From contig CANLQE010000001.1 in NCBI GenBank assembly GCA_947493215.1, positions 1,426,001 through 1,490,000 on the forward strand: DNA of 64,000 nucleotides, given 5' to 3'. The stretch's first letter is position 1. The number at the start of each line of letters is the position of its first letter. The notes under the pieces were generated by a model, which was not told the DNA's origin, did not search any database, and saw nothing but the letters and a program-made list of their open reading frames with translations. A program made the translations under genes and the position numbers. The DNA comes from an uncultured Sphingomonadaceae bacterium. GTDB taxonomy: Bacteria > Pseudomonadota > Alphaproteobacteria > Sphingomonadales > Sphingomonadaceae. Positions 1-64,000 of the stretch are shown one piece after another.

Positions 1-588
1 TCTTTGGCCATGAAGCGGGATCGACAGGATGACAGCAAATGGGTCAATCGTTCCTTTCTCATTGATCCATCAGGGACCGTCGTGGCGCGGTATGACAAGA
101 TCCATCTGTTTGATGTTGATCTGGACACAGGCGAGACTTGGCGAGAATCCGCTGCCTATCAGGGAGGGGCCGAAGCCGTGATCGCGCCTGTCAACGAGGC
201 GACACTGGGCCTATCAATATGTTACGACCTTCGCTTTCCCGCACTCTATGAAGCGCTGACCAATGCCGGCGCTGACATTTTATCCATACCGGCGGCTTTT
301 ACAGTGCCCACCGGCGAGGCGCATTGGGAGATATTGTTGCGGGCTCGGGCGATCGAAGCCGGGGTATTTGTCGTCGCAGCTGCGCAATCGAGGGTGCATG
401 AGGATGGCCGAGAAACCTATGGTCATTCGATGGTGATCGACCCTTGGGGTGAAGTACTGCTGGACATGGGCACAGATACGGGCGTAGCCACTTGCGATAT
501 TGACTTGCGCGATGTCGCGAAGATACGCAGTCGCATTCCAGCGATTGCCAATCGCCAGGCATTTGCGCCACCAAAGGTTTCTGAATGA
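1..588 (+). CDS. Carbon-nitrogen hydrolase (nitrilase/omega-amidase family), 5' truncated
   Basis: The reading frame is open to the left edge, so the N-terminal part (including the first catalytic Glu) lies outside the window; the TTG at base 4 is not a convincing start. The visible part carries the family's catalytic Lys in YDKIHLFDVDL and the nucleophilic Cys in SICYDLRFP, followed by the RARAIEAGVFVVAAAQ segment typical of the nitrilase superfamily. Enzymes of this branch hydrolyse small amides such as omega-amides in the cytosol. It overlaps the next gene by 4 bases (ATGA), so the two are co-translated. The pairing of a nitrilase-family amidase with a DUF1178 protein is common in alphaproteobacteria. 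The exact substrate cannot be told from the sequence. Confidence 0.9.
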   Translation, partial: SLAMKRDRQDDSKWVNRSFLIDPSGTVVARYDKIHLFDVDLDTGETWRESAAYQGGAEAVIAPVNEATLGLSICYDLRFPALYEALTNAGADILSIPAAFTVPTGEAHWEILLRARAIEAGVFVVAAAQSRVHEDGRETYGHSMVIDPWGEVLLDMGTDTGVATCDIDLRDVAKIRSRIPAIANRQAFAPPKVSE

Positions 589-1091
589 TAGTTTTTGATC
601 TTATTTGCCGAGATGGCCGCCATCAATTTGAAGGCTGGTTTGGTTCTTCTGGCGACTATGAGGAGCAGCAGCAGGCAGGTTTGATCGATTGCCCAAGCTG
701 CGGTTGCACAGCAGTCGACAAAGCAGTGATGGCGCCTAATGTCGGTATTAAAGGTAATCAGCAGACACCGGCAAAAACGGTTGCGCCTGCACCAAAAGAG
801 CAATCACCTTCCATTGATGGCGATAAGCCGATGACGAAGGCAGTTCCGGTTCCTGCTGAATATCAGGAACTGGTCGGCAAGCTGGCGAAAGCACAGGCCA
901 AGATGTTGGAGCAATCAAAATGGGTTGGCGGTGATTTTTCCGAACAGGCGCGAGCCATTCATTATGGTGAGAAAGATGCCGTTCCTATCCACGGCACGGC
1001 TTCTGCGGACGATGTGGCAGAGCTTGAGGATGAGGGCATTGATGTCATGCCGCTACCACTCCCGATAACGCCTCCAGAGGCGCAAAATTGA
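585..1091 (+). CDS. DUF1178 family protein
   Basis: This 168-residue protein begins MIVFDLICRDGRHQFEGWF, the DUF1178 signature, with a zinc-ribbon-like CPSCG near residue 38 followed by KAVMAPNV. The middle (about residues 55-85) is low-complexity linker rich in Ala, Pro and Lys. The C-terminal half contains the conserved GGDFSEQARAIHYGE segment. Function is unknown for the family. The start overlaps the stop of the preceding amidase (ATGA), implying coupled translation. Confidence 0.88.
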   Translation: MIVFDLICRDGRHQFEGWFGSSGDYEEQQQAGLIDCPSCGCTAVDKAVMAPNVGIKGNQQTPAKTVAPAPKEQSPSIDGDKPMTKAVPVPAEYQELVGKLAKAQAKMLEQSKWVGGDFSEQARAIHYGEKDAVPIHGTASADDVAELEDEGIDVMPLPLPITPPEAQN

Positions 1092-1131
1092 CTGGTCTAT
1101 CTGTTTGGCAATGGCTAAATGACTTTGGTAT

Positions 1132-1208
1132 GGCCCCGTAGCTCAGCCGGATAGAGCAATTGATTCCTAATCAATAGGCCACGTGTTCGAATCACGTCGG
1201 GGTCACCA
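1132..1208 (+). tRNA. tRNA-Arg (anticodon CCU), CCA encoded
   Basis: A 77-base cloverleaf can be folded by eye. The acceptor stem GGCCCCG pairs with CGGGGTC (one G-U), the anticodon arm is ATTGA-TTCCTAA-TCAAT giving anticodon CCT (reads AGG), and the T arm contains GTTCGAATC. The 3' CCA is encoded at 1206-1208 and is followed by a T-rich run that may end transcription. A short hairpin with arms GTCGGC/GCCGAC lies at 1237-1252. tRNA-Arg genes are frequent phage and island integration sites, and a phage-type lysis pair lies 1.2-2.3 kb downstream, but I see no duplicated 3' end of this tRNA in the window. Confidence 0.95.
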
Positions 1209-1303
1209 TTTTTATTTTTGCCCTCAAACGCCGGGGGTCGGCATCCGCCGACTTGGCTTCGCTCCAATAAGGTGCGGACTGCTGATCGTCGTGGTGTTTG
1301 TGT

Positions 1304-1930
1304 TTAGAGGTCGAAGTCTATGCGGGACATGATTTCGACGGATTTATTCTCGAATACCGCATTGCCGAGTTCGGCTTTCTTTTCAGCTAGCAATTTGTCG
1401 CGCTGTTCCAGCATATCAATGATCGGATCGTGGAAGACCTCTACCGCGGCGGTGAGCCAATCGTTGACGATGGGATCGCCTGGCGCTTTGTTCATTGAGA
1501 AAAGCTTGAGCCGCGATGCGATTGCCGCAGCGGGCATGAAATATTCGTAAGTGACCCAATAGTTGGTTGTGAACCAACTGAGCGGCATGCCATCAAGGTC
1601 AAAGCTCAATGCGCCAAAATGGACAACGCCTTGGGTCGGTTTGCCATTGGGCAGTTTTTTGGGTGGTTCGTAAAGCGCGGTTTCGCCTTTGAACATGTCC
1701 AGCGGCAGAAACATGTGAAAATGGCCGTGTTCGCCTTCTTCACGCTCCTCAGGCCTATGCGCATGGTAGAACCAGCGAGACTTGTTGCCGGGTGCAACAC
1801 AGTCGCCCTTCGGATAATGTTCATACTGAACGAAAGGGGCGTCTGCCGGTACCACTCTGGGTACTAGCGAGACGCCCTCTTTAGCTATTTGGCCCGTAAG
1901 CTCAAACAGCCTTTCTAATGCATTAGTCAA
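1304..1930 (-). CDS. DUF6969-like His-rich protein of unknown function
   Basis: A 208-residue protein with no signal peptide or membrane segment. It has the pattern I associate with DUF6969: an HYPKGD segment, then WFYHAHRPEEREEGEHGHFHMF (spread over roughly residues 55-76), then WFTTNYWVTYEYF. The clustered histidines look like a metal-binding or catalytic site. The start is TTG at 1930, because no ATG or GTG fits upstream of the conserved region. The gene lies 18 bases downstream of the Cys/Ala-repeat lipoprotein gene, with a hairpin between them, so the two are probably one transcript. Family assignment is from memory of the motif; function is unknown, and a role in metal handling with the Cys-rich partner is inference. 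Confidence 0.75.
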   Translation of the reverse strand: MTNALERLFELTGQIAKEGVSLVPRVVPADAPFVQYEHYPKGDCVAPGNKSRWFYHAHRPEEREEGEHGHFHMFLPLDMFKGETALYEPPKKLPNGKPTQGVVHFGALSFDLDGMPLSWFTTNYWVTYEYFMPAAAIASRLKLFSMNKAPGDPIVNDWLTAAVEVFHDPIIDMLEQRDKLLAEKKAELGNAVFENKSVEIMSRIDFDL

Positions 1931-1936
1931 TGCTTT

Positions 1937-1953
1937 AGTAAGCTAAGCTTACT
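1937..1953 (-). promoter_or_regulatory. Intercistronic hairpin over the stop codon of the Cys-rich gene
   Basis: AGTAAGC-TAA-GCTTACT is a perfect 7-bp inverted repeat with a 3-base loop. It spans the TAA stop (1949-1951) of the Cys-rich lipoprotein gene and the gap to the TTG start of the next gene at 1930. There is no T tract after it, so it is more likely an mRNA-stability or partial-attenuation element that lets the small lipoprotein be made in excess of its partner. Confidence 0.4.
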
Positions 1954-2257
1954 CGGTAACTGCGTCTGCAGCAGCACATGCAGCACAGCCTGCAGCACAA
2001 GCAGCGGCACATGCAGCATCACCAGCGGCACATGCAGCAGCGCAACCAGCTTCTTCAGCAGCACATGCAGCACAACCAGCGGCACATGCAGCAGCGCAAC
2101 CAGCTTCTTCAGCAGCACAACCAGCTGCACATGCAGCACATTCTGCAACTGCAGCAGCATCTTCAGCTTGCTCAGCACATGCTGAAAGAGCAGGAACTGC
2201 AAGAGCAAGACCACCGGCTACTACCAGCATTTTGCGGAAACTTGTTTCGTTAGACAT
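1949..2257 (-). CDS. Cysteine/alanine-repeat lipoprotein, putative metal-binding helix
   Basis: A 102-residue protein with an N-terminal hydrophobic signal ending in lipobox LSAC, so it is predicted to be lipid-anchored at Cys27. The remainder is almost only Ala, Cys, Gly and a few Glu. After the lipobox Cys there are 13 cysteines spaced 3, 4 or 7 residues apart (units such as CAAC, CAAGC, CAAAC and AAEEAGC). That spacing would put all thiols on one face of an alpha-helix. I do not recognise a named family; the pattern recalls Cys-lined helical copper-storage proteins or a metallothionein-like scavenger, by inference only. A strong ribosome site (AAGGGGAT) precedes the ATG at 2257. It is the first gene of a pair with the His-rich DUF6969-like protein. 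Confidence 0.8.
   Translation of the reverse strand: MSNETSFRKMLVVAGGLALAVPALSACAEQAEDAAAVAECAACAAGCAAEEAGCAAACAAGCAACAAEEAGCAAACAAGDAACAAACAAGCAACAAADAVTE
2021..2128 (-). repeat. Two 54-bp direct repeats inside the Cys-rich gene
   Basis: Copies at 2021-2074 and 2075-2128 share an uninterrupted 45-bp identity before diverging. The period of 54 bp is 18 codons, so the repeat adds or removes one in-frame block of Cys/Ala heptads. This points to recent expansion by slippage or unequal recombination. Confidence 0.85.
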
Positions 2258-2433
2258 TTAAATATCCCCTTTGGAATGAACTAGACTTTCCCCTCTATCT
2301 GCAAAGATATGGGCATGGCAAGCCTATTTGTGCGTTATCCGAGAAAATGGCTGAATTTGTTCGTTTATTAGGCAGATAAATAGTTAACTGCGCAATAATC
2401 GGGCGGTGAATCATACCGATTCTTCGCCTATTT

Positions 2434-2841
2434 CTAAGCGCCACGGATTTTCCCCCATTGCCGAGCCACGGTGTAACCAAGATAGCCCGTCCCGAATAAC
2501 GCGTATAGAGGTTCGGGAATACCGGCGAGATAGCTGTTCATGCCGCTGGCTATATTATGCGCGACTTCTGGTCTGATCGCGGCAATCAGACCCATGGGTA
2601 AGGACCAGAGCAGCAATATATACATCACATACAGAAAGCTGGGCCGTGCGCGGCTGGTCCATGGATCGGCGGATGCGGCCTCAGCCAATATGGCAGATAT
2701 TTGCACGCGGACTTGTTCCATTTCCTGACTGCCTTCTAGTTTGAGCAATTCCAGTTTCGCGCGGTCGCGGGCGTCTTTGTCTGGAATAATCTTGTCGATA
2801 ATCTGGGAAACGGGTCCGATGAGCGTAGAAAGTAGAGACAT
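2434..2841 (-). CDS. 3TM-type phage holin
   Basis: A 135-residue membrane protein when started at the ATG at 2841 (SLLSTLIGPVSQIIDKIIPD), which has an AAGGA ribosome site eight bases upstream; a longer frame to 2904 lacks such a site. The N-terminal half is amphipathic and charged (KDARDRAKLELLKLEG). Then come DPWTSRARP and two or three hydrophobic segments (VMYILLLWSLPMGLIAA and LYALFGTGYLGYTVARQWG), the layout of the 3TM holin family. Holins permeabilise the inner membrane to release endolysin. It lies 123 bases downstream of the endolysin gene on the same strand, so the two form a lysis cassette. No capsid, tail or integrase genes are present nearby. Confidence 0.8.
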   Translation of the reverse strand: MSLLSTLIGPVSQIIDKIIPDKDARDRAKLELLKLEGSQEMEQVRVQISAILAEAASADPWTSRARPSFLYVMYILLLWSLPMGLIAAIRPEVAHNIASGMNSYLAGIPEPLYALFGTGYLGYTVARQWGKIRGA

Positions 2842-2964
2842 GGTCTGAGTCCTTTTTATGGGGGGATGATTTGGCGGAGACGGGCTTAACTTCACTAACT
2901 TCACGCCAAGGAAGCCTGAAATTCCGCCATTTCTATTTTTTTTGGGAAATTCAGTACCGCTCGT

Positions 2965-3504
2965 TCAACCAATGCGATTGGCGAGCCAGCCATAGAGAAA
3001 AGCTTCATTGGCCGGGCGCTGTTCGGCAAGCTTGATATAACGCTCGCCCTGCAACGCCTCGACAGCTTTGAGCAAGACAGTCTCTCCGCTGTCGCCGCGT
3101 TTGTTCAAAAACTGCTGTAAAGCGCCGAGGGTCTGAGGCCCGATTCTGCGGTCCGTTGCGATGTCCGTAAAATCCTGACCATTGCGATTCAGCGCATTCA
3201 GCGCCCGTTGTAAAAAGCCGGTGGCAATAGCTGGCCCCATATTAATGCCGGTGTCGAAAAGTTCTTCGGCCAATAAAGGGGCGTGCGCGCTGACTTTGTC
3301 AAAGCCCGGACGTAGCCAGTAGTTGCGCTTATATATAGCCACCGCCTCTGCATAAGGAAAATACCGCATGTCGCCAGCATAGCCATGACGGCGCGCTACT
3401 GCCTCGGCCACGCCCCAGCGGGTCGGGCCACCGCGATCGGCCGGATGGTTAGAATAATCGCCCTCTATCGCGATCACGTCATCGATTAGTTTGTCGATAG
3501 CCAT
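2965..3504 (-). CDS. GH108 endolysin (N-acetylmuramidase) with C-terminal peptidoglycan-binding domain
   Basis: A 179-residue protein. Residues 1-90 match the GH108 muramidase fold, with the catalytic Glu in AIEGDYSNHPADRGGPTRWG and the later LLAEELFDTGINMGP segment. The usual second Gly of the EGGY motif is Asp here (EGDY). The C-terminal part (DRRIGPQTLGALQQFL through GERYIKLAEQRP) is the PG_binding_3 type that follows GH108 domains. It would cleave the glycan backbone of murein. There is no signal peptide, which fits export through the adjacent holin. With the holin it is a lysis module left from a prophage or a gene-transfer-agent-like element. Confidence 0.88.
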   Translation of the reverse strand: MAIDKLIDDVIAIEGDYSNHPADRGGPTRWGVAEAVARRHGYAGDMRYFPYAEAVAIYKRNYWLRPGFDKVSAHAPLLAEELFDTGINMGPAIATGFLQRALNALNRNGQDFTDIATDRRIGPQTLGALQQFLNKRGDSGETVLLKAVEALQGERYIKLAEQRPANEAFLYGWLANRIG

Positions 3505-3538
3505 TGTCAGAACCTTTCTCTTCAGGGAGGAAGGGCAG

Positions 3539-3561
3539 CAAATAACCTATTTGGTTATTTG
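3539..3561. promoter_or_regulatory. Perfect inverted repeat upstream of the endolysin gene
   Basis: CAAATAACC-TATTT-GGTTATTTG has 9-bp perfect arms and lies 35 bases upstream of the minus-strand endolysin start, in the divergent gap to the plus-strand acyl-CoA dehydrogenase gene. Position and symmetry suit an operator controlling the lysis cassette; without a T tract it is not an obvious terminator. Confidence 0.4.
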
Positions 3562-3696
3562 TAGGAAAGAGCTTTCCGTTTCCTATGGAATTTAATTGAC
3601 TGATTAACATCATTCGGGCCTATTCTCGTCCAACTAGGTGCTGCGATTCGCTCGCTGGGTGCTGCGCTGAAAATAATAATTTTAGGAGCCGGTAGA

Positions 3697-4815
3697 TTGA
3701 ACTTTGATTTCTCTGATGATCAGAAATTCCTGCGCGATGAAGCGCGCAAATTTCTGGAAGCCCAGTGTACTAGCGGCCATGTCCGTGCGGTGCTCGACGA
3801 CGAAACAATGAGCCACAATGATGAAGTTTGGCAAAAAATTGTAGAAATGGGCTGGCTGGGTGCCGCCATTCCAGAGGAATTTGGCGGATTAGGTCTCGGC
3901 ATGCTGGAACTATGCGTGATTGCTGAGGAATTGGGCCGGGTGTTGGCGCCTGTGCCATTTGGTTCTTCCGCATTCTTCTTTGCTGAGGCGATTAAATTAG
4001 CGGGAACGGACGAACAGAAAGCCGAATGGCTTCCTAAAGTTGCCGATGGCAGCATTGTTGGATGTCTGGCGACAACCGAAGGGCCTGGCGCTTTGTCCGC
4101 CTCTTCTGTTCAAACGACCGCCAAAGATGGCGTATTGTCCGGCACCAAAGTGCCTGTGACCGATGGTGACGTTGCAACCCATGCGGCGGTGCTGGCTAAA
4201 GAAGGCAGCGGTACCGGTATATATATAGTGGCGCTGGATCAGGACGGCGTGTCTCGCAAATCGCTTAAGACGATTGAGCCTACTCGCAGTCATGCCGAGA
4301 TTAAATTTGATGGGGCATCGGCCGCACGATTGGGCCAGGAAACTGGCAATGGCATGTCCGTTCTCGACCAGATTATGAATCGCGGGGCGGTTCTGTTAGC
4401 CTTTGAACAATTAGGCGGCGCGTCCCGTTGTCTGGAAATGGCGACGGAATATGCCAAGGAACGCCATGCCTTTGGCCGCCCGATTGGTGGCAATCAGGCG
4501 ATCAAGCATAAGCTTGCTGATATCTACGTGAAAAATGAAGTGGCCCGGTCCAATGCTTATTATGGTGCATGGGCTTTGTCGACGGACGCGGCGGAATTGC
4601 CAGAAGCGGCAGCTGCGGCGCGGGTTGCTGCTTCGGAAGCCTTCTGGTTTGCGAGCAAGGAAAATATTCAAACCCACGGCGGCATGGGCTTTACCTGGGA
4701 GGTGGACTGCCACCTCTATTATCGCCGCGCCAAATTGCTGGCGGTGCAAGCGGGCAGCCCGGCGGTCTGGAAAGAAAAACTTGTTTCCGCGCTCGAGGCC
4801 AAAAACGCAGCTTAA
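3697..4815 (+). CDS. Acyl-CoA dehydrogenase, smaller subunit (PimD-like)
   Basis: A 372-residue flavoprotein that would catalyse alpha,beta-dehydrogenation of an acyl-CoA thioester. Recognised segments are the N-terminal helical domain (FSDDQKFLRDEARKFL), the middle beta domain with GCLATTEGPG, and the C-terminal ERHAFGRPIGGNQAIKHKLAD and QTHGGMGFTWEVDCHLYYRR. The start is TTG at 3697, supported by TAGGAG eight bases upstream. The next gene, 27 bases downstream, is a second, longer acyl-CoA dehydrogenase. Such pairs usually form alpha2beta2 heterotetramers in which only one subunit is catalytic, acting on bulky substrates such as steroid side chains or dicarboxylic acids. Substrate is unknown. 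Confidence 0.92.
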   Translation: MNFDFSDDQKFLRDEARKFLEAQCTSGHVRAVLDDETMSHNDEVWQKIVEMGWLGAAIPEEFGGLGLGMLELCVIAEELGRVLAPVPFGSSAFFFAEAIKLAGTDEQKAEWLPKVADGSIVGCLATTEGPGALSASSVQTTAKDGVLSGTKVPVTDGDVATHAAVLAKEGSGTGIYIVALDQDGVSRKSLKTIEPTRSHAEIKFDGASAARLGQETGNGMSVLDQIMNRGAVLLAFEQLGGASRCLEMATEYAKERHAFGRPIGGNQAIKHKLADIYVKNEVARSNAYYGAWALSTDAAELPEAAAAARVAASEAFWFASKENIQTHGGMGFTWEVDCHLYYRRAKLLAVQAGSPAVWKEKLVSALEAKNAA

Positions 4816-4842
4816 TAGAAACTTCCCACAGAGGACGACAAA

Positions 4843-6027
4843 ATGGATTTTACAGACTCAACCGAAGAAGCGGCATTCAGAGCAGAAGCCAACGCTTTCC
4901 TGAGCCAGCATCTGCAACCCAAAAAGGGTGCAGCGTCTCGCTCTGGCAATTATCTGCAGCGCGCGAAAGACTGGCAGAAGGTTAAAGCGGAAAACCAATT
5001 CGCCCAGATTACATGGCCAAAAGAAATTGGCGGGCGCGGCGGATCATCGATGCAACAGGTCATCTGGAATCAGGAAGAGAGCAAATTTGATGCGCCAACC
5101 GGGCCTTTTGCGATTGGTCTTGGCATGTGTGTACCGACCGTCATTGCCTTTGGATCCGACGAGCATAAGCAGCGCTATGTTCAGAAGGCTTTGTTTGGCG
5201 AAGAAATCTGGTGTCAGCTTTTCTCTGAACCGGCTGCCGGCTCCGACGTTGCTGGCCTAAAAACCAAAGCCGTCAAGGATGGCGATGATTGGGTTATCAA
5301 CGGTCAGAAGGTCTGGACCTCTGGTGCCCATTATTCGGACTATGGCATCGTACTGGTCCGAACCGATCCTGACGTGCCCAAGCACAAAGGTCTAACGATG
5401 TTCATCATCGATATGAAACAGGAAGGCGTCGATGTGCGCCCGATCCATCAAGCCTCTGGTGGCAGCGAGTTTAACGAGGTTTATTTTACTGACGTCCGTA
5501 TTCCGGACGCTGATCGGCTCGGTGAACCTGGCATGGGCTGGAAAGTGGCCTTGGTCACATTGATGAACGAGCGGCTGGCTGTGGGCGGGTCTCCGGGACC
5601 CGACTGGGCAGAAATTATGGATTATGCGCGATCATCCGGTTCGATGAGCGATCAGGCGTTCCGTGCCAAGCTCGCCGACTGGTATGTCGCGGCGCAGGGT
5701 TACAAGCTAACCAAGTTCCGTACCCAGACCGCTTTGTCGAAAGGCGAAACACCGGGACCGGAAAATTCTATCGGCAAAGTGATCACCGCCAATCATTTGC
5801 AAGACATCTGCAACAGCGCGATCGAGATGCAGGATCATTACGGGATTATCTCCGATAAAGATCATGCACCAGCAGACGCGATTTTTCAGGAAAGCTTCAT
5901 GTGGGCGCCGGGTCTTCGGATTGCGGGCGGCACGGATGAGATCTTGAAAAACATCATCGCCGAACGCGTGCTTGGTCTGCCGCAAGATGTGCGGGTCGAC
6001 AAAGACAAGCCTTTCTCAGCGTTTTAG
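4843..6027 (+). CDS. Acyl-CoA dehydrogenase, larger subunit (PimC-like)
   Basis: A 394-residue acyl-CoA dehydrogenase with an FAD-binding segment around WCQLFSEPAAGSDVAGLKT and QKVWTSGAHYSDYGIVLVRT, and the C-terminal LRIAGGTDEILKNIIAERVLG typical of the large subunit. An AGAGGA ribosome site precedes the ATG at 4843, 27 bases after the smaller subunit gene, so the two are one operon. Together they probably form a heteromeric dehydrogenase of a beta-oxidation-type pathway. No thiolase, hydratase or CoA ligase lies next to them to reveal the substrate. Confidence 0.93.
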   Translation: MDFTDSTEEAAFRAEANAFLSQHLQPKKGAASRSGNYLQRAKDWQKVKAENQFAQITWPKEIGGRGGSSMQQVIWNQEESKFDAPTGPFAIGLGMCVPTVIAFGSDEHKQRYVQKALFGEEIWCQLFSEPAAGSDVAGLKTKAVKDGDDWVINGQKVWTSGAHYSDYGIVLVRTDPDVPKHKGLTMFIIDMKQEGVDVRPIHQASGGSEFNEVYFTDVRIPDADRLGEPGMGWKVALVTLMNERLAVGGSPGPDWAEIMDYARSSGSMSDQAFRAKLADWYVAAQGYKLTKFRTQTALSKGETPGPENSIGKVITANHLQDICNSAIEMQDHYGIISDKDHAPADAIFQESFMWAPGLRIAGGTDEILKNIIAERVLGLPQDVRVDKDKPFSAF

Positions 6028-6035
6028 CAGCGGGG

Positions 6036-7037
6036 TTAGGCGGCGATTAAGTCGCGGACCTCGGCGGCTAGGCCATATGATTTTTCGCGAGCGGCTTGGT
6101 CGAAGATCGAGCCGCAGACGATTAGTTCGTCCGCTTGGGTCCGGTCGAGAAATGCTCGGACACTGCTCAGCACCGCATCCGGCGCGCCAACCGCGCTACC
6201 CTGCATAATCTGCGCGAGCATCGACTGTGCTTGCGGCGGTAAGCTTTCGCGATAGCCTTCAACTGGCGGTGGGAGTTTGCCCGGATTGCCAGTGCGCAGC
6301 GCGACAAAGCTCTGCATCATCGATGTGGCGAGATGCTCTGCTTCATCATCTGTGTCGGCCGCGAATATGTTAAAACCACACATTGCATAGGGTTCTGACA
6401 ATTGCGCCGATGGTTTGAAGTCGCGCCGGTAAATGGCCAGCGCTTCATCCAGCGCTTGCGGAGCAAAATGCGAGGCAAAGGCATAAGGCAGGCCCAAAGC
6501 CGCCGCGAGCTGCGCACCGAATAAACTGCTACCCAATATGTAGAGCGGGATTTTTGAACCCGCACCCGGTGTTGCCTGAATACCAAGCGCTGCGTCGCCT
6601 TCCAGCAAGGCCTGCAGCTCAACAACATCACGTGGAAACTGGTTGGGGTCGGTGTTCAAGTTGCGCCGCATCGCCTGCGCCACGCGCTGATCAGAACCGG
6701 GCGCACGGCCAAGGCCCAAATCAACTCTTCCGGGGAACAGGGCTTCCAATGTCCCGAATTGCTCGGCAATGACCATCGGCGCATGATTGGGCAGCATGAT
6801 CCCGCCAGCACCGATACGGATAGTTTTTGTACCGCCGCCGACATGAGCAAGGGCGACCGATGTTGCCGCACTGGCAATTCCCGCCATGCCGTGATGCTCG
6901 GCCATCCAGAACCGTTCAAAACCCAATGCTTCGCCATGCTGTGCCAGCGCGAGCGATCGATCCAATGCGGTTTTAACGTCTGCCCCTTGCGGCACGGGCG
7001 ACAGATCAAGGATTGAGAATTTTACAGCTTTGCTCAT
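6036..7037 (-). CDS. LLM-class flavin-dependent oxidoreductase (MsnO8-type)
   Basis: A 333-residue luciferase-like monooxygenase of single-component, bacterial-luciferase-fold type. Diagnostic segments are LDLSPVPQG near the N terminus, FWMAEHHGMAGIASAAT, RIGAGGIMLPNHAPMVIAEQFGTL, and VDLGLGRAPGSDQ. Family members use reduced FMN and oxygen on unidentified substrates. The ATG at 7037 lies 3 bases after the stop of the GspN-like gene, and the gene is the last of a four-gene minus-strand operon (9683 to 6036). Confidence 0.92.
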   Translation of the reverse strand: MSKAVKFSILDLSPVPQGADVKTALDRSLALAQHGEALGFERFWMAEHHGMAGIASAATSVALAHVGGGTKTIRIGAGGIMLPNHAPMVIAEQFGTLEALFPGRVDLGLGRAPGSDQRVAQAMRRNLNTDPNQFPRDVVELQALLEGDAALGIQATPGAGSKIPLYILGSSLFGAQLAAALGLPYAFASHFAPQALDEALAIYRRDFKPSAQLSEPYAMCGFNIFAADTDDEAEHLATSMMQSFVALRTGNPGKLPPPVEGYRESLPPQAQSMLAQIMQGSAVGAPDAVLSSVRAFLDRTQADELIVCGSIFDQAAREKSYGLAAEVRDLIAA

Positions 7038-7040
7038 TAT

Positions 7041-7784
7041 CTACCTTTTTTGCCCCAATTGGCCGGCCACTTTAATGGCATAGCCGCTGGGCACTTTTTG
7101 AAAACCTAATGTTGGCAACAGGATTGTCCATGCCTGCTCATTCCCATTGAGGAATAAACGTGCGGTATAAAAGCCGTTGCCTTCGAGCTTCATCGTCAAT
7201 TCTTCCATGCCCGAGCCACTTTTTAGCGGCAAAATCAGCACGCCGTCTTCACAGATTGCGTTGCCCAGCAAGCCTCGTTTGAGGTCCAGTCCCAGGATAT
7301 TCGCGTCGAGCGATAGGCGCACCTTTCCGCTAGCCGATTGACAGTGACCGCCGGCAAAGGCGACGCTGACATTGTCTAATATGATATTGGAGGCGGGCAG
7401 GGGGGCAAGCGTTTGGCCGACACTCAAAGCTGTGGTCGCATTTTCGACCAGCAGGTTTTTGCCTTGCTTGCCGATAGTCGCGGTCAGGCCCGTGTCGCCC
7501 TTGGTTGCCGGGCGCTCCAGGTCCATCTTCACGTTACCGGTCAGCAGCGGCAGGAATTGTAATCCGGCGTCCAGATCACCTAATGCAAAGGGCCCCAGCT
7601 GCGCTTCTTCGATACGTCCGTTCCAGATACTGCCGCTAATCTCGCGCGCGGAAAATTTAGAATTTTCCAGCCCGGCCAAGCTGACCGCCAGTTTGAGAGG
7701 CATGAAGACAAACGCTAATATTATCAGCCCTAGGATAAGCAATATGTAGATCAAAGCGCGCGGCACCTGCTTTCCTGTCGTCAC
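7041..7784 (-). CDS. Type II secretion system protein N (GspN) family, orphan
   Basis: A 247-residue bitopic inner-membrane protein: one N-terminal transmembrane segment (IYILLILGLIILAFVFMPL) and a periplasmic region containing the GspN hallmarks SGSIWNGRIEEAQLGPFALGDLDAGLQFLPLLTG. The start is GTG at 7784 and overlaps the upstream stop as GTGA. In complete systems GspN belongs to the secretion platform, but no other gsp genes are in this window, and its neighbours are redox proteins. It may serve a type II system encoded elsewhere, or have been recruited for another envelope role. Confidence 0.85.
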   Translation of the reverse strand: MTTGKQVPRALIYILLILGLIILAFVFMPLKLAVSLAGLENSKFSAREISGSIWNGRIEEAQLGPFALGDLDAGLQFLPLLTGNVKMDLERPATKGDTGLTATIGKQGKNLLVENATTALSVGQTLAPLPASNIILDNVSVAFAGGHCQSASGKVRLSLDANILGLDLKRGLLGNAICEDGVLILPLKSGSGMEELTMKLEGNGFYTARLFLNGNEQAWTILLPTLGFQKVPSGYAIKVAGQLGQKR

Positions 7785-8272
7785 AATTCGGGCGTGAACT
7801 GATCGAAATAGGCGAAGATATCGTCTTCGTCCCGGCTAGCAGCGTTCCGCCAGCTTGGCGCGGATTCTGGATTCAGCAGAGCGCCTCGGGGGGAAAGCAC
7901 CAAAACCGTCGGTGTGCCTTTAATCTCCTCAATCCCAAAACGCTGCGCAATATCAATATTGCGGTCACGATAACCGACATCGACATAGACAATCTCATAT
8001 TTGGGTTCGAGCATTGCGGCAAAGCGCGGCCGTTCAAACCATCCGGCCAGCCCCCGGCTATCGTGACACCAGTTGGCGCCCATCACCAACAAGACGCGTT
8101 TGTCGGCTGCGGCGGCACGGGCCAGTGCAGCATCGACATTTTTCGATGCTTTGGCGGTTTTCTTGTAAGGTTTGGCCTCCGGGTGTTCGGCTTCCGTCTT
8201 TTCAGCACTTGCGGCAGAGAAGGCAGGAACGGCCAAAAACAAGCCGGCGGCAAAGATCAAATATCTCATCAA
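7781..8272 (-). CDS. Secreted thioredoxin-like protein with CxxS active site
   Basis: A 163-residue protein with a cleavable-type signal peptide (to about residue 23), then a charged linker and a thioredoxin fold. The active-site motif is WCHDS (Cys69, Ser72), so the resolving cysteine of the usual CxxC is replaced by Ser; the cis-proline segment IKGTPTVLVLSP is intact. A monothiol site favours mixed-disulfide chemistry or chaperone-like capture over net dithiol reduction. Two consecutive ATGs are possible starts (8272 or 8269). It sits 4 bases after the FAD oxidoreductase and overlaps the GspN-like gene, in one operon. Confidence 0.87.
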   Translation of the reverse strand: MMRYLIFAAGLFLAVPAFSAASAEKTEAEHPEAKPYKKTAKASKNVDAALARAAAADKRVLLVMGANWCHDSRGLAGWFERPRFAAMLEPKYEIVYVDVGYRDRNIDIAQRFGIEEIKGTPTVLVLSPRGALLNPESAPSWRNAASRDEDDIFAYFDQFTPEL

Positions 8273-8276
8273 ACTC

Positions 8277-9683
8277 TCAACCCGCCTGTGCCATTAATTT
8301 CGGAATATTACCCATCGCGGCCATGGCGTTGGTCCGGAACTCGGTCAATATCGCCTGTTTCTCCTCATCTTCTGGAGGCACGCCAAAAATCATTTTGCCA
8401 AAGCCATCGAGTCGGCTCTCGGTAATCCATTTGCCGACTACCTTGTCCTGAGACCATTGAAACTGGTTCATCATATTGACCATGGTGGCCGCGGGATATG
8501 TTTCAATTCCGTCGGGCAAGGGGATCGGTTGTCCCAGCCGGTTTTTGGTCTCGTCGTCATCATAAGTGACTTCGAGAAACGCCGAGAGCGCGGCGCTAAA
8601 CGCGGGTTGCGGCACGCGGATCATTTGCAGAGTGATCAGGTCATCCTGAAATTGCGGCACCACCGGACGGCGTTCGACGGCGGTTGCCGTGCAATCGATG
8701 TACAGCGTTTCAGCTGGCATCGGATAGTCGCCGTCTTTCAAATGCATACCGCTTTGGTCAATTGTCTCCACATGGCCCATGCGGACGACATTTTTTATCT
8801 GTCGCAAGATGTCGACTTCGCCTTGAGAAATCGTGGCGTAATGGAACATGCTCGGTTTTGCATCGGGATCAATCCGCAGCATGACACCGCAGGCTTCGAG
8901 CCGCAGAAACAGATCATCAGCGGTCTCAGCTGCCGCTAGTGCCGCCATCAAATCTTTTTGTCCGCCAATGGTCTGGTGGAAAAATTCCTGACCCGGCTGG
9001 GTGTTATTCCGGTTGAGTAGCCAGCTGTCACGCGGACAGACCCAGACGATATCATCGGCATTGGCGCCAGAGCGCAGCAACCAGACGCCGACATCCATAG
9101 CGGTCTTGCCAGCGCCCAATATTACGAATTTCTTGGGCCGCGGCCCGGCTCCTTGCCAAAGCTGCGGTAAAGCATTGGGCGGGATCATATGCGCCCCGTC
9201 CTTCACGTCAAACTTTGGCGTGTGGGTGGACGGCACGGTGGTGCCATAATAGGTCGCATCGACGGTCTTTTTGCGGACCTTTACTTCGGTTTCCTGACCT
9301 GAGAGCAAAGATACAAATTTGCCGTCTCCGAGATAATCCGACATCGGATGATAGCTGACCCGGCCGCTGGGGATGAAACGCTGGTGCATCACTTTTTCAA
9401 AATAGCTATTCACTTCGGCGCCAGTGGCAAGCTCGTAATAGCCTTTATTAAGGCCAGCTGCGTCGATTTCACCGCTGCCCAACTGGGTAGAGTTTACCCC
9501 GTAAAAGGCGGACGGCTGATGCAGGGACACAAATGGATAGGCGTCATTCCAATGTCCGCCGGGTTTGCCGTGCCGGTCAACAATCGTGATATGCGCATCG
9601 CTTTCGTCGAGCAGGGTATCAGCAAAAGCCATGCCGACGGCGCCGCTGCCGATGATCAGATAATCCGTTTCGGCCTGCGCCAT
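8277..9683 (-). CDS. FAD/NAD(P)-binding oxidoreductase (flavin monooxygenase-like)
   Basis: A 468-residue two-dinucleotide-binding-domain flavoprotein. The N-terminal FAD motif is DYLIIGSGAVGMAFADTLL with the second Rossmann strand HITIVDRHGKPGGHW; the NAD(P) motif KFVILGAGKTAMDVGVWLL lies near residue 200, followed by WVCPRDSWLLNR. The layout is that of flavin-containing monooxygenase-like enzymes, though the classical Baeyer-Villiger fingerprint is not evident. An AAGGAAA site precedes the ATG at 9683. It is the first gene of an operon with a thioredoxin-like protein, GspN and a luciferase-like monooxygenase, suggesting an oxidative pathway of unknown substrate. Confidence 0.85.
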   Translation of the reverse strand: MAQAETDYLIIGSGAVGMAFADTLLDESDAHITIVDRHGKPGGHWNDAYPFVSLHQPSAFYGVNSTQLGSGEIDAAGLNKGYYELATGAEVNSYFEKVMHQRFIPSGRVSYHPMSDYLGDGKFVSLLSGQETEVKVRKKTVDATYYGTTVPSTHTPKFDVKDGAHMIPPNALPQLWQGAGPRPKKFVILGAGKTAMDVGVWLLRSGANADDIVWVCPRDSWLLNRNNTQPGQEFFHQTIGGQKDLMAALAAAETADDLFLRLEACGVMLRIDPDAKPSMFHYATISQGEVDILRQIKNVVRMGHVETIDQSGMHLKDGDYPMPAETLYIDCTATAVERRPVVPQFQDDLITLQMIRVPQPAFSAALSAFLEVTYDDDETKNRLGQPIPLPDGIETYPAATMVNMMNQFQWSQDKVVGKWITESRLDGFGKMIFGVPPEDEEKQAILTEFRTNAMAAMGNIPKLMAQAG

Positions 9684-9743
9684 TTTTTATTTTCCTTCGC
9701 TCGATATCACGTAATTCTTAAGCGTTAATCCGCGATAGGGCAA

Positions 9744-10676
9744 TCAAACTTCCATGGGCGTCAACGAACATGATTTTGTGAGTGCCAAACCACGTTTCAT
9801 AGCGGGGTAGCTGCGGACGATAGCGGCGCTCATTGCCAATTCAAAACGAACATCGCGGCTATGTTGTGCCTCGATCTGATCACCCAATGGAAATGCTTCG
9901 GATGATCCACTGGCAACGGCCTGACCAAAGTCGAAGCCGAGTTTTTCCGCTGCTGCTAACGCGCTGCCGCCCGAGAGCATTTGATTGACCTGATCGCGCG
10001 GCAAACCATCGGCCAATGCACCATTGGCCGCCGTGATGGCGCAAGGGCCACAATCCTCAACCAGTGTGGCTCCAATCCGGGCGGCATGAAACAAGGCGGC
10101 GGGCGCCGCATGGCGATGATTGGCAGCCGGAGAAAGATGCATCATTTTTTCAAACGCATGTCCAGGAGCAGCAGCGACATCTTTCATATATTCGCTCTCG
10201 CCGGGATTGAGGTTATCGATCGCCTTCATAACAGCCGCCTTGGGCAGCCCGGCAGGCGCAATATGTTGGCGAACAAAGAGGATGCCGATGGCTATGAACA
10301 CCAATATCGGTGGCCCCAAAACACCCGGCGCATCGGCGACAAACACATCGGGGGAGCAAATGCCAACCGACACTTCATAAATATGCAAAACCCCATGCAG
10401 CGACAGCCACAACCCGCCAGCCAAAGCAGCGATCCAGCGCATACGGATATTCACCGAAGCATAAAGCAGGATGAACCCGCAGCTCGCATAGGCGATACCG
10501 ATATCGCGAATGAAATGCTTGTTGGGCGGGCCGGTGGTCACGACAGTGGGAATCGCGGTATACCAGTCAAGTGGGCTGATGATCATGAATAGACCAAAGA
10601 GAAGCGAGAAAAGCCCAACTGCGAGGACAAGGAATTGAGCAATGCGGTCAAGAACATCTGGTTTTCCGGTCTGCAT
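9744..10676 (-). CDS. Membrane protein fused to an AhpD/carboxymuconolactone decarboxylase-like domain
   Basis: A 310-residue fusion. Residues about 1-145 hold four hydrophobic segments (for example FLVLAVGLFSLLFGLFMII and GVLGPPILVFIAIGILFV). Residues about 170-300 resemble the AhpD-like fold, with the redox motif EDCGPCAITAANGAL (a CxxC) preceded by HAARIGATL. AhpD-like domains reduce peroxides or act as disulfide reductants, so the protein may couple a membrane module to thiol chemistry. The ATG at 10676 has an AGGAAG site. The gene is divergent from an Rrf2 regulator across a 144-bp gap carrying two matching 19-bp sites, which strongly suggests it is the regulator's target. Confidence 0.8.
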   Translation of the reverse strand: MQTGKPDVLDRIAQFLVLAVGLFSLLFGLFMIISPLDWYTAIPTVVTTGPPNKHFIRDIGIAYASCGFILLYASVNIRMRWIAALAGGLWLSLHGVLHIYEVSVGICSPDVFVADAPGVLGPPILVFIAIGILFVRQHIAPAGLPKAAVMKAIDNLNPGESEYMKDVAAAPGHAFEKMMHLSPAANHRHAAPAALFHAARIGATLVEDCGPCAITAANGALADGLPRDQVNQMLSGGSALAAAEKLGFDFGQAVASGSSEAFPLGDQIEAQHSRDVRFELAMSAAIVRSYPAMKRGLALTKSCSLTPMEV

Positions 10677-10706
10677 GGTAGCTTCCTAACATTGGTTGAT
10701 ATTTAT

Positions 10707-10725
10707 TCGGACATTTATTATCCGA
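10707..10725. promoter_or_regulatory. Candidate Rrf2 operator, site 1
   Basis: TCGGACATTTATTATCCGA has perfect TCGGA/TCCGA arms around a 9-base AT-rich centre. It lies 31 bases upstream of the minus-strand fusion gene start. It matches site 2 (10779-10797) at 15 of 19 positions. The size and AT-rich centre suit an Rrf2-family dimer. Confidence 0.6.
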
Positions 10726-10778
10726 TTTAAAGGCCCTGTCAACATTTGAGTGCTGGAAAATTGCTCCCATTGCGTTAT

Positions 10779-10797
10779 TCGGATATATATTGTCGGA
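10779..10797. promoter_or_regulatory. Candidate Rrf2 operator, site 2
   Basis: TCGGATATATATTGTCGGA shares 15 of 19 positions with site 1 but its right half-site is less symmetric. It ends 23 bases before the rrf2 start codon, so binding there would give autoregulation. Confidence 0.5.
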
Positions 10798-10820
10798 AAA
10801 TATCGAAAAGCGGATAGCCA

Positions 10821-11330
10821 ATGCAAATTTCCAAAGGTGTTGAATGGGCGGTACACGCGGCCAGCTTGTTGAACGGACTTCCGGTCGGTCGCGGCTTGAA
10901 GGCGGAGGCAATGGCCCGTTACCATGATGTCCCCGCTGCCTATATGGCTAAGCAATTGCAGGCATTGAGTAAGGCGGGTATCACAAAATCATCCCGCGGC
11001 GCGCATGGCGGCTATCGCCTTGCCAAACCGGCGGACCAGATATCGCTATGGGACATTACCGCAGCGGTTGACGGCAAAGGTCCGGCTTTTCGATGTACCG
11101 AAATTCGCCAAAATGGCCCGTGCGGATTGAAGCCGAAAGATTGCAAACAGGCCTGCCAGATTGCCGCCGCCTTTGCCGCGGCGGAGCAGGCGTTCCGGGA
11201 CAGTCTGGCGGCGATTTCGCTGGCTGATATAGCAGGTCAGGTGGTGAACGATGCGCAACCGGATCATCTGCTGGCTATCATGAACTGGCTGAATGCCGAG
11301 GCAGAGCCGCTGAGCGACAAAAACCTGTAG
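10821..11330 (+). CDS. Rrf2 family transcriptional regulator
   Basis: A 169-residue regulator. The winged-helix part runs MQISKGVEWAVHAASLL through VPAAYMAKQLQALSKAGI and SSRGAHGGYRLAKP, the Rrf2 signature. Then come four cysteines, RC-x8-C-x6-C-x3-C (about residues 93-113), in the region where IscR and NsrR bind an iron-sulfur cluster. It therefore probably senses iron-sulfur status, nitric oxide or redox state, although the spacing differs from IscR and NsrR. It is divergent from the AhpD-fusion gene and likely controls it and itself through the two 19-bp sites. Confidence 0.93.
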   Translation: MQISKGVEWAVHAASLLNGLPVGRGLKAEAMARYHDVPAAYMAKQLQALSKAGITKSSRGAHGGYRLAKPADQISLWDITAAVDGKGPAFRCTEIRQNGPCGLKPKDCKQACQIAAAFAAAEQAFRDSLAAISLADIAGQVVNDAQPDHLLAIMNWLNAEAEPLSDKNL

Positions 11331-11334
11331 TCAA

Positions 11335-11628
11335 TTATATGAGTTTGGCCATGGTCTCAAACCGCAACGGCTCGGCCAGCCAATTGGCATAATTGTCCAT
11401 CACCGCCTTGGTGTAAGGCTTGCCATGATGCTCCGTCAGAGCGTCCTCATTCTGCCATTCTTCAAACAGGAAAATATGCCCCTGATCGGCATCGGCCAGA
11501 ACCGTGAACTGGATGCAGCCGGGCTCGGCTCGTGTTTCTGTGACTATGGCTAAGATGGCAGCTTGTGCATCGTCATAATATTCGGTCTTTGGTGTGATTT
11601 TGGCAAAACCGAAAAGCGTGTTGGTCAT
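11335..11628 (-). CDS. Antibiotic-biosynthesis-monooxygenase (ABM/YgiN-like) domain protein
   Basis: A 97-residue single-domain protein of the dimeric ferredoxin-like ABM fold, recognised by AEPGCIQFTVLADADQGHIFLFEEWQN (spread over residues 34-60) and DALTEHHGKPYTKAV. Relatives include quinol monooxygenases and haem-degrading enzymes. It converges on the rrf2 gene with only 4 bases between stops and lies downstream of ispG on the same strand, though 48 bases away. Confidence 0.85.
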   Translation of the reverse strand: MTNTLFGFAKITPKTEYYDDAQAAILAIVTETRAEPGCIQFTVLADADQGHIFLFEEWQNEDALTEHHGKPYTKAVMDNYANWLAEPLRFETMAKLI

Positions 11629-11676
11629 ATGTTTGAGACTTTCGTTTTAATAAGCCCCCGCTCCCTTATCCCCGTT

Positions 11677-12813
11677 TCACTCCGCCGCTTCGACCTGTTC
11701 CGTAGCCGCTTCAATCTCCGCCGCTTTGGCTTCGACGAGTTTCACAATATGTTCGACCATATCATTATCTTCGACATGATGGTCCGTGACCCCGGACAGG
11801 TAAACCATATGCTTGCCCGCACCGCCGCCGGTAATGCCGATGTCGGTCTCGCGCGCTTCGCCCGGTCCATTGACGACGCAGCCGAGGACCGAGAGCGATA
11901 AAGGCGTGCGGATATGCTGCAGCCGTTCTTCCAGTGTTTGTACCGTGCGGATCACATCAAAACCTTGCCGCGCGCAGCTTGGGCAACTTACAACGCGGAC
12001 GCCGCGGGTGCGCAGGCCGAGGGCTTTCAGCATCTCGTAACCGACACGAACTTCTTCTTCCGGTTCAGCCGATAGGCTGACGCGGATGGTGTCGCCAATG
12101 CCCGCCCAGAGCAAATTGCCCATGCCGATGGAACTTTTCACCGTGCCGCCGATCAGGCCGCCTGCTTCGGTAATGCCCAAATGCAGAGGACAATCCACCG
12201 CATCGGCCAGCTGTGAATAAGCGGCGACGGCGAGAAACACGTCTGACGCCTTTACGGCGACTTTAAATTCATGAAAATCATGGTCCTGCAAAATCTTGAT
12301 ATGGTCGAGCGCGCTTTCGACCAAAGCTTCGGGGCAGGGCTCGCCATATTTTTCAAGCAGGTCTTTTTCGAGACTTCCGGCATTCACGCCGATACGGATC
12401 GCGCAGCCATTGGCTTTGGCCGCATCGACCACCTCTTTGACCCGCGCGGCGCTGCCGATATTGCCGGGATTGATGCGCAGACAGGCGGCTCCTGCCTCGG
12501 CGGCTTCGATCCCGCGCTTATAGTGGAAATGGATATCCGCCACGATCGGCACCTGGCTGGCGCGGACAATTTGTTTCAGCGCAGCCGTGCTCTCCACATC
12601 GGGACAGGATACGCGGATAATATCAACACCCGCTTCTTCACAGCGGCGGATTTGATCAATTGTCGCCTTGGGGTCGCTGGTCAGCGTGTTGGTCATCGTC
12701 TGCACGGTAATCGGTGCGTCGCCGCCTACCGGCACATCTCCAACCATGATTTGGCGGCTTTTGCGGCGTTCAATGTCGCGCCAAGGACGTAAGGAAGGAT
12801 TGTTCGCGGTCAT
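11677..12813 (-). CDS. ispG: 4-hydroxy-3-methylbut-2-enyl diphosphate synthase
   Basis: A 378-residue enzyme of the MEP isoprenoid pathway that converts MEcPP to HMBPP with a 4Fe-4S cluster. The start chosen is the ATG at 12813 ([19 protein letters not shown]), which has an AAGAG site upstream; the frame continues upstream to 12996 with non-homologous sequence. Conserved segments include [35 protein letters not shown] and [10 protein letters not shown]. The cluster ligands are in [13 protein letters not shown] and [21 protein letters not shown], whose Glu is also a known active-site residue. Length and motifs are normal. Confidence 0.97.
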
Positions 12814-12899
12814 AATTTGCTCTTGTAAGAAGGGCTGTATTGCTGAACATATAGGTCGCCCGCCGTCAAAAGGTAAGGGCGAAGTGGGAGAGATTTGCA

Positions 12900-14009
12900 A
12901 TGATCCGTTTTCTGGCGCGTTTAACCGGCCTCGCCATGTTGTTTTCGGCCTCAGGCTCTGCGGCTCTGGCAGAGACCACGGCCGAAGAAGATCCAAGTTG
13001 GTCGATTGCCATTCACGGCGGTGCCGGTACGATTAATCGGGACAAGATAACGCCTGAGAAGGACGCCGAAATCCGGGCTGCGCTCAGTAAAGCTTTAGAC
13101 GCGGGGTCCAAAATCCTGAGAGATGGCGGTAGCTCCATGGACGCTATTACTGCGACCATCACGCTTTTGGAAAATGACCCGAATTTCAACGCCGGCAAAG
13201 GCGCAGTATTTACTTGGGATAAGACCAATGAGCTCGATAGTAGCATCATGGACGGCAGCGATTTATCTGCCGGTGCTGTGGCTGGTGTTACCGCGACGAA
13301 GAATCCAATTTTATTGGCCCGCGCCGTCAAAGATAAAAGCCCACATGTGATGTTGTCTGGCAAAGGGGCTGATCAGTTCAGCCGCGAACAGGGTCTGGAT
13401 CAGGTCACAGCAGATTATTACGGAACGCCTCGCCGCTTGCAACAGATTGAGGATGTGCTCGCTAAACAAGTGAGCGCCGCGGATGTCGATTATAAATTCG
13501 GTACGGTCGGCGCCGTCGCCATGGACAGCAAGGGTAGCATGGCCGCAGGAACCTCAACCGGTGGTATGACCGGTAAAAGATGGGGGCGGATTGGCGATAG
13601 CCCGGTCATTGGTGCGGGCACCTATGCTGACAACCGTAGCTGCGCAATATCAGCAACCGGCGCTGGTGAATATTTCATCCGGCTGGGCGTTGCTCATGAG
13701 ATTTGCACGCGGATTCGTATGCGGTTTTTTGCGGCACGAGACGAAGTGCAGGAAACGGTGCCCAAAGACGACTCTGGCGTTCCCGAATATTATGTTCATG
13801 CCAGTGAATTTTCTCTGCCCCCTGAAGAAGCGCAGAAGATCGCTGATGATGTTATTGCCGAACTAGGTCAGTTGGGCGGCACGGGCGGTATCATCTTCGC
13901 GACGCCATGGGGACAGGCCGGATATAGTTTTAACACCCCGGGCATGTATCGGGGGCGGGCAAATAGCGAAGGTGCGATGAGTGTGTCGATATATGGGGAT
14001 GAAGAATAG
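12900..14009 (+). CDS. Secreted isoaspartyl peptidase / type III L-asparaginase
   Basis: A 369-residue Ntn hydrolase precursor with a signal peptide (cleavage around residue 24), so it acts in the periplasm or outside. The alpha part starts [11 protein letters not shown] and has [23 protein letters not shown]. The autocleavage site with nucleophilic Thr is in [38 protein letters not shown] follows. It removes isoaspartyl residues from peptides and may deamidate asparagine. It is divergent from ispG and stands alone. The C-terminal part ([24 protein letters not shown]) is family-typical. Confidence 0.94.
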
Positions 14010-14052
14010 ATTCCCGCTTCCCCTCGCTTAATCACTCGGTTAAACCCGCTTC

Positions 14053-15576
14053 ATGACATGGAAACCGGAAATTGAAGAGCTGCATGAGCGTGAGCGCCTT
14101 GCTGAAAAAATGGGCGGGGAGGAAAAAGTCTCTCGCCAGCATGGACGCGGAAAGCTGGATGCGCGGGCCCGGATTGCCGGAATTGTCGATGAAGGTAGCT
14201 TTCGCGAAATTGGCAAGATTGCCGGGCGCGGTACCTATAATGACAAAGCAGAGTTTGAGGATTTTGCGCCGAGCAATCTGATTTTTGGCCGCGCGAATAT
14301 TGAAGGCCGCCCGGTTGTCGCCAGCGCTGACGACTTCACTGTGCGGGGCGGGGCAGCCGATGCGGCGCTGCATCGGAAATTCGTTCAGTGCGAGAAAATG
14401 GCCCATACGCTGGGTATTCCGATGATCCGGATGATTGACGGCACCGGTGGCGGTGGGTCGGTGAAGTCGCTTGAAGATATGGGCTTTACCTATGTGCCGG
14501 CGGTTCCCGGCTGGGATGACATTATTAAAAATCAGGAGACGGTTCCTGTGGTGGCTCTGGCCCTCGGCCCGACGGCTGGCATGGGTGCAGCGCGCACGGT
14601 TGCGAGCCACTATTCGATCATGGTGCGCGAATTGTCTCAGATTTTTGCGGCTGGCCCCGCCGTTGCCGCGGCCATTGGCGATACGCTGACCAAGGAAGAA
14701 TTGGGTGGCAGCGAGATTCACACCCGCAACGGTGTGGTGGATGAAGAGGTTGGCAGCGAGGCCGAAGCCTTTGCCACCGCACGCAAGTTTCTCTCTTACT
14801 TGCCCAGCAATATCAATCAGCGGGCCGAGCGGGTCGTAACCAACGATCCGGCTGGACGCCGCGACCAAGCCCTGCTCTCCGCCGTCCCGCGTGGCGACAA
14901 GCAAGTCTATTCCATGCGCAAGATCATGGATTCGGTTTTTGATAAAGGCTCTGTTTTCGAAATGGGCAAACGCTGGGGCAAGGCAGCGATTACCGCCTTT
15001 GCACGGCTGGATGGTTATCCGGTTGCGGTGCTCGCCAATGATCCGAGTTTTCTGGGTGGTAGCTGGGAGGCGAAATCATCGGAAAAGGTCGAACGCTTTG
15101 CAAAGCTTGCCGATCAGTTTCGTTTGCCAGTGGTGCATCTGGTCGATAATCCCGGTTTCATGATTGGTGAAGACGCCGAACGGACCGGCACGATCCGTTA
15201 CGGCGTGCAGGCGATGAATGCCGTTTACAAGGCGACGGTCCCTTGGGCGAGCATCATCGTCCGGCGGGCTTACGGTATCGCCGGTAGCGCCATGTCCAAT
15301 GCGGAGAATTTCCAATATCGCTTTGCCTGGCCGAGCGGGGATTGGGGATCACTGCCCATCGCCGGCGGGTTGGAGGTCGCCTATAAGGCGGATATCGAAG
15401 CGTCCGAAGATCCGTCTGCGCGACTGGAAGAGATAAAGGCCAAGCTCAATCAGGTAACCTCGCCATTCCGCACGGCAGAACAGTTTAGCGTCGAAGATAT
15501 TATCGATCCGCGAGAAACTAGGCCATTGCTGTGCGAATTTGCCGATTTGGCATGGCGGAAACTGGAAGCGGAATAG
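14053..15576 (+). CDS. Acyl-CoA carboxylase carboxyltransferase subunit
   Basis: A 507-residue carboxyltransferase of the propionyl-/methylcrotonyl-/geranyl-CoA carboxylase beta family. Both crotonase-like halves are present: the N half with GRGTYND and the C half with RLDGYPVAVLANDPSFLGGSW, LVDNPGFMIGEDAER and AYGIAGSAMSNA. It would transfer a carboxyl group from carboxybiotin to an acyl-CoA. No biotin carboxylase or biotin carrier subunit is adjacent, so the partner must be encoded elsewhere and the acyl-CoA substrate cannot be fixed from the sequence. It follows the isoaspartyl peptidase gene by 43 bases. Confidence 0.9.
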   Translation: MTWKPEIEELHERERLAEKMGGEEKVSRQHGRGKLDARARIAGIVDEGSFREIGKIAGRGTYNDKAEFEDFAPSNLIFGRANIEGRPVVASADDFTVRGGAADAALHRKFVQCEKMAHTLGIPMIRMIDGTGGGGSVKSLEDMGFTYVPAVPGWDDIIKNQETVPVVALALGPTAGMGAARTVASHYSIMVRELSQIFAAGPAVAAAIGDTLTKEELGGSEIHTRNGVVDEEVGSEAEAFATARKFLSYLPSNINQRAERVVTNDPAGRRDQALLSAVPRGDKQVYSMRKIMDSVFDKGSVFEMGKRWGKAAITAFARLDGYPVAVLANDPSFLGGSWEAKSSEKVERFAKLADQFRLPVVHLVDNPGFMIGEDAERTGTIRYGVQAMNAVYKATVPWASIIVRRAYGIAGSAMSNAENFQYRFAWPSGDWGSLPIAGGLEVAYKADIEASEDPSARLEEIKAKLNQVTSPFRTAEQFSVEDIIDPRETRPLLCEFADLAWRKLEAE

Positions 15577-15585
15577 TCCAGCGGA

Positions 15586-17394
15586 TCAAACCGCTTCCAG
15601 TTGCCGATCTTCTGCCTGCCGTTTCCACATATCCGCATAAAGACCCTTTTTCGCGAGCAGTGCGCGATGATTGCCACGCTCCGCAATACGGCCTTCGTTC
15701 AGCACGATAATCTCATCGGCATGGGTGATGGTCGATAGGCGATGCGCGATGATCAGCGTTGTACGGCGTTCGGAAATCTTGGCCAAGGTGGCCTGAATTT
15801 CATCCTCGGTGCGGCTATCGAGCGCCGATGTGGCTTCGTCCAATATCAGCACCGGTGGGTTTTTGAGTAAGGTTCGCGCAATTGCGACCCGCTGTTTCTC
15901 TCCGCCTGATAATTTCAAACCGCGTTCACCGACTTGCGTGTCATAGCCGTCTGGCAATTTGGCGATAAAGCCATCCAATGCCGCACCCCGCGCCGCCTCT
16001 TCGATTTCCGCTTGGCTAGCGCCTTCATGGCCATAGCCGATATTATAGCCGATGGTGTCGTTGAACAACACGCTGTCCTGCGGGACGATACCGATGGCAC
16101 CACGCAAGCTGTGTTGGGTGACATCGGAAATATCATGGCCGTCTATCAATATGCGTCCTGCTTGCGGATCATAGAAACGGAAGAGCAACCGCGCGAGGGT
16201 CGATTTCCCCGCACCTGACGGGCCGACAATGGCGAGCGTACCATCATGCGGAACTTCAAAGCTTAAGCCATGAAGGATGGCGCGATCTTCATCATAGGAA
16301 AAAACCACATCTTCAAATGTCACCTGTCCTGCGCTGACATTAAGCGTTGCCGCATTCGGCTTGTCTTTAATTTCCGGATCGGTGTCGATTAGTTTGAACA
16401 TGGCGTCCATATCCACAAGGCCCTGGCGGATTGTTCGGTAAACCATACCAAGCAAATCCAGCGGCCGGAATAATTGCATCAAGAGCGCGTTGACCAGCAC
16501 CAGATCCCCAACCGTCAGTTGGCCTTGGCTCCAGCCATAGACGCTATAGCTCATCGCGCCGAACATCGTCAGATTGGTGATCATCGATTGACCGATATTG
16601 AGCATGCCGAGCGAGTTTTCCGATTTGACCGCGGCGTTCGCCCAGTCCTGCATCGCTTTGTTATAGCGTGCGCCTTCACGGTCTTCGGCGGTGAAATATT
16701 TTACGGTCTCGTAATTGAGCAGCGCATCGACCGACCGGCCAATGGCGCGCGTGTCCATATCATTCATTTCCGCGCGGAGGGCGTTGCGCCAATCTGTCAC
16801 TTTGCGGGTAAAAAGGATGTAGATGGCCACCATCGCGATGGTGGCAGCAACCAGACCAAAACCAAATTTGACCTGAAAAATAATCAACACCGCGATCAAT
16901 TCGATCAACGTCGGTGCGATATTGAACAGCAGAAAATAGAGCATGATGTCGATGCTCTTGGTCCCGCGCTCGATGACTTTGGTGATTTCTCCAGTGCGCC
17001 GCCCCAAATGAAAACGCAGCGACAATTGATGCAGATGGGTGAAGACATTGGTCGCCAACCGGCGCGCGGCTTCCTGTCCGACTTTCTCAAAAACGATGTT
17101 GCGTAAATTGTCGAACATGACTTGACCAAAACGGGCGAGGCCATAGGCCGCAACTAGGGCAAATAGGACAGTCAGCGCCGCCTCGGTGCCTGCAGTCATG
17201 CCATCGACCACTGCCTTATAGGCAAAGGGCATCGATAGTACCGTAGCCTTGGCACAGAGTACCAGCACACCCGCGATGATGATTCGTAAGCGCAACATCG
17301 GCGCATCTTTCGGCCACAAATAGGGCAGGAAGCGCTTGAGCGTCGGGATCATCGGCGGGTCAATTTGACCCTTTGTGCTATGGTCTGGTGGCAT
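15586..17394 (-). CDS. ABC exporter, Atm1/HMT1 type (fused permease-ATPase)
   Basis: A 602-residue half-transporter. Six hydrophobic segments occupy about residues 20-310, and the ATPase follows with Walker A GPSGAGKSTLARLLFRFYDP, signature LSGGEKQRVAIARTLL and Walker B PVLILDEATSALD. The sequence resembles the Atm1/ABCB7 group (for example TKVIERGTKSIDIMLYFLLF), whose members export glutathione-linked compounds and protect against heavy metals. The ATG at 17394 is used; an alternative start at MIPTLKRFLPYLWP, about 14 codons in, is equally consistent with homologues. It is downstream of a TonB receptor gene on the same strand (54-base gap). Confidence 0.93.
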   Translation of the reverse strand: MPPDHSTKGQIDPPMIPTLKRFLPYLWPKDAPMLRLRIIIAGVLVLCAKATVLSMPFAYKAVVDGMTAGTEAALTVLFALVAAYGLARFGQVMFDNLRNIVFEKVGQEAARRLATNVFTHLHQLSLRFHLGRRTGEITKVIERGTKSIDIMLYFLLFNIAPTLIELIAVLIIFQVKFGFGLVAATIAMVAIYILFTRKVTDWRNALRAEMNDMDTRAIGRSVDALLNYETVKYFTAEDREGARYNKAMQDWANAAVKSENSLGMLNIGQSMITNLTMFGAMSYSVYGWSQGQLTVGDLVLVNALLMQLFRPLDLLGMVYRTIRQGLVDMDAMFKLIDTDPEIKDKPNAATLNVSAGQVTFEDVVFSYDEDRAILHGLSFEVPHDGTLAIVGPSGAGKSTLARLLFRFYDPQAGRILIDGHDISDVTQHSLRGAIGIVPQDSVLFNDTIGYNIGYGHEGASQAEIEEAARGAALDGFIAKLPDGYDTQVGERGLKLSGGEKQRVAIARTLLKNPPVLILDEATSALDSRTEDEIQATLAKISERRTTLIIAHRLSTITHADEIIVLNEGRIAERGNHRALLAKKGLYADMWKRQAEDRQLEAV

Positions 17395-17448
17395 CCCTCA
17401 GATGTAGGGATGCCATTGACGCTTGTCTATGCGCGGCGTGGCGCGCTT

Positions 17449-19515
17449 TTAAAAACTGCCGCTGACCGTCATGCGATAAATGAGGCCGAATTTGCGCGTG
17501 CGATTTTCGATAAAATCAATCGGACCATCGCGCCGGTCGACATAGGCGGTTCGCACAAAGCGCTCGCCGCGATCGAACAAATTGCCGAGATTAGCGTTTA
17601 CGGTCAGACCAAAAATATCCTTATGCTCGACAAAAATCCAGGAATAGGGTGCCAGGGTGTCGAAATCGGCAATTTGATCCAGCCGGATATTACCAACATC
17701 ATCAAAATCTTCGATGCCAGCGCCCCAGGCCCAATCCGTATTGGGAATGTCATGACGCAGTTCAATTTCATAACTGTAGATATCGTCTTGACCGATTCTG
17801 CGGTTGCGCAACGTGATGGGATCACGGACGCTGCTTTTCGCCGCCTCGACCTCAATGTCCAACTTTGCGCCGTTCCAGCCAATCGGATCAAGCAACAGGG
17901 TGGACACAAGCTCGATGCCGTAGCGATCTGCGCTATCGATATTGCCGCGCGCTTCGGCAGTCGGGCTGATCGGCACAGTATCCACAATATCGCTTATCTT
18001 TTCGCCGAACAGAGTGACGGTCGCTGAACCAAAGGCACCCAATTTCTTGGTGGCTTCCAGTTCTGCGCGCCATTTTTGCGGGGGAACAAGATCGGGATTA
18101 CCGGCATCGATGACATCATTGGAGACTTCCACTGAAGCGACGAAATCGAAAAAGTCGAGCTGATCGACTTCCCGGGATAGCTTGAAACTCAGATCAAAAT
18201 CATCCGCTGGTTTCCATGCCAGTGTGACCGATCCCTTTGGGCGAATGAAAGAACGGCTGAGGTCGCCCTGACTGATTTCGCTATATTCGCCGCCTAGTGC
18301 AGCTTGTAAGGTTAGGCTATCTGACAGGGGGCGACCATAAGTTGTTATAAATTCAGCTCTTTTCTCTTCAACGCGGGTATTTGCATTATCGAGGTTACGG
18401 CCCGCCTGTTCCGCTTCGCTTTCCAGAAAATTATAAGCCCCCTCCAAGCTGAAACCCCAGTCTGTTCCACTCGCAGTCTTCCAACCATATTCAGCCCGCA
18501 GCACGGACTCGCCCTCGTCGACCGTGCGATTAAACGCATTGGTAAACGGCGGTGTGACACCATCGGTAAAGGTCCGACTGAAAAAATCCTCCGTAGGGCT
18601 ATGCTCAAGCCGTTGCAGCCCGATCAGTTTTAACCGCCCTCCGCCTAACGCAAATTCATAGTCCGCGCTGAACTCGGCATTCCATTCTCGTTCGGAACCG
18701 ACAAAGAGTTCGATTATATCTGGTATTCCCGCGGCTGTGCGGAGCGTGTCGACCTGTTGGCGGAAATTGTTTATCCCATATTCACCGGTGATGTTGAAAA
18801 CGGACCCGGCTTCGCTGGTGCGGCTGTAAGAGGCATTGATCGAAGGAACATCACCGCGAACGCGGGCAACTTCATCGCGGTTAAACAGTAGGTCGCCAGA
18901 CCCGCTCGTAATCCGCTCTGGCCCCTCTGCGCCATTGCGAAAGCTGTCATTCTTGATCGCCAGCGTAAAATCGCCTTTACCGATTTTGCCGCTAATCGAT
19001 GCCTCGCCGTCAAACCAGTCACTGCCGGCGCGGCGCCATTGAGGGCGCCATTCGAAATTACCGGTCATGCCTTTTGTCCCGTCGTTGCTGGTAACGAGGT
19101 TGAGCACCTGACCCGAAAGCCCGGAAATGCTTAGCGTCGCACCATCGACAATTTCGATCCGCACTACGGTGGACGCTGAGATGCGGCCTAAGACCGTAAA
19201 GGCGTCATTATTTTTGCCGGCAATCCGAGCACCGTTAATCAGCACATTTTCATCAGCCTGACCCAGTCCGCGCGCTTCATCATCCCCGGTATCAATGATG
19301 AAGCCGGGAACTTGCTGTACAATATCCAGCGCCGTACGGGGGTTGAACCGGGTAAATTGAGCAACATCGTAAATCTGGCGCCCGTCTTCTGTACGCGGTT
19401 GTAAGCTGCTGTTGGCCACCGTTGCCGTTTGTGCAGATGCAACGGAAGATAAAGAGCATCCCGCTAGAATAGCAGAGGTCACGGCACCCAAATATAACCG
19501 GTTGATTTTGCGCAA
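17449..19515 (-). CDS. TonB-dependent outer membrane receptor
   Basis: A 688-residue precursor with a signal peptide (ending near ASA-QTA), an N-terminal plug (ALDIVQQVPGFIID, ENVLINGARIAGKNNDAF, VRIEIVDGATLSISGLSGQVLNLVT) and a 22-strand-type barrel ending in GLIYRMTVSGSF with a terminal Phe. The start is TTG at 19515 behind a strong AAGGGGGGA site. It imports a chelate or large nutrient using proton-motive force through TonB; no ligand is evident. No clear TonB box was seen near the mature N terminus. The adjacent Atm1-type exporter could share its regulation, but that is inference. Confidence 0.93.
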   Translation of the reverse strand: MRKINRLYLGAVTSAILAGCSLSSVASAQTATVANSSLQPRTEDGRQIYDVAQFTRFNPRTALDIVQQVPGFIIDTGDDEARGLGQADENVLINGARIAGKNNDAFTVLGRISASTVVRIEIVDGATLSISGLSGQVLNLVTSNDGTKGMTGNFEWRPQWRRAGSDWFDGEASISGKIGKGDFTLAIKNDSFRNGAEGPERITSGSGDLLFNRDEVARVRGDVPSINASYSRTSEAGSVFNITGEYGINNFRQQVDTLRTAAGIPDIIELFVGSEREWNAEFSADYEFALGGGRLKLIGLQRLEHSPTEDFFSRTFTDGVTPPFTNAFNRTVDEGESVLRAEYGWKTASGTDWGFSLEGAYNFLESEAEQAGRNLDNANTRVEEKRAEFITTYGRPLSDSLTLQAALGGEYSEISQGDLSRSFIRPKGSVTLAWKPADDFDLSFKLSREVDQLDFFDFVASVEVSNDVIDAGNPDLVPPQKWRAELEATKKLGAFGSATVTLFGEKISDIVDTVPISPTAEARGNIDSADRYGIELVSTLLLDPIGWNGAKLDIEVEAAKSSVRDPITLRNRRIGQDDIYSYEIELRHDIPNTDWAWGAGIEDFDDVGNIRLDQIADFDTLAPYSWIFVEHKDIFGLTVNANLGNLFDRGERFVRTAYVDRRDGPIDFIENRTRKFGLIYRMTVSGSF

Positions 19516-19616
19516 GATAATCCCCCCTTTACGGATTTTAGCTTTATGCTTTTTTGGTTTCGTTCTTGCCCGCCTGCTATGCTCGGTTGGTTACATGAGA
19601 TACCGCCTTTCGACAA

Positions 19617-19630
19617 ACTACATTTGTAGT
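19617..19630. promoter_or_regulatory. Inverted repeat upstream of the TonB receptor gene
   Basis: ACTACA-TT-TGTAGT has 6-bp perfect arms and lies about 100 bases upstream of the minus-strand receptor start, in a 168-bp gap that holds no gene. It could be an operator; it does not resemble a Fur box. Confidence 0.3.
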
Positions 19631-19683
19631 CGGATCAACAACTTTCAATGGAAAACATCACGAAGCGCCATAGCCAACCGGCC

Positions 19684-19953
19684 TTAATTTTTGTTTGAAA
19701 ACAGAACGTAAGCGCCCGCGCCATTGGCCAATGTATAAATGCCGTAAAAAAATACAGCGCTCAACATGCCCATATTGGCGAAGACAAGAGCCGCCGCGAG
19801 CATACCGAATTCCAATATATAACTGCCATAGGGGCCGAGGAGTTTTGAAAAACTTCCCCGCGCTTCGGTAATCATGGGATGATTGCTCTCCATCATCGCT
19901 TTGTGCATAGCGAAATTGCCGATCCCGCAGATAAAGATGATGAAAACATACAT
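19684..19953 (-). CDS. Small two-helix membrane protein of unknown function
   Basis: An 89-residue protein with a short N-terminal hydrophobic stretch (YVFIIFICGIGNFAMHKAM) and a C-terminal hydrophobic hairpin (LEFGMLAAALVFANMGML and VFFYGIYTLANGAGAYVLF). The middle segment ITEARGSFSKLLGPYGSY is polar. I recognise no domain. It is divergent from the SDR gene at 20055 with a 101-bp gap and follows the TonB receptor promoter region in the opposite sense. Confidence 0.65.
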   Translation of the reverse strand: MYVFIIFICGIGNFAMHKAMMESNHPMITEARGSFSKLLGPYGSYILEFGMLAAALVFANMGMLSAVFFYGIYTLANGAGAYVLFSNKN

Positions 19954-20054
19954 AGGCTTTATATAGGTTATATTGGCGCTAATGTCAGTCTTCTCCGGCG
20001 AAAATTTGTCGCGGTGGTTTTCATGTTACAGTCGGCGCGCTTTAGGAGGACAGA

Positions 20055-20876
20055 ATGGATTTTGCAGGAAAGACAGTTGTCATCACCGGTGGAGCGACCG
20101 GCATCGGTTTTGCTTTGGCCGAGCAGATGGGCAAGGCCGGCGCGCGGATCATAATTTTCGAACCGCGTGAAAATCGTTTGCAGGAAGCCGCCGACAGTTT
20201 GGCGGCCAAGGGCATTGAGGTCAAATATCAGGTTGGCGATGTGACCAAGCCAGAGGATATGGAAGCTTTGGCCGATTTCGCTTGGGCGGAGAACGGGCGG
20301 GCGGATATTCTGATCAACAATGCTGGTGTCAGCGGTGGTCGCAAATCGGTGATTGATATGGACATGGAAGAGGCGCGCCAGCTCTACGAAGTCAACTTCT
20401 GGGGCGTGTGGAACGGTATTTCCACTTTCGCCAAAAGGTTTCGCGACGATGGTCAGCCATCCGCGATTTATACAACGGCATCGGAAAATAGCCTGTTCAA
20501 CGCGCTGCCGCAAACCGGCGGCGCTTATGTGTCGAGCAAACATGCGGTGCTTGGCTTGATGGATGTGCTTCGCCGTGAAGCGCCGGATAATATCGAGCTG
20601 GGTGTGATCCTTCCTGGTTGGGTGAAGTCCGAGCTTTCGGAACTGCAGGCCGATGAAGCGATGGACGCCGACGCCTTTGCTGCAATCATCTTTAAACAAA
20701 TGCAGGCCGGTGAATATTATTTCGTCAGCCACCCTTATAATGTTGTGCGGATGGAAGAGCGTTGGGCAGAGGTTTATGCCGCGTTTGAAAAATATGCGCC
20801 GCGGCATGAGGGAGACGATGCTGCCGACGTGCAGCTATGGGTAGAACGGATGCGAGCGGCGCGGAAAAAAGGTTAG
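20055..20876 (+). CDS. SDR family NAD(P)-dependent oxidoreductase
   Basis: A 273-residue classical short-chain dehydrogenase. The cofactor loop is TGGATGIGFALAEQMG, the NAG motif is ILINNAGVSGG, and the catalytic Ser and YxxxK are in TTASENSLF and AYVSSKHAVLGLMD. A TTAGGAGGA ribosome site gives a confident ATG at 20055. The substrate is probably an alcohol or ketone but cannot be fixed. The 3' end overlaps the convergent EamA transporter gene by 4 bases. Confidence 0.94.
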   Translation: MDFAGKTVVITGGATGIGFALAEQMGKAGARIIIFEPRENRLQEAADSLAAKGIEVKYQVGDVTKPEDMEALADFAWAENGRADILINNAGVSGGRKSVIDMDMEEARQLYEVNFWGVWNGISTFAKRFRDDGQPSAIYTTASENSLFNALPQTGGAYVSSKHAVLGLMDVLRREAPDNIELGVILPGWVKSELSELQADEAMDADAFAAIIFKQMQAGEYYFVSHPYNVVRMEERWAEVYAAFEKYAPRHEGDDAADVQLWVERMRAARKKG

Positions 20877-21790
20877 AGCGCGGAGGCAAGCGCCATGATG
20901 ACGCCGATGCCGACCAGCAAAATGCCCGTCAACTCGCTGCGACTAAGCGGTTCCTTGAGATAAAAGCGCCCGAAGCCGAGTGTATATAATATCTGCGTCT
21001 GACCAAGAATCCCGACCAGAGCAACTGGGGCATGGGCATAGGCAATGAACCAGCCTGCCGAGGCGGTCGCGGCGAGTACACCCACTTGCGCTGTGATCCG
21101 CCAGCGTTTGAGCATTGCGCGAAATTGATCCGGCTCGCGCAGGATCACATAGCTGCCCTGCATCAGTGCCTGAAAGCCGAGCACGGCGGTGAGCACAATC
21201 AACCCAGCATAGGTGCGCTCAATATCGACAATCGCATTGGCCGATTGCTTAATGAAGATCGCGGTCAGCGCGAACAGGAACCCGGCGCTGAGCCCCGTGA
21301 GCGCCGCCGGTTTTTTGAGACCGCGCAGCCATTGCAGCAGTCCTTTGGCTCCGCCCTCGACGGATACATATAATATGCCGACAAAGGCGATAGCAATCCC
21401 CAGCCATGCCAGTGGCGCCAGCGTTTCGCCGAGGATCAACCAGCCCAGAAAGGCGACAATCAACGTCTCTGTCTTCATATAGGCGGTGCCGCTGACCAGA
21501 TTGCGAAAGCCAAAAGACATGATGATCAAATTGGTCGCCAGCATTTGCGCAAAACCGGCCGCCCATGCAAACCACCAGAAAGATGGGTCCAGCGGGGGCA
21601 GGGCGCTGCGCCCGGTCGCCGCCATATAAGTAGCGAGCATCGCGCAAGCGATGGGCCAGCCGAAGAAGAAGCGCGACAGGGCCGCTGCATTGACCGACAT
21701 TTCCGCGCGGATACGCTGCTGCACCGCCATCCGCCAAGCCAGGAACAGGGCAGCCAGCAGCGCGGCAGGTATCCAGATAGGAATGGTCAA
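20873..21790 (-). CDS. EamA/DMT family transporter
   Basis: A 305-residue inner-membrane protein with about ten hydrophobic segments arranged as two EamA repeats (the second repeat includes QVGVLAATASAGWFIAYAHA and ALVGILGQTQILYTLGFGRF). These drug/metabolite transporters usually export amino acids or other small metabolites. The start is TTG at 21790 and overlaps the upstream stop (TTGA), implying translational coupling to the 163-residue membrane protein. It is third in the fumarase operon. Confidence 0.9.
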   Translation of the reverse strand: MTIPIWIPAALLAALFLAWRMAVQQRIRAEMSVNAAALSRFFFGWPIACAMLATYMAATGRSALPPLDPSFWWFAWAAGFAQMLATNLIIMSFGFRNLVSGTAYMKTETLIVAFLGWLILGETLAPLAWLGIAIAFVGILYVSVEGGAKGLLQWLRGLKKPAALTGLSAGFLFALTAIFIKQSANAIVDIERTYAGLIVLTAVLGFQALMQGSYVILREPDQFRAMLKRWRITAQVGVLAATASAGWFIAYAHAPVALVGILGQTQILYTLGFGRFYLKEPLSRSELTGILLVGIGVIMALASAL

Positions 21791-22278
21791 AAAGGCCGCG
21801 CGTCCACGGTCTCGGCGAGAAAATCGAGTATCTTCTGCGGTGTGCCGGGGTCTTCCGGCGGATCGTTGCGCGTTTTATAGGCTGCAGTCAGGCCAATGGC
21901 GAGCATCACCGCCGGTATGCCGGAAAAGATGAGATTGAAAAATAGCGGGGCCGTGCCGACGAACCACAATAGCAACGAGAACAGGAAAAACGTGCCCACA
22001 AATCCATTCCAGAACAGGAAAAATGGCATGGCTTTGCCTTGCTTGATCGTGCCTTCGATCAACGTGCCGCCATCATGCTCCCGCATCTTGGCCTTCAAAT
22101 TTTGTTCTGATCCATTGTTAAAACCTCGGCGCCGATAGGTCAGCGCCATTTTTGCTTCCGTCCCCCGGCCAAAGACATGATAGCCTTTGCGCCGTTTGCG
22201 CTTCTTCATCTCCGCTTTCAGTTTCAGCGCGAGCGCTATCGGATCGAGCGGAGAATAGAGTCTGATATCTTCTTTCAT
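21787..22278 (-). CDS. Basic membrane protein of unknown function
   Basis: A 163-residue protein. The N-terminal half is strongly basic (EMKKRKRRKGYHVFGRG, then KMALTYRRRGFNNGSEQNLK), and two hydrophobic segments follow (FFLFWNGFVGTFFLFSLLL and IFSGIPAVMLAIGLTAAY). I recognise no named domain. It sits 12 bases after the fumarase gene and overlaps the transporter gene by 4 bases, so it is translated with both. The cytosolic basic region could interact with nucleotides or acidic lipids, by inference only. Confidence 0.75.
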   Translation of the reverse strand: MKEDIRLYSPLDPIALALKLKAEMKKRKRRKGYHVFGRGTEAKMALTYRRRGFNNGSEQNLKAKMREHDGGTLIEGTIKQGKAMPFFLFWNGFVGTFFLFSLLLWFVGTAPLFFNLIFSGIPAVMLAIGLTAAYKTRNDPPEDPGTPQKILDFLAETVDARPF

Positions 22279-22290
22279 AAAGAAAGCCGG

Positions 22291-23817
22291 TCAAACCCCG
22301 TCGAGCAGCTTCTCTTTCTTGATCTTCTCTTGCCAGACCAAAGGCGCGAGGTGGTGGACACTTTGCCCTTCGGCGTCGACCGCGACGGTCACGGGCATGT
22401 CCTGCACCTCAAACTCGTAAATCGCTTCCATGCCGAGATCTTCAAAGCCGACAACTTTCGAACCCTTGATCGCGCGGCTGACCAGATAGGCGCTGCCGCC
22501 CACGGCCATCAGATAGGCGCTTTTGTGTTTCTTGATCGAGCCAACGGTATCCAGCCCGCGTTCCGCCTTGCCGACCATGGCGAGCAAGCCCTGTTCCAGC
22601 ATCATGTCGGTAAACTTGTCCATCCGCGTGGCGGTGGTCGGACCAGCGGGGCCAACCACTTCCTCGCCGACCGGATCAACCGGACCGACATAATAGATAA
22701 CGCGGCCTTTAAATTCGACCGGCAGCTCTTCGCCCTTATCGAGCATGTCCTTGATCCGCTTATGCGCGGCATCGCGGCCGGTTAGCATTTTGCCGTTGAG
22801 CAGCAGGCGGTCGCCATGGTTCCAGCTTGCCACTTCTGCAGCATCGAGCTGGTCGAGGTGGACGCGCTTTGCTTCCGATGATGGTGTCCAGTTTACGTCC
22901 GGCCATTCCTCTAGCTTCGGTGCTTCAAGATAGGCGGGACCGCTGCCGTCCAGTGTGAAATGCGCATGGCGAGTGGCGGCGCAATTGGGGATCATCGCAA
23001 CCGGCTTGCCTGCCGCGTGGCAAGGCCAATCGTTGATTTTTACGTCTAATATGGTGGACAAGCCGCCAAGCCCCTGCGCGCCGATGCCTAGCGCATTGAC
23101 CTTGTCGAAAATGGTGATGCGCAGTTCCTCGATATCATTGCGAGGGCCGCGTTGTTTGAGCTGGCCCATATCAATCGGGTCCATCAGCGATTGTTTGGCG
23201 AGCAACACCGCGCGTTCCGCTGTCCCGCCAATACCGATGCCAAGCATACCTGGCGGGCACCAGCCAGCACCCATTTGCGGGATCATATCGAGCACCCAAT
23301 CGACGATATTATCGCTTGGGTTCATCATCTTGAATTTCGATTTATTTTCCGATCCGCCGCCTTTGGCCGCGACATCAACGGAGACGCTATTGCCCGGCAC
23401 CATTTCGACATGGAGCACGGACGGCGTATTATCTTTGGTATTGCGCCGGGTGAAAGCAGGATCGGTCAGGATCGAAGCGCGCAGTTTATTCTCAGGATGC
23501 AGATAAGCGCGGCGGACCCCTTCATCGACAATTTCTTGCATCGATTGCGATGTCTCATCGAAACGGCAATCCATGCCCCATTTGACGAACACGTTCACAA
23601 TGCCGGTATCCTGACAAATTGGTCGATGCCCTTCAGCGCACATTCGGCTGTTGGTCAATATCTGCGCTATGGCATCCTTGGCCGCTGGTGATTGCTCGGC
23701 CTCATAAGCATCGCCGAGCGCCCGGATATAATCCATCGGATGATAGTAAGAGATAAATTGCAGCGCGTCGGCAACGCTCTCAATCAGGTCGGCGGTTTTA
23801 ATGGTGACTGTCATCAT
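22291..23817 (-). CDS. fumA: Class I (iron-sulfur) fumarate hydratase
   Basis: A 508-residue fumarase of the oxygen-sensitive 4Fe-4S class, which interconverts fumarate and malate in the TCA cycle. Cluster cysteines are visible in GHRPICQDTGIVNVF, GAGWCPPGMLGIGIGGT and MIPNCAATRHAHF. The C-terminal swivel domain contains GPTTATRMDKFTDMML and KGSKVVGFEDLGMEAIYEF. Two adjacent ATGs at the start are both possible. It heads a three-gene minus-strand operon with a basic membrane protein and an EamA transporter. Confidence 0.96.
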   Translation of the reverse strand: MMTVTIKTADLIESVADALQFISYYHPMDYIRALGDAYEAEQSPAAKDAIAQILTNSRMCAEGHRPICQDTGIVNVFVKWGMDCRFDETSQSMQEIVDEGVRRAYLHPENKLRASILTDPAFTRRNTKDNTPSVLHVEMVPGNSVSVDVAAKGGGSENKSKFKMMNPSDNIVDWVLDMIPQMGAGWCPPGMLGIGIGGTAERAVLLAKQSLMDPIDMGQLKQRGPRNDIEELRITIFDKVNALGIGAQGLGGLSTILDVKINDWPCHAAGKPVAMIPNCAATRHAHFTLDGSGPAYLEAPKLEEWPDVNWTPSSEAKRVHLDQLDAAEVASWNHGDRLLLNGKMLTGRDAAHKRIKDMLDKGEELPVEFKGRVIYYVGPVDPVGEEVVGPAGPTTATRMDKFTDMMLEQGLLAMVGKAERGLDTVGSIKKHKSAYLMAVGGSAYLVSRAIKGSKVVGFEDLGMEAIYEFEVQDMPVTVAVDAEGQSVHHLAPLVWQEKIKKEKLLDGV

Positions 23818-23919
23818 GGCTCCGGAAATGGTCTGAGGATACGATCCGAGAGCCTTTTGGCTGATATGATGAAAGTCGGCAAGTTTTTGTGTGGTTTAGC
23901 GGTAGTCCATCCGTCAGCG

Positions 23920-25047
<1,128 letters not shown>

Positions 25048-25150
25048 CTAGTCGAGTTGTGCTGAAAATAGGGCTGGTTCAGAGAATTTGCTAATCATGT
25101 AAAGCTGGCCCAGCATCAAAATTGTGATTCAGTAACTATGGAGGTCATCA

Positions 25151-26107
25151 ATGCGAGTCTTTATAACCGGCGCCTCAGGCTTTGTGGGTGGAACAGGGGC
25201 GCGGTCGCTGGTCAACGCCGGCAATCAGGTTTTCGCCATGTCGCGCAGTGAGGCATCCGATGCAGTGATCCGCGACCTTGGCGGTGAGCCAGTGCGTTGC
25301 GATCTGGAAAATGTTGCCGCTGAGCATGTCGGAGACGCCGAGATTGTTCTTCATAGCGCGGCCTTTGTTGAGGATTGGGGGCCGAAAGATGCCTGGTATC
25401 GCTATAATGTACTGGGAACTCAGGCGATGCTAAATGCTGCACAGGTCGCTGGCGTGCGACGATTCATTCATATCGGTACAGAGGCGGCAATCTGTCACGG
25501 TCAACATGTGCGGGATGCCGACGAGACGGTTCCGCTCGCGCCTGATTCTCCCTATCCCTATTGCGCTACCAAAGCACAGGCGGAAAAACTGGTGCGTGAT
25601 GCCAATCGCGACGGGGCGTTTGAAACAATCGTTCTGCGTCCCCGCTTTATCTGGGGGCCGGGCGATACGACATTGCTGCCAATGGTCGAAGCCATGGCCA
25701 AGAGCGGCAAGTGGATGTGGATCAATGATGGCAAGGCAATGACATCGACCACCCATATTGCCAATTTGGACCATGCAATACATCTGGCGTTGGACAAGGG
25801 TAGGCCAGGAGAAGCGTATTTTATACTAGATGAAGGCATTATAAGCCTGAAAGATATGATCGGCAGCATGGCGCGCGCACGCGGCGTGACATTGCCAGAC
25901 AAATCCATCGCATCCGGGTTAGCAGAATTTGTTGGCCTTACGTCCGAGGGGGTATGGCGTATGTTCAATTTGAATGGTTCGCCGCCGCTGACCGCCCATG
26001 CTGCTATGGTCATGTCACGCGACTGCACGTTGAATGGATCAAAAGCGGCCGCCGATCTCGGCTATCAACCCGTCTTGAGCAGGGCGGCCGGCTGGGCGGC
26101 TCTATAG
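25151..26107 (+). CDS. NAD-dependent epimerase/dehydratase (extended SDR)
   Basis: A 318-residue extended SDR. The N-terminal nucleotide loop is VFITGASGFVGGTGARSL, the catalytic YxxxK is in SPYPYCATKAQAEKLVRD, and PRFIWGPGDTTLLPMV is typical of the 3-beta-hydroxysteroid-dehydrogenase/isomerase-like group. Likely roles are sterol-like alcohol or nucleotide-sugar chemistry; the second is less likely because no sugar genes are nearby. A GGAGG site (25140-25144) precedes the ATG at 25151. Monocistronic: the divergent mreB lies upstream and a long leader region lies downstream. Confidence 0.9.
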   Translation: MRVFITGASGFVGGTGARSLVNAGNQVFAMSRSEASDAVIRDLGGEPVRCDLENVAAEHVGDAEIVLHSAAFVEDWGPKDAWYRYNVLGTQAMLNAAQVAGVRRFIHIGTEAAICHGQHVRDADETVPLAPDSPYPYCATKAQAEKLVRDANRDGAFETIVLRPRFIWGPGDTTLLPMVEAMAKSGKWMWINDGKAMTSTTHIANLDHAIHLALDKGRPGEAYFILDEGIISLKDMIGSMARARGVTLPDKSIASGLAEFVGLTSEGVWRMFNLNGSPPLTAHAAMVMSRDCTLNGSKAAADLGYQPVLSRAAGWAAL

Positions 26108-26206
26108 TCACAAATCGCGCGACATCATATCGCAGTAAGAGAATCGGTTGATATGCTGATTGGAAAAGGGGGCGGTCGGATTTGCTATTTACCATCGCAA
26201 TAAAAT

Positions 26207-26220
26207 TTCACGGCCGTGAA
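26207..26220. promoter_or_regulatory. 14-bp perfect palindrome upstream of nrdA
   Basis: TTCACGGCCGTGAA is perfectly self-complementary and is centred 23 bp before the NrdR-like box centre. It may bind a second regulator; I do not recognise the site. Confidence 0.4.
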
Positions 26221-26228
26221 TCATTCAA

Positions 26229-26244
26229 ACACCATATCTGGTGT
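26229..26244. promoter_or_regulatory. NrdR box
   Basis: ACACCATATCTGGTGT is a 16-bp near-perfect palindrome matching the known NrdR consensus (ACAC-w-ATAT-n-T-w-GTGT). NrdR boxes occur in pairs 31-32 bp apart. A degraded partner may start with ACAC at 26261, exactly 32 bp on. Upstream of ribonucleotide reductase genes this site mediates repression when dATP is plentiful. Confidence 0.75.
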
Positions 26245-26276
26245 CATAAATGCGTCATCTACACCTGTGCATGGAT

Positions 26277-26285
26277 TGTGGATAA
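26277..26285. promoter_or_regulatory. DnaA-box match
   Basis: TGTGGATAA is the exact reverse complement of the consensus DnaA box TTATCCACA. It sits 32 bp downstream of the NrdR box. DnaA control of nrdAB is known in E. coli; a single 9-mer can also occur by chance. Confidence 0.45.
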
Positions 26286-26361
26286 ATTTTTTGTAAAATC
26301 TCCGCCTGCCTCTTGCTATATCTTACAGTCCTAGCAGGTCCACGCGTCGCTGCGCTGCAGC

Positions 26362-26647
26362 ATGAATCGGCTGTCGACGAAGCGATTCATTTATACGACG
26401 AACAGAGTCGTTAAAATGTCATTTACCCTCTTGCATATAATTCTGATTCAGCCACTATAGGTTGTGGTTAGGCCAAGGGGGCACACCAATGTATAGTATT
26501 ACACGCCGATAACACCGACTCGGTGGACGGCTCCCTTTGGCCCAAACCGCAAGGAATTTTTTCGGGTTTTTGGGCAAAAATAAATGCCCGCCCAGGCTGT
26601 AAAAATGTTATGTTTAACGGCTCGGCCGCAAGAGATTGTCCGAGTCG
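26362..26647 (+). ncRNA. Putative structured 5' leader RNA of nrdA
   Basis: Several hairpins can be drawn by eye. ATGAATCG/CGATTCAT (26362-26390) has 8 bp. GGCCAAGGGGG pairs with CTCCCTTTGGCC (26471-26481 with 26531-26542) and encloses CACCG/CGGTG (26513-26525). CCCAAA (26541-26546) can pair with TTTGGG (about 26569-26574) and competes with the previous stem. CGGCTCGG/CCGAGTCG (26618-26647) follows. Mutually exclusive stems just before a coding region suggest a switch or attenuator. I do not recognise it as a known riboswitch; no folding program was run. Confidence 0.4.
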
Positions 26648-26747
26648 AACATTACGAGAACAAATAGCCCGGTATTAAACCCAAAGCACGACTGGCTTTC
26701 ATGGTCAGTAAATATGAATGATTTGGTAGTTTGATTAGGGGGCTTTG

Positions 26748-28808
26748 ATGGATTTTAGAGATAGCCGGGATGATACCGGGAATAGTGATAAAGATATGAG
26801 TGAGAGTGAAATGGCCGCCGAAGTTCTGGATACGCCAAAGGATAAATCCGCAAGCGCCGCAAAAGAAGCGCCGGTGAAAGAGCCAGAGGTCAGCAAGAAG
26901 GCTGAATCAGAAGCGGCTGCGACAAAGAAAAATGACGAGAAAGAACTGAAAGCGGAGCGCGACAGCCATAGCGTCGAAAAACGCCGGTTCAAAATCGTTC
27001 AGGATGACGCGCGCGATGCGCTGCTCACGGACTTTGGCAAGGAAACGCTGAAGGATCGCTATTTGCTTCCTGACGAGAGTTTTCAGGACCTGTTCTCGCG
27101 GGTGGCGGATGCCTATGCGGATGATCAGGAACATGCCCAGCGGCTCTATGATTATATATCCAAACTTTGGTTCATGCCCGCAACACCAGTGTTGTCCAAT
27201 GGTGGCACCGGTCGGGGTCTGCCGATCTCATGCTATTTGAATAGCGTGGACGACAGCCTTGGCGGGATCGTTAATACGTGGAACGAAAATGTCTGGCTAG
27301 CCTCCAAAGGTGGCGGCATCGGCACCTATTGGGGTAGCGTAAGAGGCATTGGCGAGCCTGTTGGCCTCAACGGTAAAACGTCCGGCATTATTCCGTTTGT
27401 TCGGGTGATGGACAGCCTGACGCTGGCAATTTCGCAAGGCAGCTTGCGACGTGGTTCAGCGGCTTGCTATCTTGATGTTGATCATCCGGAAATCGAAGAA
27501 TTTCTTGAAATTAGAAAGCCTTCCGGTGACTTCAACCGAAAAGCTCTGAACCTGCACCACGGTGTTCTCCTGACCGACGAGTTTATGGAAGCGGTGCGTG
27601 ATGGTACGGAATTTAATCTCAAATCACCGAAAGACGGTTCGGTGCGCGGCACAGTGGATGCACGCTCTCTGTTCCAGAAACTGGTCGAAACGCGTCTTGC
27701 CACTGGTGAACCTTATATTATTTTCAACGACACGGTGAACCGGATGATGCCCAAGCATCACCGCGATCTGGGTCTGAAAGTTTCCACATCCAACCTATGT
27801 TCCGAAATCACTCTGCCAACGGGTCGCGATCACTTGGGCGAGGACAGGACGGCAGTGTGTTGCCTGTCCTCGCTGAACCTTGAAACATGGGATCAGTGGA
27901 GCGGAGACAAGGAGTTTATCGAGGACATCATGCGTTTCCTCGATAATGTCCTTCAGGATTATATTGACCGCGCACCCGATGAAATGGCGCGTGCCAAATA
28001 TAGCGCGAGCCGTGAACGCAGCGTTGGTTTGGGCGTCATGGGCTATCACAGCTTCTTGCAGGCTCGCGGACTTGGTTTTGAAAGCGCGATGGCAAAATCG
28101 TGGAATATGAAGATCTTCAAGCATATTTCGGCCAAAGCCTCTGAAGCCAGCATGATGCTGGCCCATGAACGCGGCCCTTGTCCCGATGCGGCTGATCAGG
28201 GCGTGATGGAGCGCTTCTCCTGCAAAATGGCAATTGCGCCAACCGCGTCGATTTCGATCATTTGCGGCGGAGCCTCTGCCTGCATCGAACCGATCCCGGC
28301 GAATATCTATACGCATAAAACGCTCTCGGGCAGCTTTGTCGTCAAGAACCCGCATCTGGAAAAACTGCTGCAGGACAAATCGAAAGACAGCAATAATGTC
28401 TGGAACTCGATCCTGGAACAAGGCGGCAGCGTTCAGCATCTCGATTTCCTCAGCGCCGAGGAAAAAGACACCTATAAAACCAGCTTCGAGATTGATCAGC
28501 GCTGGCTGCTCGAACTTGCGGCGGATCGCACGCCCTATATTGATCAGGCACAGTCACTGAACCTGTTCATTCCGGCCGATGTCGATAAATGGGACCTGCT
28601 GATGCTGCACTTCCGCGCATGGGAATTGGGCATTAAGTCGCTTTATTACCTGCGGTCGAAATCGATCCAGCGCGCCGGCTTTGCCAATAACGAAGAAGCC
28701 GTGAGCACAGGCGGCGTTGAAGCGGATAATACGCTTGATCCGAAAACGGTCGAACTAATGACCACCGCTGGCACCACCGACTATGACGAATGTCTGGCCT
28801 GTCAGTAA
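26748..28808 (+). CDS. nrdA: Ribonucleoside-diphosphate reductase alpha subunit, class Ia type
   Basis: A 686-residue catalytic subunit that makes deoxyribonucleotides. The ATG at 26748 behind AGGGGG is preferred over the TTG one codon earlier. Residues 1 to about 75 are a low-complexity Lys/Glu/Ala extension with no ATP-cone sequence. The catalytic core follows: GLPISCYLNS (first active-site Cys), STSNLCSEI (thiyl Cys and Glu), AVCCLSSLNL (second disulfide Cys), SLYYLRSKS (radical-transfer tyrosines) and C-terminal ECLACQ (disulfide relay CxxC). It precedes nrdB by 144 bases, with an intrinsic terminator in the gap. Regulation by NrdR is supported by the upstream box. Confidence 0.96.
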   Translation: MDFRDSRDDTGNSDKDMSESEMAAEVLDTPKDKSASAAKEAPVKEPEVSKKAESEAAATKKNDEKELKAERDSHSVEKRRFKIVQDDARDALLTDFGKETLKDRYLLPDESFQDLFSRVADAYADDQEHAQRLYDYISKLWFMPATPVLSNGGTGRGLPISCYLNSVDDSLGGIVNTWNENVWLASKGGGIGTYWGSVRGIGEPVGLNGKTSGIIPFVRVMDSLTLAISQGSLRRGSAACYLDVDHPEIEEFLEIRKPSGDFNRKALNLHHGVLLTDEFMEAVRDGTEFNLKSPKDGSVRGTVDARSLFQKLVETRLATGEPYIIFNDTVNRMMPKHHRDLGLKVSTSNLCSEITLPTGRDHLGEDRTAVCCLSSLNLETWDQWSGDKEFIEDIMRFLDNVLQDYIDRAPDEMARAKYSASRERSVGLGVMGYHSFLQARGLGFESAMAKSWNMKIFKHISAKASEASMMLAHERGPCPDAADQGVMERFSCKMAIAPTASISIICGGASACIEPIPANIYTHKTLSGSFVVKNPHLEKLLQDKSKDSNNVWNSILEQGGSVQHLDFLSAEEKDTYKTSFEIDQRWLLELAADRTPYIDQAQSLNLFIPADVDKWDLLMLHFRAWELGIKSLYYLRSKSIQRAGFANNEEAVSTGGVEADNTLDPKTVELMTTAGTTDYDECLACQ

Positions 28809-28824
28809 TTAGGCTTTGCCCACT

Positions 28825-28862
28825 GCCTCCTCCCTTTGCTCCTTTTGGGAGGAGGCCGTTTT
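28825..28862 (+). terminator. Intrinsic terminator between nrdA and nrdB
   Basis: GCCTCCTCCC (28825-28834) pairs perfectly with GGGAGGAGGC (28847-28856) around a 12-base loop, and is followed by CGTTTTCTT. This is a convincing rho-independent terminator 16 bases after the nrdA stop. It implies that nrdB has its own promoter in the remaining 90 bases, or that read-through sets the subunit ratio. Confidence 0.75.
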
Positions 28863-28952
28863 CTTCAAAATGCTAAAGGACGCGCCCAATACGGGGCCTA
28901 TGTTGGCCAAATGATGTACGAGATGAACAGTACGAAAGCGGAGTTAGTTTAA

Positions 28953-30011
28953 ATGTCACTTCTGGAATCACGCAAAACCTACAAGCCCTTTGAATATCCA
29001 TGGGCGTTTGAGTTCTGGAAGCGTCAGCAACAGATTCACTGGATGCCGGAAGAAGTGCCATTGGGCGAGGATTGCCGCGATTGGGCGCAGAAGCTGACCG
29101 ATCATGAGCGCAACCTGCTCACCCAGATTTTCCGTTTCTTCACCCAGGCCGATGTCGAGGTGCAGGATTGCTATCACGACAAATATGGCCGCGTGTTCAA
29201 ACCGACCGAAATCAAGATGATGCTGACATCATTTTCCAATATGGAAACCGTCCACATCGCCGCTTATTCGCATCTGCTCGACACGATCGGCATGCCGGAG
29301 AGCGAATACTCCATGTTCCTCGAATATGAGGCGATGAAGGACAAGCACGATTATATGGGCACATTCGGCGTCGACACCGACGAAGATATTGCCAAGACGC
29401 TGGCGATGTTCGGCGGCTTTACCGAAGGGCTGCAACTGTTCGCCAGCTTTGCGATGCTGATGAACTTCCCGCGCTTTAACAAGATGAAGGGCATGGGGCA
29501 GATTGTGTCCTGGTCCGTGCGCGATGAAAGCCTGCACTGCGAAGGCATTGTCAAAATGTTCCACACATTTGTGCAGGAGCGTGATTGTTTAACGAAGAAT
29601 GTCAAAGAAGAAATTATCGACTGCTGCCAGAAAACCGTGCGGCTGGAAGATGCATTTATCGACCTGGCGTTCAGCGACGGGCCGGTGACCGGCATGACCG
29701 CGAAAGAGATTAAGCGCTATATCCGCTACATCGCCGACTGGCGTCTGGCGCAGCTGGGCTTCCAACCGATCTACATGATCGAAGACCACCCGCTGCCTTG
29801 GCTCGCTCCGCTGCTTAACGGTGTCGAGCACGCCAATTTCTTCGAAACCCGTGCGACCGAATATTCCAAAGGCGCGACTAAAGGCAATTGGAACGAAGTC
29901 TGGGACAGCTTTGACCAGCGCAAAGGCAATAAGATTATCGGCATCGAAGCGACCGATAATGATGATGACGGCGAAGATATGTTTGAAGCGGCGGGGGTTG
30001 CTGCGGAGTGA
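28953..30011 (+). CDS. nrdB: Ribonucleoside-diphosphate reductase beta subunit, class Ia
   Basis: A 352-residue ferritin-like subunit that houses the di-iron tyrosyl radical. Ligands can be matched to E. coli: Asp67, Glu98 and His101 in SNMETVHIAAYSH, and the later Glu/His in VRDESLHCEG. Tyr105 occupies the radical position, so this is class Ia and not a Tyr-less subclass. No N-terminal ATP-cone is present. The C-terminal tail (DDDGEDMFEAAGVAAE) is acidic as expected for docking to NrdA. Confidence 0.97.
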   Translation: MSLLESRKTYKPFEYPWAFEFWKRQQQIHWMPEEVPLGEDCRDWAQKLTDHERNLLTQIFRFFTQADVEVQDCYHDKYGRVFKPTEIKMMLTSFSNMETVHIAAYSHLLDTIGMPESEYSMFLEYEAMKDKHDYMGTFGVDTDEDIAKTLAMFGGFTEGLQLFASFAMLMNFPRFNKMKGMGQIVSWSVRDESLHCEGIVKMFHTFVQERDCLTKNVKEEIIDCCQKTVRLEDAFIDLAFSDGPVTGMTAKEIKRYIRYIADWRLAQLGFQPIYMIEDHPLPWLAPLLNGVEHANFFETRATEYSKGATKGNWNEVWDSFDQRKGNKIIGIEATDNDDDGEDMFEAAGVAAE

Positions 30012-30056
30012 ATCTGAATCCTAGTTGGCGATTGATGGGATTAATAAGAGCCTTTC

Positions 30057-31283
30057 ATGTCCGATAGTCGCCAATTTACACATCCCTATTTCGACACTAT
30101 TTCGAATTTTTTAGACCTTCAAAAAAGCAAGAAATTTTTGTCTTCTGAAAAAGCTCTGTCCGATGAGCAAAGGCACATCAGAAGTTATGCATTTGCAGCA
30201 GCGCGGAATATTGAGTCTCGAATTGCCAGTCTGCCGGAAGTGCTTTTGAATCGGACGAACCTTGATCAAATAAATACTCCCCTTCAGAAAGCCTTTAACG
30301 AATTCTCAGCCTTCGCTTCAAGCGAGAATGCCGCACATATCCAAAACGCTGGACCGATGATTGATCAGGCTATCAACGCAGCTTCATGGGCGATTCCCAC
30401 TAGCGCGGGAGCAAGAACTGATAAAGAGATTGAGAAAGAAATCTCAGTGATTTCATCCGCCGCTCAATCAGCTTTGTCAGATGTTTCTGAACAGCGGGAT
30501 GCTTTAACAAACCAAATATCTGAACTTACAGAACAACTTGCTGCACAAGATCAGAAAATCACTGATCTTTCTCAAATATTTGACCAAAAAACGGCAGAGG
30601 CAAATGCCACTTCAGCTGAAATAAGCACGCAGTATTCGAAATTGGAGCAGAAATTTGAAAATACCTTTAGCGGGCAGCTAATCGAATTTTCTGACCAGTT
30701 CGACAAATTGACTACAAGCAATTCTGCAGCTGCGACAGAACTCATAGCGAACCTCACAAAACATGAGCAAGATGCTAGGAAAATTGTTCAGGTTGTTGGT
30801 AATGTCGGAGTTACAGGGAATTATAGTAATCTAGCATCAACGGAATCTAAACAAGCTAACCTTTGGCGCTGGATCACAGTGGCTTTCTTTGGATCGGGTG
30901 TTCTCATAATTGCTGGAAACTTGGGCGTACATATATACAAAGAAATTGCGGTAGATAATTATCAACCCAGCATAATGTCGCTAATGCTCAGGGTTTTGGG
31001 TGGTTTCGCTTTAGCACTACCAGCATTTTATACGGCGCGAGAATCTGCAAGACATCGATCGAATGCAGATCGAGCGAAACAAACAGAGTTAGAACTGGCT
31101 TCACTCGGTCCGTTTATGGAATTACTGCCAGAGGAGCAGAAAGTAGAGCTAAGAGTAAAATTGACTGATAGTTATTTTGGCAGCCAAATTGAATCACATG
31201 ACGTTGATTCTCCACTCAAGACGGACGACATCACTAAAGTTTTAAAGGCTGTGACTGATTTAGTTTCAAAAGCCAAAAGTTAG
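30057..31283 (+). CDS. AT-rich coiled-coil membrane protein of unknown function
   Basis: A 408-residue protein that I cannot assign to a family. Residues 1-140 are helical without clear motifs. Residues about 150-270 form a long predicted coiled coil (SEQRDALTNQISELTEQLAAQDQKI spread, then further heptads). Two hydrophobic segments follow (WITVAFFGSGVLIIAGNLGV and SLMLRVLGGFALALPAFYTA), and a soluble C-terminal domain follows with LGPFMELLPEEQKVELRVKL. Base composition and codon use are clearly more AT-rich than the neighbours, which suggests transfer. Start ATG has an AAGAG site. Single genes of this layout occur in accessory and defence contexts, but no function can be assigned. Confidence 0.8.
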   Translation: MSDSRQFTHPYFDTISNFLDLQKSKKFLSSEKALSDEQRHIRSYAFAAARNIESRIASLPEVLLNRTNLDQINTPLQKAFNEFSAFASSENAAHIQNAGPMIDQAINAASWAIPTSAGARTDKEIEKEISVISSAAQSALSDVSEQRDALTNQISELTEQLAAQDQKITDLSQIFDQKTAEANATSAEISTQYSKLEQKFENTFSGQLIEFSDQFDKLTTSNSAAATELIANLTKHEQDARKIVQVVGNVGVTGNYSNLASTESKQANLWRWITVAFFGSGVLIIAGNLGVHIYKEIAVDNYQPSIMSLMLRVLGGFALALPAFYTARESARHRSNADRAKQTELELASLGPFMELLPEEQKVELRVKLTDSYFGSQIESHDVDSPLKTDDITKVLKAVTDLVSKAKS

Positions 31284-31443
31284 AATTGGTATCATGGCGG
31301 CTCACCAAACCCAGCAAACTGCCACCACCCTCCATCACCGCCAATAATCATCCCGCTCCGCGCCTGATCTGTGACCCGCGGCATAGACAGGACCGCCGAA
31401 AGCGACCTATCACGCTGCAACAAGGGTTTAAGGGAGTGGATTT

Positions 31444-32220
31444 GTGAGCCGTTTCAAATTTCTGGCCGCTATGGCCGCCATGTTTTTCATGGGCCTCGCG
31501 GCGCCCGCCGCGGCGCAGGATTGCGACGTCATGCACGCGCTGCAAATCGACGTGAAGGATGGCCGTTTCAAAGTCTATCTGAACGGTGTCTATCTCTATG
31601 AAGATGATGACAGGTTGATCAAACATTCCAGAGGGTTCAGCGACTGGCTGGTGCAGGGCGAAAATCTTGTCCGGGTTATATTTGACGGCAAGGCCGGCGA
31701 TTTTTCGGTGATCCGGGTCTGCAGAGGCGCTTTCCCTGATGAAAATGGTGATTTTCCTGATGCTGATACGGTTGGCGAGGCAAAGTTTGATGGCAGCGCG
31801 AGCAAGGAGATGCGGTTTAATCGGGAGGCTCCGGTTGCGGCAGAATATATGAAAGCAGAAATTGCCGGTGATGAGGGATTGATGGAGGCGATCAGGACAT
31901 TGCAGGACGCGGCAGCCAGTGGTGATGTGGACACCGTGCTCGCCCTGCACGCGCCCATGTTTCGAGACGCGGAGCGGCAGGGCGCGTCGCTCGATTGGCT
32001 CACCACCTATATGCGCGATATCCTGTCCAACAATCCGGTCGATATAGCGACGGGCCTGGTCGCCAAACCGATCATGGGCGGCCGGGCCTATCAGGTGCTG
32101 AACGCAGAGCAGAAGTCGGCCATATCGCTGAGCGCGGTCTATGAAGACACAAAGGTCTTTTGGCACAGCGGCACATTCTGGGCCCGTTTCGACGGCAAAT
32201 GGCTCATTCTGGCGCTGTAG
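31444..32220 (+). CDS. Secreted protein of unknown function
   Basis: A 258-residue protein starting with GTG at 31444 behind AAGGGAG. It has a clear signal peptide (FLAAMAAMFFMGLAAPAAAQ), so it is periplasmic or outer-surface. The N-terminal domain contains DCDVMHALQIDVKDGRFKVYLNGVYL and a later VCRG, giving a likely disulfide. The C-terminal domain (about 130-258) has LQDAAASGDVDTVLALHAPMF and ends in FWARFDGKWLILAL, reminiscent of an NTF2/SnoaL-like fold. No named family recognised. The upstream 160 bases hold no other gene. Confidence 0.8.
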   Translation: MSRFKFLAAMAAMFFMGLAAPAAAQDCDVMHALQIDVKDGRFKVYLNGVYLYEDDDRLIKHSRGFSDWLVQGENLVRVIFDGKAGDFSVIRVCRGAFPDENGDFPDADTVGEAKFDGSASKEMRFNREAPVAAEYMKAEIAGDEGLMEAIRTLQDAAASGDVDTVLALHAPMFRDAERQGASLDWLTTYMRDILSNNPVDIATGLVAKPIMGGRAYQVLNAEQKSAISLSAVYEDTKVFWHSGTFWARFDGKWLILAL

Positions 32221-32372
32221 AGCCAAGTTTAGTGACACGGCGCTTTTTCCGAAAAGCCCTAAAACTCAATTTCCTACTAGCCGAACTATTGCCGGGTTAA
32301 TCCAAAAAATTCACGAATATTAAATGGGACGATGCCTATAGTCGTTAAAATAACAAGAAAGCTATTCCCCCC

Positions 32373-32780
32373 ATGTTTCAACTTGTTTACAAAAGTAAGC
32401 CAGCGCCCGGCTATGATCCGGATGATTGTACCGAAATATTATTCCAGTCGCGCCGCAATAACCCCAAAATGGGTATCACCGGCGCGCTGCTCTATACCGG
32501 CACCTATTTTGTTCAGGCGCTGGAGGGCAGTGAAGAGGCCGTTCGCGAGGTCTATGCCACGGTAAAAAGAGACCCCCGGCACGAACAGATTGAATGTCTG
32601 TCCGAACATGAGGTGGAAGAAGCCGAATTTGGACGCTGGACCATGGCCTTTCCTCGCACCAAAATTAACGAGAATAGCGATCTGGAGCATCAGCTGCAGT
32701 TTATGACAGAAAGTGCCTGCGAGGAAACGCGCGCGCTGTTCACGAAATTTTTGACCAAAACCCGCAAAAAACAGCATTGA
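32373..32780 (+). CDS. BLUF-domain blue-light sensor (short, single domain)
   Basis: A 135-residue FAD-binding photoreceptor. All key BLUF positions match AppA with a constant offset of 15: Tyr6 (Y21), Ser26 (S41), Asn30 (N45), Gln48 (Q63), Trp89 (W104) and Met91 (M106). Blue light would rearrange the Tyr-Gln-flavin hydrogen bonds. The ~40 residues after the domain are helical (HQLQFMTESACEETRALFTKF) and carry no output enzyme, so it must signal by protein-protein contact. No partner such as an EAL protein or antirepressor is adjacent. Confidence 0.94.
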   Translation: MFQLVYKSKPAPGYDPDDCTEILFQSRRNNPKMGITGALLYTGTYFVQALEGSEEAVREVYATVKRDPRHEQIECLSEHEVEEAEFGRWTMAFPRTKINENSDLEHQLQFMTESACEETRALFTKFLTKTRKKQH

Positions 32781-32894
32781 TGGCGCAATAAATCTGCAAA
32801 GAATCTGTATGGTGCAGCGCGCCACAACCATCATCCGATCGCGTGGAAAGGCCGGCAAAAAACCTCTTTCCTACATCGGCCGATTCATTGCTTA

Positions 32895-33179
32895 ATGGGG
32901 ACCATGACAAACCGATCACATGCGAGTCCCGATCCGCGCGACGGGGTGGTGCGGAGCCCACGTATCTCTCGTATCCTCTTCGTGCTCGCTGCGCTTTATG
33001 GCACAATGGTGTTGCTGCTCGCCTTTTTCGGACCCTTGCTGTGGCTCTATAGCGGCGGTAGACTGACGGAAGGTGGGCCGTTTTACGGCGCGATGATTGA
33101 TGGGGTCTGGGCGCTCTTGTTCTTGCTGGCTTGGTGGTTGGTGCGCCCAGAAAGATGGCACCTTGACTCACTGTATTGA
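32895..33179 (+). CDS. Internally deleted paralogue of the four-helix membrane protein at 33898
   Basis: A 94-residue protein with two hydrophobic segments. From ILFVLAALYGTMVLLLAFFG it jumps directly to LWLYSGGRLTEGGPFYGAMIDGVWALLFLLAWWL, two segments that in the paralogue at 33898 are separated by about 64 residues. The junction falls at a shared (L)xFFG coding segment, so an in-frame deletion by short-repeat recombination explains it. It may still be expressed as a two-helix protein; the N-terminal 24 residues differ from the paralogue. Confidence 0.6.
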   Translation: MGTMTNRSHASPDPRDGVVRSPRISRILFVLAALYGTMVLLLAFFGPLLWLYSGGRLTEGGPFYGAMIDGVWALLFLLAWWLVRPERWHLDSLY

Positions 33180-33239
33180 TGAGCTATCACACCAATACAG
33201 CATGGTCATTCTGATCCTGCCTATCAAAGGATCAGAAAC

Positions 33240-33743
33240 ATGACACGGACACAGAAAATTTTATCGACCGCTGCTCTGGCCGCCGCTGGCGTGAGCGGGG
33301 CGGCGCAAGCGCAAGACACCGCGGCCGAAACGGAAGAATCGGTGGCGGCCAATTTGAAACAGCTGGACGCCCAGTTATTCCAGGCCGCGTTCGAGACATG
33401 CGACATGGATGTTGTTACCGATCTGCTGGCCGATGATCTGGAATTTTATCATGACCGCGACGGTCTATCCTACACCACGGCCGATGCCTTTATCGCCGAC
33501 GTGAAGCGCGATTGCGGCGGCGGCAAGCGGGTGCTGATCGAGGACAGCCTGACCACCCATATGATCGGTGACTTTGGGGCGATGCAACATGGTCGCCACG
33601 AATTTCATCAAGTCATGCCAGATGGCTCCAGCATAGCCCGGGAAAAGGGCGTGTTCATGCATATGTGGAAGCGCGACGACAGTGGCACCGCCGGCTGGAA
33701 GGTCAGCCGCGTCATCAGCTATGATCATGAGGGTATAGAATAA
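33240..33743 (+). CDS. Secreted DUF4440/SnoaL-like (NTF2-fold) protein
   Basis: A 167-residue precursor with a signal peptide (KILSTAALAAAGVSGAAQAQ). The mature domain has LKQLDAQLFQAAFETCDMDVVTDLLADDLEFYHDRDG and GVFMHMWKRDDSGTAGWKVSRVISYDH in the order of DUF4440. Fold members are enzymes or binding proteins for small ligands; no function can be fixed. It lies between the two paralogous membrane-protein genes, so all three may have duplicated or moved together. Confidence 0.87.
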   Translation: MTRTQKILSTAALAAAGVSGAAQAQDTAAETEESVAANLKQLDAQLFQAAFETCDMDVVTDLLADDLEFYHDRDGLSYTTADAFIADVKRDCGGGKRVLIEDSLTTHMIGDFGAMQHGRHEFHQVMPDGSSIAREKGVFMHMWKRDDSGTAGWKVSRVISYDHEGIE

Positions 33744-33897
33744 GCAGGCAGGGGAAAATTACGGTGACAGAGTATTATTTTCCGAACAACCAGTACGCCG
33801 TCGTCAAAACTCTATCACCGCTAATCACCAATTCAAGGGGAGGGGTCACCACATACCCCCGCTTGCTTCTGCGTTCATCTCGCCATAAAATCACTCC

Positions 33898-34284
33898 ATG
33901 AAAGCTGCCCGCATCCTCTTCGCGCTCGCTGCGCTATATGGCATATCCGTGCTGTTGCTCGGTCTGTTCGGTGAGGCGCAGTTTAATGCCGCGATGCCGC
34001 CGGCGATCACCCATCCCGAATTTTATTACGGTTTTCACGGAGTCGCGCTGGTGTTTCAGCTTGTCTTTGTCCTGATCGCTATCGACCCGGTCCGCTATCG
34101 CCCGTTGATGCTGTTGGCGGTGCTCGAAAAGCTCGCCTTTTTCGGCCCCGCACTGTGGCTCTATAGCAGCAGCCGACTGACGGAGGGCGGGCCGTTTTAC
34201 GGCGCGATGATCGACGGTGTCTGGGCGCTGCTGTTCTTGCTGGCCTGGTGGTTGGCGCGGCCGAAAAAGGAGGCGGCGGCTTGA
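33898..34284 (+). CDS. Four-helix small membrane protein, unknown function
   Basis: A 128-residue integral membrane protein with four hydrophobic segments: ILFALAALYGISVLLLGLF, FYYGFHGVALVFQLVFVLIA, a third spanning MLLAVLEKLAFFGPALWLYS, and DGVWALLFLLAWWLA. The conserved block RLTEGGPFYGAMIDGVWA between helices 3 and 4 is shared with the shortened paralogue at 32895. It ends in a basic tail. No domain name is recognised. Confidence 0.75.
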   Translation: MKAARILFALAALYGISVLLLGLFGEAQFNAAMPPAITHPEFYYGFHGVALVFQLVFVLIAIDPVRYRPLMLLAVLEKLAFFGPALWLYSSSRLTEGGPFYGAMIDGVWALLFLLAWWLARPKKEAAA

Positions 34285-34451
34285 AGCAATCACCGCACAT
34301 CTGCTCGCGCCAATTTCACGTCTCACCGCGATGGCCGAACAAGTCGCCTTGCCCCGACGACCATCGTTCTATAGACCTGATGGAGAGTAGACGTACCGAC
34401 CCCCCGGAACGATGTTCCTCGAACGGAACTAACAAAAGATAGGCCAACGGA

Positions 34452-35462
34452 TTGAGTTTTTCGGAATTTGCGATTGCAATGGCGCTAGTGAACGCGCCGG
34501 TTACCGCACCACCCCCACCAACTACCGTCACCCTGGGCTTTGATTCAGCTGCAGCAGATGTTCAAGACATGGCTGCGCCAGCACCGCTCGTGGCTCTGTC
34601 GGCCGGTGAACAATTATTTGGTTCTATCGCCGCAGCAACATGGCAACCCGAACCGGGATCACCCGCGCCTGTGCAATGGCCGGTACCTTTGGAACCAGCG
34701 GCTGAACCTTTGTCACCGGGCGACCCGCTTGCGCCGGTTGATCCTGCTGCTGCTGCTGAAGTTGATCAGGCCGACCCCAATGAAATCATCGTAACGGCGC
34801 GGCCGCGCGCGCCCAAAAGCGATCCGTTGCAGTCCTTGAACGCCGATTCTTTCAGTGTCGTCCAGAATGTCGATGACGCCGTGGTCGGTCCGGTCGCAGA
34901 CGTTTACGAAAAGGCCTTGCCCAGTCCGATTCGCACCGGACTGATTAATTTTCTTAGCAATCTGGGTGAGCCCGTGGTTTTCCTGAACTACCTGCTACAG
35001 CTTAAGCCGGGTAAGGCGGCAGAGACACTGGGGCGTTTCGCCATTAATTCGACAATTGGTATCGGCGGCTTGGTCGATGTTGCCAAGAAAAAGCCTTTTA
35101 ACTTACCCAGGCGCCTCAATGGATTTGCAAATACGCTGGGCTATTATGGCGTGGAGCAGGGGGCTTTCCTGTTTTTGCCGTTAATCGGGCCAACGACGGT
35201 TCGGGACTTGTTCGGCCGGGTTGTCGATCTGTCGGTATTGCCCTTTGCTGTTGGCAAGCCCTTTAACCAGCTGGCCTACACGCTGCCGTCGGGAATTATT
35301 ACCTCGCTCGACTTTCGCGTCGAACAGGACGAGCAGTTGCAGAAGTTACGGGATAGTAACGATCCTTACACAGCGACGCGGGAACTTTACTTGCAGAAAC
35401 GGCAAGCCGAAATCGATGCGCTGCGCGGCAAAAGCCCGGAAAAAGAGGGCGGCGTAGAATAG
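34452..35462 (+). CDS. mlaA: MlaA (VacJ) family protein with long Pro/Ala-rich N-terminal extension
   Basis: A 336-residue protein. Residues about 145-320 are the MlaA domain (YEKALPSPIRTGLINFLSNL, LGRFAINSTIGIGGLVDVAK, LGYYGVEQGAFLFLPLIGPTTVRD). MlaA removes mislocalised phospholipids from the outer leaflet and works with OmpC and MlaC. Here no lipobox cysteine is seen. Instead about 100 residues of Pro/Ala-rich sequence are followed by NEIIVTARPRAPKSDPLQSL, which resembles the TonB-box region of sphingomonad receptors. The start is uncertain: TTG at 34452 or ATG at 34479. The rest of the Mla system is not in the window. Confidence 0.88.
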   Translation: MSFSEFAIAMALVNAPVTAPPPPTTVTLGFDSAAADVQDMAAPAPLVALSAGEQLFGSIAAATWQPEPGSPAPVQWPVPLEPAAEPLSPGDPLAPVDPAAAAEVDQADPNEIIVTARPRAPKSDPLQSLNADSFSVVQNVDDAVVGPVADVYEKALPSPIRTGLINFLSNLGEPVVFLNYLLQLKPGKAAETLGRFAINSTIGIGGLVDVAKKKPFNLPRRLNGFANTLGYYGVEQGAFLFLPLIGPTTVRDLFGRVVDLSVLPFAVGKPFNQLAYTLPSGIITSLDFRVEQDEQLQKLRDSNDPYTATRELYLQKRQAEIDALRGKSPEKEGGVE

Positions 35463-35631
35463 AAGGTTGGGCGTCTAATTGCACCAGTCCCGCCGGTTTT
35501 AGAATAGGTAAAGCACGCATAATATGATGCTCGCGCGAATTGAATCGGGCAGTGCGGGGCTAGCGCGCGGTGGCCTCCGGTAATTTGCGCCACGGCTAGT
35601 TTACTTTTCACAGGACTGTCATGAAACTGCA

Positions 35632-36249
35632 TTGGTGATTGCGCTGAGACACGAACTGGCGGTTTACGCCATTACCGGACTGACGGTCCTTGTGATTGCC
35701 TTGTCGTCTGTTGATTTCCGTCATGGACCGCTTTTCCGGGAGGATGGCGTGGTCGAAACGGCAGCGGCTATGCTGTTTCTGGCAGCGCTGATGGTCGGGC
35801 TGTACCGGAAGTTGTTCAGGAGTGTGGTTGGACTCAGCTTTTGTGGCATCGCGCTGCTCGCTTGCTTGAGTGAGATCAGTTTCGGCGCGCGCTATTTCGA
35901 TTTCGCGATGCCGGCCATGACCGGAGGTGGGGAGCTTGACGGGGCGCAAGATCTGGTGATGCTCGCTTATCGCGGGGCGGAAGCAAACGGTTTGATGCCA
36001 TTGGTCGTTGTCTTGATGGTGATTGTGCCGCTTCTAGCTGCGATATTGGCCTATCGCAGCGGACATTTGGCGCGCATTATCACATGGTTTAACGCCGATA
36101 GCGGCCGCTCGACTATCGCGGTGGCGATGGCAGTTATTGGCTTGGCAGTGGTCCTTGATGTGATGGAAGTCGCCCGCTTTGCCGAAGAGTTATTGGAGCT
36201 ATTTGGCGCTGGCCTGTTTGTAACGGCGGCTTTGCGGCTCGGTCGCTGA
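35632..36249 (+). CDS. Multi-pass membrane protein of unknown function
   Basis: A 205-residue protein with about six hydrophobic segments (for example AVYAITGLTVLVIALSSV, AAAMLFLAALMVGL, LMPLVVVLMVIVPLLAAILA, AVAMAVIGLAVVLDVMEVA). Conserved-looking polar residues lie in HGPLFREDGVVETAAAM and SEISFGARYFDF. The start is TTG at 35632 or GTG at 35635. No domain is recognised. Confidence 0.75.
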   Translation: MVIALRHELAVYAITGLTVLVIALSSVDFRHGPLFREDGVVETAAAMLFLAALMVGLYRKLFRSVVGLSFCGIALLACLSEISFGARYFDFAMPAMTGGGELDGAQDLVMLAYRGAEANGLMPLVVVLMVIVPLLAAILAYRSGHLARIITWFNADSGRSTIAVAMAVIGLAVVLDVMEVARFAEELLELFGAGLFVTAALRLGR

Positions 36250-36282
36250 CGTTGCGATATTATGGATGTAGGGAGAGGAGCG

Positions 36283-36309
36283 GAGATAGAACCAATTTGA
36301 GTCTATCTC
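36283..36309 (+). terminator. Hairpin after the membrane-protein gene, possible terminator
   Basis: GAGATAGA and TCTATCTC form a perfect 8-bp stem with an 11-base loop, 34 bases after the stop at 36249. No T tract follows, so termination is uncertain. Confidence 0.3.
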
Positions 36310-36414
36310 TGTCTGCCGGATTTTCGGACATCGTCGCAAAACTGCCATTTTACCGAGTGTGTCGGCCAGCGATGCCCGCTGCTGCTAAGTCTAAGCTCTT
36401 GATCTTACATGAAT

Positions 36415-36454
36415 TTACCCCATTATGAGTCATTCTGAGGTTAACATGGGGTAA
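36415..36454. promoter_or_regulatory. Long-spaced perfect inverted repeat before the secreted protein gene
   Basis: TTACCCCAT (36415-36423) and ATGGGGTAA (36446-36454) are exact reverse complements separated by 22 bp and end 23 bases before the ATG at 36478. Either two operator half-sites three helical turns apart, or an mRNA hairpin near the ribosome site. Confidence 0.45.
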
Positions 36455-36477
36455 TATGCGATGCTAAGTCACAAGAC

Positions 36478-37056
36478 ATGATAGAAAAACGCTTTTGTTT
36501 CGTCACTCTGGTTGCCGCTGCGTCGGCTATGACCGCCATGCCCCTTGTCGCGCAGACAGCAGGTCCGCCAAGGGATGGCGCCCAACTCATCAAGCCGACT
36601 ATTCCTTCGCGAGAGGATTATCCCGACGCGGGGCAGGCTTTTGGGATGGTCTGGGATTATAATGGCAATGTCGAGGACCCTGTTCTGGCGTTTCAGGTTC
36701 CTGAAACCGACAATCGACTTTGGACGATGGGGTGCAAGAAACAGTCAGACGGCAGCGTCCGTATTGCCAATATGATTATTGCGACACCGAAGGAGTTGAT
36801 GGCAGAGGATCGCTTTGGTTTTACGATAAGGGTTGATAATGCCCAGTCGATTGGTGTGCTGGCGCGGATGCTACCGGCTAAGCTTGAGGGCGAAAATTAT
36901 CATATGCCGCAATTTTACTTGCCCAATTCCCATAGTCTGTTTCCGGCGTTAGCGCGTGGAAGTCGGGCGTTTGTTAATCTGAATGGTAACAAGTTCAGCG
37001 TGCATTTAAAGGGTTCGGGCGAGGCGCTTACCAAATTTCTAAAAGCCTGCCAGTAA
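36478..37056 (+). CDS. Secreted protein of unknown function
   Basis: A 192-residue precursor with signal peptide (FVTLVAAASAMTAMPLVAQ). The mature protein has AFGMVWDYNGNVEDPVLAFQVPETDNRLWTMGC over residues 55-87, a second Cys near the C terminus (KACQ), and RAFVNLNGNKFSVHLKGSGEAL. The two cysteines may form a disulfide. No family recognised. A conspicuous inverted repeat lies just upstream. Confidence 0.75.
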   Translation: MIEKRFCFVTLVAAASAMTAMPLVAQTAGPPRDGAQLIKPTIPSREDYPDAGQAFGMVWDYNGNVEDPVLAFQVPETDNRLWTMGCKKQSDGSVRIANMIIATPKELMAEDRFGFTIRVDNAQSIGVLARMLPAKLEGENYHMPQFYLPNSHSLFPALARGSRAFVNLNGNKFSVHLKGSGEALTKFLKACQ

Positions 37057-37125
37057 AAAATCTGTCTTAGGGGAGCCGCGCAATTTGGTGAACGCGTTTG
37101 GATGGCTGCGTTTAACTGACAATGG

Positions 37126-37245
37126 TCAAATGATTAGGGATGCTGCGTTATTCGTCGCTGGTACGATGCTGGCGCCAATAAAAAGGGCGGAAGATACTAG
37201 TGCGGCGATTGCGGCGGTGAACTGAACGGAGAAATTGCGGGGCAT
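37126..37245 (-). CDS. Tandem small hydrophobic peptide, copy 3 (39 aa)
   Basis: A 39-residue peptide, MPRNFSVQFTAAIAALVSSA then a hydrophobic core, ending NNAASLII. It has an AAAGGA ribosome site before the ATG at 37245. It aligns end to end with copies at 37281 and 37433: polar N terminus, Ala-rich hydrophobic core, an S-x-V/I-x-P-A turn and an N-x-A-S-hydrophobic tail. Function unknown; the core could be a single membrane helix or an uncleaved signal. Confidence 0.7.
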   Translation of the reverse strand: MPRNFSVQFTAAIAALVSSALFIGASIVPATNNAASLII

Positions 37246-37280
37246 GATAGATCCTTTAGGGTTAAGAGTGCTGTTGTGCG

Positions 37281-37400
37281 TTAAATCAATAGTGATGCGG
37301 CATTTTGTGCGGCTGGGCCAACGCTGGCACTGATCATAACAGTAGCTGAGAAAAGAGCTGCGAAAGCGGCGAGAACTTGGTTTTGAATATTGCGGGTCAT
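37281..37400 (-). CDS. Tandem small hydrophobic peptide, copy 2 (39 aa)
   Basis: A 39-residue peptide beginning MTRNIQNQVLAAFAALFSAT and ending PAAQNAASLLI, with a GAAGGAAA site before the ATG at 37400. It shares the IQNQV-AAFAALFSA and SASVGPA blocks with copy 1. It lies 32 bases after the stop of copy 1 and 35 bases before the start of copy 3, so all three probably share a transcript. Confidence 0.72.
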   Translation of the reverse strand: MTRNIQNQVLAAFAALFSATVMISASVGPAAQNAASLLI

Positions 37401-37432
37401 GGTGATGTTTCCTTCGAAGTTTGGGTTGCAGA

Positions 37433-37555
37433 TTAAGCGATGAATGAAGCGGTGTTTTGAACGGCTGGGCCAACGCTAGCGCTGATCAGAACAGCGGCAG
37501 AGAATAGAGCGGCAAAGGCAGCGGCAACTTGGTTCTGGATATTTACATTCGACAT
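37433..37555 (-). CDS. Tandem small hydrophobic peptide, copy 1 (40 aa)
   Basis: A 40-residue peptide beginning MSNVNIQNQVAAAFAALFSA and ending PAVQNTASFIA, with a strong AGAAGGAA site before the ATG at 37555. It is the promoter-proximal member of three tandem paralogues. The 248 bp upstream contain an 18-bp near-palindrome at 37669. Conservation of frame, length and ribosome site in three copies argues that they are real genes. Confidence 0.72.
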   Translation of the reverse strand: MSNVNIQNQVAAAFAALFSAAVLISASVGPAVQNTASFIA

Positions 37556-37668
37556 TTGAAATTCCTTCTGGGTTAAATTTGATCTTTCGCGGTTGTGTTT
37601 GCGAAGATGTCTGTAGCTTTGCATAGCCCGTGCCAGTTTTCACTTTTCTATATAAATCAAATGGTTAG

Positions 37669-37686
37669 GGAAATTTCGAATTTTCC
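37669..37686. promoter_or_regulatory. 18-bp near-palindrome upstream of the tandem peptides
   Basis: GGAAATTTCGAATTTTCC is self-complementary except for one pair. It lies 114 bp upstream of the first peptide start and 118 bp before the plus-strand ORF at 37804, in an AT-rich stretch. Candidate operator for either direction. Confidence 0.35.
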
Positions 37687-37803
37687 TGATACGATCGAAA
37701 TCTAAAAAATGGTAAAATATACTAACTATTGGTTGTGAGCGTGATGTGACTGATACGCTTAATGCCCACCCGATCTTAACATTCACGGGCTAAACCCGAT
37801 TGC

Positions 37804-38031
37804 ATGTTCGGACCTCGCCTTACGCGCGTCTTTGCCAGTCGCAACAATGCACTCTGGTGGTCAGCCATGGTGCTGATCACTGCCTATTGTGTTGCTGCAG
37901 AACCGCCTGCCATGCCTGTCGCAGAGACGCATGATGCGGAGGGCGGGCAAAGCAAAGGGATGGATAAGCCCGGCGATCCTTGGGCAGACATGAAAAATGT
38001 CGCCAAAAAGCGCGAAGAGCTTTTGCCGTAG
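37804..38031 (+). CDS. Small protein of unknown function with one membrane segment
   Basis: A 75-residue protein: basic N terminus (FGPRLTRVFASRNNALWW), one hydrophobic segment (SAMVLITAYCVA) and a polar tail ending PGDPWADMKNVAKKREELLP. Similar short proteins occur in other sphingomonads as I recall. No obvious strong ribosome site, so the call is tentative. Confidence 0.55.
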   Translation: MFGPRLTRVFASRNNALWWSAMVLITAYCVAAEPPAMPVAETHDAEGGQSKGMDKPGDPWADMKNVAKKREELLP

Positions 38032-38086
38032 TCGTTACCTGTCTTACTTGATGGGCCGGATTTATCGGGCCAATCGATGACCCAAG

Positions 38087-38863
38087 CTAATATTGCGCGG
38101 TTCCGCCGTCGACGCTGAGCATTGCACCCGTAATACCGGCGCCGGCGTCGGATGCCAGCAACAGGGCCATGGCGGCGATTTCTTCCACCGTATTGGGGCG
38201 CTTGAGCGCACTTTCCTGTGCAAACATGTCGATCATTTCCTCGAAAGTCATACCCAGACCTTTGGCGGTGGTTGGACCATTGTCGAGTATCAGGTCTGTG
38301 AGCACCAACCCGGGGCAGATAGAATTGACGGTGATACCCATGGTACCGACCTCTTGCGCAACCGCCTTGGTCATGCCGTTAATGCCATGCTTGGCTATGG
38401 TATAGGGCGCGAAAGTTGGTTTACCCATTTTGCCTTCGGTCGAACTGATATTGATCACGCGACCGGATTGTTGTGCGATCATGGGTTTCAGTGCCCGGCG
38501 TGTTGCCCAGAATGTGGAGTAGATATTCCATTTCATCGCTTCGTCAAACGCTTCGTCGGTAAGATCCACGAGCGGGGCAAGGGCGCCAGCGCCGCCGGCA
38601 TTGTTGACGAGAATATCAACTGTCCCGAATTTTTCCGACGTCTGATCAATAAAGCCTTCGACAGAAGCTTGCTGCATCACATCGCCCGCTACAAATATAG
38701 CACGGTCACCCACATCAAGTTCAGCGATTACCTTGGCGCCTTTTTCGGGATTGCGCGCCATTAGCGCGACATTAGCGCCTTCGGCCAAAAAGGCCTCCGC
38801 AATTGCGCGTCCTATGCCTGCTGTACCGCCGGTGATCGCAGCGCTTTTACCTTTGAGTTGCAT
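38087..38863 (-). CDS. SDR family oxidoreductase
   Basis: A 258-residue classical short-chain dehydrogenase. Features: TGGTAGIGRAIAEAFL cofactor loop, VDILVNNAGGAG, catalytic Ser in NISSTEGKMG and YxxxK in FAPYTIAKHGI, and C-terminal GAMLSVDGGTAQY. It resembles FabG-like and 3-hydroxybutyrate dehydrogenase-like enzymes; substrate unknown. Monocistronic, with 261 bp upstream that hold no gene. Confidence 0.94.
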   Translation of the reverse strand: MQLKGKSAAITGGTAGIGRAIAEAFLAEGANVALMARNPEKGAKVIAELDVGDRAIFVAGDVMQQASVEGFIDQTSEKFGTVDILVNNAGGAGALAPLVDLTDEAFDEAMKWNIYSTFWATRRALKPMIAQQSGRVINISSTEGKMGKPTFAPYTIAKHGINGMTKAVAQEVGTMGITVNSICPGLVLTDLILDNGPTTAKGLGMTFEEMIDMFAQESALKRPNTVEEIAAMALLLASDAGAGITGAMLSVDGGTAQY

Positions 38864-39124
38864 GATCTTCTCCCATATTTTTATTCATCCACCGCTATCG
38901 TTTCAGGGCTCTTCCAGCAATCATTCAAAAGATTAGTACCCGAAAATGAAGCATCCAGAACACTGAAAGATAAGCGAAACTTTCGGATTGTTCACAAAAA
39001 TAGGTCTGAATATGAACCTCAGATAAAATCAACATTCAGCAAGCGGTCAAGCGGTCACACCTAAAACGAATCTTGTCGGGCATCAAACACGTCGGATCGG
39101 GATGATCCTTTTGGAGTAGAAGCA

Positions 39125-39526
39125 ATGATCAACAAGGTTTTAGGAACATTAGCCATCACCACCGCTGCTGTTTCAGCGATGGCATTCGCAACACCGGCTG
39201 AGGCACGGGGCGGATATAATCAAGGCTATAATGATGGATATTATCAGCAGGTTCGTGATGACCGTCGGCGCTATCGCCGGGGCGACTATTATCGCGGTGA
39301 TCGTTATCATGACCGCCGGGACGGTCGCTATTATCGCGAAAAGCGTCGCTATCGCAATGATCGTCGTCGTGGATGTGATCGCGGTACGGGTGGTACAATC
39401 ATCGGTGCGATCGCTGGTGGACTGCTCGGCAATGAAGTGGCTCGCCGCGGTGACAAGACCGAAGGAACGATCATCGGCGGCGCAGTAGGCGCGCTGGCTG
39501 GCCGCGCAATTGACGGCAACTGCTAA
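39125..39526 (+). CDS. Glycine-zipper 2TM domain protein (17-kDa surface antigen-like)
   Basis: A 133-residue precursor with a signal peptide ending TPAEA-RGG. The middle (about 30-90) is a highly basic Arg/Tyr/Asp stretch, and residues 95-128 are a glycine zipper (TGGTIIGAIAGGLLGNEVAR and GTIIGGAVGALAGRAIDGNC). No lipobox is seen. Such proteins associate with the outer membrane; role unknown. A strong terminator follows. Confidence 0.87.
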   Translation: MINKVLGTLAITTAAVSAMAFATPAEARGGYNQGYNDGYYQQVRDDRRRYRRGDYYRGDRYHDRRDGRYYREKRRYRNDRRRGCDRGTGGTIIGAIAGGLLGNEVARRGDKTEGTIIGGAVGALAGRAIDGNC

Positions 39527-39554
39527 GGTGAGGCCGTATATAGATTAAAGTTAA

Positions 39555-39592
39555 GCCCCCTGTACCCGTATTGGAGTGCAGGGGGCCTTTTG
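39555..39592 (+). terminator. Intrinsic terminator after the glycine-zipper gene
   Basis: GCCCCCTG (39555-39562) pairs with CAGGGGGC (39579-39586), followed by CTTTTGT. It ends transcription of the gene stopping at 39526 and shields the convergent cytochrome operon. Confidence 0.8.
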
Positions 39593-39667
39593 TTCCTCGC
39601 GTCGCGTATCGAGGATAGGGGATCGTGGTCTGAGGCCACGGTCCCCGTTTTATGTTTATCGCATCTT

Positions 39668-42600
39668 CTATCGACGAGCCAGCATTGGCGGCACTGGGCC
39701 GACCCAATCTGAAAGATTGACCTCATCTTTAACAAAATAGGGCTTGCCCTGACTGTTGAGATAGAAGCGTTGCATTTCACTGCGGCTAAAGGGCCGTGAG
39801 CCGAGCCGCCCGAATACTGCCATCTGACCACCGGTTTCATCTACTGCCCGGTCACGATCCAATCCTTTGGACAGAGCCAAGGCTGGTTTGGGGGTGCGGG
39901 CAAAGGCGATGAGTTCCGGCATGGGCGGCGGCGAGAAACCATAATAATTGGGCTGACTATCAGGTGAGGTCAGCTGGATGACTTTCAGGCCGTTACGACC
40001 ATCTGCCACATAAGCGAATAGAGTGGCGTTGGTTGAACCGACAATCACGTCCTCGGCATCGTTCATCTGACCGCCAAATGTCTCTTTGCGATAGATGACC
40101 GGTGCTTCCGGTTTGGTGATGTTGGCGATGACCAACCCTTCATCTTTCGCGGCAATATAGGCATAAGTTCTCGCGAGATAGAGCCGCTGTGCGTTTCTGA
40201 GCGGGATGGTTCCGGATTCAACAGCCACCGGATTTTCCATCTCGGTAATGTCGAACAGTTTCACGCCCTCGGCATCGGTGACCCAGATATAGCGGAACTG
40301 CAAGGCAGACGCCCGCGCATCGGTCATCGGCATGGTCACGACATGGCGTGGTTTCAAAGGATCATCGAGGTCAATAACCACCAGTCCGCTGGTCGCGGTG
40401 ATATAGGCATAGTGACCCGCCAGCGTGATATGTTTGGCGCCGTTCAAGACACCTTCTGCATTCCAGGTAACGGCCCGTTTAAAGAAATTGTTGCGGAACT
40501 CCCCATCAGCCAGCGTGTTGATGTCAACCAGGATCAGACCTTCCTCACTATCGGTAACCACCGCGTAGTTATAGATCGGATGAAAAGCCTGCTCTTCATT
40601 GATTTCGCGCAGCTCTGCGGTGTTGCGCTCGGGCGCAATGGGTTGATTGGTCGACAGTGCCATGCAGGTCGCATTTTTCGTTTTCACATGCGTATCTTGG
40701 CCTATCGATGAGAAAGGCGCTTTGACAATACGTTCAGAGAAACCTTTATTGCCGATCGAAGCCACATCATAAGCGCGGAACCCGCCTTTGCCCTCGGCGA
40801 CAAACATATATTCACCCCGTAGCTGCAGACAGCGGACACTATCGCGCGTGCCTTGGACAACATTGGCAAATTCTTCGAGTGCCTTGGTTTCGCCGGATAA
40901 ATCATCATCCAGTCGTTCGCCGCGGACCCAGTTGATCAGCTCGCGGCCATTATCTTCAACATGCATTCGCCAATAATCAGGATAGGCATATTTTTGCAGG
41001 TAAGAACCGATAACCGCTTGCGGTTCATCCCATTCGGTGACGCGGACGGCTTCAAAGCCTTTGTCCATTCCGACCCAGGCATGCAGGCCGACAAAGTTTA
41101 CGAAATTCGTACCTTGCAGCAAGAGCTGCGACATGATTGCATTATTGTCATTGGCTTCGCTCAAGTGACAATCGGAACATTGCTTGGTTTCAGTTTTGCG
41201 AACGGTGTGCGGGAAATGGGGCGCAAAAGCCTGACTGGAAAAACCAATCGAAGAAATAGGCGGCTGTTGCACATAGATGCGTTCGCGGTTGATGTTGGTG
41301 GATGACAGTATCAGCGCTGAGGTTGAACGCACCGGCGCGATGATGCTGCTCTTGGTTGTCTGGTGACGACCAAGCTGGAACATCTGATCGCGCGCTACCT
41401 GTGGATTGTAGGTCGCATAGTTACGCGTCGTTCCACCCTCATATTTATGGCTTTCCGTTTGCCAGTTTGCCTCGATGGGCAGGTGACAGCCACCGCAGCT
41501 TGTCGTCCAACTGAGGTGACAAGTGAAGCAGACCATATTTTCGTCTTTATGCGCGCGGTCGTCCATAGGGACGCCGCTACCAAAGGTGAATTTACCTGTT
41601 TCCGCGCCGCTTTTTGACATCAGCTTGGCCCGCGCGGCTTTCTGATTAAAATCAGGATGCGCGCGGTCAACACTGTCTTTGACGAGACTAACGCGCCAGC
41701 TAATCTTGGGATCGACGATGGAACGTTGAATGAGAACGCGATTGCTGTCTTCGTCCTGCATCCATTCAAAGCGCCGTTGGCCGTCTGCATTCCGCAGCAG
41801 TGCCAAGTTGTTGCCTTTGGGCCGTGCTGCCAGATTAGAGGTCATGAGTGTCGGATAGGCGTCCGCGGTGCCGTGGCAGTCCTTACAATTAATTTCTACC
41901 GCATTGGCTACTTCGCCATAGATGAGGCCATTGCCGTGGCTGTCTTGCGCAAAGTGGCAATCAGCACATTGCATGCCAACTTCGGCATGAATGCTCATCA
42001 TGTGGACAGATTTTCCGGGATTGATGCCGGGTTCGACGAATTTTGGTTCGTCTTCTTTGCGGAATTTTTCGGGATCATCATTGTCGACAATATCACCGTC
42101 TTCATCGAGCAAATTGCCATCACGATCGCGCTTTAAAATGGCCCGGAAGTTCCAGCCATGGCCGTGATAATCCGCAAATTGCGTGTCTTTAGCTTCGCTG
42201 TTGAGGTCATAAACGTTGCGAAGGAAATCGAGGTCACCCCATAGCCCTTTGGGCGAAGCGGCCTCTGGATTCCGGTCCAATATTTTGCGGACTTCTTCGG
42301 CATCCGGATATTTTTGCTGCTTGTAGGTTTTTTGATATTCTTCGTCGCTTATGCCTTCGGGACGCGGTGTCGTGTTGTTTGGTCCGGGCCACATTAGCGG
42401 CGCATCGGATTCATAATCCCACATCGTATAGCCGAGGAAGCTGTTCAGGAAGATATTGGGTTGGTGCATGTGACAGTTCATGCATTGTGCGGTTGGAATG
42501 GCGCGCGTGAAGGCATGCTGGATCGGATGGCCTTTTTCCCGTTTCGCTGGGTCTATGTCGCCGCTGTGATCATCGGAATGGCCATCATCATGCCCGTCCC

Positions 42601-43849
42601 CATGATCTGCAGTTTTCTTGGCATAGCCGCCCTTTTTGCCATGGGCAGCATCATAGGTGCCAAATTTGCCAACGCGATGCTCGCCTTCCTTGAGGTTGCG
42701 GATCGTTGGATCTTTGGTCTGGGTCTGGCCATCACGACCGGCTTTAGCATAGATCAGGCTGTGGCGGGGTTCGCGGTCATTGGCATAGATCACGTGACAA
42801 CTGGCACAGCCGGATTGTCGATAATCGCCGGGCTGATCATTCGTGCCCATGAACCATGTGAAAGGGTCATTGAGGCGCGTCTTATGGATGTTAAGCGCTG
42901 GAATGGCGACACGTAGTCCGGTACCGGGACCGCGATTGGATTGTTTCAGATCAGGGCGACCGGGCTCTTCCAGCCGTTGGATGATCCCACCAATATTCGG
43001 CAAACCAATTTCAGGAAACTGCGTGTTGATGTTGCGTCCGCCGCGTTCAAACACGCGGAATACGTCACCCGGTGGAATAGTATGCCAAGTGGGCAGGGGA
43101 TAAAGAATGGGCAAGGCGCCGCGCTTCTTCTGTTCGTCCGTCACGGTTCCGTGCGGGTTACCAGGTGACTTGATCGTCGCGGGCTGGCCGTCGCGCGTAT
43201 AGGCTTCGCCGAAGACATAATTTTTAAACGGGACAATACCGTTATTATAGGCGGCTCCGCCCCAAAGCATTGCGCCCGTCGCCATCAAGGACCGCTCGGA
43301 CGCCTCAATAATTTCCATATGGCAAGCGCCACAGGATTCCCGCGCTACGCGATAATCGGAAGGATTGACGAAGCGGACAAATTCCGGAGATTCCTTGTTC
43401 AGCAGCGTGTAGCTGCGTTTCGGGTTAGCCGAAGAGGGCCAGTGCCAAGTTTCAGGATATTTGGGGAGGACATGCGCTTTTTTGAGCGCATACATATATT
43501 GTGGGCTTTTCTTGCCCCAGTCATTGTCGCCATTGACGCTGGCATCTCCGCCGTGACAATCGACACAGCCGAGCACTACGGCAGGTGTCTCGTGCATCGT
43601 CTTCTGGTCGCTGTCGGTATGACAGGAAACACAGCCCGTGCTTTTGGCATTTGCCGCATCCCATGTCTGGTTTTGCGGTGCAGGCGGCGTAAACGTGTAG
43701 TCAATTTTTTGAGCCTTCTCTTTACCTGCTGCGAGGACTTGAGAAGAACCGAACACAAGCAATAGAGCGGCAAAAGCAAGCGCAACTCCGCTCCGCATCA
43801 CGTCAGGAGTACGTGATATTGATAACTTGGAGGGAGAAGAAAGCTGCAT
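39668..43849 (-). CDS. Giant secreted decahaem cytochrome c with LVIVD beta-propeller
   Basis: About 1,393 residues from the ATG at 43849, one base after the stop of the barrel gene; an internal ATG at MRSGVALAFAALLLVFGSSQ is an alternative and supplies the signal sequence. Ten CxxCH sites lie in roughly the first 900 residues: CVSCH, CVDCH, CGACH, CASCH, CMNCH, CADCH, CKDCH, CFTCH, CGGCH, CSDCH. A His/Asp-rich loop (KTADHGDGHDDGHSDDHSG) and a GNLLDEDGDIVDNDDPE segment suggest divalent-metal binding. The C-terminal ~400 residues are LVIVD-type propeller repeats (YAYITATSGLVVIDLDDPLK, YIWVTDAEGVKLFDITEMEN, YAYIAAKDEGLVIANITKPE). Likely a surface or periplasmic electron carrier working with the upstream barrel; substrate unknown. 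Confidence 0.92.
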   Translation of the reverse strand: MQLSSPSKLSISRTPDVMRSGVALAFAALLLVFGSSQVLAAGKEKAQKIDYTFTPPAPQNQTWDAANAKSTGCVSCHTDSDQKTMHETPAVVLGCVDCHGGDASVNGDNDWGKKSPQYMYALKKAHVLPKYPETWHWPSSANPKRSYTLLNKESPEFVRFVNPSDYRVARESCGACHMEIIEASERSLMATGAMLWGGAAYNNGIVPFKNYVFGEAYTRDGQPATIKSPGNPHGTVTDEQKKRGALPILYPLPTWHTIPPGDVFRVFERGGRNINTQFPEIGLPNIGGIIQRLEEPGRPDLKQSNRGPGTGLRVAIPALNIHKTRLNDPFTWFMGTNDQPGDYRQSGCASCHVIYANDREPRHSLIYAKAGRDGQTQTKDPTIRNLKEGEHRVGKFGTYDAAHGKKGGYAKKTADHGDGHDDGHSDDHSGDIDPAKREKGHPIQHAFTRAIPTAQCMNCHMHQPNIFLNSFLGYTMWDYESDAPLMWPGPNNTTPRPEGISDEEYQKTYKQQKYPDAEEVRKILDRNPEAASPKGLWGDLDFLRNVYDLNSEAKDTQFADYHGHGWNFRAILKRDRDGNLLDEDGDIVDNDDPEKFRKEDEPKFVEPGINPGKSVHMMSIHAEVGMQCADCHFAQDSHGNGLIYGEVANAVEINCKDCHGTADAYPTLMTSNLAARPKGNNLALLRNADGQRRFEWMQDEDSNRVLIQRSIVDPKISWRVSLVKDSVDRAHPDFNQKAARAKLMSKSGAETGKFTFGSGVPMDDRAHKDENMVCFTCHLSWTTSCGGCHLPIEANWQTESHKYEGGTTRNYATYNPQVARDQMFQLGRHQTTKSSIIAPVRSTSALILSSTNINRERIYVQQPPISSIGFSSQAFAPHFPHTVRKTETKQCSDCHLSEANDNNAIMSQLLLQGTNFVNFVGLHAWVGMDKGFEAVRVTEWDEPQAVIGSYLQKYAYPDYWRMHVEDNGRELINWVRGERLDDDLSGETKALEEFANVVQGTRDSVRCLQLRGEYMFVAEGKGGFRAYDVASIGNKGFSERIVKAPFSSIGQDTHVKTKNATCMALSTNQPIAPERNTAELREINEEQAFHPIYNYAVVTDSEEGLILVDINTLADGEFRNNFFKRAVTWNAEGVLNGAKHITLAGHYAYITATSGLVVIDLDDPLKPRHVVTMPMTDARASALQFRYIWVTDAEGVKLFDITEMENPVAVESGTIPLRNAQRLYLARTYAYIAAKDEGLVIANITKPEAPVIYRKETFGGQMNDAEDVIVGSTNATLFAYVADGRNGLKVIQLTSPDSQPNYYGFSPPPMPELIAFARTPKPALALSKGLDRDRAVDETGGQMAVFGRLGSRPFSRSEMQRFYLNSQGKPYFVKDEVNLSDWVGPVPPMLARR

Positions 43850-43850
43850 A

Positions 43851-45980
43851 TCAGAAGGCCAATATAGCGTTGAAAAGAATGGAATAATGAAAATCACGCT
43901 TGTCTGTCTGGTCAAACAAATCTCTGAAGCCTTTTCCGGGAAGCAAGGCAGCGCCAGACAAACGGAACACTAAGTTTTGAGTGGCTTTGGGGCGGTAAAT
44001 TGCCGCAGTCGACAAGTCCCAACCGATATCCTTGGGTATGGAGCCTTCGACGCGGAGCGCTTCAAGGCTCTCGGTTTTGTGGAACCACAAATGGTTGGCA
44101 TTGACCGATAGCCGGAAGTCAGGGGTCAAATCTGCATCAACCCCGACGCCTGCCAAGATCGTGCCGGGATTGTTGAAATTGCTTTGGCCCTGTTCTTTCG
44201 AAGACCGCAGCGAGTTGAGGATACCATTGCGACCATTGATGCTGATCGCCCGGCCACCACCGGCGAAAGGAATTGTCTGCCTGATCCAGTAGCTTGTATC
44301 AGCACCGGCAAAAATCGGGTTCTCGAAAATCGAGTCAAAACCCGCTTCGGTGTTGTTGTAGGGATTGCCATCACCGCTCGCGAATAAGCCGGATGCCCGG
44401 AACCGCAAGAAGTCGACATCATAACTGGCTTCTGCTGCCGCAAAATAGGCAGCGATTTTAGCCGGTTCGCTGGTAAAGATACTGTTGCGGTCTTCGCCAA
44501 ATGCGCCGTAAATTTGACCTGTAACGTTAATCCGACCGATCCGGCCATCCACCGCATAACCGGGATAGACCACGTCATAAGCACGTCCGCGCAAATCGCC
44601 GATCAGGGCAGGGCGTACCGGGAAGCCGTTATCGTCAATCTCGATATCGCTCTTCTCGCGGTTCATATTATAGGTGACGCTGAACTGACTGGTTAAGCCG
44701 ACAAAGGGCAAATCCTGACGATAGAGATTAGCAAAAAATATGTAGCTTTCGCGCGGCGTCTGAAAAATATCGTTCAGGCCGCTGTTGGTATCTTTTTCCA
44801 GCTGCACAAAAGCGCCGAGATTATACTGCACACGATTGTTGTCGCGCGTGCCGAACAGGCGGAAGCCGAGTTGGTTATCCTGAAACAGAAAGCCCCGGAA
44901 ATCGGCCTGCATCGGCTGGATACCGATGCGGAAACTGTCAAAATCATAGCGCGCTGAGGTGTTGCGGATATGATAATCAAAAAAGGCTTCCTGCACGCCG
45001 ACAAAATAGTCGGTGCGGTTGGAAGTTTTTGATGGCTCGACAAACAGTACCCGGCGTTCTGGCACGTTTACATGGTTGATTTGCGTCGCCAACGTTAGCC
45101 GATATTCGACATCCGGCGGCTTATAGGCGGTGGAGCCTTTGATCAGCGCAAAGCCGGTAATGAAAGTCTGCGCATAGACTTCCGATCCTGAGCGGCCGAA
45201 TACATCGATGCTATTGGACCGTTCCGTTGTCTGCACGCCCACAGGAATGGGGAAACTGCGTGGTTCGATAACCGTGTCAGAAATTGCGTTGACGACAAAA
45301 AACCAGTCATCGCCCTTCAAGAAGGACGGTTTTTTGTCTTCCGGGATTGGCTTGTCACCCTTTAGAACATTCTGTCCATAGGGATCGGAGGTCGGGCGGC
45401 AATTGGCCCGCAGAGCGCCAAAGACCTTGTAGATCGACTGATCGCTGCCTTTTTGTGGGCATAATGTTTGCAATATCCGCCAGCGATCCGGGACCGGGAA
45501 CTCATCGGTTGGAAAGGCTTCTGGCGGCGGCGCGCTGATAGCTCCGGGATTATTTTGGGTTACGCGGTCTGGCAGTTCTTTGGGAACACCGGGGCGACGA
45601 CGGCCATCTATCAAGGCTTCATCCGCCTCCAATCCGTCAAAATCCATTTCCAATTGTTCAGGTTCCGCCGCAGCGGGACTGGCTTCTGTCGGCGTCGTAA
45701 TCGGCAGGTCGGATGGTGAAACGGCGTCTTCTTCCTCAGGATCTGGGCCGCCAACGGCGGTTATGCCAGCGCCTTCATCCAATTGCGCAACATCAAAATT
45801 CGAATTTTCAATGCTCATCCAGTCAAATTGCTCACCCGCTAACAATGCGGTCAGCGACGTTTCCATCTCTTCGACGGATAAGCGCTGTGCTTCCATCTGC
45901 TCTGCCTGACCAGACATCACTGCCATGATGGGCATGAAGGAAGAAGAGAGTGCGGGCACTTTCGTTACAGCCCTTCGCAA
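43851..45980 (-). CDS. Large outer-membrane beta-barrel of the cytochrome operon
   Basis: A 709-residue protein. A short signal-like N terminus is followed by ~120 residues of acidic, Pro-rich linker (GPDPEEEDAVSPSDLPITTP region). A Cys pair occurs in RILQTLCPQKGSDQSIYK and ALRANCRPTS. The rest is alternating aromatic/polar strands (for example FRIGIQPMQADFRGFLFQDN, YNLGAFVQLEKDTN), ending YSILFNAILAF with the terminal Phe typical of Bam substrates. The start is uncertain: ATG at 45980, overlapping the previous gene by 16 bases, or an internal Met near 45935. Position between two multihaem cytochromes suggests the barrel half of a porin-cytochrome conduit, but it shows no MtrB-like signature that I can recognise. 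Confidence 0.82.
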   Translation of the reverse strand: MRRAVTKVPALSSSFMPIMAVMSGQAEQMEAQRLSVEEMETSLTALLAGEQFDWMSIENSNFDVAQLDEGAGITAVGGPDPEEEDAVSPSDLPITTPTEASPAAAEPEQLEMDFDGLEADEALIDGRRRPGVPKELPDRVTQNNPGAISAPPPEAFPTDEFPVPDRWRILQTLCPQKGSDQSIYKVFGALRANCRPTSDPYGQNVLKGDKPIPEDKKPSFLKGDDWFFVVNAISDTVIEPRSFPIPVGVQTTERSNSIDVFGRSGSEVYAQTFITGFALIKGSTAYKPPDVEYRLTLATQINHVNVPERRVLFVEPSKTSNRTDYFVGVQEAFFDYHIRNTSARYDFDSFRIGIQPMQADFRGFLFQDNQLGFRLFGTRDNNRVQYNLGAFVQLEKDTNSGLNDIFQTPRESYIFFANLYRQDLPFVGLTSQFSVTYNMNREKSDIEIDDNGFPVRPALIGDLRGRAYDVVYPGYAVDGRIGRINVTGQIYGAFGEDRNSIFTSEPAKIAAYFAAAEASYDVDFLRFRASGLFASGDGNPYNNTEAGFDSIFENPIFAGADTSYWIRQTIPFAGGGRAISINGRNGILNSLRSSKEQGQSNFNNPGTILAGVGVDADLTPDFRLSVNANHLWFHKTESLEALRVEGSIPKDIGWDLSTAAIYRPKATQNLVFRLSGAALLPGKGFRDLFDQTDKRDFHYSILFNAILAF

Positions 45981-47959
45981 ACATTCTGGTCATCAGTGTC
46001 AAGAAACGGCGCAAACGGGCAGTTTACATAACGCAAACGAACCTGCGCGTCGCCAAGGTCAACCACCACATTGTCGGCACGAATGGCTTTTGGTGCATTT
46101 CCTATGCCACCCACTCTTAGGCCCGCATTATGCAACCCGAGGAAGCTGATCATATCATCCTGATCGATACCATCGCCGGAAACACCCAGGCCGCCGATTA
46201 ATTGATCCCCGCGATAAATCGGGACACTGCCAGGGAAAATCTGAATGCCATTTTCAAGTCGATTCTGTCCCGCCACGGCGTCGGGTGTGTTAGTACAGCG
46301 CATTGGCGTGTCGGTTACAGAAGCGCCGGTGACAAAGGCAAGATGCTGTCCAAGATTGGGGAAGATCAAAGCCGCCTGAAGGCCGGTCGCCAATGGATTG
46401 AAATCTTCGATCGGGCGAGACAATGGTCCCGGAGGACGTCCCAGCTCACCATCGGGAAAATAGGGACGGGATAGATTACCGCCTGAGCGATCAGCAAATG
46501 CAACTGTGCCAGTGAGCGCATTGGGATCATTTAAAAAGGTGCGTACCCGACCGACAAAGGCGGCTACATCGGTGTCAGGATTGCCGAGTAGATCGGATGC
46601 CGCAACACGGTTGGAAAAGAAGGACGCTGTCCGCGCTTTTTGAAGCGATACGTCGGTTCCGAAAATAGGCGCATCGGGAGAACGCACGATGCCCAATATT
46701 TCGCCATGGGTATCAACAACCGAGATAGAAACTTGCGCCCGGCTGTCGAGCGGTTGTCTGATCTGGGCGCGTGCCCGGGACATGATGATAAACGCTTCTT
46801 CCAATATTGCCCGTGTTTCGGCGGACGTCAGCGGCGTGGTGACGTCTGCTCCGTCTGTGGCAGCACGGATCGGAAAGCGGTTGGCGCCCGTGCCATCGGA
46901 TAGGACAAAGGCATCGCGATTTTGGAACTCGGCTGCGGTTGAGGCCCGAATACCGGACGCTTCGGTGCCATAAGCAGAGCCCGCGATGATGGCACCAGCT
47001 GTATAGCCAGTGACGGCAATCAGGTTGCCGGACGTACCATTGATAGCGGCAAAATTGCTTTGAAGCGTGGAGAGGTCACTGACCACCATATCGCTGAACC
47101 GCAGCGACGTACCGTCCACTGAAATCCGGTTGGCGGCAATAGCAGCAGGTGGAGCAAAGCCCTGAATGCCAGCAAGAGCAATGGCCTCCTCATCATCCAC
47201 GTCAGTATCAAGTATGTTGGGATCAAAACCGTAATCGCCGTCTCCCATTACGCCGATCGCGCCAACAACAACGCCATTTTTGTAGAGTGGAAGTCCACCG
47301 GGGTCGGCGGATAGGCCAAGCGGAGAACGCTTTGGTCCGATCAGCGCCATTGCACCGGGATTACCAAAACGCTGATTGAGATCGGAGCATGGCAATTGGC
47401 TGAATTGCACACCAAATAGAGGTCCGCTTTCAAGCCCCGCTGTTGTCGGCGCTGGCGGAAAATGCTCCTGAACGATCTGGCTCGCAGTCCGACTTGAAAA
47501 GGCGTTGCCTGCGCTCGATAGATATGCGCCCGTCACGGCTTTCGCGATGGCACCGGCCGCGGCAGGAACGACCACACCCTGCACATCAATACCCGGATTG
47601 TTAATCGCTCCCAAAGCGGTGCGCGCGCTTGTGGTTGCAGTGGCGCGTGCCCCATTCATTTCAAACACGGCCAAAACATTGCCGACGCGGTCAGTAACCG
47701 CGATAACCGATGGCAGATTGCGGGCGGTGGCTTCACCAACGGCTTGCGCAATTACAGTTTGGACGTCCGTGACGCTAAGCGCTTCTTGCGCAGGAGGTGT
47801 AAAAGCACCGCCATTGCCATCAACCGTCGTTGGTGGTGGAGTAGGCGATGGCGCCGGTGATGGGGTGCCACCAAAATCATTGCTATCGCCCCCGCCGCCG
47901 CAAGAGCTCAGGACCAAAGCAGCTGCTGAAATGGCAGCGGTGAAACGAAACTTCCGCAT
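45965..47959 (-). CDS. Lipoprotein with two GlcG/HbpS-like domains
   Basis: A 664-residue lipoprotein: signal peptide with lipobox ALVLSSCGGGG, then a Pro/Ser/Thr linker (GTPSPAPSPTPPPTT), then two repeats of the GlcG/HbpS (DUF336) fold. Repeat 1 (about 60-270) has VIAVTDRVGNVLAVFEMNGA, LGLSADPGGLPLYKNGVVVG and AIGVMGDGDYGFD. Repeat 2 (about 390-620) has VSISVVDTHGEILGIVRSPD and VPIYRGDQLIGGLGVSGDGI. Proteins with this fold bind haem or cobalamin-like ligands. C-terminal cysteines (VNCPFAP, NVCEGL) may form a disulfide. It overlaps the pentahaem gene stop by 1 base and the barrel gene by 16 bases. Confidence 0.88.
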   Translation of the reverse strand: MRKFRFTAAISAAALVLSSCGGGGDSNDFGGTPSPAPSPTPPPTTVDGNGGAFTPPAQEALSVTDVQTVIAQAVGEATARNLPSVIAVTDRVGNVLAVFEMNGARATATTSARTALGAINNPGIDVQGVVVPAAAGAIAKAVTGAYLSSAGNAFSSRTASQIVQEHFPPAPTTAGLESGPLFGVQFSQLPCSDLNQRFGNPGAMALIGPKRSPLGLSADPGGLPLYKNGVVVGAIGVMGDGDYGFDPNILDTDVDDEEAIALAGIQGFAPPAAIAANRISVDGTSLRFSDMVVSDLSTLQSNFAAINGTSGNLIAVTGYTAGAIIAGSAYGTEASGIRASTAAEFQNRDAFVLSDGTGANRFPIRAATDGADVTTPLTSAETRAILEEAFIIMSRARAQIRQPLDSRAQVSISVVDTHGEILGIVRSPDAPIFGTDVSLQKARTASFFSNRVAASDLLGNPDTDVAAFVGRVRTFLNDPNALTGTVAFADRSGGNLSRPYFPDGELGRPPGPLSRPIEDFNPLATGLQAALIFPNLGQHLAFVTGASVTDTPMRCTNTPDAVAGQNRLENGIQIFPGSVPIYRGDQLIGGLGVSGDGIDQDDMISFLGLHNAGLRVGGIGNAPKAIRADNVVVDLGDAQVRLRYVNCPFAPFLDTDDQNVCEGL

Positions 47960-49365
47960 TAGCGTAATGCCCTTATGGTTCTGACAGCGCTACCCAGTGC
48001 TCGCCGGAATTGCAGGGGTTTGTAGCTATTGGGTTCATCAACCGCTTTATAAGCGACATTTATCTGACCGCGCAGGCTGGCTGCCGCGGATTCACTTACC
48101 TGACCGCTGTTCACCAGTCCGTTGAGTAATGTGTCAATTGCCATCACGGCCTGTACGCTGCCTTCATAATCGGTATAGCGCGGCGAGATTGCCTGTCCGG
48201 CAATAGTTTCCATGATCTGGAAGGTTTGGTCGCGGTCAAATTGCGCGCGGGAGAAGCGATCTGCCAAGGCTGTGGCTGTCTGCCGCAAACGGGCGGCTGC
48301 TTGAATCGCTGGTCCGCGGCCTTGGCCCATGGCCGCATGAAACGCTTTGGACCGCGCGTCAAATTGCCCTGCAAGATCCGGAGCGGCCACTTTGATCGCG
48401 GCGCTCAACATGATCATATTTTCATCATTATAAGGTGGCATGCCCTCGGGAATCGGTCGGCCGGGATTGTTGACCGAAGTTGGTCGGGCAGAGGCTTCAT
48501 CATAAATCCGTCGATGGCAGCTATGGCAATCATAGAAATAAAATTCCGGGAACATGCCTTCCTGAGCAAGAGCCGGTTTTGAGAAAAGATTGAGCGAGCG
48601 TTCCAGCGCCATGGATTGACCGACAGCCCAGAAACGAACGCTGTTGGTTTTGCCCTTGCGACGAACATAATCGACATCTTCATCATGATGCTGTTGCAGC
48701 GTTGAAAAAAGGTCCAGTTCAAAAGAAATGCGAGGATGGCCTGCTGCCATGATCCGGTGGTCAACAAATTGACCGTTTTTGGCGCTGCCAAAGTGACAGT
48801 CGAGACAAGTGCTCGCACGCACTTTTGGATTTTCTAGCGGCGTAAGACCTAATGAGACGTTCTTCGCGTGATTAGCGCCAACAGCATAATGAGCCGACAG
48901 CCAGCCGGATGAAGCGCCGTGGCAGGATTCACAGCCAACGCCGTCACCCGTTTGAAAACGAGGTCCTTTTTTAGCTGCAGGAGTGCTGTGACAGCCTAAA
49001 CATTGTTGGGATGAGGACGCGTCTTTGATACCAAGGCGTTTGGCAATTGCGATGCTGCGCGGTTCACGCAATACGCGAAAGGCTCTGCTATGCGCTCCTC
49101 CAGGCGTGGATTCTTCCTGCCAGCGCATCAATTCGTCCTGGCGCACTATCTCGCCGTCGGCTTCCTGACGACCGTGGCATGTTGTGCCACCACAAGACGC
49201 AACGCCGAGGTGGGTTCCACTGCCAAGATCTTGAGCAGCTTCAACAGGAGCAGGCGCGGCAACGGAAGATATGAAGAGGGCTACGCCGGCAAGCGCAAAA
49301 CAAAATAGGCTAGCGGCCAGTATCGACCAGCTTCGCTTCCACGAAAGATTTTTCCCCATTTGCAT
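47959..49365 (-). CDS. Pentahaem cytochrome c (cytochrome c554-like family)
   Basis: A 468-residue precursor with an N-terminal signal/anchor (SWSILAASLFCFALAGVALF) and five haem-binding sites: VASCGGTTCH (CX4CH), QQCLGCH, GCESCH, TCLDCH and YDCHSCH. The layout, with ASCGGTTCHG near the N terminus and FYFYDCHSCHRRIYDEA, fits the cytochrome_C554-like multihaem family. The C-terminal ~150 residues are helical and haem-free. It is the first gene of the four-gene operon and would pass electrons in the periplasm to the downstream components. A CRP-type palindrome lies 141 bp upstream. Confidence 0.92.
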   Translation of the reverse strand: MQMGKNLSWKRSWSILAASLFCFALAGVALFISSVAAPAPVEAAQDLGSGTHLGVASCGGTTCHGRQEADGEIVRQDELMRWQEESTPGGAHSRAFRVLREPRSIAIAKRLGIKDASSSQQCLGCHSTPAAKKGPRFQTGDGVGCESCHGASSGWLSAHYAVGANHAKNVSLGLTPLENPKVRASTCLDCHFGSAKNGQFVDHRIMAAGHPRISFELDLFSTLQQHHDEDVDYVRRKGKTNSVRFWAVGQSMALERSLNLFSKPALAQEGMFPEFYFYDCHSCHRRIYDEASARPTSVNNPGRPIPEGMPPYNDENMIMLSAAIKVAAPDLAGQFDARSKAFHAAMGQGRGPAIQAAARLRQTATALADRFSRAQFDRDQTFQIMETIAGQAISPRYTDYEGSVQAVMAIDTLLNGLVNSGQVSESAAASLRGQINVAYKAVDEPNSYKPLQFRRALGSAVRTIRALR

Positions 49366-49505
49366 CGTTGCTTTTCCTGATCCGAAGATCAGACCCCTCT
49401 GTAAGCCCGACGCGACCCAAGTCGTTAACTATGTTTCACGTAGTATATTATGCTTCATTGCCATCTCAATGCAATGATAAAAATCCCGAAATATTACGGT
49501 TTTTC

Positions 49506-49521
49506 TGTGACTTGCATCACG
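49506..49521. promoter_or_regulatory. CRP/FNR-family type site upstream of the cytochrome operon
   Basis: TGTGACTTGCATCACG matches TGTGA-N6-TCACA at nine of ten arm positions. It lies 141-156 bp upstream of the first cytochrome gene and 101 bp from the stop of the aldehyde dehydrogenase gene. CRP/FNR-family control would fit a respiratory or electron-export operon. Confidence 0.55.
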
Positions 49522-49620
49522 TTTATTGACCTTTTCCCGGACCAAGCGTTGCCAATATACCACTTTGTTGTGGTTTCATTGCACATTTGTGAGATTAGCT
49601 TGGAAATGTGATTCGGTGTC

Positions 49621-51057
49621 CTAAACTTTGCGGCGGATGACCAGATTGCGAATTTCGGTCATGTCCTCCATCGCGAATCTGATACCCTCTCTTCCTAGGC
49701 CGCTATCCTTGACGCCGCCATAAGGCATATTGTCAACGCGATAGGATGACACGTCGTTAATCACGACGCCGCCGACGTCTAATCGGTCCCAAGCATCCAA
49801 GGTTTTGAACAGGTCACGCGTGAAGATGCCAGCCTGCAAACCGAACTTACTATCGTTAACTTCGTCGAGCGCTGCGTTAAAATCGCTGAACTTGGAAAGC
49901 AGCGCGAGTGGGCCAAAGGCTTCCTCACGAAAAGCTGCCGCATTTCTGTCGACATTTTCTAGCAAGGTCGCTTCCAGCATATTGCCGGTGCGATTGCCGC
50001 CACAAAGTAACTTCGCTCCATCGGCAACAGCATCTTCGATCCAGCCATGCAGACGCTTGGCTTCGCCTTCGGAAATCATTGGGCCAATAAATGTGTCGCG
50101 ATCCTTGGGATCACCGGCAACTAGCGTCTTGGTTTTGGCAACCAGCATATCCTTGAACGTGTCATAGACAGATTCATGAATGATGATCCGCTGTACCCCG
50201 ATGCAGCTTTGGCCGGATTGGTAAAAGGCCCCGAAGATAATCCGTTCGAGCGCGTCTTCCAAATCGGCATCATGATCGACGATGACCGCAGCATTTCCGC
50301 CTAGTTCTAGGATGACAGGTTTCTTGCCTGCCTTGGCTTTCAAATCCCAGCCAACTCCCGGAGATCCAGTGAAAGAGAGCAGCTTGAGGCGCTCGTCCAC
50401 CGTGAACAAGTCGGCACCATCACGGCTTGCCGGTAATATTGAAAACGCACCTTTAGGCAAATCGGTTTCAGCCAGAACTTCGCCCATGATAATCGCGCCC
50501 AGCGGTGTCTTGGACGCTGGCTTCATGACAAAAGGACAACCCACTGCAATGGCGGGTGCAATTTTATGCGCAGCCAAATTGAGCGGAAAATTGAACGGCG
50601 AAATGAAGCTGCAAGGGCCGATCGGCACGCGCTTCCACATGCCCTGATAGCCTTTGGCGCGTTCGGAAATGTCCAGCGGCTGGACCTCACCATAGTTGCG
50701 TGTCGATTCCTCGGCGGCAATGCGGAACGTGTCGATTAACCGGCCAACTTCGCCCTCGGCATCTTTGATCGGTTTGCCAGCTTCAACGCATAGCGAATAA
50801 GCGAGCTCGTCAAACCGTTCTTTGAATCGATCGACGCAATGTTGCAGCACATTTTGCCGTTCATAGCTCGCCATGCGCGCCATGGGTTCGGCAGCTTCCA
50901 CCGCTCCGGCAATGGCTTCCTCAATCACATCAGGTGTTGCCAAAGCCGTCCGGAAAGCCACCTCGTTGGTGAACTTGTCCGTAACTTCCAGATCTTCATT
51001 GGGCTGGGCAGCAACATTATTGAGGTAAAGCGGATAGACGTCTTTCAATTTTGTCAT
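49621..51057 (-). CDS. Aldehyde dehydrogenase family protein
   Basis: A 478-residue NAD(P)-dependent dehydrogenase. The catalytic Cys is in YQSGQSCIGVQR and the general-base Glu in PVILELGGNAAVIV; ISPFNFPLNLAAHKIAPAIA and the C-terminal PYGGVKDSGLGREG are conserved. It resembles the glyceraldehyde/lactaldehyde dehydrogenase-like group; the true substrate is unknown. It lies 11 bases downstream of the acetolactate-synthase-like gene, so the two are one operon: the TPP enzyme may make or consume the aldehyde's precursor. Confidence 0.94.
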   Translation of the reverse strand: MTKLKDVYPLYLNNVAAQPNEDLEVTDKFTNEVAFRTALATPDVIEEAIAGAVEAAEPMARMASYERQNVLQHCVDRFKERFDELAYSLCVEAGKPIKDAEGEVGRLIDTFRIAAEESTRNYGEVQPLDISERAKGYQGMWKRVPIGPCSFISPFNFPLNLAAHKIAPAIAVGCPFVMKPASKTPLGAIIMGEVLAETDLPKGAFSILPASRDGADLFTVDERLKLLSFTGSPGVGWDLKAKAGKKPVILELGGNAAVIVDHDADLEDALERIIFGAFYQSGQSCIGVQRIIIHESVYDTFKDMLVAKTKTLVAGDPKDRDTFIGPMISEGEAKRLHGWIEDAVADGAKLLCGGNRTGNMLEATLLENVDRNAAAFREEAFGPLALLSKFSDFNAALDEVNDSKFGLQAGIFTRDLFKTLDAWDRLDVGGVVINDVSSYRVDNMPYGGVKDSGLGREGIRFAMEDMTEIRNLVIRRKV

Positions 51058-51068
51058 GATTTATCCTC

Positions 51069-52715
51069 TTAAACCTTTGCGCTGAGGTCCTTGATCTCGA
51101 CGTTGAGGATACGATCATTGTCGGAATAGTCCACCGGACAATCGATCAAATGAACGCCTTCGCTGTTGAGGCATTTGTCGATTGTTTCTTGCAGGTTTTT
51201 CGCGCTGGTGATCCGGTGACCGTTAGCGCCATAGCTTTCCGCATATTTGACGAAATCAGGGTTGCCATAAGTCAAACCCCAATCCTTAAAGCCCATATTG
51301 GCTTGTTTCCAACGGATCATGCCATAGCTGTTGTCATTAAGCACCAATACGGTGATGTTGAGCTTCAGCCGGACCGCCGTTTCCATTTCCTGGCTGTTCA
51401 TCATGAAACCGCCATCGCCGCAAATCGCCATGACTTTACGATCAGGATAAACCATCGCCGATGCCATGGCAGAAGGTAGGCCCGCGCCCATGGTCGCCAG
51501 AGCGTTATCGAGCAATACTGTGTTCGCTTCACGCGCCTTGTAGTTGCGTGCAAACCAGATCTTGTACACGCCATTGTCGAGGCAGATGATACCATCGGCG
51601 GGCATCTGTTCGCGAACGACTTTTACCAGATGCGGCGGGTAGATGGGACACCGCATGTCGTCGTCCATGGTGGCCGTATGCGCTTCTTCGGCCGCACGCG
51701 CTTTGTACATGTGGTCGAAATTCCACGAGCCAGATGGAACAATATCTTCTTTCATCTGCCAGATCGCATTGCCGATATCGCCGATCACTTCGATCTGCGG
51801 GAAATAGACCGGGTCTACTTCGGCAGTGTTCATGGAAACATGGATGACTTCGGTGCCACCATCTTTCATGAAAAACGGTGGTTTCTCGATTACGTCATGG
51901 CCGACATTGATGATCAGATCAGCGGACTCAATCGCGCTGTGAACAAAGTCGTTTGCTGACAAAGCGGCACAGCCCATAAATTCTTTATGGGTTTCATCGA
52001 CGACGCCTTTGCCAAGCTGTGTTGTTACAAAGGGAATGCCGGTTTTTTCAATAAACTGCGTCAGCATCCGGCCTGTAATCGTACGGTTTGCACCGCCGCC
52101 GATCACCAATATAGGCGATTTTGCGCTTTCGATTTTTTTCGTTGCGGCCCGAACTGCTTTGGGCTCCGCAATGGGACGCCGGGACAAGCTAGGCTTTATT
52201 GGAGTGGAATCTGTCTGCTCATCTGCGACATCTTCGGGAAATTCGATGTGGGTCGCACCGGGCTTTTCTTCTTCGGCCAGACGAATGGCTTCGCGCACTC
52301 GGCTAGGGATATTATCCGCAGAAGCGAGCTGGTGGGTAAATTTGGTAATCGGGCCCATCATGTCGACAACGTCGAGAATCTGGAAACGCCCTTGCTTGGA
52401 TTTCTTGATCGGCTTTTGGCCTGTGACCATCAAGATCGGCATGCCGCCCAGCTGTGCATAGGCGGCAGCGGTTACGAGATTGGTGGCGCCGGGACCGAGC
52501 GTTGCCATGCAAACACCGGTTTTCCCGGTATGGCGGGCATAGGTCGCGGCCATGAAGCCAGCGCCTTGCTCGTGCCGAGTCAGGATCAGTTGAATTTTCT
52601 TTGAGCGCGACAAGCTGTCGAGCATGTCGAGATTTTCTTCGCCGGGAACGCCGAAAAGATACTCTACGCCTTCATTTTCAAGACATTCTACGAATAAATC
52701 AGATGCTTTGGTCAT
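51069..52715 (-). CDS. Thiamine-diphosphate enzyme, acetolactate synthase large-subunit-like
   Basis: A 548-residue ThDP enzyme. The catalytic Glu is in LTRHEQGAGFMAATYA and the ThDP/Mg site in ICGDGGFMMNSQEME followed by VLNDNSYGMIRWKQ. ATLGPGATNLVTAAAYAQLGGMPIL is the POX family signature. No ilvN small subunit is adjacent. Isolated homologues paired with an aldehyde dehydrogenase are often labelled IlvB but probably act as catabolic decarboxylases or carboligases. The 167-bp upstream gap has a 10-bp palindrome at 52843. Confidence 0.92.
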   Translation of the reverse strand: MTKASDLFVECLENEGVEYLFGVPGEENLDMLDSLSRSKKIQLILTRHEQGAGFMAATYARHTGKTGVCMATLGPGATNLVTAAAYAQLGGMPILMVTGQKPIKKSKQGRFQILDVVDMMGPITKFTHQLASADNIPSRVREAIRLAEEEKPGATHIEFPEDVADEQTDSTPIKPSLSRRPIAEPKAVRAATKKIESAKSPILVIGGGANRTITGRMLTQFIEKTGIPFVTTQLGKGVVDETHKEFMGCAALSANDFVHSAIESADLIINVGHDVIEKPPFFMKDGGTEVIHVSMNTAEVDPVYFPQIEVIGDIGNAIWQMKEDIVPSGSWNFDHMYKARAAEEAHTATMDDDMRCPIYPPHLVKVVREQMPADGIICLDNGVYKIWFARNYKAREANTVLLDNALATMGAGLPSAMASAMVYPDRKVMAICGDGGFMMNSQEMETAVRLKLNITVLVLNDNSYGMIRWKQANMGFKDWGLTYGNPDFVKYAESYGANGHRITSAKNLQETIDKCLNSEGVHLIDCPVDYSDNDRILNVEIKDLSAKV

Positions 52716-52842
52716 ATGGGTCCTTCCCCGATCTGGACGATCAGTATTTGCTCAAGATAATGGCAACGACCCCGGAATGATTTTTCCCCTCCAGAAAAAG
52801 ACTCATCCCTACCCCTATGCCGTTGGTTGATAAGTTAAATTC

Positions 52843-52852
52843 ACACCGGTGT
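52843..52852. promoter_or_regulatory. 10-bp palindrome upstream of the ThDP-enzyme gene
   Basis: ACACCGGTGT is perfectly self-complementary and lies 128 bp before the minus-strand gene start at 52715. Short palindromes like this can be GntR- or TetR-type half-sites; evidence is slight. Confidence 0.25.
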
Positions 52853-52882
52853 CACGTCTCAATCTAAAATTTTCTCGGTGAC

Positions 52883-53845
52883 TTAGTAGCCACGATCCAA
52901 ATCAGCGACAGCAACCATTTCATCACCGTTTTGATAGCGCTTCAAATTTTCGACAAAGCGAGCGGCTGCGCGCTGAAACATGCGGGTTTGCGCGACACCG
53001 GAAACATGCATCGTGATAAAGCAATTGAGAGCGGTCCATAGCGGGTCGCCTTTGGGCAGCGGCTCGGGGTCCGTTACATCTAACATCGCGCCGCCAATGC
53101 TTTTGCTGTTCAACGCCTCGACCAGGGCAGGTTGATCGACCAAAGACCCGCGGGCGACATTGACCAGCCAAGCCGATGATTTCATCGCCCTAAATTCATC
53201 GGCGCTCAACAGCTTTTGGGTTTCTGTGGTCGCTGGAGCCGAGACAATGACCCAGTCAAACTCCCCAAGCCGTGCGCGCCAGTCGGCGGTGCCGATGACT
53301 TCCGTTCCGAGACCCGCCGGATCGTCGCTGGCGGTCCGGCGGACAGCCGTCACGTCCATGTCAAAGCCGGACAGTTTTTTAGCGACCTGCTGGCCGATGC
53401 CGCCATAGCCAATGATCAAAGCTTTGCCGTCGGCCAATTCGGTTGTACCTGGCGCTTGCTCCGGCCATTCCTGTTGCGCCTGAAGCTCCAGCAATTTATC
53501 TGTGCGCTTGGCAGCGGCGAGCATTCCCATCAGCACAAATTCGGCAATGGGTGAGCTGTTCAAGCCCGCGCCGTTGGTGACAATCGTGCCCTGTCCTTTA
53601 AGCTGGTCGAGGGGGAAATGCTCCACCCCGGCATAGATGCTGTTCAGCCATTTCAGACTTGTTGCAGCACCCAGGACCTGAGCCATCTTGTCCTTGTCAT
53701 ACATATCAAACCAACCGATTTCGGCATGAGGTGCGATTTCCAATGCTTCCTCGGTGCTTGTGAACCAAGTGACATCAAGATCGCTGCAATGGGGTTCAAC
53801 CATTGGACGGACCAGAGAGGCCATAGCTGCTATTGGTTTGCTCAT
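52883..53845 (-). CDS. D-2-hydroxyacid dehydrogenase
   Basis: A 320-residue NAD-dependent enzyme started at the ATG at 53845 (MSKPIAAMASLVRP), which overlaps the cysS stop as ATGA. The Rossmann loop is LIIGYGGIGQQVAKKLSG; catalytic Arg is in NVARGSLVDQPALVEAL, Glu in DVTDPEPLPKGDPLW and His in ITMHVSGVAQTRMF. It reduces 2-keto acids or oxidises D-2-hydroxyacids. Coupling to cysS is tight but functionally unexplained. Confidence 0.93.
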   Translation of the reverse strand: MSKPIAAMASLVRPMVEPHCSDLDVTWFTSTEEALEIAPHAEIGWFDMYDKDKMAQVLGAATSLKWLNSIYAGVEHFPLDQLKGQGTIVTNGAGLNSSPIAEFVLMGMLAAAKRTDKLLELQAQQEWPEQAPGTTELADGKALIIGYGGIGQQVAKKLSGFDMDVTAVRRTASDDPAGLGTEVIGTADWRARLGEFDWVIVSAPATTETQKLLSADEFRAMKSSAWLVNVARGSLVDQPALVEALNSKSIGGAMLDVTDPEPLPKGDPLWTALNCFITMHVSGVAQTRMFQRAAARFVENLKRYQNGDEMVAVADLDRGY

Positions 53846-55302
53846 ATCGAAATGCTCCATTCCCAGCGTAGCGGATCGCCATCCATCAGTTCCACACCTT
53901 GCGCCGTCAGTTCATCACGGATCGCATCGGCAGCGGCAAAATCTTTGTCGGCTTTGGCTTGTTGGCGCAGGTCGAGCTTTTGTTCAATTTCTGCTTCTGT
54001 GATCGCAGCTGATTTCGGGCGCAAACGAAGATCGGCACGGGTCAGCGTCTCCAGATGAAGGCCGAGTATCAGGTCCATCTCTCGCAATAGGTCCATGCGT
54101 TGGGCCGCATCTACTTTCTTGAGCGAGAGCAAGTCTTCCAAAAGCGGAATAACCGGGCAACTGTTGAGATCATCGTTCATCGCGGCATTCATCTGCTCGC
54201 GAATTTCGGTGAGCTTTGGATGAGGTGGTTTTTCGTCCTGCGAGGCAGCGAGCCGCTCTTTCAAGCGCTCAATTCCCATGACTATGCGTTTGAACCGGGT
54301 CAAGACAGCCACCAGATTGTCCCAGCTAAACTCCAGCTCGCTGCGATAATGGGCCTGCAAACACATCAAGCGATAGGCAAGGGGGTGTATACCCTTGTCG
54401 ATCAGCACCTGCAGCCGCAAAAAATCGCCGCTTGATTTGGACATTTTACCAGCACGGTCGATCAGGAAGTTGTTATGCATCCAAATATTCGCGCCGCTAT
54501 GTTCGGAACAATTATGCGCCTGATTCTGGGCGATTTCATTGGGGTGGTGAATTTCGCGGTGGTCAATCCCGCCGGTATGAATGTCGAAAGTCTCACCAAG
54601 ATATTTCATGCTCATCTGTGAACATTCCAGATGCCAGCCCGGTGCCCCTTTGCCCCATGGACTGTCCCATTCCATTTGACGTGTTTCACCCACGGGGGTT
54701 TTGCGCCAAATCGCAAAATCTTGTGGATGCCTTTTACCTTCAACCGTTTCTATGCGACCTTCGATATCGTCGCTTTGGATGCCCGCTAGTCGGCCGTAGT
54801 CTGGGACGGTGCTGGTATCAAAATACAAGCCGCTTTCCAGTTCATAGCAATGTTTGTCCGCTATGCCCTTTGCGAACTCGATCATTTCTCCCACATGGTC
54901 CGTGGCAATGGACCATTTCGCGGGTTGGCGAATGTTTAGCCGGTCAATATCTTTCCAATAAGCATCGGTATAATATTTGGCGATGTCCCATGCTGACTTG
55001 CCCGATGATGCGGCAGCCTTTTCCATCTTGTCATCTCCGGCGTCAGCGTCGGAGGTCAGATGGCCGACATCGGTGATATTAATGACATGGGTTAGTTTAA
55101 GACCCTTCCAGCTTAATGTTCGTCCCAACAGATCAGCGAAGACATAGGCGCGCATATTGCCGATATGCTGGTAGTTATAAACTGTTGGCCCGCATGTATA
55201 AACGCGTGCTTCTCCCTCATGAACCGGGGTAAATGGTTCAAGCGTGCGGGTCAGGCTGTTAAACAGCTTTAGCGGCTGGCTGTTGGTATCATTCATATCC
55301 AC
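53842..55302 (-). CDS. cysS: Cysteinyl-tRNA synthetase
   Basis: A 486-residue class I aminoacyl-tRNA synthetase. Zinc ligands and HIGH motif are in VYTCGPTVYNYQHIGNMRAY; the second zinc Cys is in WHLECSQMSMKYLG with HHPNE nearby; KMSKS is intact in AGKMSKSSGDFLRL. The start is ATG at 55302 or the ATG two codons on (MNDTNS). Standard length and motifs. It lies 39 bases downstream of the TpsA gene. Confidence 0.97.
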   Translation of the reverse strand: MDMNDTNSQPLKLFNSLTRTLEPFTPVHEGEARVYTCGPTVYNYQHIGNMRAYVFADLLGRTLSWKGLKLTHVINITDVGHLTSDADAGDDKMEKAAASSGKSAWDIAKYYTDAYWKDIDRLNIRQPAKWSIATDHVGEMIEFAKGIADKHCYELESGLYFDTSTVPDYGRLAGIQSDDIEGRIETVEGKRHPQDFAIWRKTPVGETRQMEWDSPWGKGAPGWHLECSQMSMKYLGETFDIHTGGIDHREIHHPNEIAQNQAHNCSEHSGANIWMHNNFLIDRAGKMSKSSGDFLRLQVLIDKGIHPLAYRLMCLQAHYRSELEFSWDNLVAVLTRFKRIVMGIERLKERLAASQDEKPPHPKLTEIREQMNAAMNDDLNSCPVIPLLEDLLSLKKVDAAQRMDLLREMDLILGLHLETLTRADLRLRPKSAAITEAEIEQKLDLRQQAKADKDFAAADAIRDELTAQGVELMDGDPLRWEWSISI

Positions 55303-55341
55303 CGCCTAATGGCTTGGGATGCAAAAGGTCAACCAGTCAAT

Positions 55342-58300
55342 TTACTCGGCAGGTTCCAGTTCATCTTGTTGCGCCGGACCACCTTGGCCGCAAGAATTGT
55401 CGCCATCCTCGCATTCGCTATTTTCGTCACCGCCAGCGTCTTCTTCACCCACCCACAGGTCATCATTGCCAGCACCGGTAACGGGCTCGTCGATCAACGG
55501 ATCATCAACATATTCCTCGGTATCCTTAATCTCGATGAGATTGGTCTCGAACGGATCGCTGACTCTCGAGCCATCATCGCTTGGCGTAACCTCTTCCTCG
55601 ATGATATTCTGCACAGGGTCCTCAATCTCTGGATCAGGCGAAGGCGTCGGTGTTGGGCTTGGCGTAGGCGTGGGTGTCGGAGTGGGCGCGGGTGTAGGCG
55701 TAGGATTGGGTGGCGGTGCACCACAACTTGACGGATCGATAATGAAACAGCCGTTGATCGTTGACAGATCATCAAAGGCAACGACCGGATCTGTGGCGAA
55801 AATTGTGTCGACGCCGATTTGGCCATCAACAATACCGTTGATCACGATATTGGCATTGCTGCCCGCGCTTAAGCCGTTGATTGTTAGGCTATCAACCGTG
55901 AAGCCGCGCCGTTGGTCAAAAGATAGGCCGGGAACGGTATTCTGGATAAACAGATCACCATCGACCACAAATTGCGCAATACCGCCTCGGATCAAGCCGT
56001 TTTCGATGTTGAGGCCATCGCTATTCTCAAGCCGCGCATCGACATCAAGGACATCCAGGCCGGCAATGTCGACAAAGGCCTGGTCGGTCATCGCATAGAT
56101 GTTCTGGGCCGTTAGCGTCATCAGTCCGACACCGCCAAAGCCGCCGCTGGCATCAGTAATCTGAATGAGCCCGCCATTGGCATTGATGCGAAGATCATCA
56201 AGAGACGTCATGTTCAATGTCGTGCCGCCAGAGGCGTTGGTCAGGTTCAAATTGCCATCAACCCGTGTCGATTGACCGGAATCAATTGTCAGCGTGCCCG
56301 AGAAGCCGATAGTGGCCGTCTGGGGACCGCTGATATTGCTACCGGCTTGGATCGTTACATCTTGAATGATCAAATCCGGCGTGGCGTTGCCGGTCTGGGC
56401 GACAAACAGGGTCAGATCCTGATTGGACTGGATCCGGTTAAACTCATCATTGTTGAGGCTAAACACGCCGGTGGTTCCCGCCCCGCCCAAAATCGCTTGA
56501 TTGGTGCCGTTGCTCTCGATGAAAATATCGTTGGTCTGCGTAAATTCGCCAATCTGGCCTGAGGTACCGATGTTGATATCGGCGGATGACAAATCGATGG
56601 TTGCCCCAGTTGCAAGGGCCTGAATGTCGATCAGATTGCCGGCTGTGATCGTCAAGTTGTTTGCCGCTGATGTGTCGCTGTTGATGATCGCATCTACTGC
56701 TGCGGTAATGGTTATATTGCCGCCATTGGTCACGACATTTTGGCTCGTCGCTCCACCTGCGGCGGCAATCGGCATCGCGCCGACGGCCGTTGGTGTCGCC
56801 AGTGTCAGATTGACCGTGCTAGAACCACCGGTGCTAGAGAGTAGGATGTCACCACTTGCGTTTGCGCCGCGTACATTCAGGTTTCCCGCCGATGCGATGT
56901 CGATATTACCATCGCTGGCGTCCGCTCTGACTTCCAGATTTCCCGTTGATCTTAGAAAAATATCTTGGCCGTCGGCAATCACGTTACCCGTTAGATCAAC
57001 ATTGTTACGTACAGCAATATTCCCGTCCGAGGCGTTCAGAGAGGCATCATCGCCGATGATGGTTTGTAACTCGATGCCTTGGTTGCCTCTGACACTGATG
57101 AAGTTAGACTGGTTTTGCTCTGTGACCAATGATCCGACGGTTACGACACCGGACGAGTTGATATCGATACCGCTATCGCTTGTGATACTATTACCGGTCA
57201 GATCGCCGGTTGAGCTGATGCTCGCAGTATCAACTGAATCAATGGTGTCGAATGTCATCTGGCCGGTCGCCAAGGTGCTGATCGAGCCGGCAGAGGTCAG
57301 CGAACCGGCATTCAGATCACCGCCCAACGCGAAGATGAACATGGGTTGGGACGCCGTGACGTTGTTTACGGTCAGCGCGCCATTGCTGGTGATATTGATA
57401 TCATCGCCGACCACATCACCAACAACTATTGCGTCGCCGTCTATGTCAATATCGCCGCCGTCAAGATCCATCGTTTCGACCATGGCCGCGCTCAGATCGA
57501 TCAAATCTCCTGCCGCTACATTTCCTATTGCGATCGATGCGGCATCGACCGTTACTATTTGACCAGCGCTAAGCTCTCCACCGAAAACGTCATTATCAGA
57601 GAAAAGGGTGATATCGCTATTCGCATCAAGGTTACCGAAGCCGATGCTGCCGCTTACGATATCAATATTTTCCGCACCCGAGGTCCCTCCAACAAATACC
57701 GAGTCAGGCGCTGACAACAATATATCTGTCCCGGGCACGTTGATCTGGTCAAAGCTCAAACTCTCACCAGCAGAATAATCTACGTCACCAACGCCAACGG
57801 TCAATATGCCAACATCCATGCTTCCAGCCACCGAGAAAGAGCCTTCTGGCACGCCGCCACGGCCGTCCACTGTAGTAAGTTCGCCGCCAGTATTAATAGC
57901 GCCGGCCGAAATGCTATCGGTAACCGTAATTCCAATATCATTGTCGCTATTGAGCGAGCCGGAGCCCAGTAAGCTGCCAGCGGCTTCGACGCCCAACAAA
58001 CCGCTGGTTAGTTCCGCATCACGCAGATCTACGTCACCCTCTGTACTGTTAACAAATATTTCGTCACTGGCGACGAAGCGCGAGGGTATGCCATCTGCGC
58101 CCATCACGATATTGAGGCGGGTGGAAACCAATATCCGATTGGCAATAATATCACCATTTTCAATGATAGCCTGAATAGGAACGCCGGACTGACCAATTTG
58201 AACGATATTGTCGGCACTTAACGCGCCGAGACATAAATTACCTTCAACGCAGCTCGCGCTCAGCAGGCCATTATCATCGGACTGGCCGATGGCTGCGATC

Positions 58301-61300
58301 ACGGCATTAGAAGGTGCGTTGTTAATATCAGCGCTTATTGAACTTGCCGAAATTGTGCCACCAAGGCCGTCAATGGCATCTGCCGTCAAAACTACTGAGA
58401 AGTCATTGGCATTGATATCACCTGCCGCAACGATGGAAGCAATCGGGGTCAGCGGCGTGCTTAACAATGGAATTCCTAAGCCGATATCGCCCGCTCGCAA
58501 TACGAGATTATTTTCGCTCAAGAACGGGATCGACGGATCGGCCGTTTCCACAGGATTGTTGGCAGCGGTAATGCTCGCACCGGATTGGATTATTATGTCA
58601 TCACCAGTCCGCACGGACAGAAGATTATCGGAAATAACATTGGCGCCCGTTTGGAAGACGGCATTTCCCCCAGCTTCAATCCGGATTGCGCCGGATGATG
58701 AAATATCCCCTGTAAAGGTTGCGCCGAAATTGGGGTCAAATTGCGGGACGGTCGGATCGTCATTACTTCCGGCCTGAACATAAATACCGTTAGACACCAA
58801 TATACCGGTACTAAACACAGAGGTCACCGCTGGCCCGGTCACAGAGGCATTGTTAAGCAAGACATTTTGTCCGGCAGACAGATCGATATTACTCAAAGCC
58901 CTTAGATCGGCGGCGGATGCATTGGTCTCCGCGCGAATGGTGATGGCAGCATCCGAATTGATGATCGACCCGGTCATGCTGTCAAATTCGCCCTGTGCCC
59001 GGGCATCGAAGCTACTGGCAACGTCAATAGATGTTGTAGCGCCCACCGTGTTGTTTGTGTGGGACACGAAAATAGACGCGCCGCTCATGACATCCATCAA
59101 GCCGCCAACTACCAATTGGCCATCACCATCATAGATAAATTCAGCATTCCCAGCCACGTCGATTGTGACATCCCCGATAACGGTGATAGGCCCGCTGTTG
59201 CCAGTCATGAAGAACCCGCTGGTCGGCCCAGCTGCGCCCAATGTGCTTGCGTTCAGGGAGGCGAGACTGATGAGGCCAGCCGGGTCTGTCGATGTATCTG
59301 TAATTTCTATCCGTCCGCTGACGCCCGTGCCCAGTGGTGGGAGAACAATGTCTACGCCGACAGGCGGAACGCCGGCACCCTGTGCACCGCTTGCTTGGGC
59401 TACAACATTGCCTGCGGTAATTATGCCAGGACTACCTTCTTGCACTTCCAATATGGTCGTGCCGCCAATGCCGTCTCCAGCGCTACCATTTGTACCAAAT
59501 GATATACCTAGCCCGCCATCGCCGCCTCCGGCGCCGGCGTTACCACCGGTACCATTGGCAAAGTAATTAATATCACCTGCTGTAATCGTGCCGCCTTGCG
59601 CGAGAAGGGTCGGCATGCCGCCCGTACCCACGCCACCATTACCGCCGGCACCAGGCGTGCCGCCACTAAGCATATCAACGCTACTGCCCACGCCGCCGTT
59701 GCCGCCTCTGCCTGAGCTAGAGAGGTTGAACGCCTCTGGCGTTGGTGTTGGCGTTGGTGAGGGTGAAATGGGGTTAATGACAATTTCGCCGCCCGTACGG
59801 GCAACTATTTGCGCAGATCCGCCTGTTCCATCGCCGCCGTCCCCGCCATCGCCGGGGGTACCGGCGCCAAAGGTAAAGCCGCCAAAGGAACCATTTCCGC
59901 CAGTTGCGTCAGCGTTGATGACAAAGCTATTGGTATCAATATCTATAGAACCATTCGCGCCAGTAACTTGCAAAGTCGCTGTTCCACCCGTCGCACTACC
60001 GCCATCGCCACCGTTACCGCCATCACCGTCAGTGAAACCGCCGTTACCACCGGAAGCATTAGACCGGATCGTCGGTGCGTTTAAGCTGACTTGCGCATTG
60101 TTGATCGTCAATAACGCTGCGCCACCGGTGGCGTCCTCGCCATTGCCGGCATTTAATCCGGTGCCGCCTTCGCCACCGGTCGCGCTAGTATCGACGACAT
60201 AATTGGGACTGGTCAGGTCATTCTGATTGAGGTTTATGGTCGCTGCGCCGCCGATGCCTGCGCCGCCATTGCCACCATTGGCGTTCGCGGTGCCAGTGGT
60301 GTCGCCGCTGTTGGATCCGCCGTCACTGCCTATACCCAGCGATTCAACAGTAAGCTGGTTAAAGCTGATTGTACCGGTTGTATTGTTGAAAGTTGCCGAG
60401 CCGCCGATGCCGTCGGCGCCCTGACCGGCTGCGCCACCAAGAACAAACGGCGTATTGGTGAAATCGGGGCTCGTGCTGCCAGCCTCTCCACCATAGCCGC
60501 TTGTACTAATTAGCACTTCTTGGGCATTTACGACGGACGTGCCGTCAAGGTTGAAAGTCGCTGTGCCGCCGGTTCCAGAGCCGCCATCACCACCATCTGT
60601 GCCGCGGCCTCTGCCACCTCTACCGCTTATGAATATGGAAGCGCCAGAACGTGAAGCATTGCCAAGTGCATCTACCGTGAGCTGATTGACATCCAATGAG
60701 CCAGATGTTGCATTAAAGCTCGCATTACCACCAGTTCCAGCCCCCCCGTTACCGGCTTGTTCGCCGTTACTATCATCACCGCGGGTGCCGCTGCCGCCCA
60801 ATCCACTGGCGACAACAGAAAATGTATCTACCGTGGCACTGCTGCCGTTCAAGTTGATGATGACATCGCCGCCGGTTGCATCACCGCCATCAGCGGCATT
60901 ACCAAATATGTCGTGGCCAGCAAAACCGGCAAAACCGTTGCTCTGCACCGTTATGTCGTCGGCAACAAATGTTCCACCTAACAGATCAAGTGTAACAGTC
61001 CCGCCAAAGGCATCACCGCCGTTGCCAGTGGGCTCCGCAGCGCCGGTTTCAACATCAGAGAAAATTGATCCATCCGTCGAAAAACTCAAATCGCCAAGCG
61101 TCATTGACCCGGAGTTGCCCTGTAAAAGGAGCCTTATCGTTCCGCCAGTTCCTATGCTTTCACCATCAACACTGCCGCGACCATCTGCCTCAGCAAACAG
61201 GTTGTCAGTAAAACTAATGGATGAATTGTCTGCGAAGATCAGGATATTGCCGCCGACACCATTTACGGTATTGCCACCAAAGCCGAGGACGTTTGCATCG

Positions 61301-63720
61301 GCACCAAAAAAGCCGCGTTGCCCGGATATGTCGCCGCCATTGCGGGATATTACATTGATATCACCACCCACTAGTGTCGCGTTGTCATCAAAATTGGAAC
61401 CTGTACTGGCCGAGAGGTTACCGAAGTTGATGGCTCCATTGTCGGCAATGACATCAATATCGCCTGACGCGTTTACGCTAAGGCTGTTGCCGACAAATAA
61501 ACCACCAGTAGCGCCGGTATCTACAACAGAAATTATCCCCGTTACCATCGCTGTATTGCTGGTTGTTCGGGTGTTTAGGCTCACTCCGTCGGTAACATCC
61601 AGTGTCGTTCCATCACCGCTGAGCTGAAGGTTCGCAATTGGCGTGTTGGCAACGCCGAAAGTTGGATTACCAGCATCATTGAATGAACCCGCTGCCTGAG
61701 CCCGGCTTGATGCAATGAGCGCTCCGAACGTATGTGTGCCGCCTGTGATATTGAAATCCAGATCTCCGGCGGTTGCATCGTTGCTTTGTGCAACAGACGC
61801 ATTGGACCCAGATGACGCCACTGCGCCTGCATCAATGTCAATGCGACCCGTTTCCATTGATCCGCCTTGCAGATCGAATGTCACATTGCCGCCAATGCTG
61901 TCATTTCCAACAACGGAAGCGCCTGTTCCACCTGTTTTGCCCGCTATGGCAGAGCGGGTCTGTGCATTAAAATCTACCGAACCCAAAAGAGTGATGTCAC
62001 TGGTGGCGTCGATCAGGTTGATACTAATATCACCGGCACGCCCCAGGCCATGAGAAACTTCGCCTTTGCCGCCTTGCGCATTTGTTAAAAACTGCGTGTC
62101 ACCGTCAACGCTGAAATCACCGCCATTGGACACATTTATGGCGATATTACCGGCTATGGCATCTTCGCCGATGCCGGTTCCACCGTTGTTTACATTGCCG
62201 GCAAAATCATCTGCGCCATCCGCACTGACATCAATGATGAGGTTGCCATCAACAGAGAATACACCAAGAGCATCTGGGCTTGGCGGATCGCCAACTGCTA
62301 TGACATTTATATTGCCACCGGTTGCGTTCGACGTGCCGGCACGTAAGCTAACATTACCTGCGATTCGCGTGAAACCACCATCATCAGCGCCGATGTCAAT
62401 CTGTGTGCCAGCCTCAAGAGTAAGGTTATAACTATCACCATTAATGGCGCTGTTGATATCAAATCCGGCATTGGTGTCGTTGGAAACCATGTTGATTGCC
62501 GTTGCGGCTTTACCAATAACATCGGCATTAAATGAGCCGTCGGTAAATTCTATATTGGTAGCTGTGCCATTGACGGGCATGTCTTCAAGGGCGACCTGCG
62601 CGTTTTGTGTACTGCCTTGTACCGAAACATTATATCCTGCGCTCAAGACGATCTCGCCATTTACAATAGTGGCATCGGATGCAGCCGTATAGCCGAGTTC
62701 ACCACCAACCAGCATCGTGATGGCATCATTTTTTGGGACCGCGACCAGATAAATGGCTTGCGCGTCGCGGTTTGCCTCATTTGTCATAGTGCCGGTGTCA
62801 TCTGGAATAGGCACAGAAGATGCGCCGGTTGTCACACCGGTATGAACAACTCCATTTCCGCCTCCTCCAGCGCCGACATTACCGTCATTCGTGCCTACGG
62901 TAACGGCAATATCGAACAAGCCGTTATCAATTGTGAGATCGACCTGTTCAGCAGCGACGTAAGCGGCAGAGCCGTTCACTGTTACCCGCCCGCCTTGGAC
63001 GACGCGTGGCGCAACAAGGGCCACATAACTGTTATTCGTTGTCGCGGTTATTGTCGCGCCATCCTCTATGGAGACTGCAGACAGACTGTCAGATACACCG
63101 TTAAATCGGATCGTTCCGCCAGCCCCGAATAAACTGCCCGTCGTGTCGATATCATTGGTGGTTAAAACCAACGAACCAACATTGAAACTAGACCCAGCGC
63201 CAGCAATTATGCCGCCAGGGCTATAAAACCAGACATTGCCTCCTGGATTTCCAGATACTAAACTCTCTACCGCACCGTTAAACTGGGCTGACCGGCCGGT
63301 GGCTGGCGCTGATGGAAGAATACGGTTCAACACGGTATAATCGACACTGGGTGACGAGAAACGTAAGGTTCGACCGTTGGGCAGGATGTTGATTGGGTTT
63401 GTGGACAGGCCGTTACTATCCAATATTGCCGCATTGGTGTCGAGCGGTTGCCAATTGATGATCGCTTCGGATGTGGAGATAGTGATCGTGTCTAAATCTG
63501 TTGTTCTGGGACCGTCAAACGCAACGCCTCCGCTAAAGCTGGTAATATTCGCTTGCAACGCCTGGTCGGCAACAGGCGTAAAGGCTTGCGCCCTGACGGT
63601 TTGCGGCATCGAGGCTAGAAAAATGGTCGCTGCTACGGCTGAACCGCCAGACAACCATCGTAGCTTCCGCATTGCGGTTTTGCCATGTGCCCGCTTGGGC
63701 GTGCCTGTTATCTGTGTCAT
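55342..63720 (-). CDS. Two-partner-secretion exoprotein (filamentous-haemagglutinin-like TpsA), 2792 aa
   Basis: A 2,792-residue exoprotein. It has a long signal peptide ending MPQTVRAQ and a TPS secretion domain (about residues 45-270) with SGGVAFDGPRT, ILPNGRTLRFSSPSVDY and NVWFYSPGGIIAGAGSSFNVG. Beta-helix repeats fill most of the rest. About residues 880-1550 are exceptionally Gly/Asn/Asp-rich (GGNGGAGTGG, GDGGDGTGGSA units). About 125 residues from the end there is a Pro/Thr/Ser linker (NPTPTPAPTPTPTPTPSPTP) and then an acidic tail with a Cys pair, SECEDGDNSCGQ. The ATG at 63720 has a GAGGG site. It follows its probable TpsB by 58 bases. Likely role in adhesion or contact; no toxin domain seen. 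Confidence 0.92.
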   Translation of the reverse strand: MTQITGTPKRAHGKTAMRKLRWLSGGSAVAATIFLASMPQTVRAQAFTPVADQALQANITSFSGGVAFDGPRTTDLDTITISTSEAIINWQPLDTNAAILDSNGLSTNPINILPNGRTLRFSSPSVDYTVLNRILPSAPATGRSAQFNGAVESLVSGNPGGNVWFYSPGGIIAGAGSSFNVGSLVLTTNDIDTTGSLFGAGGTIRFNGVSDSLSAVSIEDGATITATTNNSYVALVAPRVVQGGRVTVNGSAAYVAAEQVDLTIDNGLFDIAVTVGTNDGNVGAGGGGNGVVHTGVTTGASSVPIPDDTGTMTNEANRDAQAIYLVAVPKNDAITMLVGGELGYTAASDATIVNGEIVLSAGYNVSVQGSTQNAQVALEDMPVNGTATNIEFTDGSFNADVIGKAATAINMVSNDTNAGFDINSAINGDSYNLTLEAGTQIDIGADDGGFTRIAGNVSLRAGTSNATGGNINVIAVGDPPSPDALGVFSVDGNLIIDVSADGADDFAGNVNNGGTGIGEDAIAGNIAINVSNGGDFSVDGDTQFLTNAQGGKGEVSHGLGRAGDISINLIDATSDITLLGSVDFNAQTRSAIAGKTGGTGASVVGNDSIGGNVTFDLQGGSMETGRIDIDAGAVASSGSNASVAQSNDATAGDLDFNITGGTHTFGALIASSRAQAAGSFNDAGNPTFGVANTPIANLQLSGDGTTLDVTDGVSLNTRTTSNTAMVTGIISVVDTGATGGLFVGNSLSVNASGDIDVIADNGAINFGNLSASTGSNFDDNATLVGGDINVISRNGGDISGQRGFFGADANVLGFGGNTVNGVGGNILIFADNSSISFTDNLFAEADGRGSVDGESIGTGGTIRLLLQGNSGSMTLGDLSFSTDGSIFSDVETGAAEPTGNGGDAFGGTVTLDLLGGTFVADDITVQSNGFAGFAGHDIFGNAADGGDATGGDVIINLNGSSATVDTFSVVASGLGGSGTRGDDSNGEQAGNGGAGTGGNASFNATSGSLDVNQLTVDALGNASRSGASIFISGRGGRGRGTDGGDGGSGTGGTATFNLDGTSVVNAQEVLISTSGYGGEAGSTSPDFTNTPFVLGGAAGQGADGIGGSATFNNTTGTISFNQLTVESLGIGSDGGSNSGDTTGTANANGGNGGAGIGGAATINLNQNDLTSPNYVVDTSATGGEGGTGLNAGNGEDATGGAALLTINNAQVSLNAPTIRSNASGGNGGFTDGDGGNGGDGGSATGGTATLQVTGANGSIDIDTNSFVINADATGGNGSFGGFTFGAGTPGDGGDGGDGTGGSAQIVARTGGEIVINPISPSPTPTPTPEAFNLSSSGRGGNGGVGSSVDMLSGGTPGAGGNGGVGTGGMPTLLAQGGTITAGDINYFANGTGGNAGAGGGDGGLGISFGTNGSAGDGIGGTTILEVQEGSPGIITAGNVVAQASGAQGAGVPPVGVDIVLPPLGTGVSGRIEITDTSTDPAGLISLASLNASTLGAAGPTSGFFMTGNSGPITVIGDVTIDVAGNAEFIYDGDGQLVVGGLMDVMSGASIFVSHTNNTVGATTSIDVASSFDARAQGEFDSMTGSIINSDAAITIRAETNASAADLRALSNIDLSAGQNVLLNNASVTGPAVTSVFSTGILVSNGIYVQAGSNDDPTVPQFDPNFGATFTGDISSSGAIRIEAGGNAVFQTGANVISDNLLSVRTGDDIIIQSGASITAANNPVETADPSIPFLSENNLVLRAGDIGLGIPLLSTPLTPIASIVAAGDINANDFSVVLTADAIDGLGGTISASSISADINNAPSNAVIAAIGQSDDNGLLSASCVEGNLCLGALSADNIVQIGQSGVPIQAIIENGDIIANRILVSTRLNIVMGADGIPSRFVASDEIFVNSTEGDVDLRDAELTSGLLGVEAAGSLLGSGSLNSDNDIGITVTDSISAGAINTGGELTTVDGRGGVPEGSFSVAGSMDVGILTVGVGDVDYSAGESLSFDQINVPGTDILLSAPDSVFVGGTSGAENIDIVSGSIGFGNLDANSDITLFSDNDVFGGELSAGQIVTVDAASIAIGNVAAGDLIDLSAAMVETMDLDGGDIDIDGDAIVVGDVVGDDINITSNGALTVNNVTASQPMFIFALGGDLNAGSLTSAGSISTLATGQMTFDTIDSVDTASISSTGDLTGNSITSDSGIDINSSGVVTVGSLVTEQNQSNFISVRGNQGIELQTIIGDDASLNASDGNIAVRNNVDLTGNVIADGQDIFLRSTGNLEVRADASDGNIDIASAGNLNVRGANASGDILLSSTGGSSTVNLTLATPTAVGAMPIAAAGGATSQNVVTNGGNITITAAVDAIINSDTSAANNLTITAGNLIDIQALATGATIDLSSADINIGTSGQIGEFTQTNDIFIESNGTNQAILGGAGTTGVFSLNNDEFNRIQSNQDLTLFVAQTGNATPDLIIQDVTIQAGSNISGPQTATIGFSGTLTIDSGQSTRVDGNLNLTNASGGTTLNMTSLDDLRINANGGLIQITDASGGFGGVGLMTLTAQNIYAMTDQAFVDIAGLDVLDVDARLENSDGLNIENGLIRGGIAQFVVDGDLFIQNTVPGLSFDQRRGFTVDSLTINGLSAGSNANIVINGIVDGQIGVDTIFATDPVVAFDDLSTINGCFIIDPSSCGAPPPNPTPTPAPTPTPTPTPSPTPTPSPDPEIEDPVQNIIEEEVTPSDDGSRVSDPFETNLIEIKDTEEYVDDPLIDEPVTGAGNDDLWVGEEDAGGDENSECEDGDNSCGQGGPAQQDELEPAE

Positions 63721-63778
63721 TGTTCGGCCCTCGGTTGAACTGCGTCGTTTGTATTTTTGCTATTGAATATGATCATGA

Positions 63779-64000
63779 TCAGCGACGCCACGGTGCGAGT
63801 TGTATGGTCAGTGTCATGAGCGCTCGGGCGCTATCCCGGCGGGTCTGTAGGGGGCCGCGTTTCAGCGGCACAACAGCCATCACATCAAGGCTCGCTTGAG
63901 GACCAATGGTGGCCCGAATGCCGCCTCCTGCGGAGTATATTTTCTGAGGATCGCCGGGAATATTTTTGTTCCAAACGCCCATCAGATCGAAATAAACATA
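63779..64000 (-). CDS. TpsB-type outer membrane transporter (FhaC/ShlB family), C-terminal end only
   Basis: The frame is open to the right edge of the window; only about 73 C-terminal residues are visible. They contain barrel-strand-like segments (YVYFDLMGVWNKN, YSAGGGIRATIGPQASLDVM, RALMTLTIQLAPWRR), and GGGIR is typical of the last strands of FhaC-type transporters. The terminal residues WRR are atypical, since most such barrels end in Phe. Its identity rests largely on the adjacent exoprotein gene. Confidence 0.7.
   Translation of the reverse strand, partial: YVYFDLMGVWNKNIPGDPQKIYSAGGGIRATIGPQASLDVMAVVPLKRGPLQTRRDSARALMTLTIQLAPWRR

Follow-up and report, generated by a model that had tools for sequence, protein, structure and literature searches.

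Most of what is known about electron export through the cell envelope by multihaem proteins comes from Geobacter, Shewanella and iron oxidisers. The MtrAB, PioAB and MtoAB conduits combine a multihaem cytochrome and a barrel within one operon, and the MtrB barrel has 26 strands. In the consulted sections of PMC6148476, ExtABCD of Geobacter is required for electrode growth and contains a barrel (ExtB) with 18 predicted strands, and ExtK of the ExtHIJKL cluster of Geobacter sulfurreducens is a pentahaem periplasmic cytochrome. We analysed a run of four genes (A to D), all on the minus strand of a 64,000-nt window, i.e., the whole stretch of DNA studied, from an uncultured Sphingomonadaceae bacterium (GCA_947493215.1, CANLQE010000001.1). 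Like MtrAB, PioAB and MtoAB, the run pairs a multihaem cytochrome with a barrel; in contrast to them, the barrel C was modelled with 18 strands and its partner A is pentahaem instead of decahaem. With ExtABCD and ExtHIJKL (PMC6148476, same sections), it shares the clustering of a predicted periplasmic multihaem cytochrome, a barrel and further multihaem cytochromes. It differs from them in apparently lacking a lipoprotein cytochrome and in having an extra HbpS-like protein and a flavoprotein/FHA-cytochrome input module. The coordinates of all features are collected in the table.

Table. Features of the four-gene run, its neighbours and the partner locus (positions within the window, except for the last row, which lies elsewhere in the same genome)
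Feature	Position	Strand	Basis
A: pentahaem c-type cytochrome, putatively exported, cytochrome c554-like	47959..49365	-	haem motifs, profile match, alignment
Haem-motif region of A	48514..49194	-	motif positions 58-284
B: HbpS/GlcG-like protein, lipoprotein-like in the window copy (Cys20)	45965..47959	-	PF03928, lipobox
C: predicted 18-strand outer-membrane barrel, no known family	43851..45980	-	model, fold search, start analysis
D: c-type cytochrome with ten haem motifs and a C-terminal LVIVD domain	39668..43915	-	motifs, Pfam; probable start ATG 43798
Ten CxxCH motifs of D	41165..43633	-	motif scan
LVIVD-repeat (propeller-like) region of D, limits approximate and interpretive	39926..40858	-	PF08309, best stretch 1160-1188
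Aldehyde dehydrogenase, upstream of A	49621..51057	-	profile matches, locus survey
TPP enzyme (large subunit of acetolactate synthase by NCBIfam), upstream of the aldehyde dehydrogenase	51069..52715	-	profile matches
Proposed inner-half module FLV-TM-FHAcyt, second locus	G000:C4:229309-234524		

The A-B-C-D order on one strand, as given in the first-pass annotation, was kept in all 73 loci carrying the four genes. Of the 26 CxxCH motifs counted when all six frames of the window were read, A and D account for 14; no haem motif was present in B or C. The overlaps of 1 to 16 bases previously assigned to the gene joints held for A and B, which share 1 base, but the 16-base overlap of B and C requires a C start at TTG 45980, and the true start is probably downstream of it, e.g., at 45935. 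C and D probably do not overlap at all, with D probably starting at ATG 43798 or ATG 43849 (52 or 1 bases past the end of C); the signal-like sequence behind ATG 43798, as we interpret it, favours the former. The assignment of A as a five-haem cytochrome was confirmed, as it contains four CxxCH motifs and one CX4CH motif, a pattern found in 72 of the 73 rows counted among its relatives (74 found; for A and D alike, open-ended or internal-stop rows were excluded). In a diverse 25-row alignment, the invariant histidines of A were the 5 of the motifs and exactly 5 others. With a profile, A matched cytochrome c554 (PDB 1bvb) over approximately 87 residues (E 1.1e-6), from which it differs by its five haem motifs, including the CX4CH, and by a longer C-terminal domain. 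Its signal-like N-terminus suggests that A is exported and points to a periplasmic location. Against the family of MtrA-type decahaem partners (NCBIfam TIGR03508, DmsE family), A scored 18 bits, with a cut-off of 192.2.

B matched the HbpS-like family PF03928 in four stretches (E 3e-24) and carries a lipobox-like cysteine at residue 20, in agreement with its annotation as a lipoprotein with GlcG/HbpS-like domains. The cysteine was kept in 19/19 rows of the near-relative alignment; a lipobox at a plausible N-terminal place was seen in 4 of 21 distant rows, most distant relatives not being lipoprotein-like. The large barrel annotated for C was reproduced as an 18-strand model of low confidence, and the best Foldseek matches of this model were the alginate exporter AlgE and the OprD/Occ porins (barrel matches, best E 1.8e-13). 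Identity to these proteins was approximately 10-12%, and, unlike them, C matched no Pfam family (E<=1) and is neighboured by cytochromes. There was likewise no match for C in PHROGs, nor for C or D among PDB sequences at E<=1. The MtrB/PioB family (PF11854) matched neither C nor any other protein of its genome, a search of unestablished sensitivity, since 0/14 control genomes passed the cut-off too. On these grounds C was rejected as an MtrB/PioB homologue and, given also the AlgE/OprD-like model, the resemblance to MtrAB, PioAB and MtoAB claimed earlier gains no support as homology. None of the NCBIfam Ext models reached its cut-off in the window.

D combines ten CxxCH motifs with a match to the LVIVD family PF08309 (E 1.6e-13), as had been annotated, and ten motifs were present in 63 of the 65 rows counted among its relatives (79 found). 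The NCBIfam model of ExtM from the selenite/tellurite operon (NF040943) was matched by 32/32 D rows (best E 6e-25); the window copy scored 69.9-75 bits against an equivalog cut-off of 800, with a best-matched stretch of approximately 50 residues. The structure prediction of D was unusable (pLDDT 45, pTM 0.28), and thus no active site was seen. According to the consulted sections of PMC6148476, a porin-cytochrome conduit contains a multihaem periplasmic c-type cytochrome, an integral outer-membrane beta-barrel protein and an outer-membrane lipoprotein with a redox cofactor. A would correspond to the first, from its presumed location, and C to the second, on its low-confidence model and barrel fold matches. 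The features of the third are divided between B, lipoprotein-like and free of c-haem motifs, and D, with ten haem motifs and no conserved lipobox.

The partner locus encodes a flavoprotein/4Fe-4S protein with two cNMP-binding (cyclic-nucleotide) domains (FLV), a membrane protein with five invariant histidines (TM), which probably carries b-haem, and an FHA-anchored decahaem cytochrome (FHAcyt). The invariant histidines of the cytochromes, 10 motif and 10 others in FHAcyt, 5 and 5 in A and 10 and 13 in D, fit bis-His haems. In the genus of the window, the two halves of the system lie at separate loci. In other genomes, the genes for FLV, TM and FHAcyt share one run with B-C-D, and they were on the B/C strand in 21 of 24 distant loci; at L113, L150 (a short contig) and L153 (which ends soon after B), none was found in the stretch read. 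Among 385 related genomes of the class, C was found in 29, FHAcyt in 35 and A in 36, and all 29 genomes with C lay within the FHAcyt set and all 35 with FHAcyt within the A set (E<1e-100 for FHAcyt and A, a cut-off picked after viewing the tables). Within the genus, D and FHAcyt were each present in 23/24 genomes; in other families of the order, D was found in 0/16 and FHAcyt gave one weak match in 16. The layout is not confined to sphingomonads: within the class sample, C was found in 14 families, and two genomes from outside the class have it as well. In three genomes, another outer module, unrelated to B-C-D, is composed of a cytochrome and a second protein that we interpret as barrel-like.

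We propose, with a probability of about 0.58, that A-D form the outer half of an electron chain of seven proteins in the envelope, in which D is paired with C and acts as a terminal oxidoreductase that is specific for its substrate, a small acceptor. Gene content, haem-motif counts, co-occurrence and the conservation ranking were observed directly, whereas the topology, the order and direction of transfer, the location of D and the nature of its substrate are inferred. FLV would be a cytoplasmic, NAD(P)H-type entry point, and electrons would pass from NAD(P)H through FLV, TM, FHAcyt and A to D. FHAcyt would be anchored by one hydrophobic stretch with its FHA domain on the cytoplasmic side, and D would be held at the outer membrane by C and B, with a slight lean towards the periplasmic face of C; the small acceptor would most likely arrive through or at the barrel. 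Counting against this flow, FLV could equally be an acceptor of electrons and not only a donor, and TM might use quinone. The outer-membrane electron transfer claimed by the first-pass annotation stands in part: envelope electron transfer is well supported by a partner redox locus reaching from cytoplasm to periplasm and by the class-wide co-occurrence, but outer-membrane crossing itself is only a possibility. The reverse direction, in which D would oxidise extracellular donors and electrons would reach NAD(P)+ via FLV, is improbable: nothing in the sequences fixes the direction, but the transfer to NAD(P)+ would be uphill with no energy coupling visible, and the neighbouring genes resemble NAD(P)H producers.

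The enzyme-like role of D in the proposed chain draws on conservation. The median identities to distant loci (values given for 13 of 24) were 57% for D, 50% for C, 49% for FLV, 48% for B, 41% for TM, 36% for A and 30.5% for FHAcyt, i.e., highest for D and lowest for FHAcyt. In Geobacter, outer-surface cytochromes change fastest and inner-membrane ones slowly (PMC12977616, consulted in part). The ranking is the reverse of that pattern, and in its conservation D resembles an enzyme more than a wire at the surface. The 13 invariant non-motif histidines count against this, as all ten haems of D could be bis-His, as in wires, and its strong conservation could reflect tight contacts with B and C, not catalysis. 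A true outer-membrane conduit would share the chain, with A or part of D inside C and D displayed outside, passing electrons to minerals, other cells or electrodes. It gains from the recurrence of a cytochrome and a second protein (a barrel, as we interpret it) in the unrelated outer module, from the 18-strand barrel of the electrode-growth conduit ExtABCD (PMC6148476, same sections), from the barrel part of C being approximately 53% identical across families, above expectation for a free porin, and from two GspD secretins above cut-off in the genome, by which D could be exported. We nevertheless consider it unlikely, as a conserved lipobox was found neither in A (0/21 and 0/25 rows) nor in D (1/20 and 0/32 rows), the nearest folds of C are porins, a computed backbone radius of approximately 16 A for 18 strands, versus 23 A for 26, would be tight for a cytochrome, and the conservation of D is unlike that of the surface cytochromes covered in the consulted part of PMC12977616. 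Somewhat unlikely, too, is a purely periplasmic reductase D beside an ordinary substrate porin C that makes no cytochrome contact. The D N-termini resemble ordinary signal peptides, the fold of C is porin-like and the ExtM matches, short and far below cut-off in the window copy, extend to every D row; however, C is conserved as much as B and the flavoprotein, which a general, exchangeable porin ought not to be, and C without D was seen only at contig ends (L060, L115). The likelihoods of these two alternatives overlap with that of the proposed chain and do not sum to one.

A consistent linkage to a known soluble pathway, which would have spoken against an electron-transfer role, was seen in part: the aldehyde dehydrogenase/TPP enzyme pair or glutamate dehydrogenase lay just upstream of A in 54/77 loci, but the type of neighbour differs by lineage. 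Glutamate dehydrogenase was directly upstream in 32/77 loci and the pair in 24/77; the order TPP-ALDH-GdhA-A-B-C-D occurred at L058 and L064, and GdhA lay between A and B at L114. A role of A-D in a soluble glutamate/2-oxoglutarate pathway, of which they would share just the promoter, is nonetheless very improbable, given that exported multihaem proteins are unsuited to it, that 23/77 loci had neither neighbour within the limits set (some have one farther off or on the opposite strand) and that none was in view for 12/14 distant rows. In the proposed chain, the pair and glutamate dehydrogenase are possible NAD(P)H suppliers. As a lead only, the pair may consist of a 2-oxoglutarate decarboxylase (the TPP enzyme) and a succinic semialdehyde dehydrogenase (the aldehyde dehydrogenase). 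The latter matched ALDH21 (573 bits), which we take to be succinic semialdehyde dehydrogenase. Lys385 and Lys470 of the TPP enzyme occupy the positions that the two docked substrate lysines have in MaKGD (PMC10418658, consulted in part; register set by hand on the GDGG motif). Counter to the decarboxylase lead, His385 and Val382 are replaced by Tyr and Asn in the TPP enzyme, and it scored 878.9 bits with the NCBIfam acetolactate synthase model (cut-off 509).

More tentatively, the chain may represent a modular class of envelope electron export. Its core would comprise the cNMP-binding flavo-iron-sulphur protein, the b-type membrane protein, the FHA-anchored decahaem and the CX4CH pentahaem cytochromes, with exchangeable outer modules (B-C-D, or a pentahaem cytochrome and another barrel-like protein). 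It would draw its electrons from NAD(P)H, no quinol dehydrogenase having been seen, and would be controlled by cyclic nucleotides, in hosts that are largely aerobic. No description of the system was found among open-access papers, and it appears to be undescribed. With a conserved chain of this modular kind in sphingomonads and further families of Alphaproteobacteria, the search for such export would extend to more organisms, to another electron source (NAD(P)H in place of quinol) and to other means of control (cyclic nucleotides, FHA). The seven genes provide a concrete marker set.

Upstream sites were searched with the FNR and CRP consensus sequences. An FNR site upstream of A was rejected (4/74 at two mismatches, 6.0 expected). 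A sequence deviating from the FNR consensus at one position lay upstream of FLV in 2/22 loci, that of the window genome included, with no trend. A GTGA-N6-TCAC palindrome, with one mismatch allowed, preceded A in 11/21 loci of the window's genus group (2.5 expected) and in 0/53 others; it was not counted as evidence because the 21 loci are close relatives. Named strains carrying the operon include Parasphingorhabdus marina, Sphingopyxis species and Sphingobium species. A plasmid search with C returned 13 records (12 Sphingobium, 1 Sphingopyxis), all annotated as 'hypothetical protein'.

The genes A to D are best explained as the outer half of an envelope electron-transfer chain fed by NAD(P)H, with D as the terminal oxidoreductase at the outer membrane. 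The four-gene multihaem cytochrome and barrel operon described in the first-pass annotation of the window (G000:C1:1426001-1490000, in a 3.69 Mb genome) was borne out by the motif counts in A and D and by the gene order, which was A-B-C-D on one strand in all 73 loci with the four genes visible; in the other seven of the 80 loci, the available stretch starts or stops inside the operon. Of the rows counted, 72 of 73 for A kept the 4+1 haem-motif pattern and 63 of 65 for D kept all ten motifs. Over the six frames of the window 26 CxxCH motifs were found, 14 of them within A and D. A and B overlap by one base, and the ATG at 43798, downstream of the end of C, is most likely the start of D. Among the best 80 of 148 relatives of C, 78 had record titles naming Sphingomonadales taxa, and the remaining two were MAGs titled Alphaproteobacteria and Proteobacteria; the closest genus-named records were Sphingorhabdus and Parasphingorhabdus. 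In another genome of the window's genus (G022:C1:289543-293876), D gave three matches across two open frames of 894 and 633 aa, which may reflect either a decaying gene or an assembly error.

Features of the operon, its putative inner partners and neighbouring elements
Feature	Position	Strand	Length	Content
A	47959-49365	minus		four CxxCH and one CX4CH
B	45965-47959	minus		HbpS-like match (Pfam)
C	43851-45980	minus		no family found in Pfam or NCBIfam searched at E<=1
D	39668-43915	minus		ten CxxCH; LVIVD match and several c-type cytochrome models
FLV, TM, FHAcyt	G000:C4:229309-234524			three genes, on a different contig of the same genome
FLV			about 800 aa	Pyr_redox, two cNMP-binding and 4Fe-4S domains
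TM			about 280 aa	five invariant His
FHAcyt				FHA domain, ten CxxCH, one hydrophobic stretch (authors' reading)
Hairpin	39618-39646			13 pairs, terminator-like; separates D from the convergent glycine-zipper gene
Glycine-zipper gene	39125-39526
Large open frame	55342-63720	minus	2792 aa	no Pfam match

C was found in 12 of 398 genomes of a phylum sample: 8 of the 19 sampled in the window's own family (counting the window's genome), two belonging to other families of its class and two outside that class. In a class sample it was found in 29 of 385 genomes, spread over 14 families. B and C were present in all 24 distant loci examined and D in 23, the stretch of the remaining one (L115) stopping just past C. 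In 21 of these loci the genes for the flavoprotein FLV, the membrane protein TM and the decahaem cytochrome FHAcyt lay on the same strand as B and C, and none of the three was seen within L113, L150 and L153. In part of the Sphingomonadales loci they stand directly downstream of D on the opposite strand. FHAcyt had ten CxxCH in all 37 rows examined, one cut row being excluded. A CcmH/CycH-type TPR gene (cytochrome c maturation) is divergent from FLV at L179:12737-13795 (+), and related TPR genes are also found near the operon in Sphingopyxis.

As read from the sequences, the redox centres plausibly form one line. We infer that electrons would pass at each step from NAD(P)H to the FAD and then the 4Fe-4S centres of FLV, to the probable b-haems of TM with its five invariant His, to the ten haems of FHAcyt, to the five of A and to the ten of D. 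The outward direction is suggested by the NAD(P)H type of FLV. The alignments showed exactly ten invariant non-motif His for FHAcyt (19 rows), exactly five for A (25 rows) and thirteen for the haem region of D (32 rows), sufficient for bis-His ligation.

The original conduit reading was partly supported: an envelope electron-transfer system is well supported, homology to the MtrAB, PioAB and MtoAB conduits is not. The model of C (built from 21 sequences; mean pLDDT 53, pTM 0.55) places 18 strands in the span of residues 226-708, and its top PDB fold match was AlgE (E 1.8e-13, target TM-score about 0.6), followed by chitoporins and OprD/Occ porins. MtrB was absent among the best 50 of 817 fold matches, and a search of the genome for PF11854 gave no match, although all 14 control genomes stayed below its cut-off as well; C was therefore not classed as an MtrB. 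ExtB, the barrel of the Geobacter ExtABCD conduit, likewise has 18 predicted strands (PMC6148476), so that strand number by itself is compatible with a conduit role for C. For the barrel part of C, identity was 50-58% in 11 of the 13 distant loci compared and 66-67% in the remaining two, which was taken to suggest a constant partner, with putative contact, rather than a plain porin.

Median identities between this genome and the distant loci (13 of the 24, 12 or 13 values per protein) were 57% for D, 50% for C, 49% for FLV, 48% for B, 41% for TM, 36% for A and 30.5% for FHAcyt. This ranking is the reverse of that in Geobacter, where the cytochromes of the surface are the quickest to change and those of the inner membrane change slowly (PMC12977616), and for this reason D, the most conserved of the seven, looks like an enzyme. 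Its conservation would be explained if D had a specific substrate or formed a tight complex with B and C. Against the enzyme reading, a catalytic haem was not found in D and its fold could not be predicted.

Among the 385 class genomes, FHAcyt was found at E<1e-100 in 35 and A in 36, a cut chosen after the tables had been seen and applied to genomes that are not independent; FHAcyt accompanied C in 29/29 genomes and A accompanied FHAcyt in 35/35. At E<=0.001 the counts were 76 and 65, the additional matches being partial or weak. Six genomes carried FHAcyt without C. In one (G456) a partial B stands at a contig end, so the assembly probably lacks its C. In L180, L181 and L182, A was accompanied by two other proteins, one pentahaem (604-641 aa) and one of 525-538 aa that had no Pfam match in the two scanned. 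L183 and L184 showed just A within the stretch. We read these arrangements as a candidate core (FLV, TM, FHAcyt and A) with exchangeable outer modules. In one genome the alternative module is flanked by two copies of A (L182:10919-17022, +).

FLV has two cNMP-binding domains, and a cyclic-nucleotide phosphodiesterase-like gene adjoins the FHAcyt end in all 29 Sphingomonadales loci with that end visible (11 from the window's genus). It was absent from that place in all 21 distant loci that have FHAcyt; the copy in this genome scored 85 and 133 bits against two phosphodiesterase models, under both cut-offs. In eight loci, none from the window's genus, a CHASE2-cyclase gene (48-55% identity) is found upstream of A at a distance of no more than about 1.2 kb. 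At least 3.5 kb upstream of A was visible in 77 loci, of which 24 had an aldehyde dehydrogenase and TPP-enzyme pair (dehydrogenase within 2 kb) and 32 an NADP-glutamate dehydrogenase within 1 kb; one or the other was present in 54 (L058 and L064 had both); since most loci are closely related, the 54 represent several lineages and not 54 events. These enzymes could supply NAD(P)H through putative reactions.

The 2792-aa frame, possibly a two-partner-secreted exoprotein, has partial relatives in the genus group of the window, some 6 kb upstream of A, and is in part 37-38% identical to large Sphingobium proteins that stand upstream of A beside a ShlB-type secretion gene. A ShlB/POTRA transporter and a TPS-domain protein adjoin A divergently in another alphaproteobacterial family (L113:14485-19899, +), and a similar pairing occurs upstream of A in Sphingobium. 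In two loci (L186, L188) the operon is carried on plasmids typed conjugative; these are the 959-kb pMSHV of Sphingobium herbicidovorans and the 404-kb pMC4 of Sphingopyxis indica.
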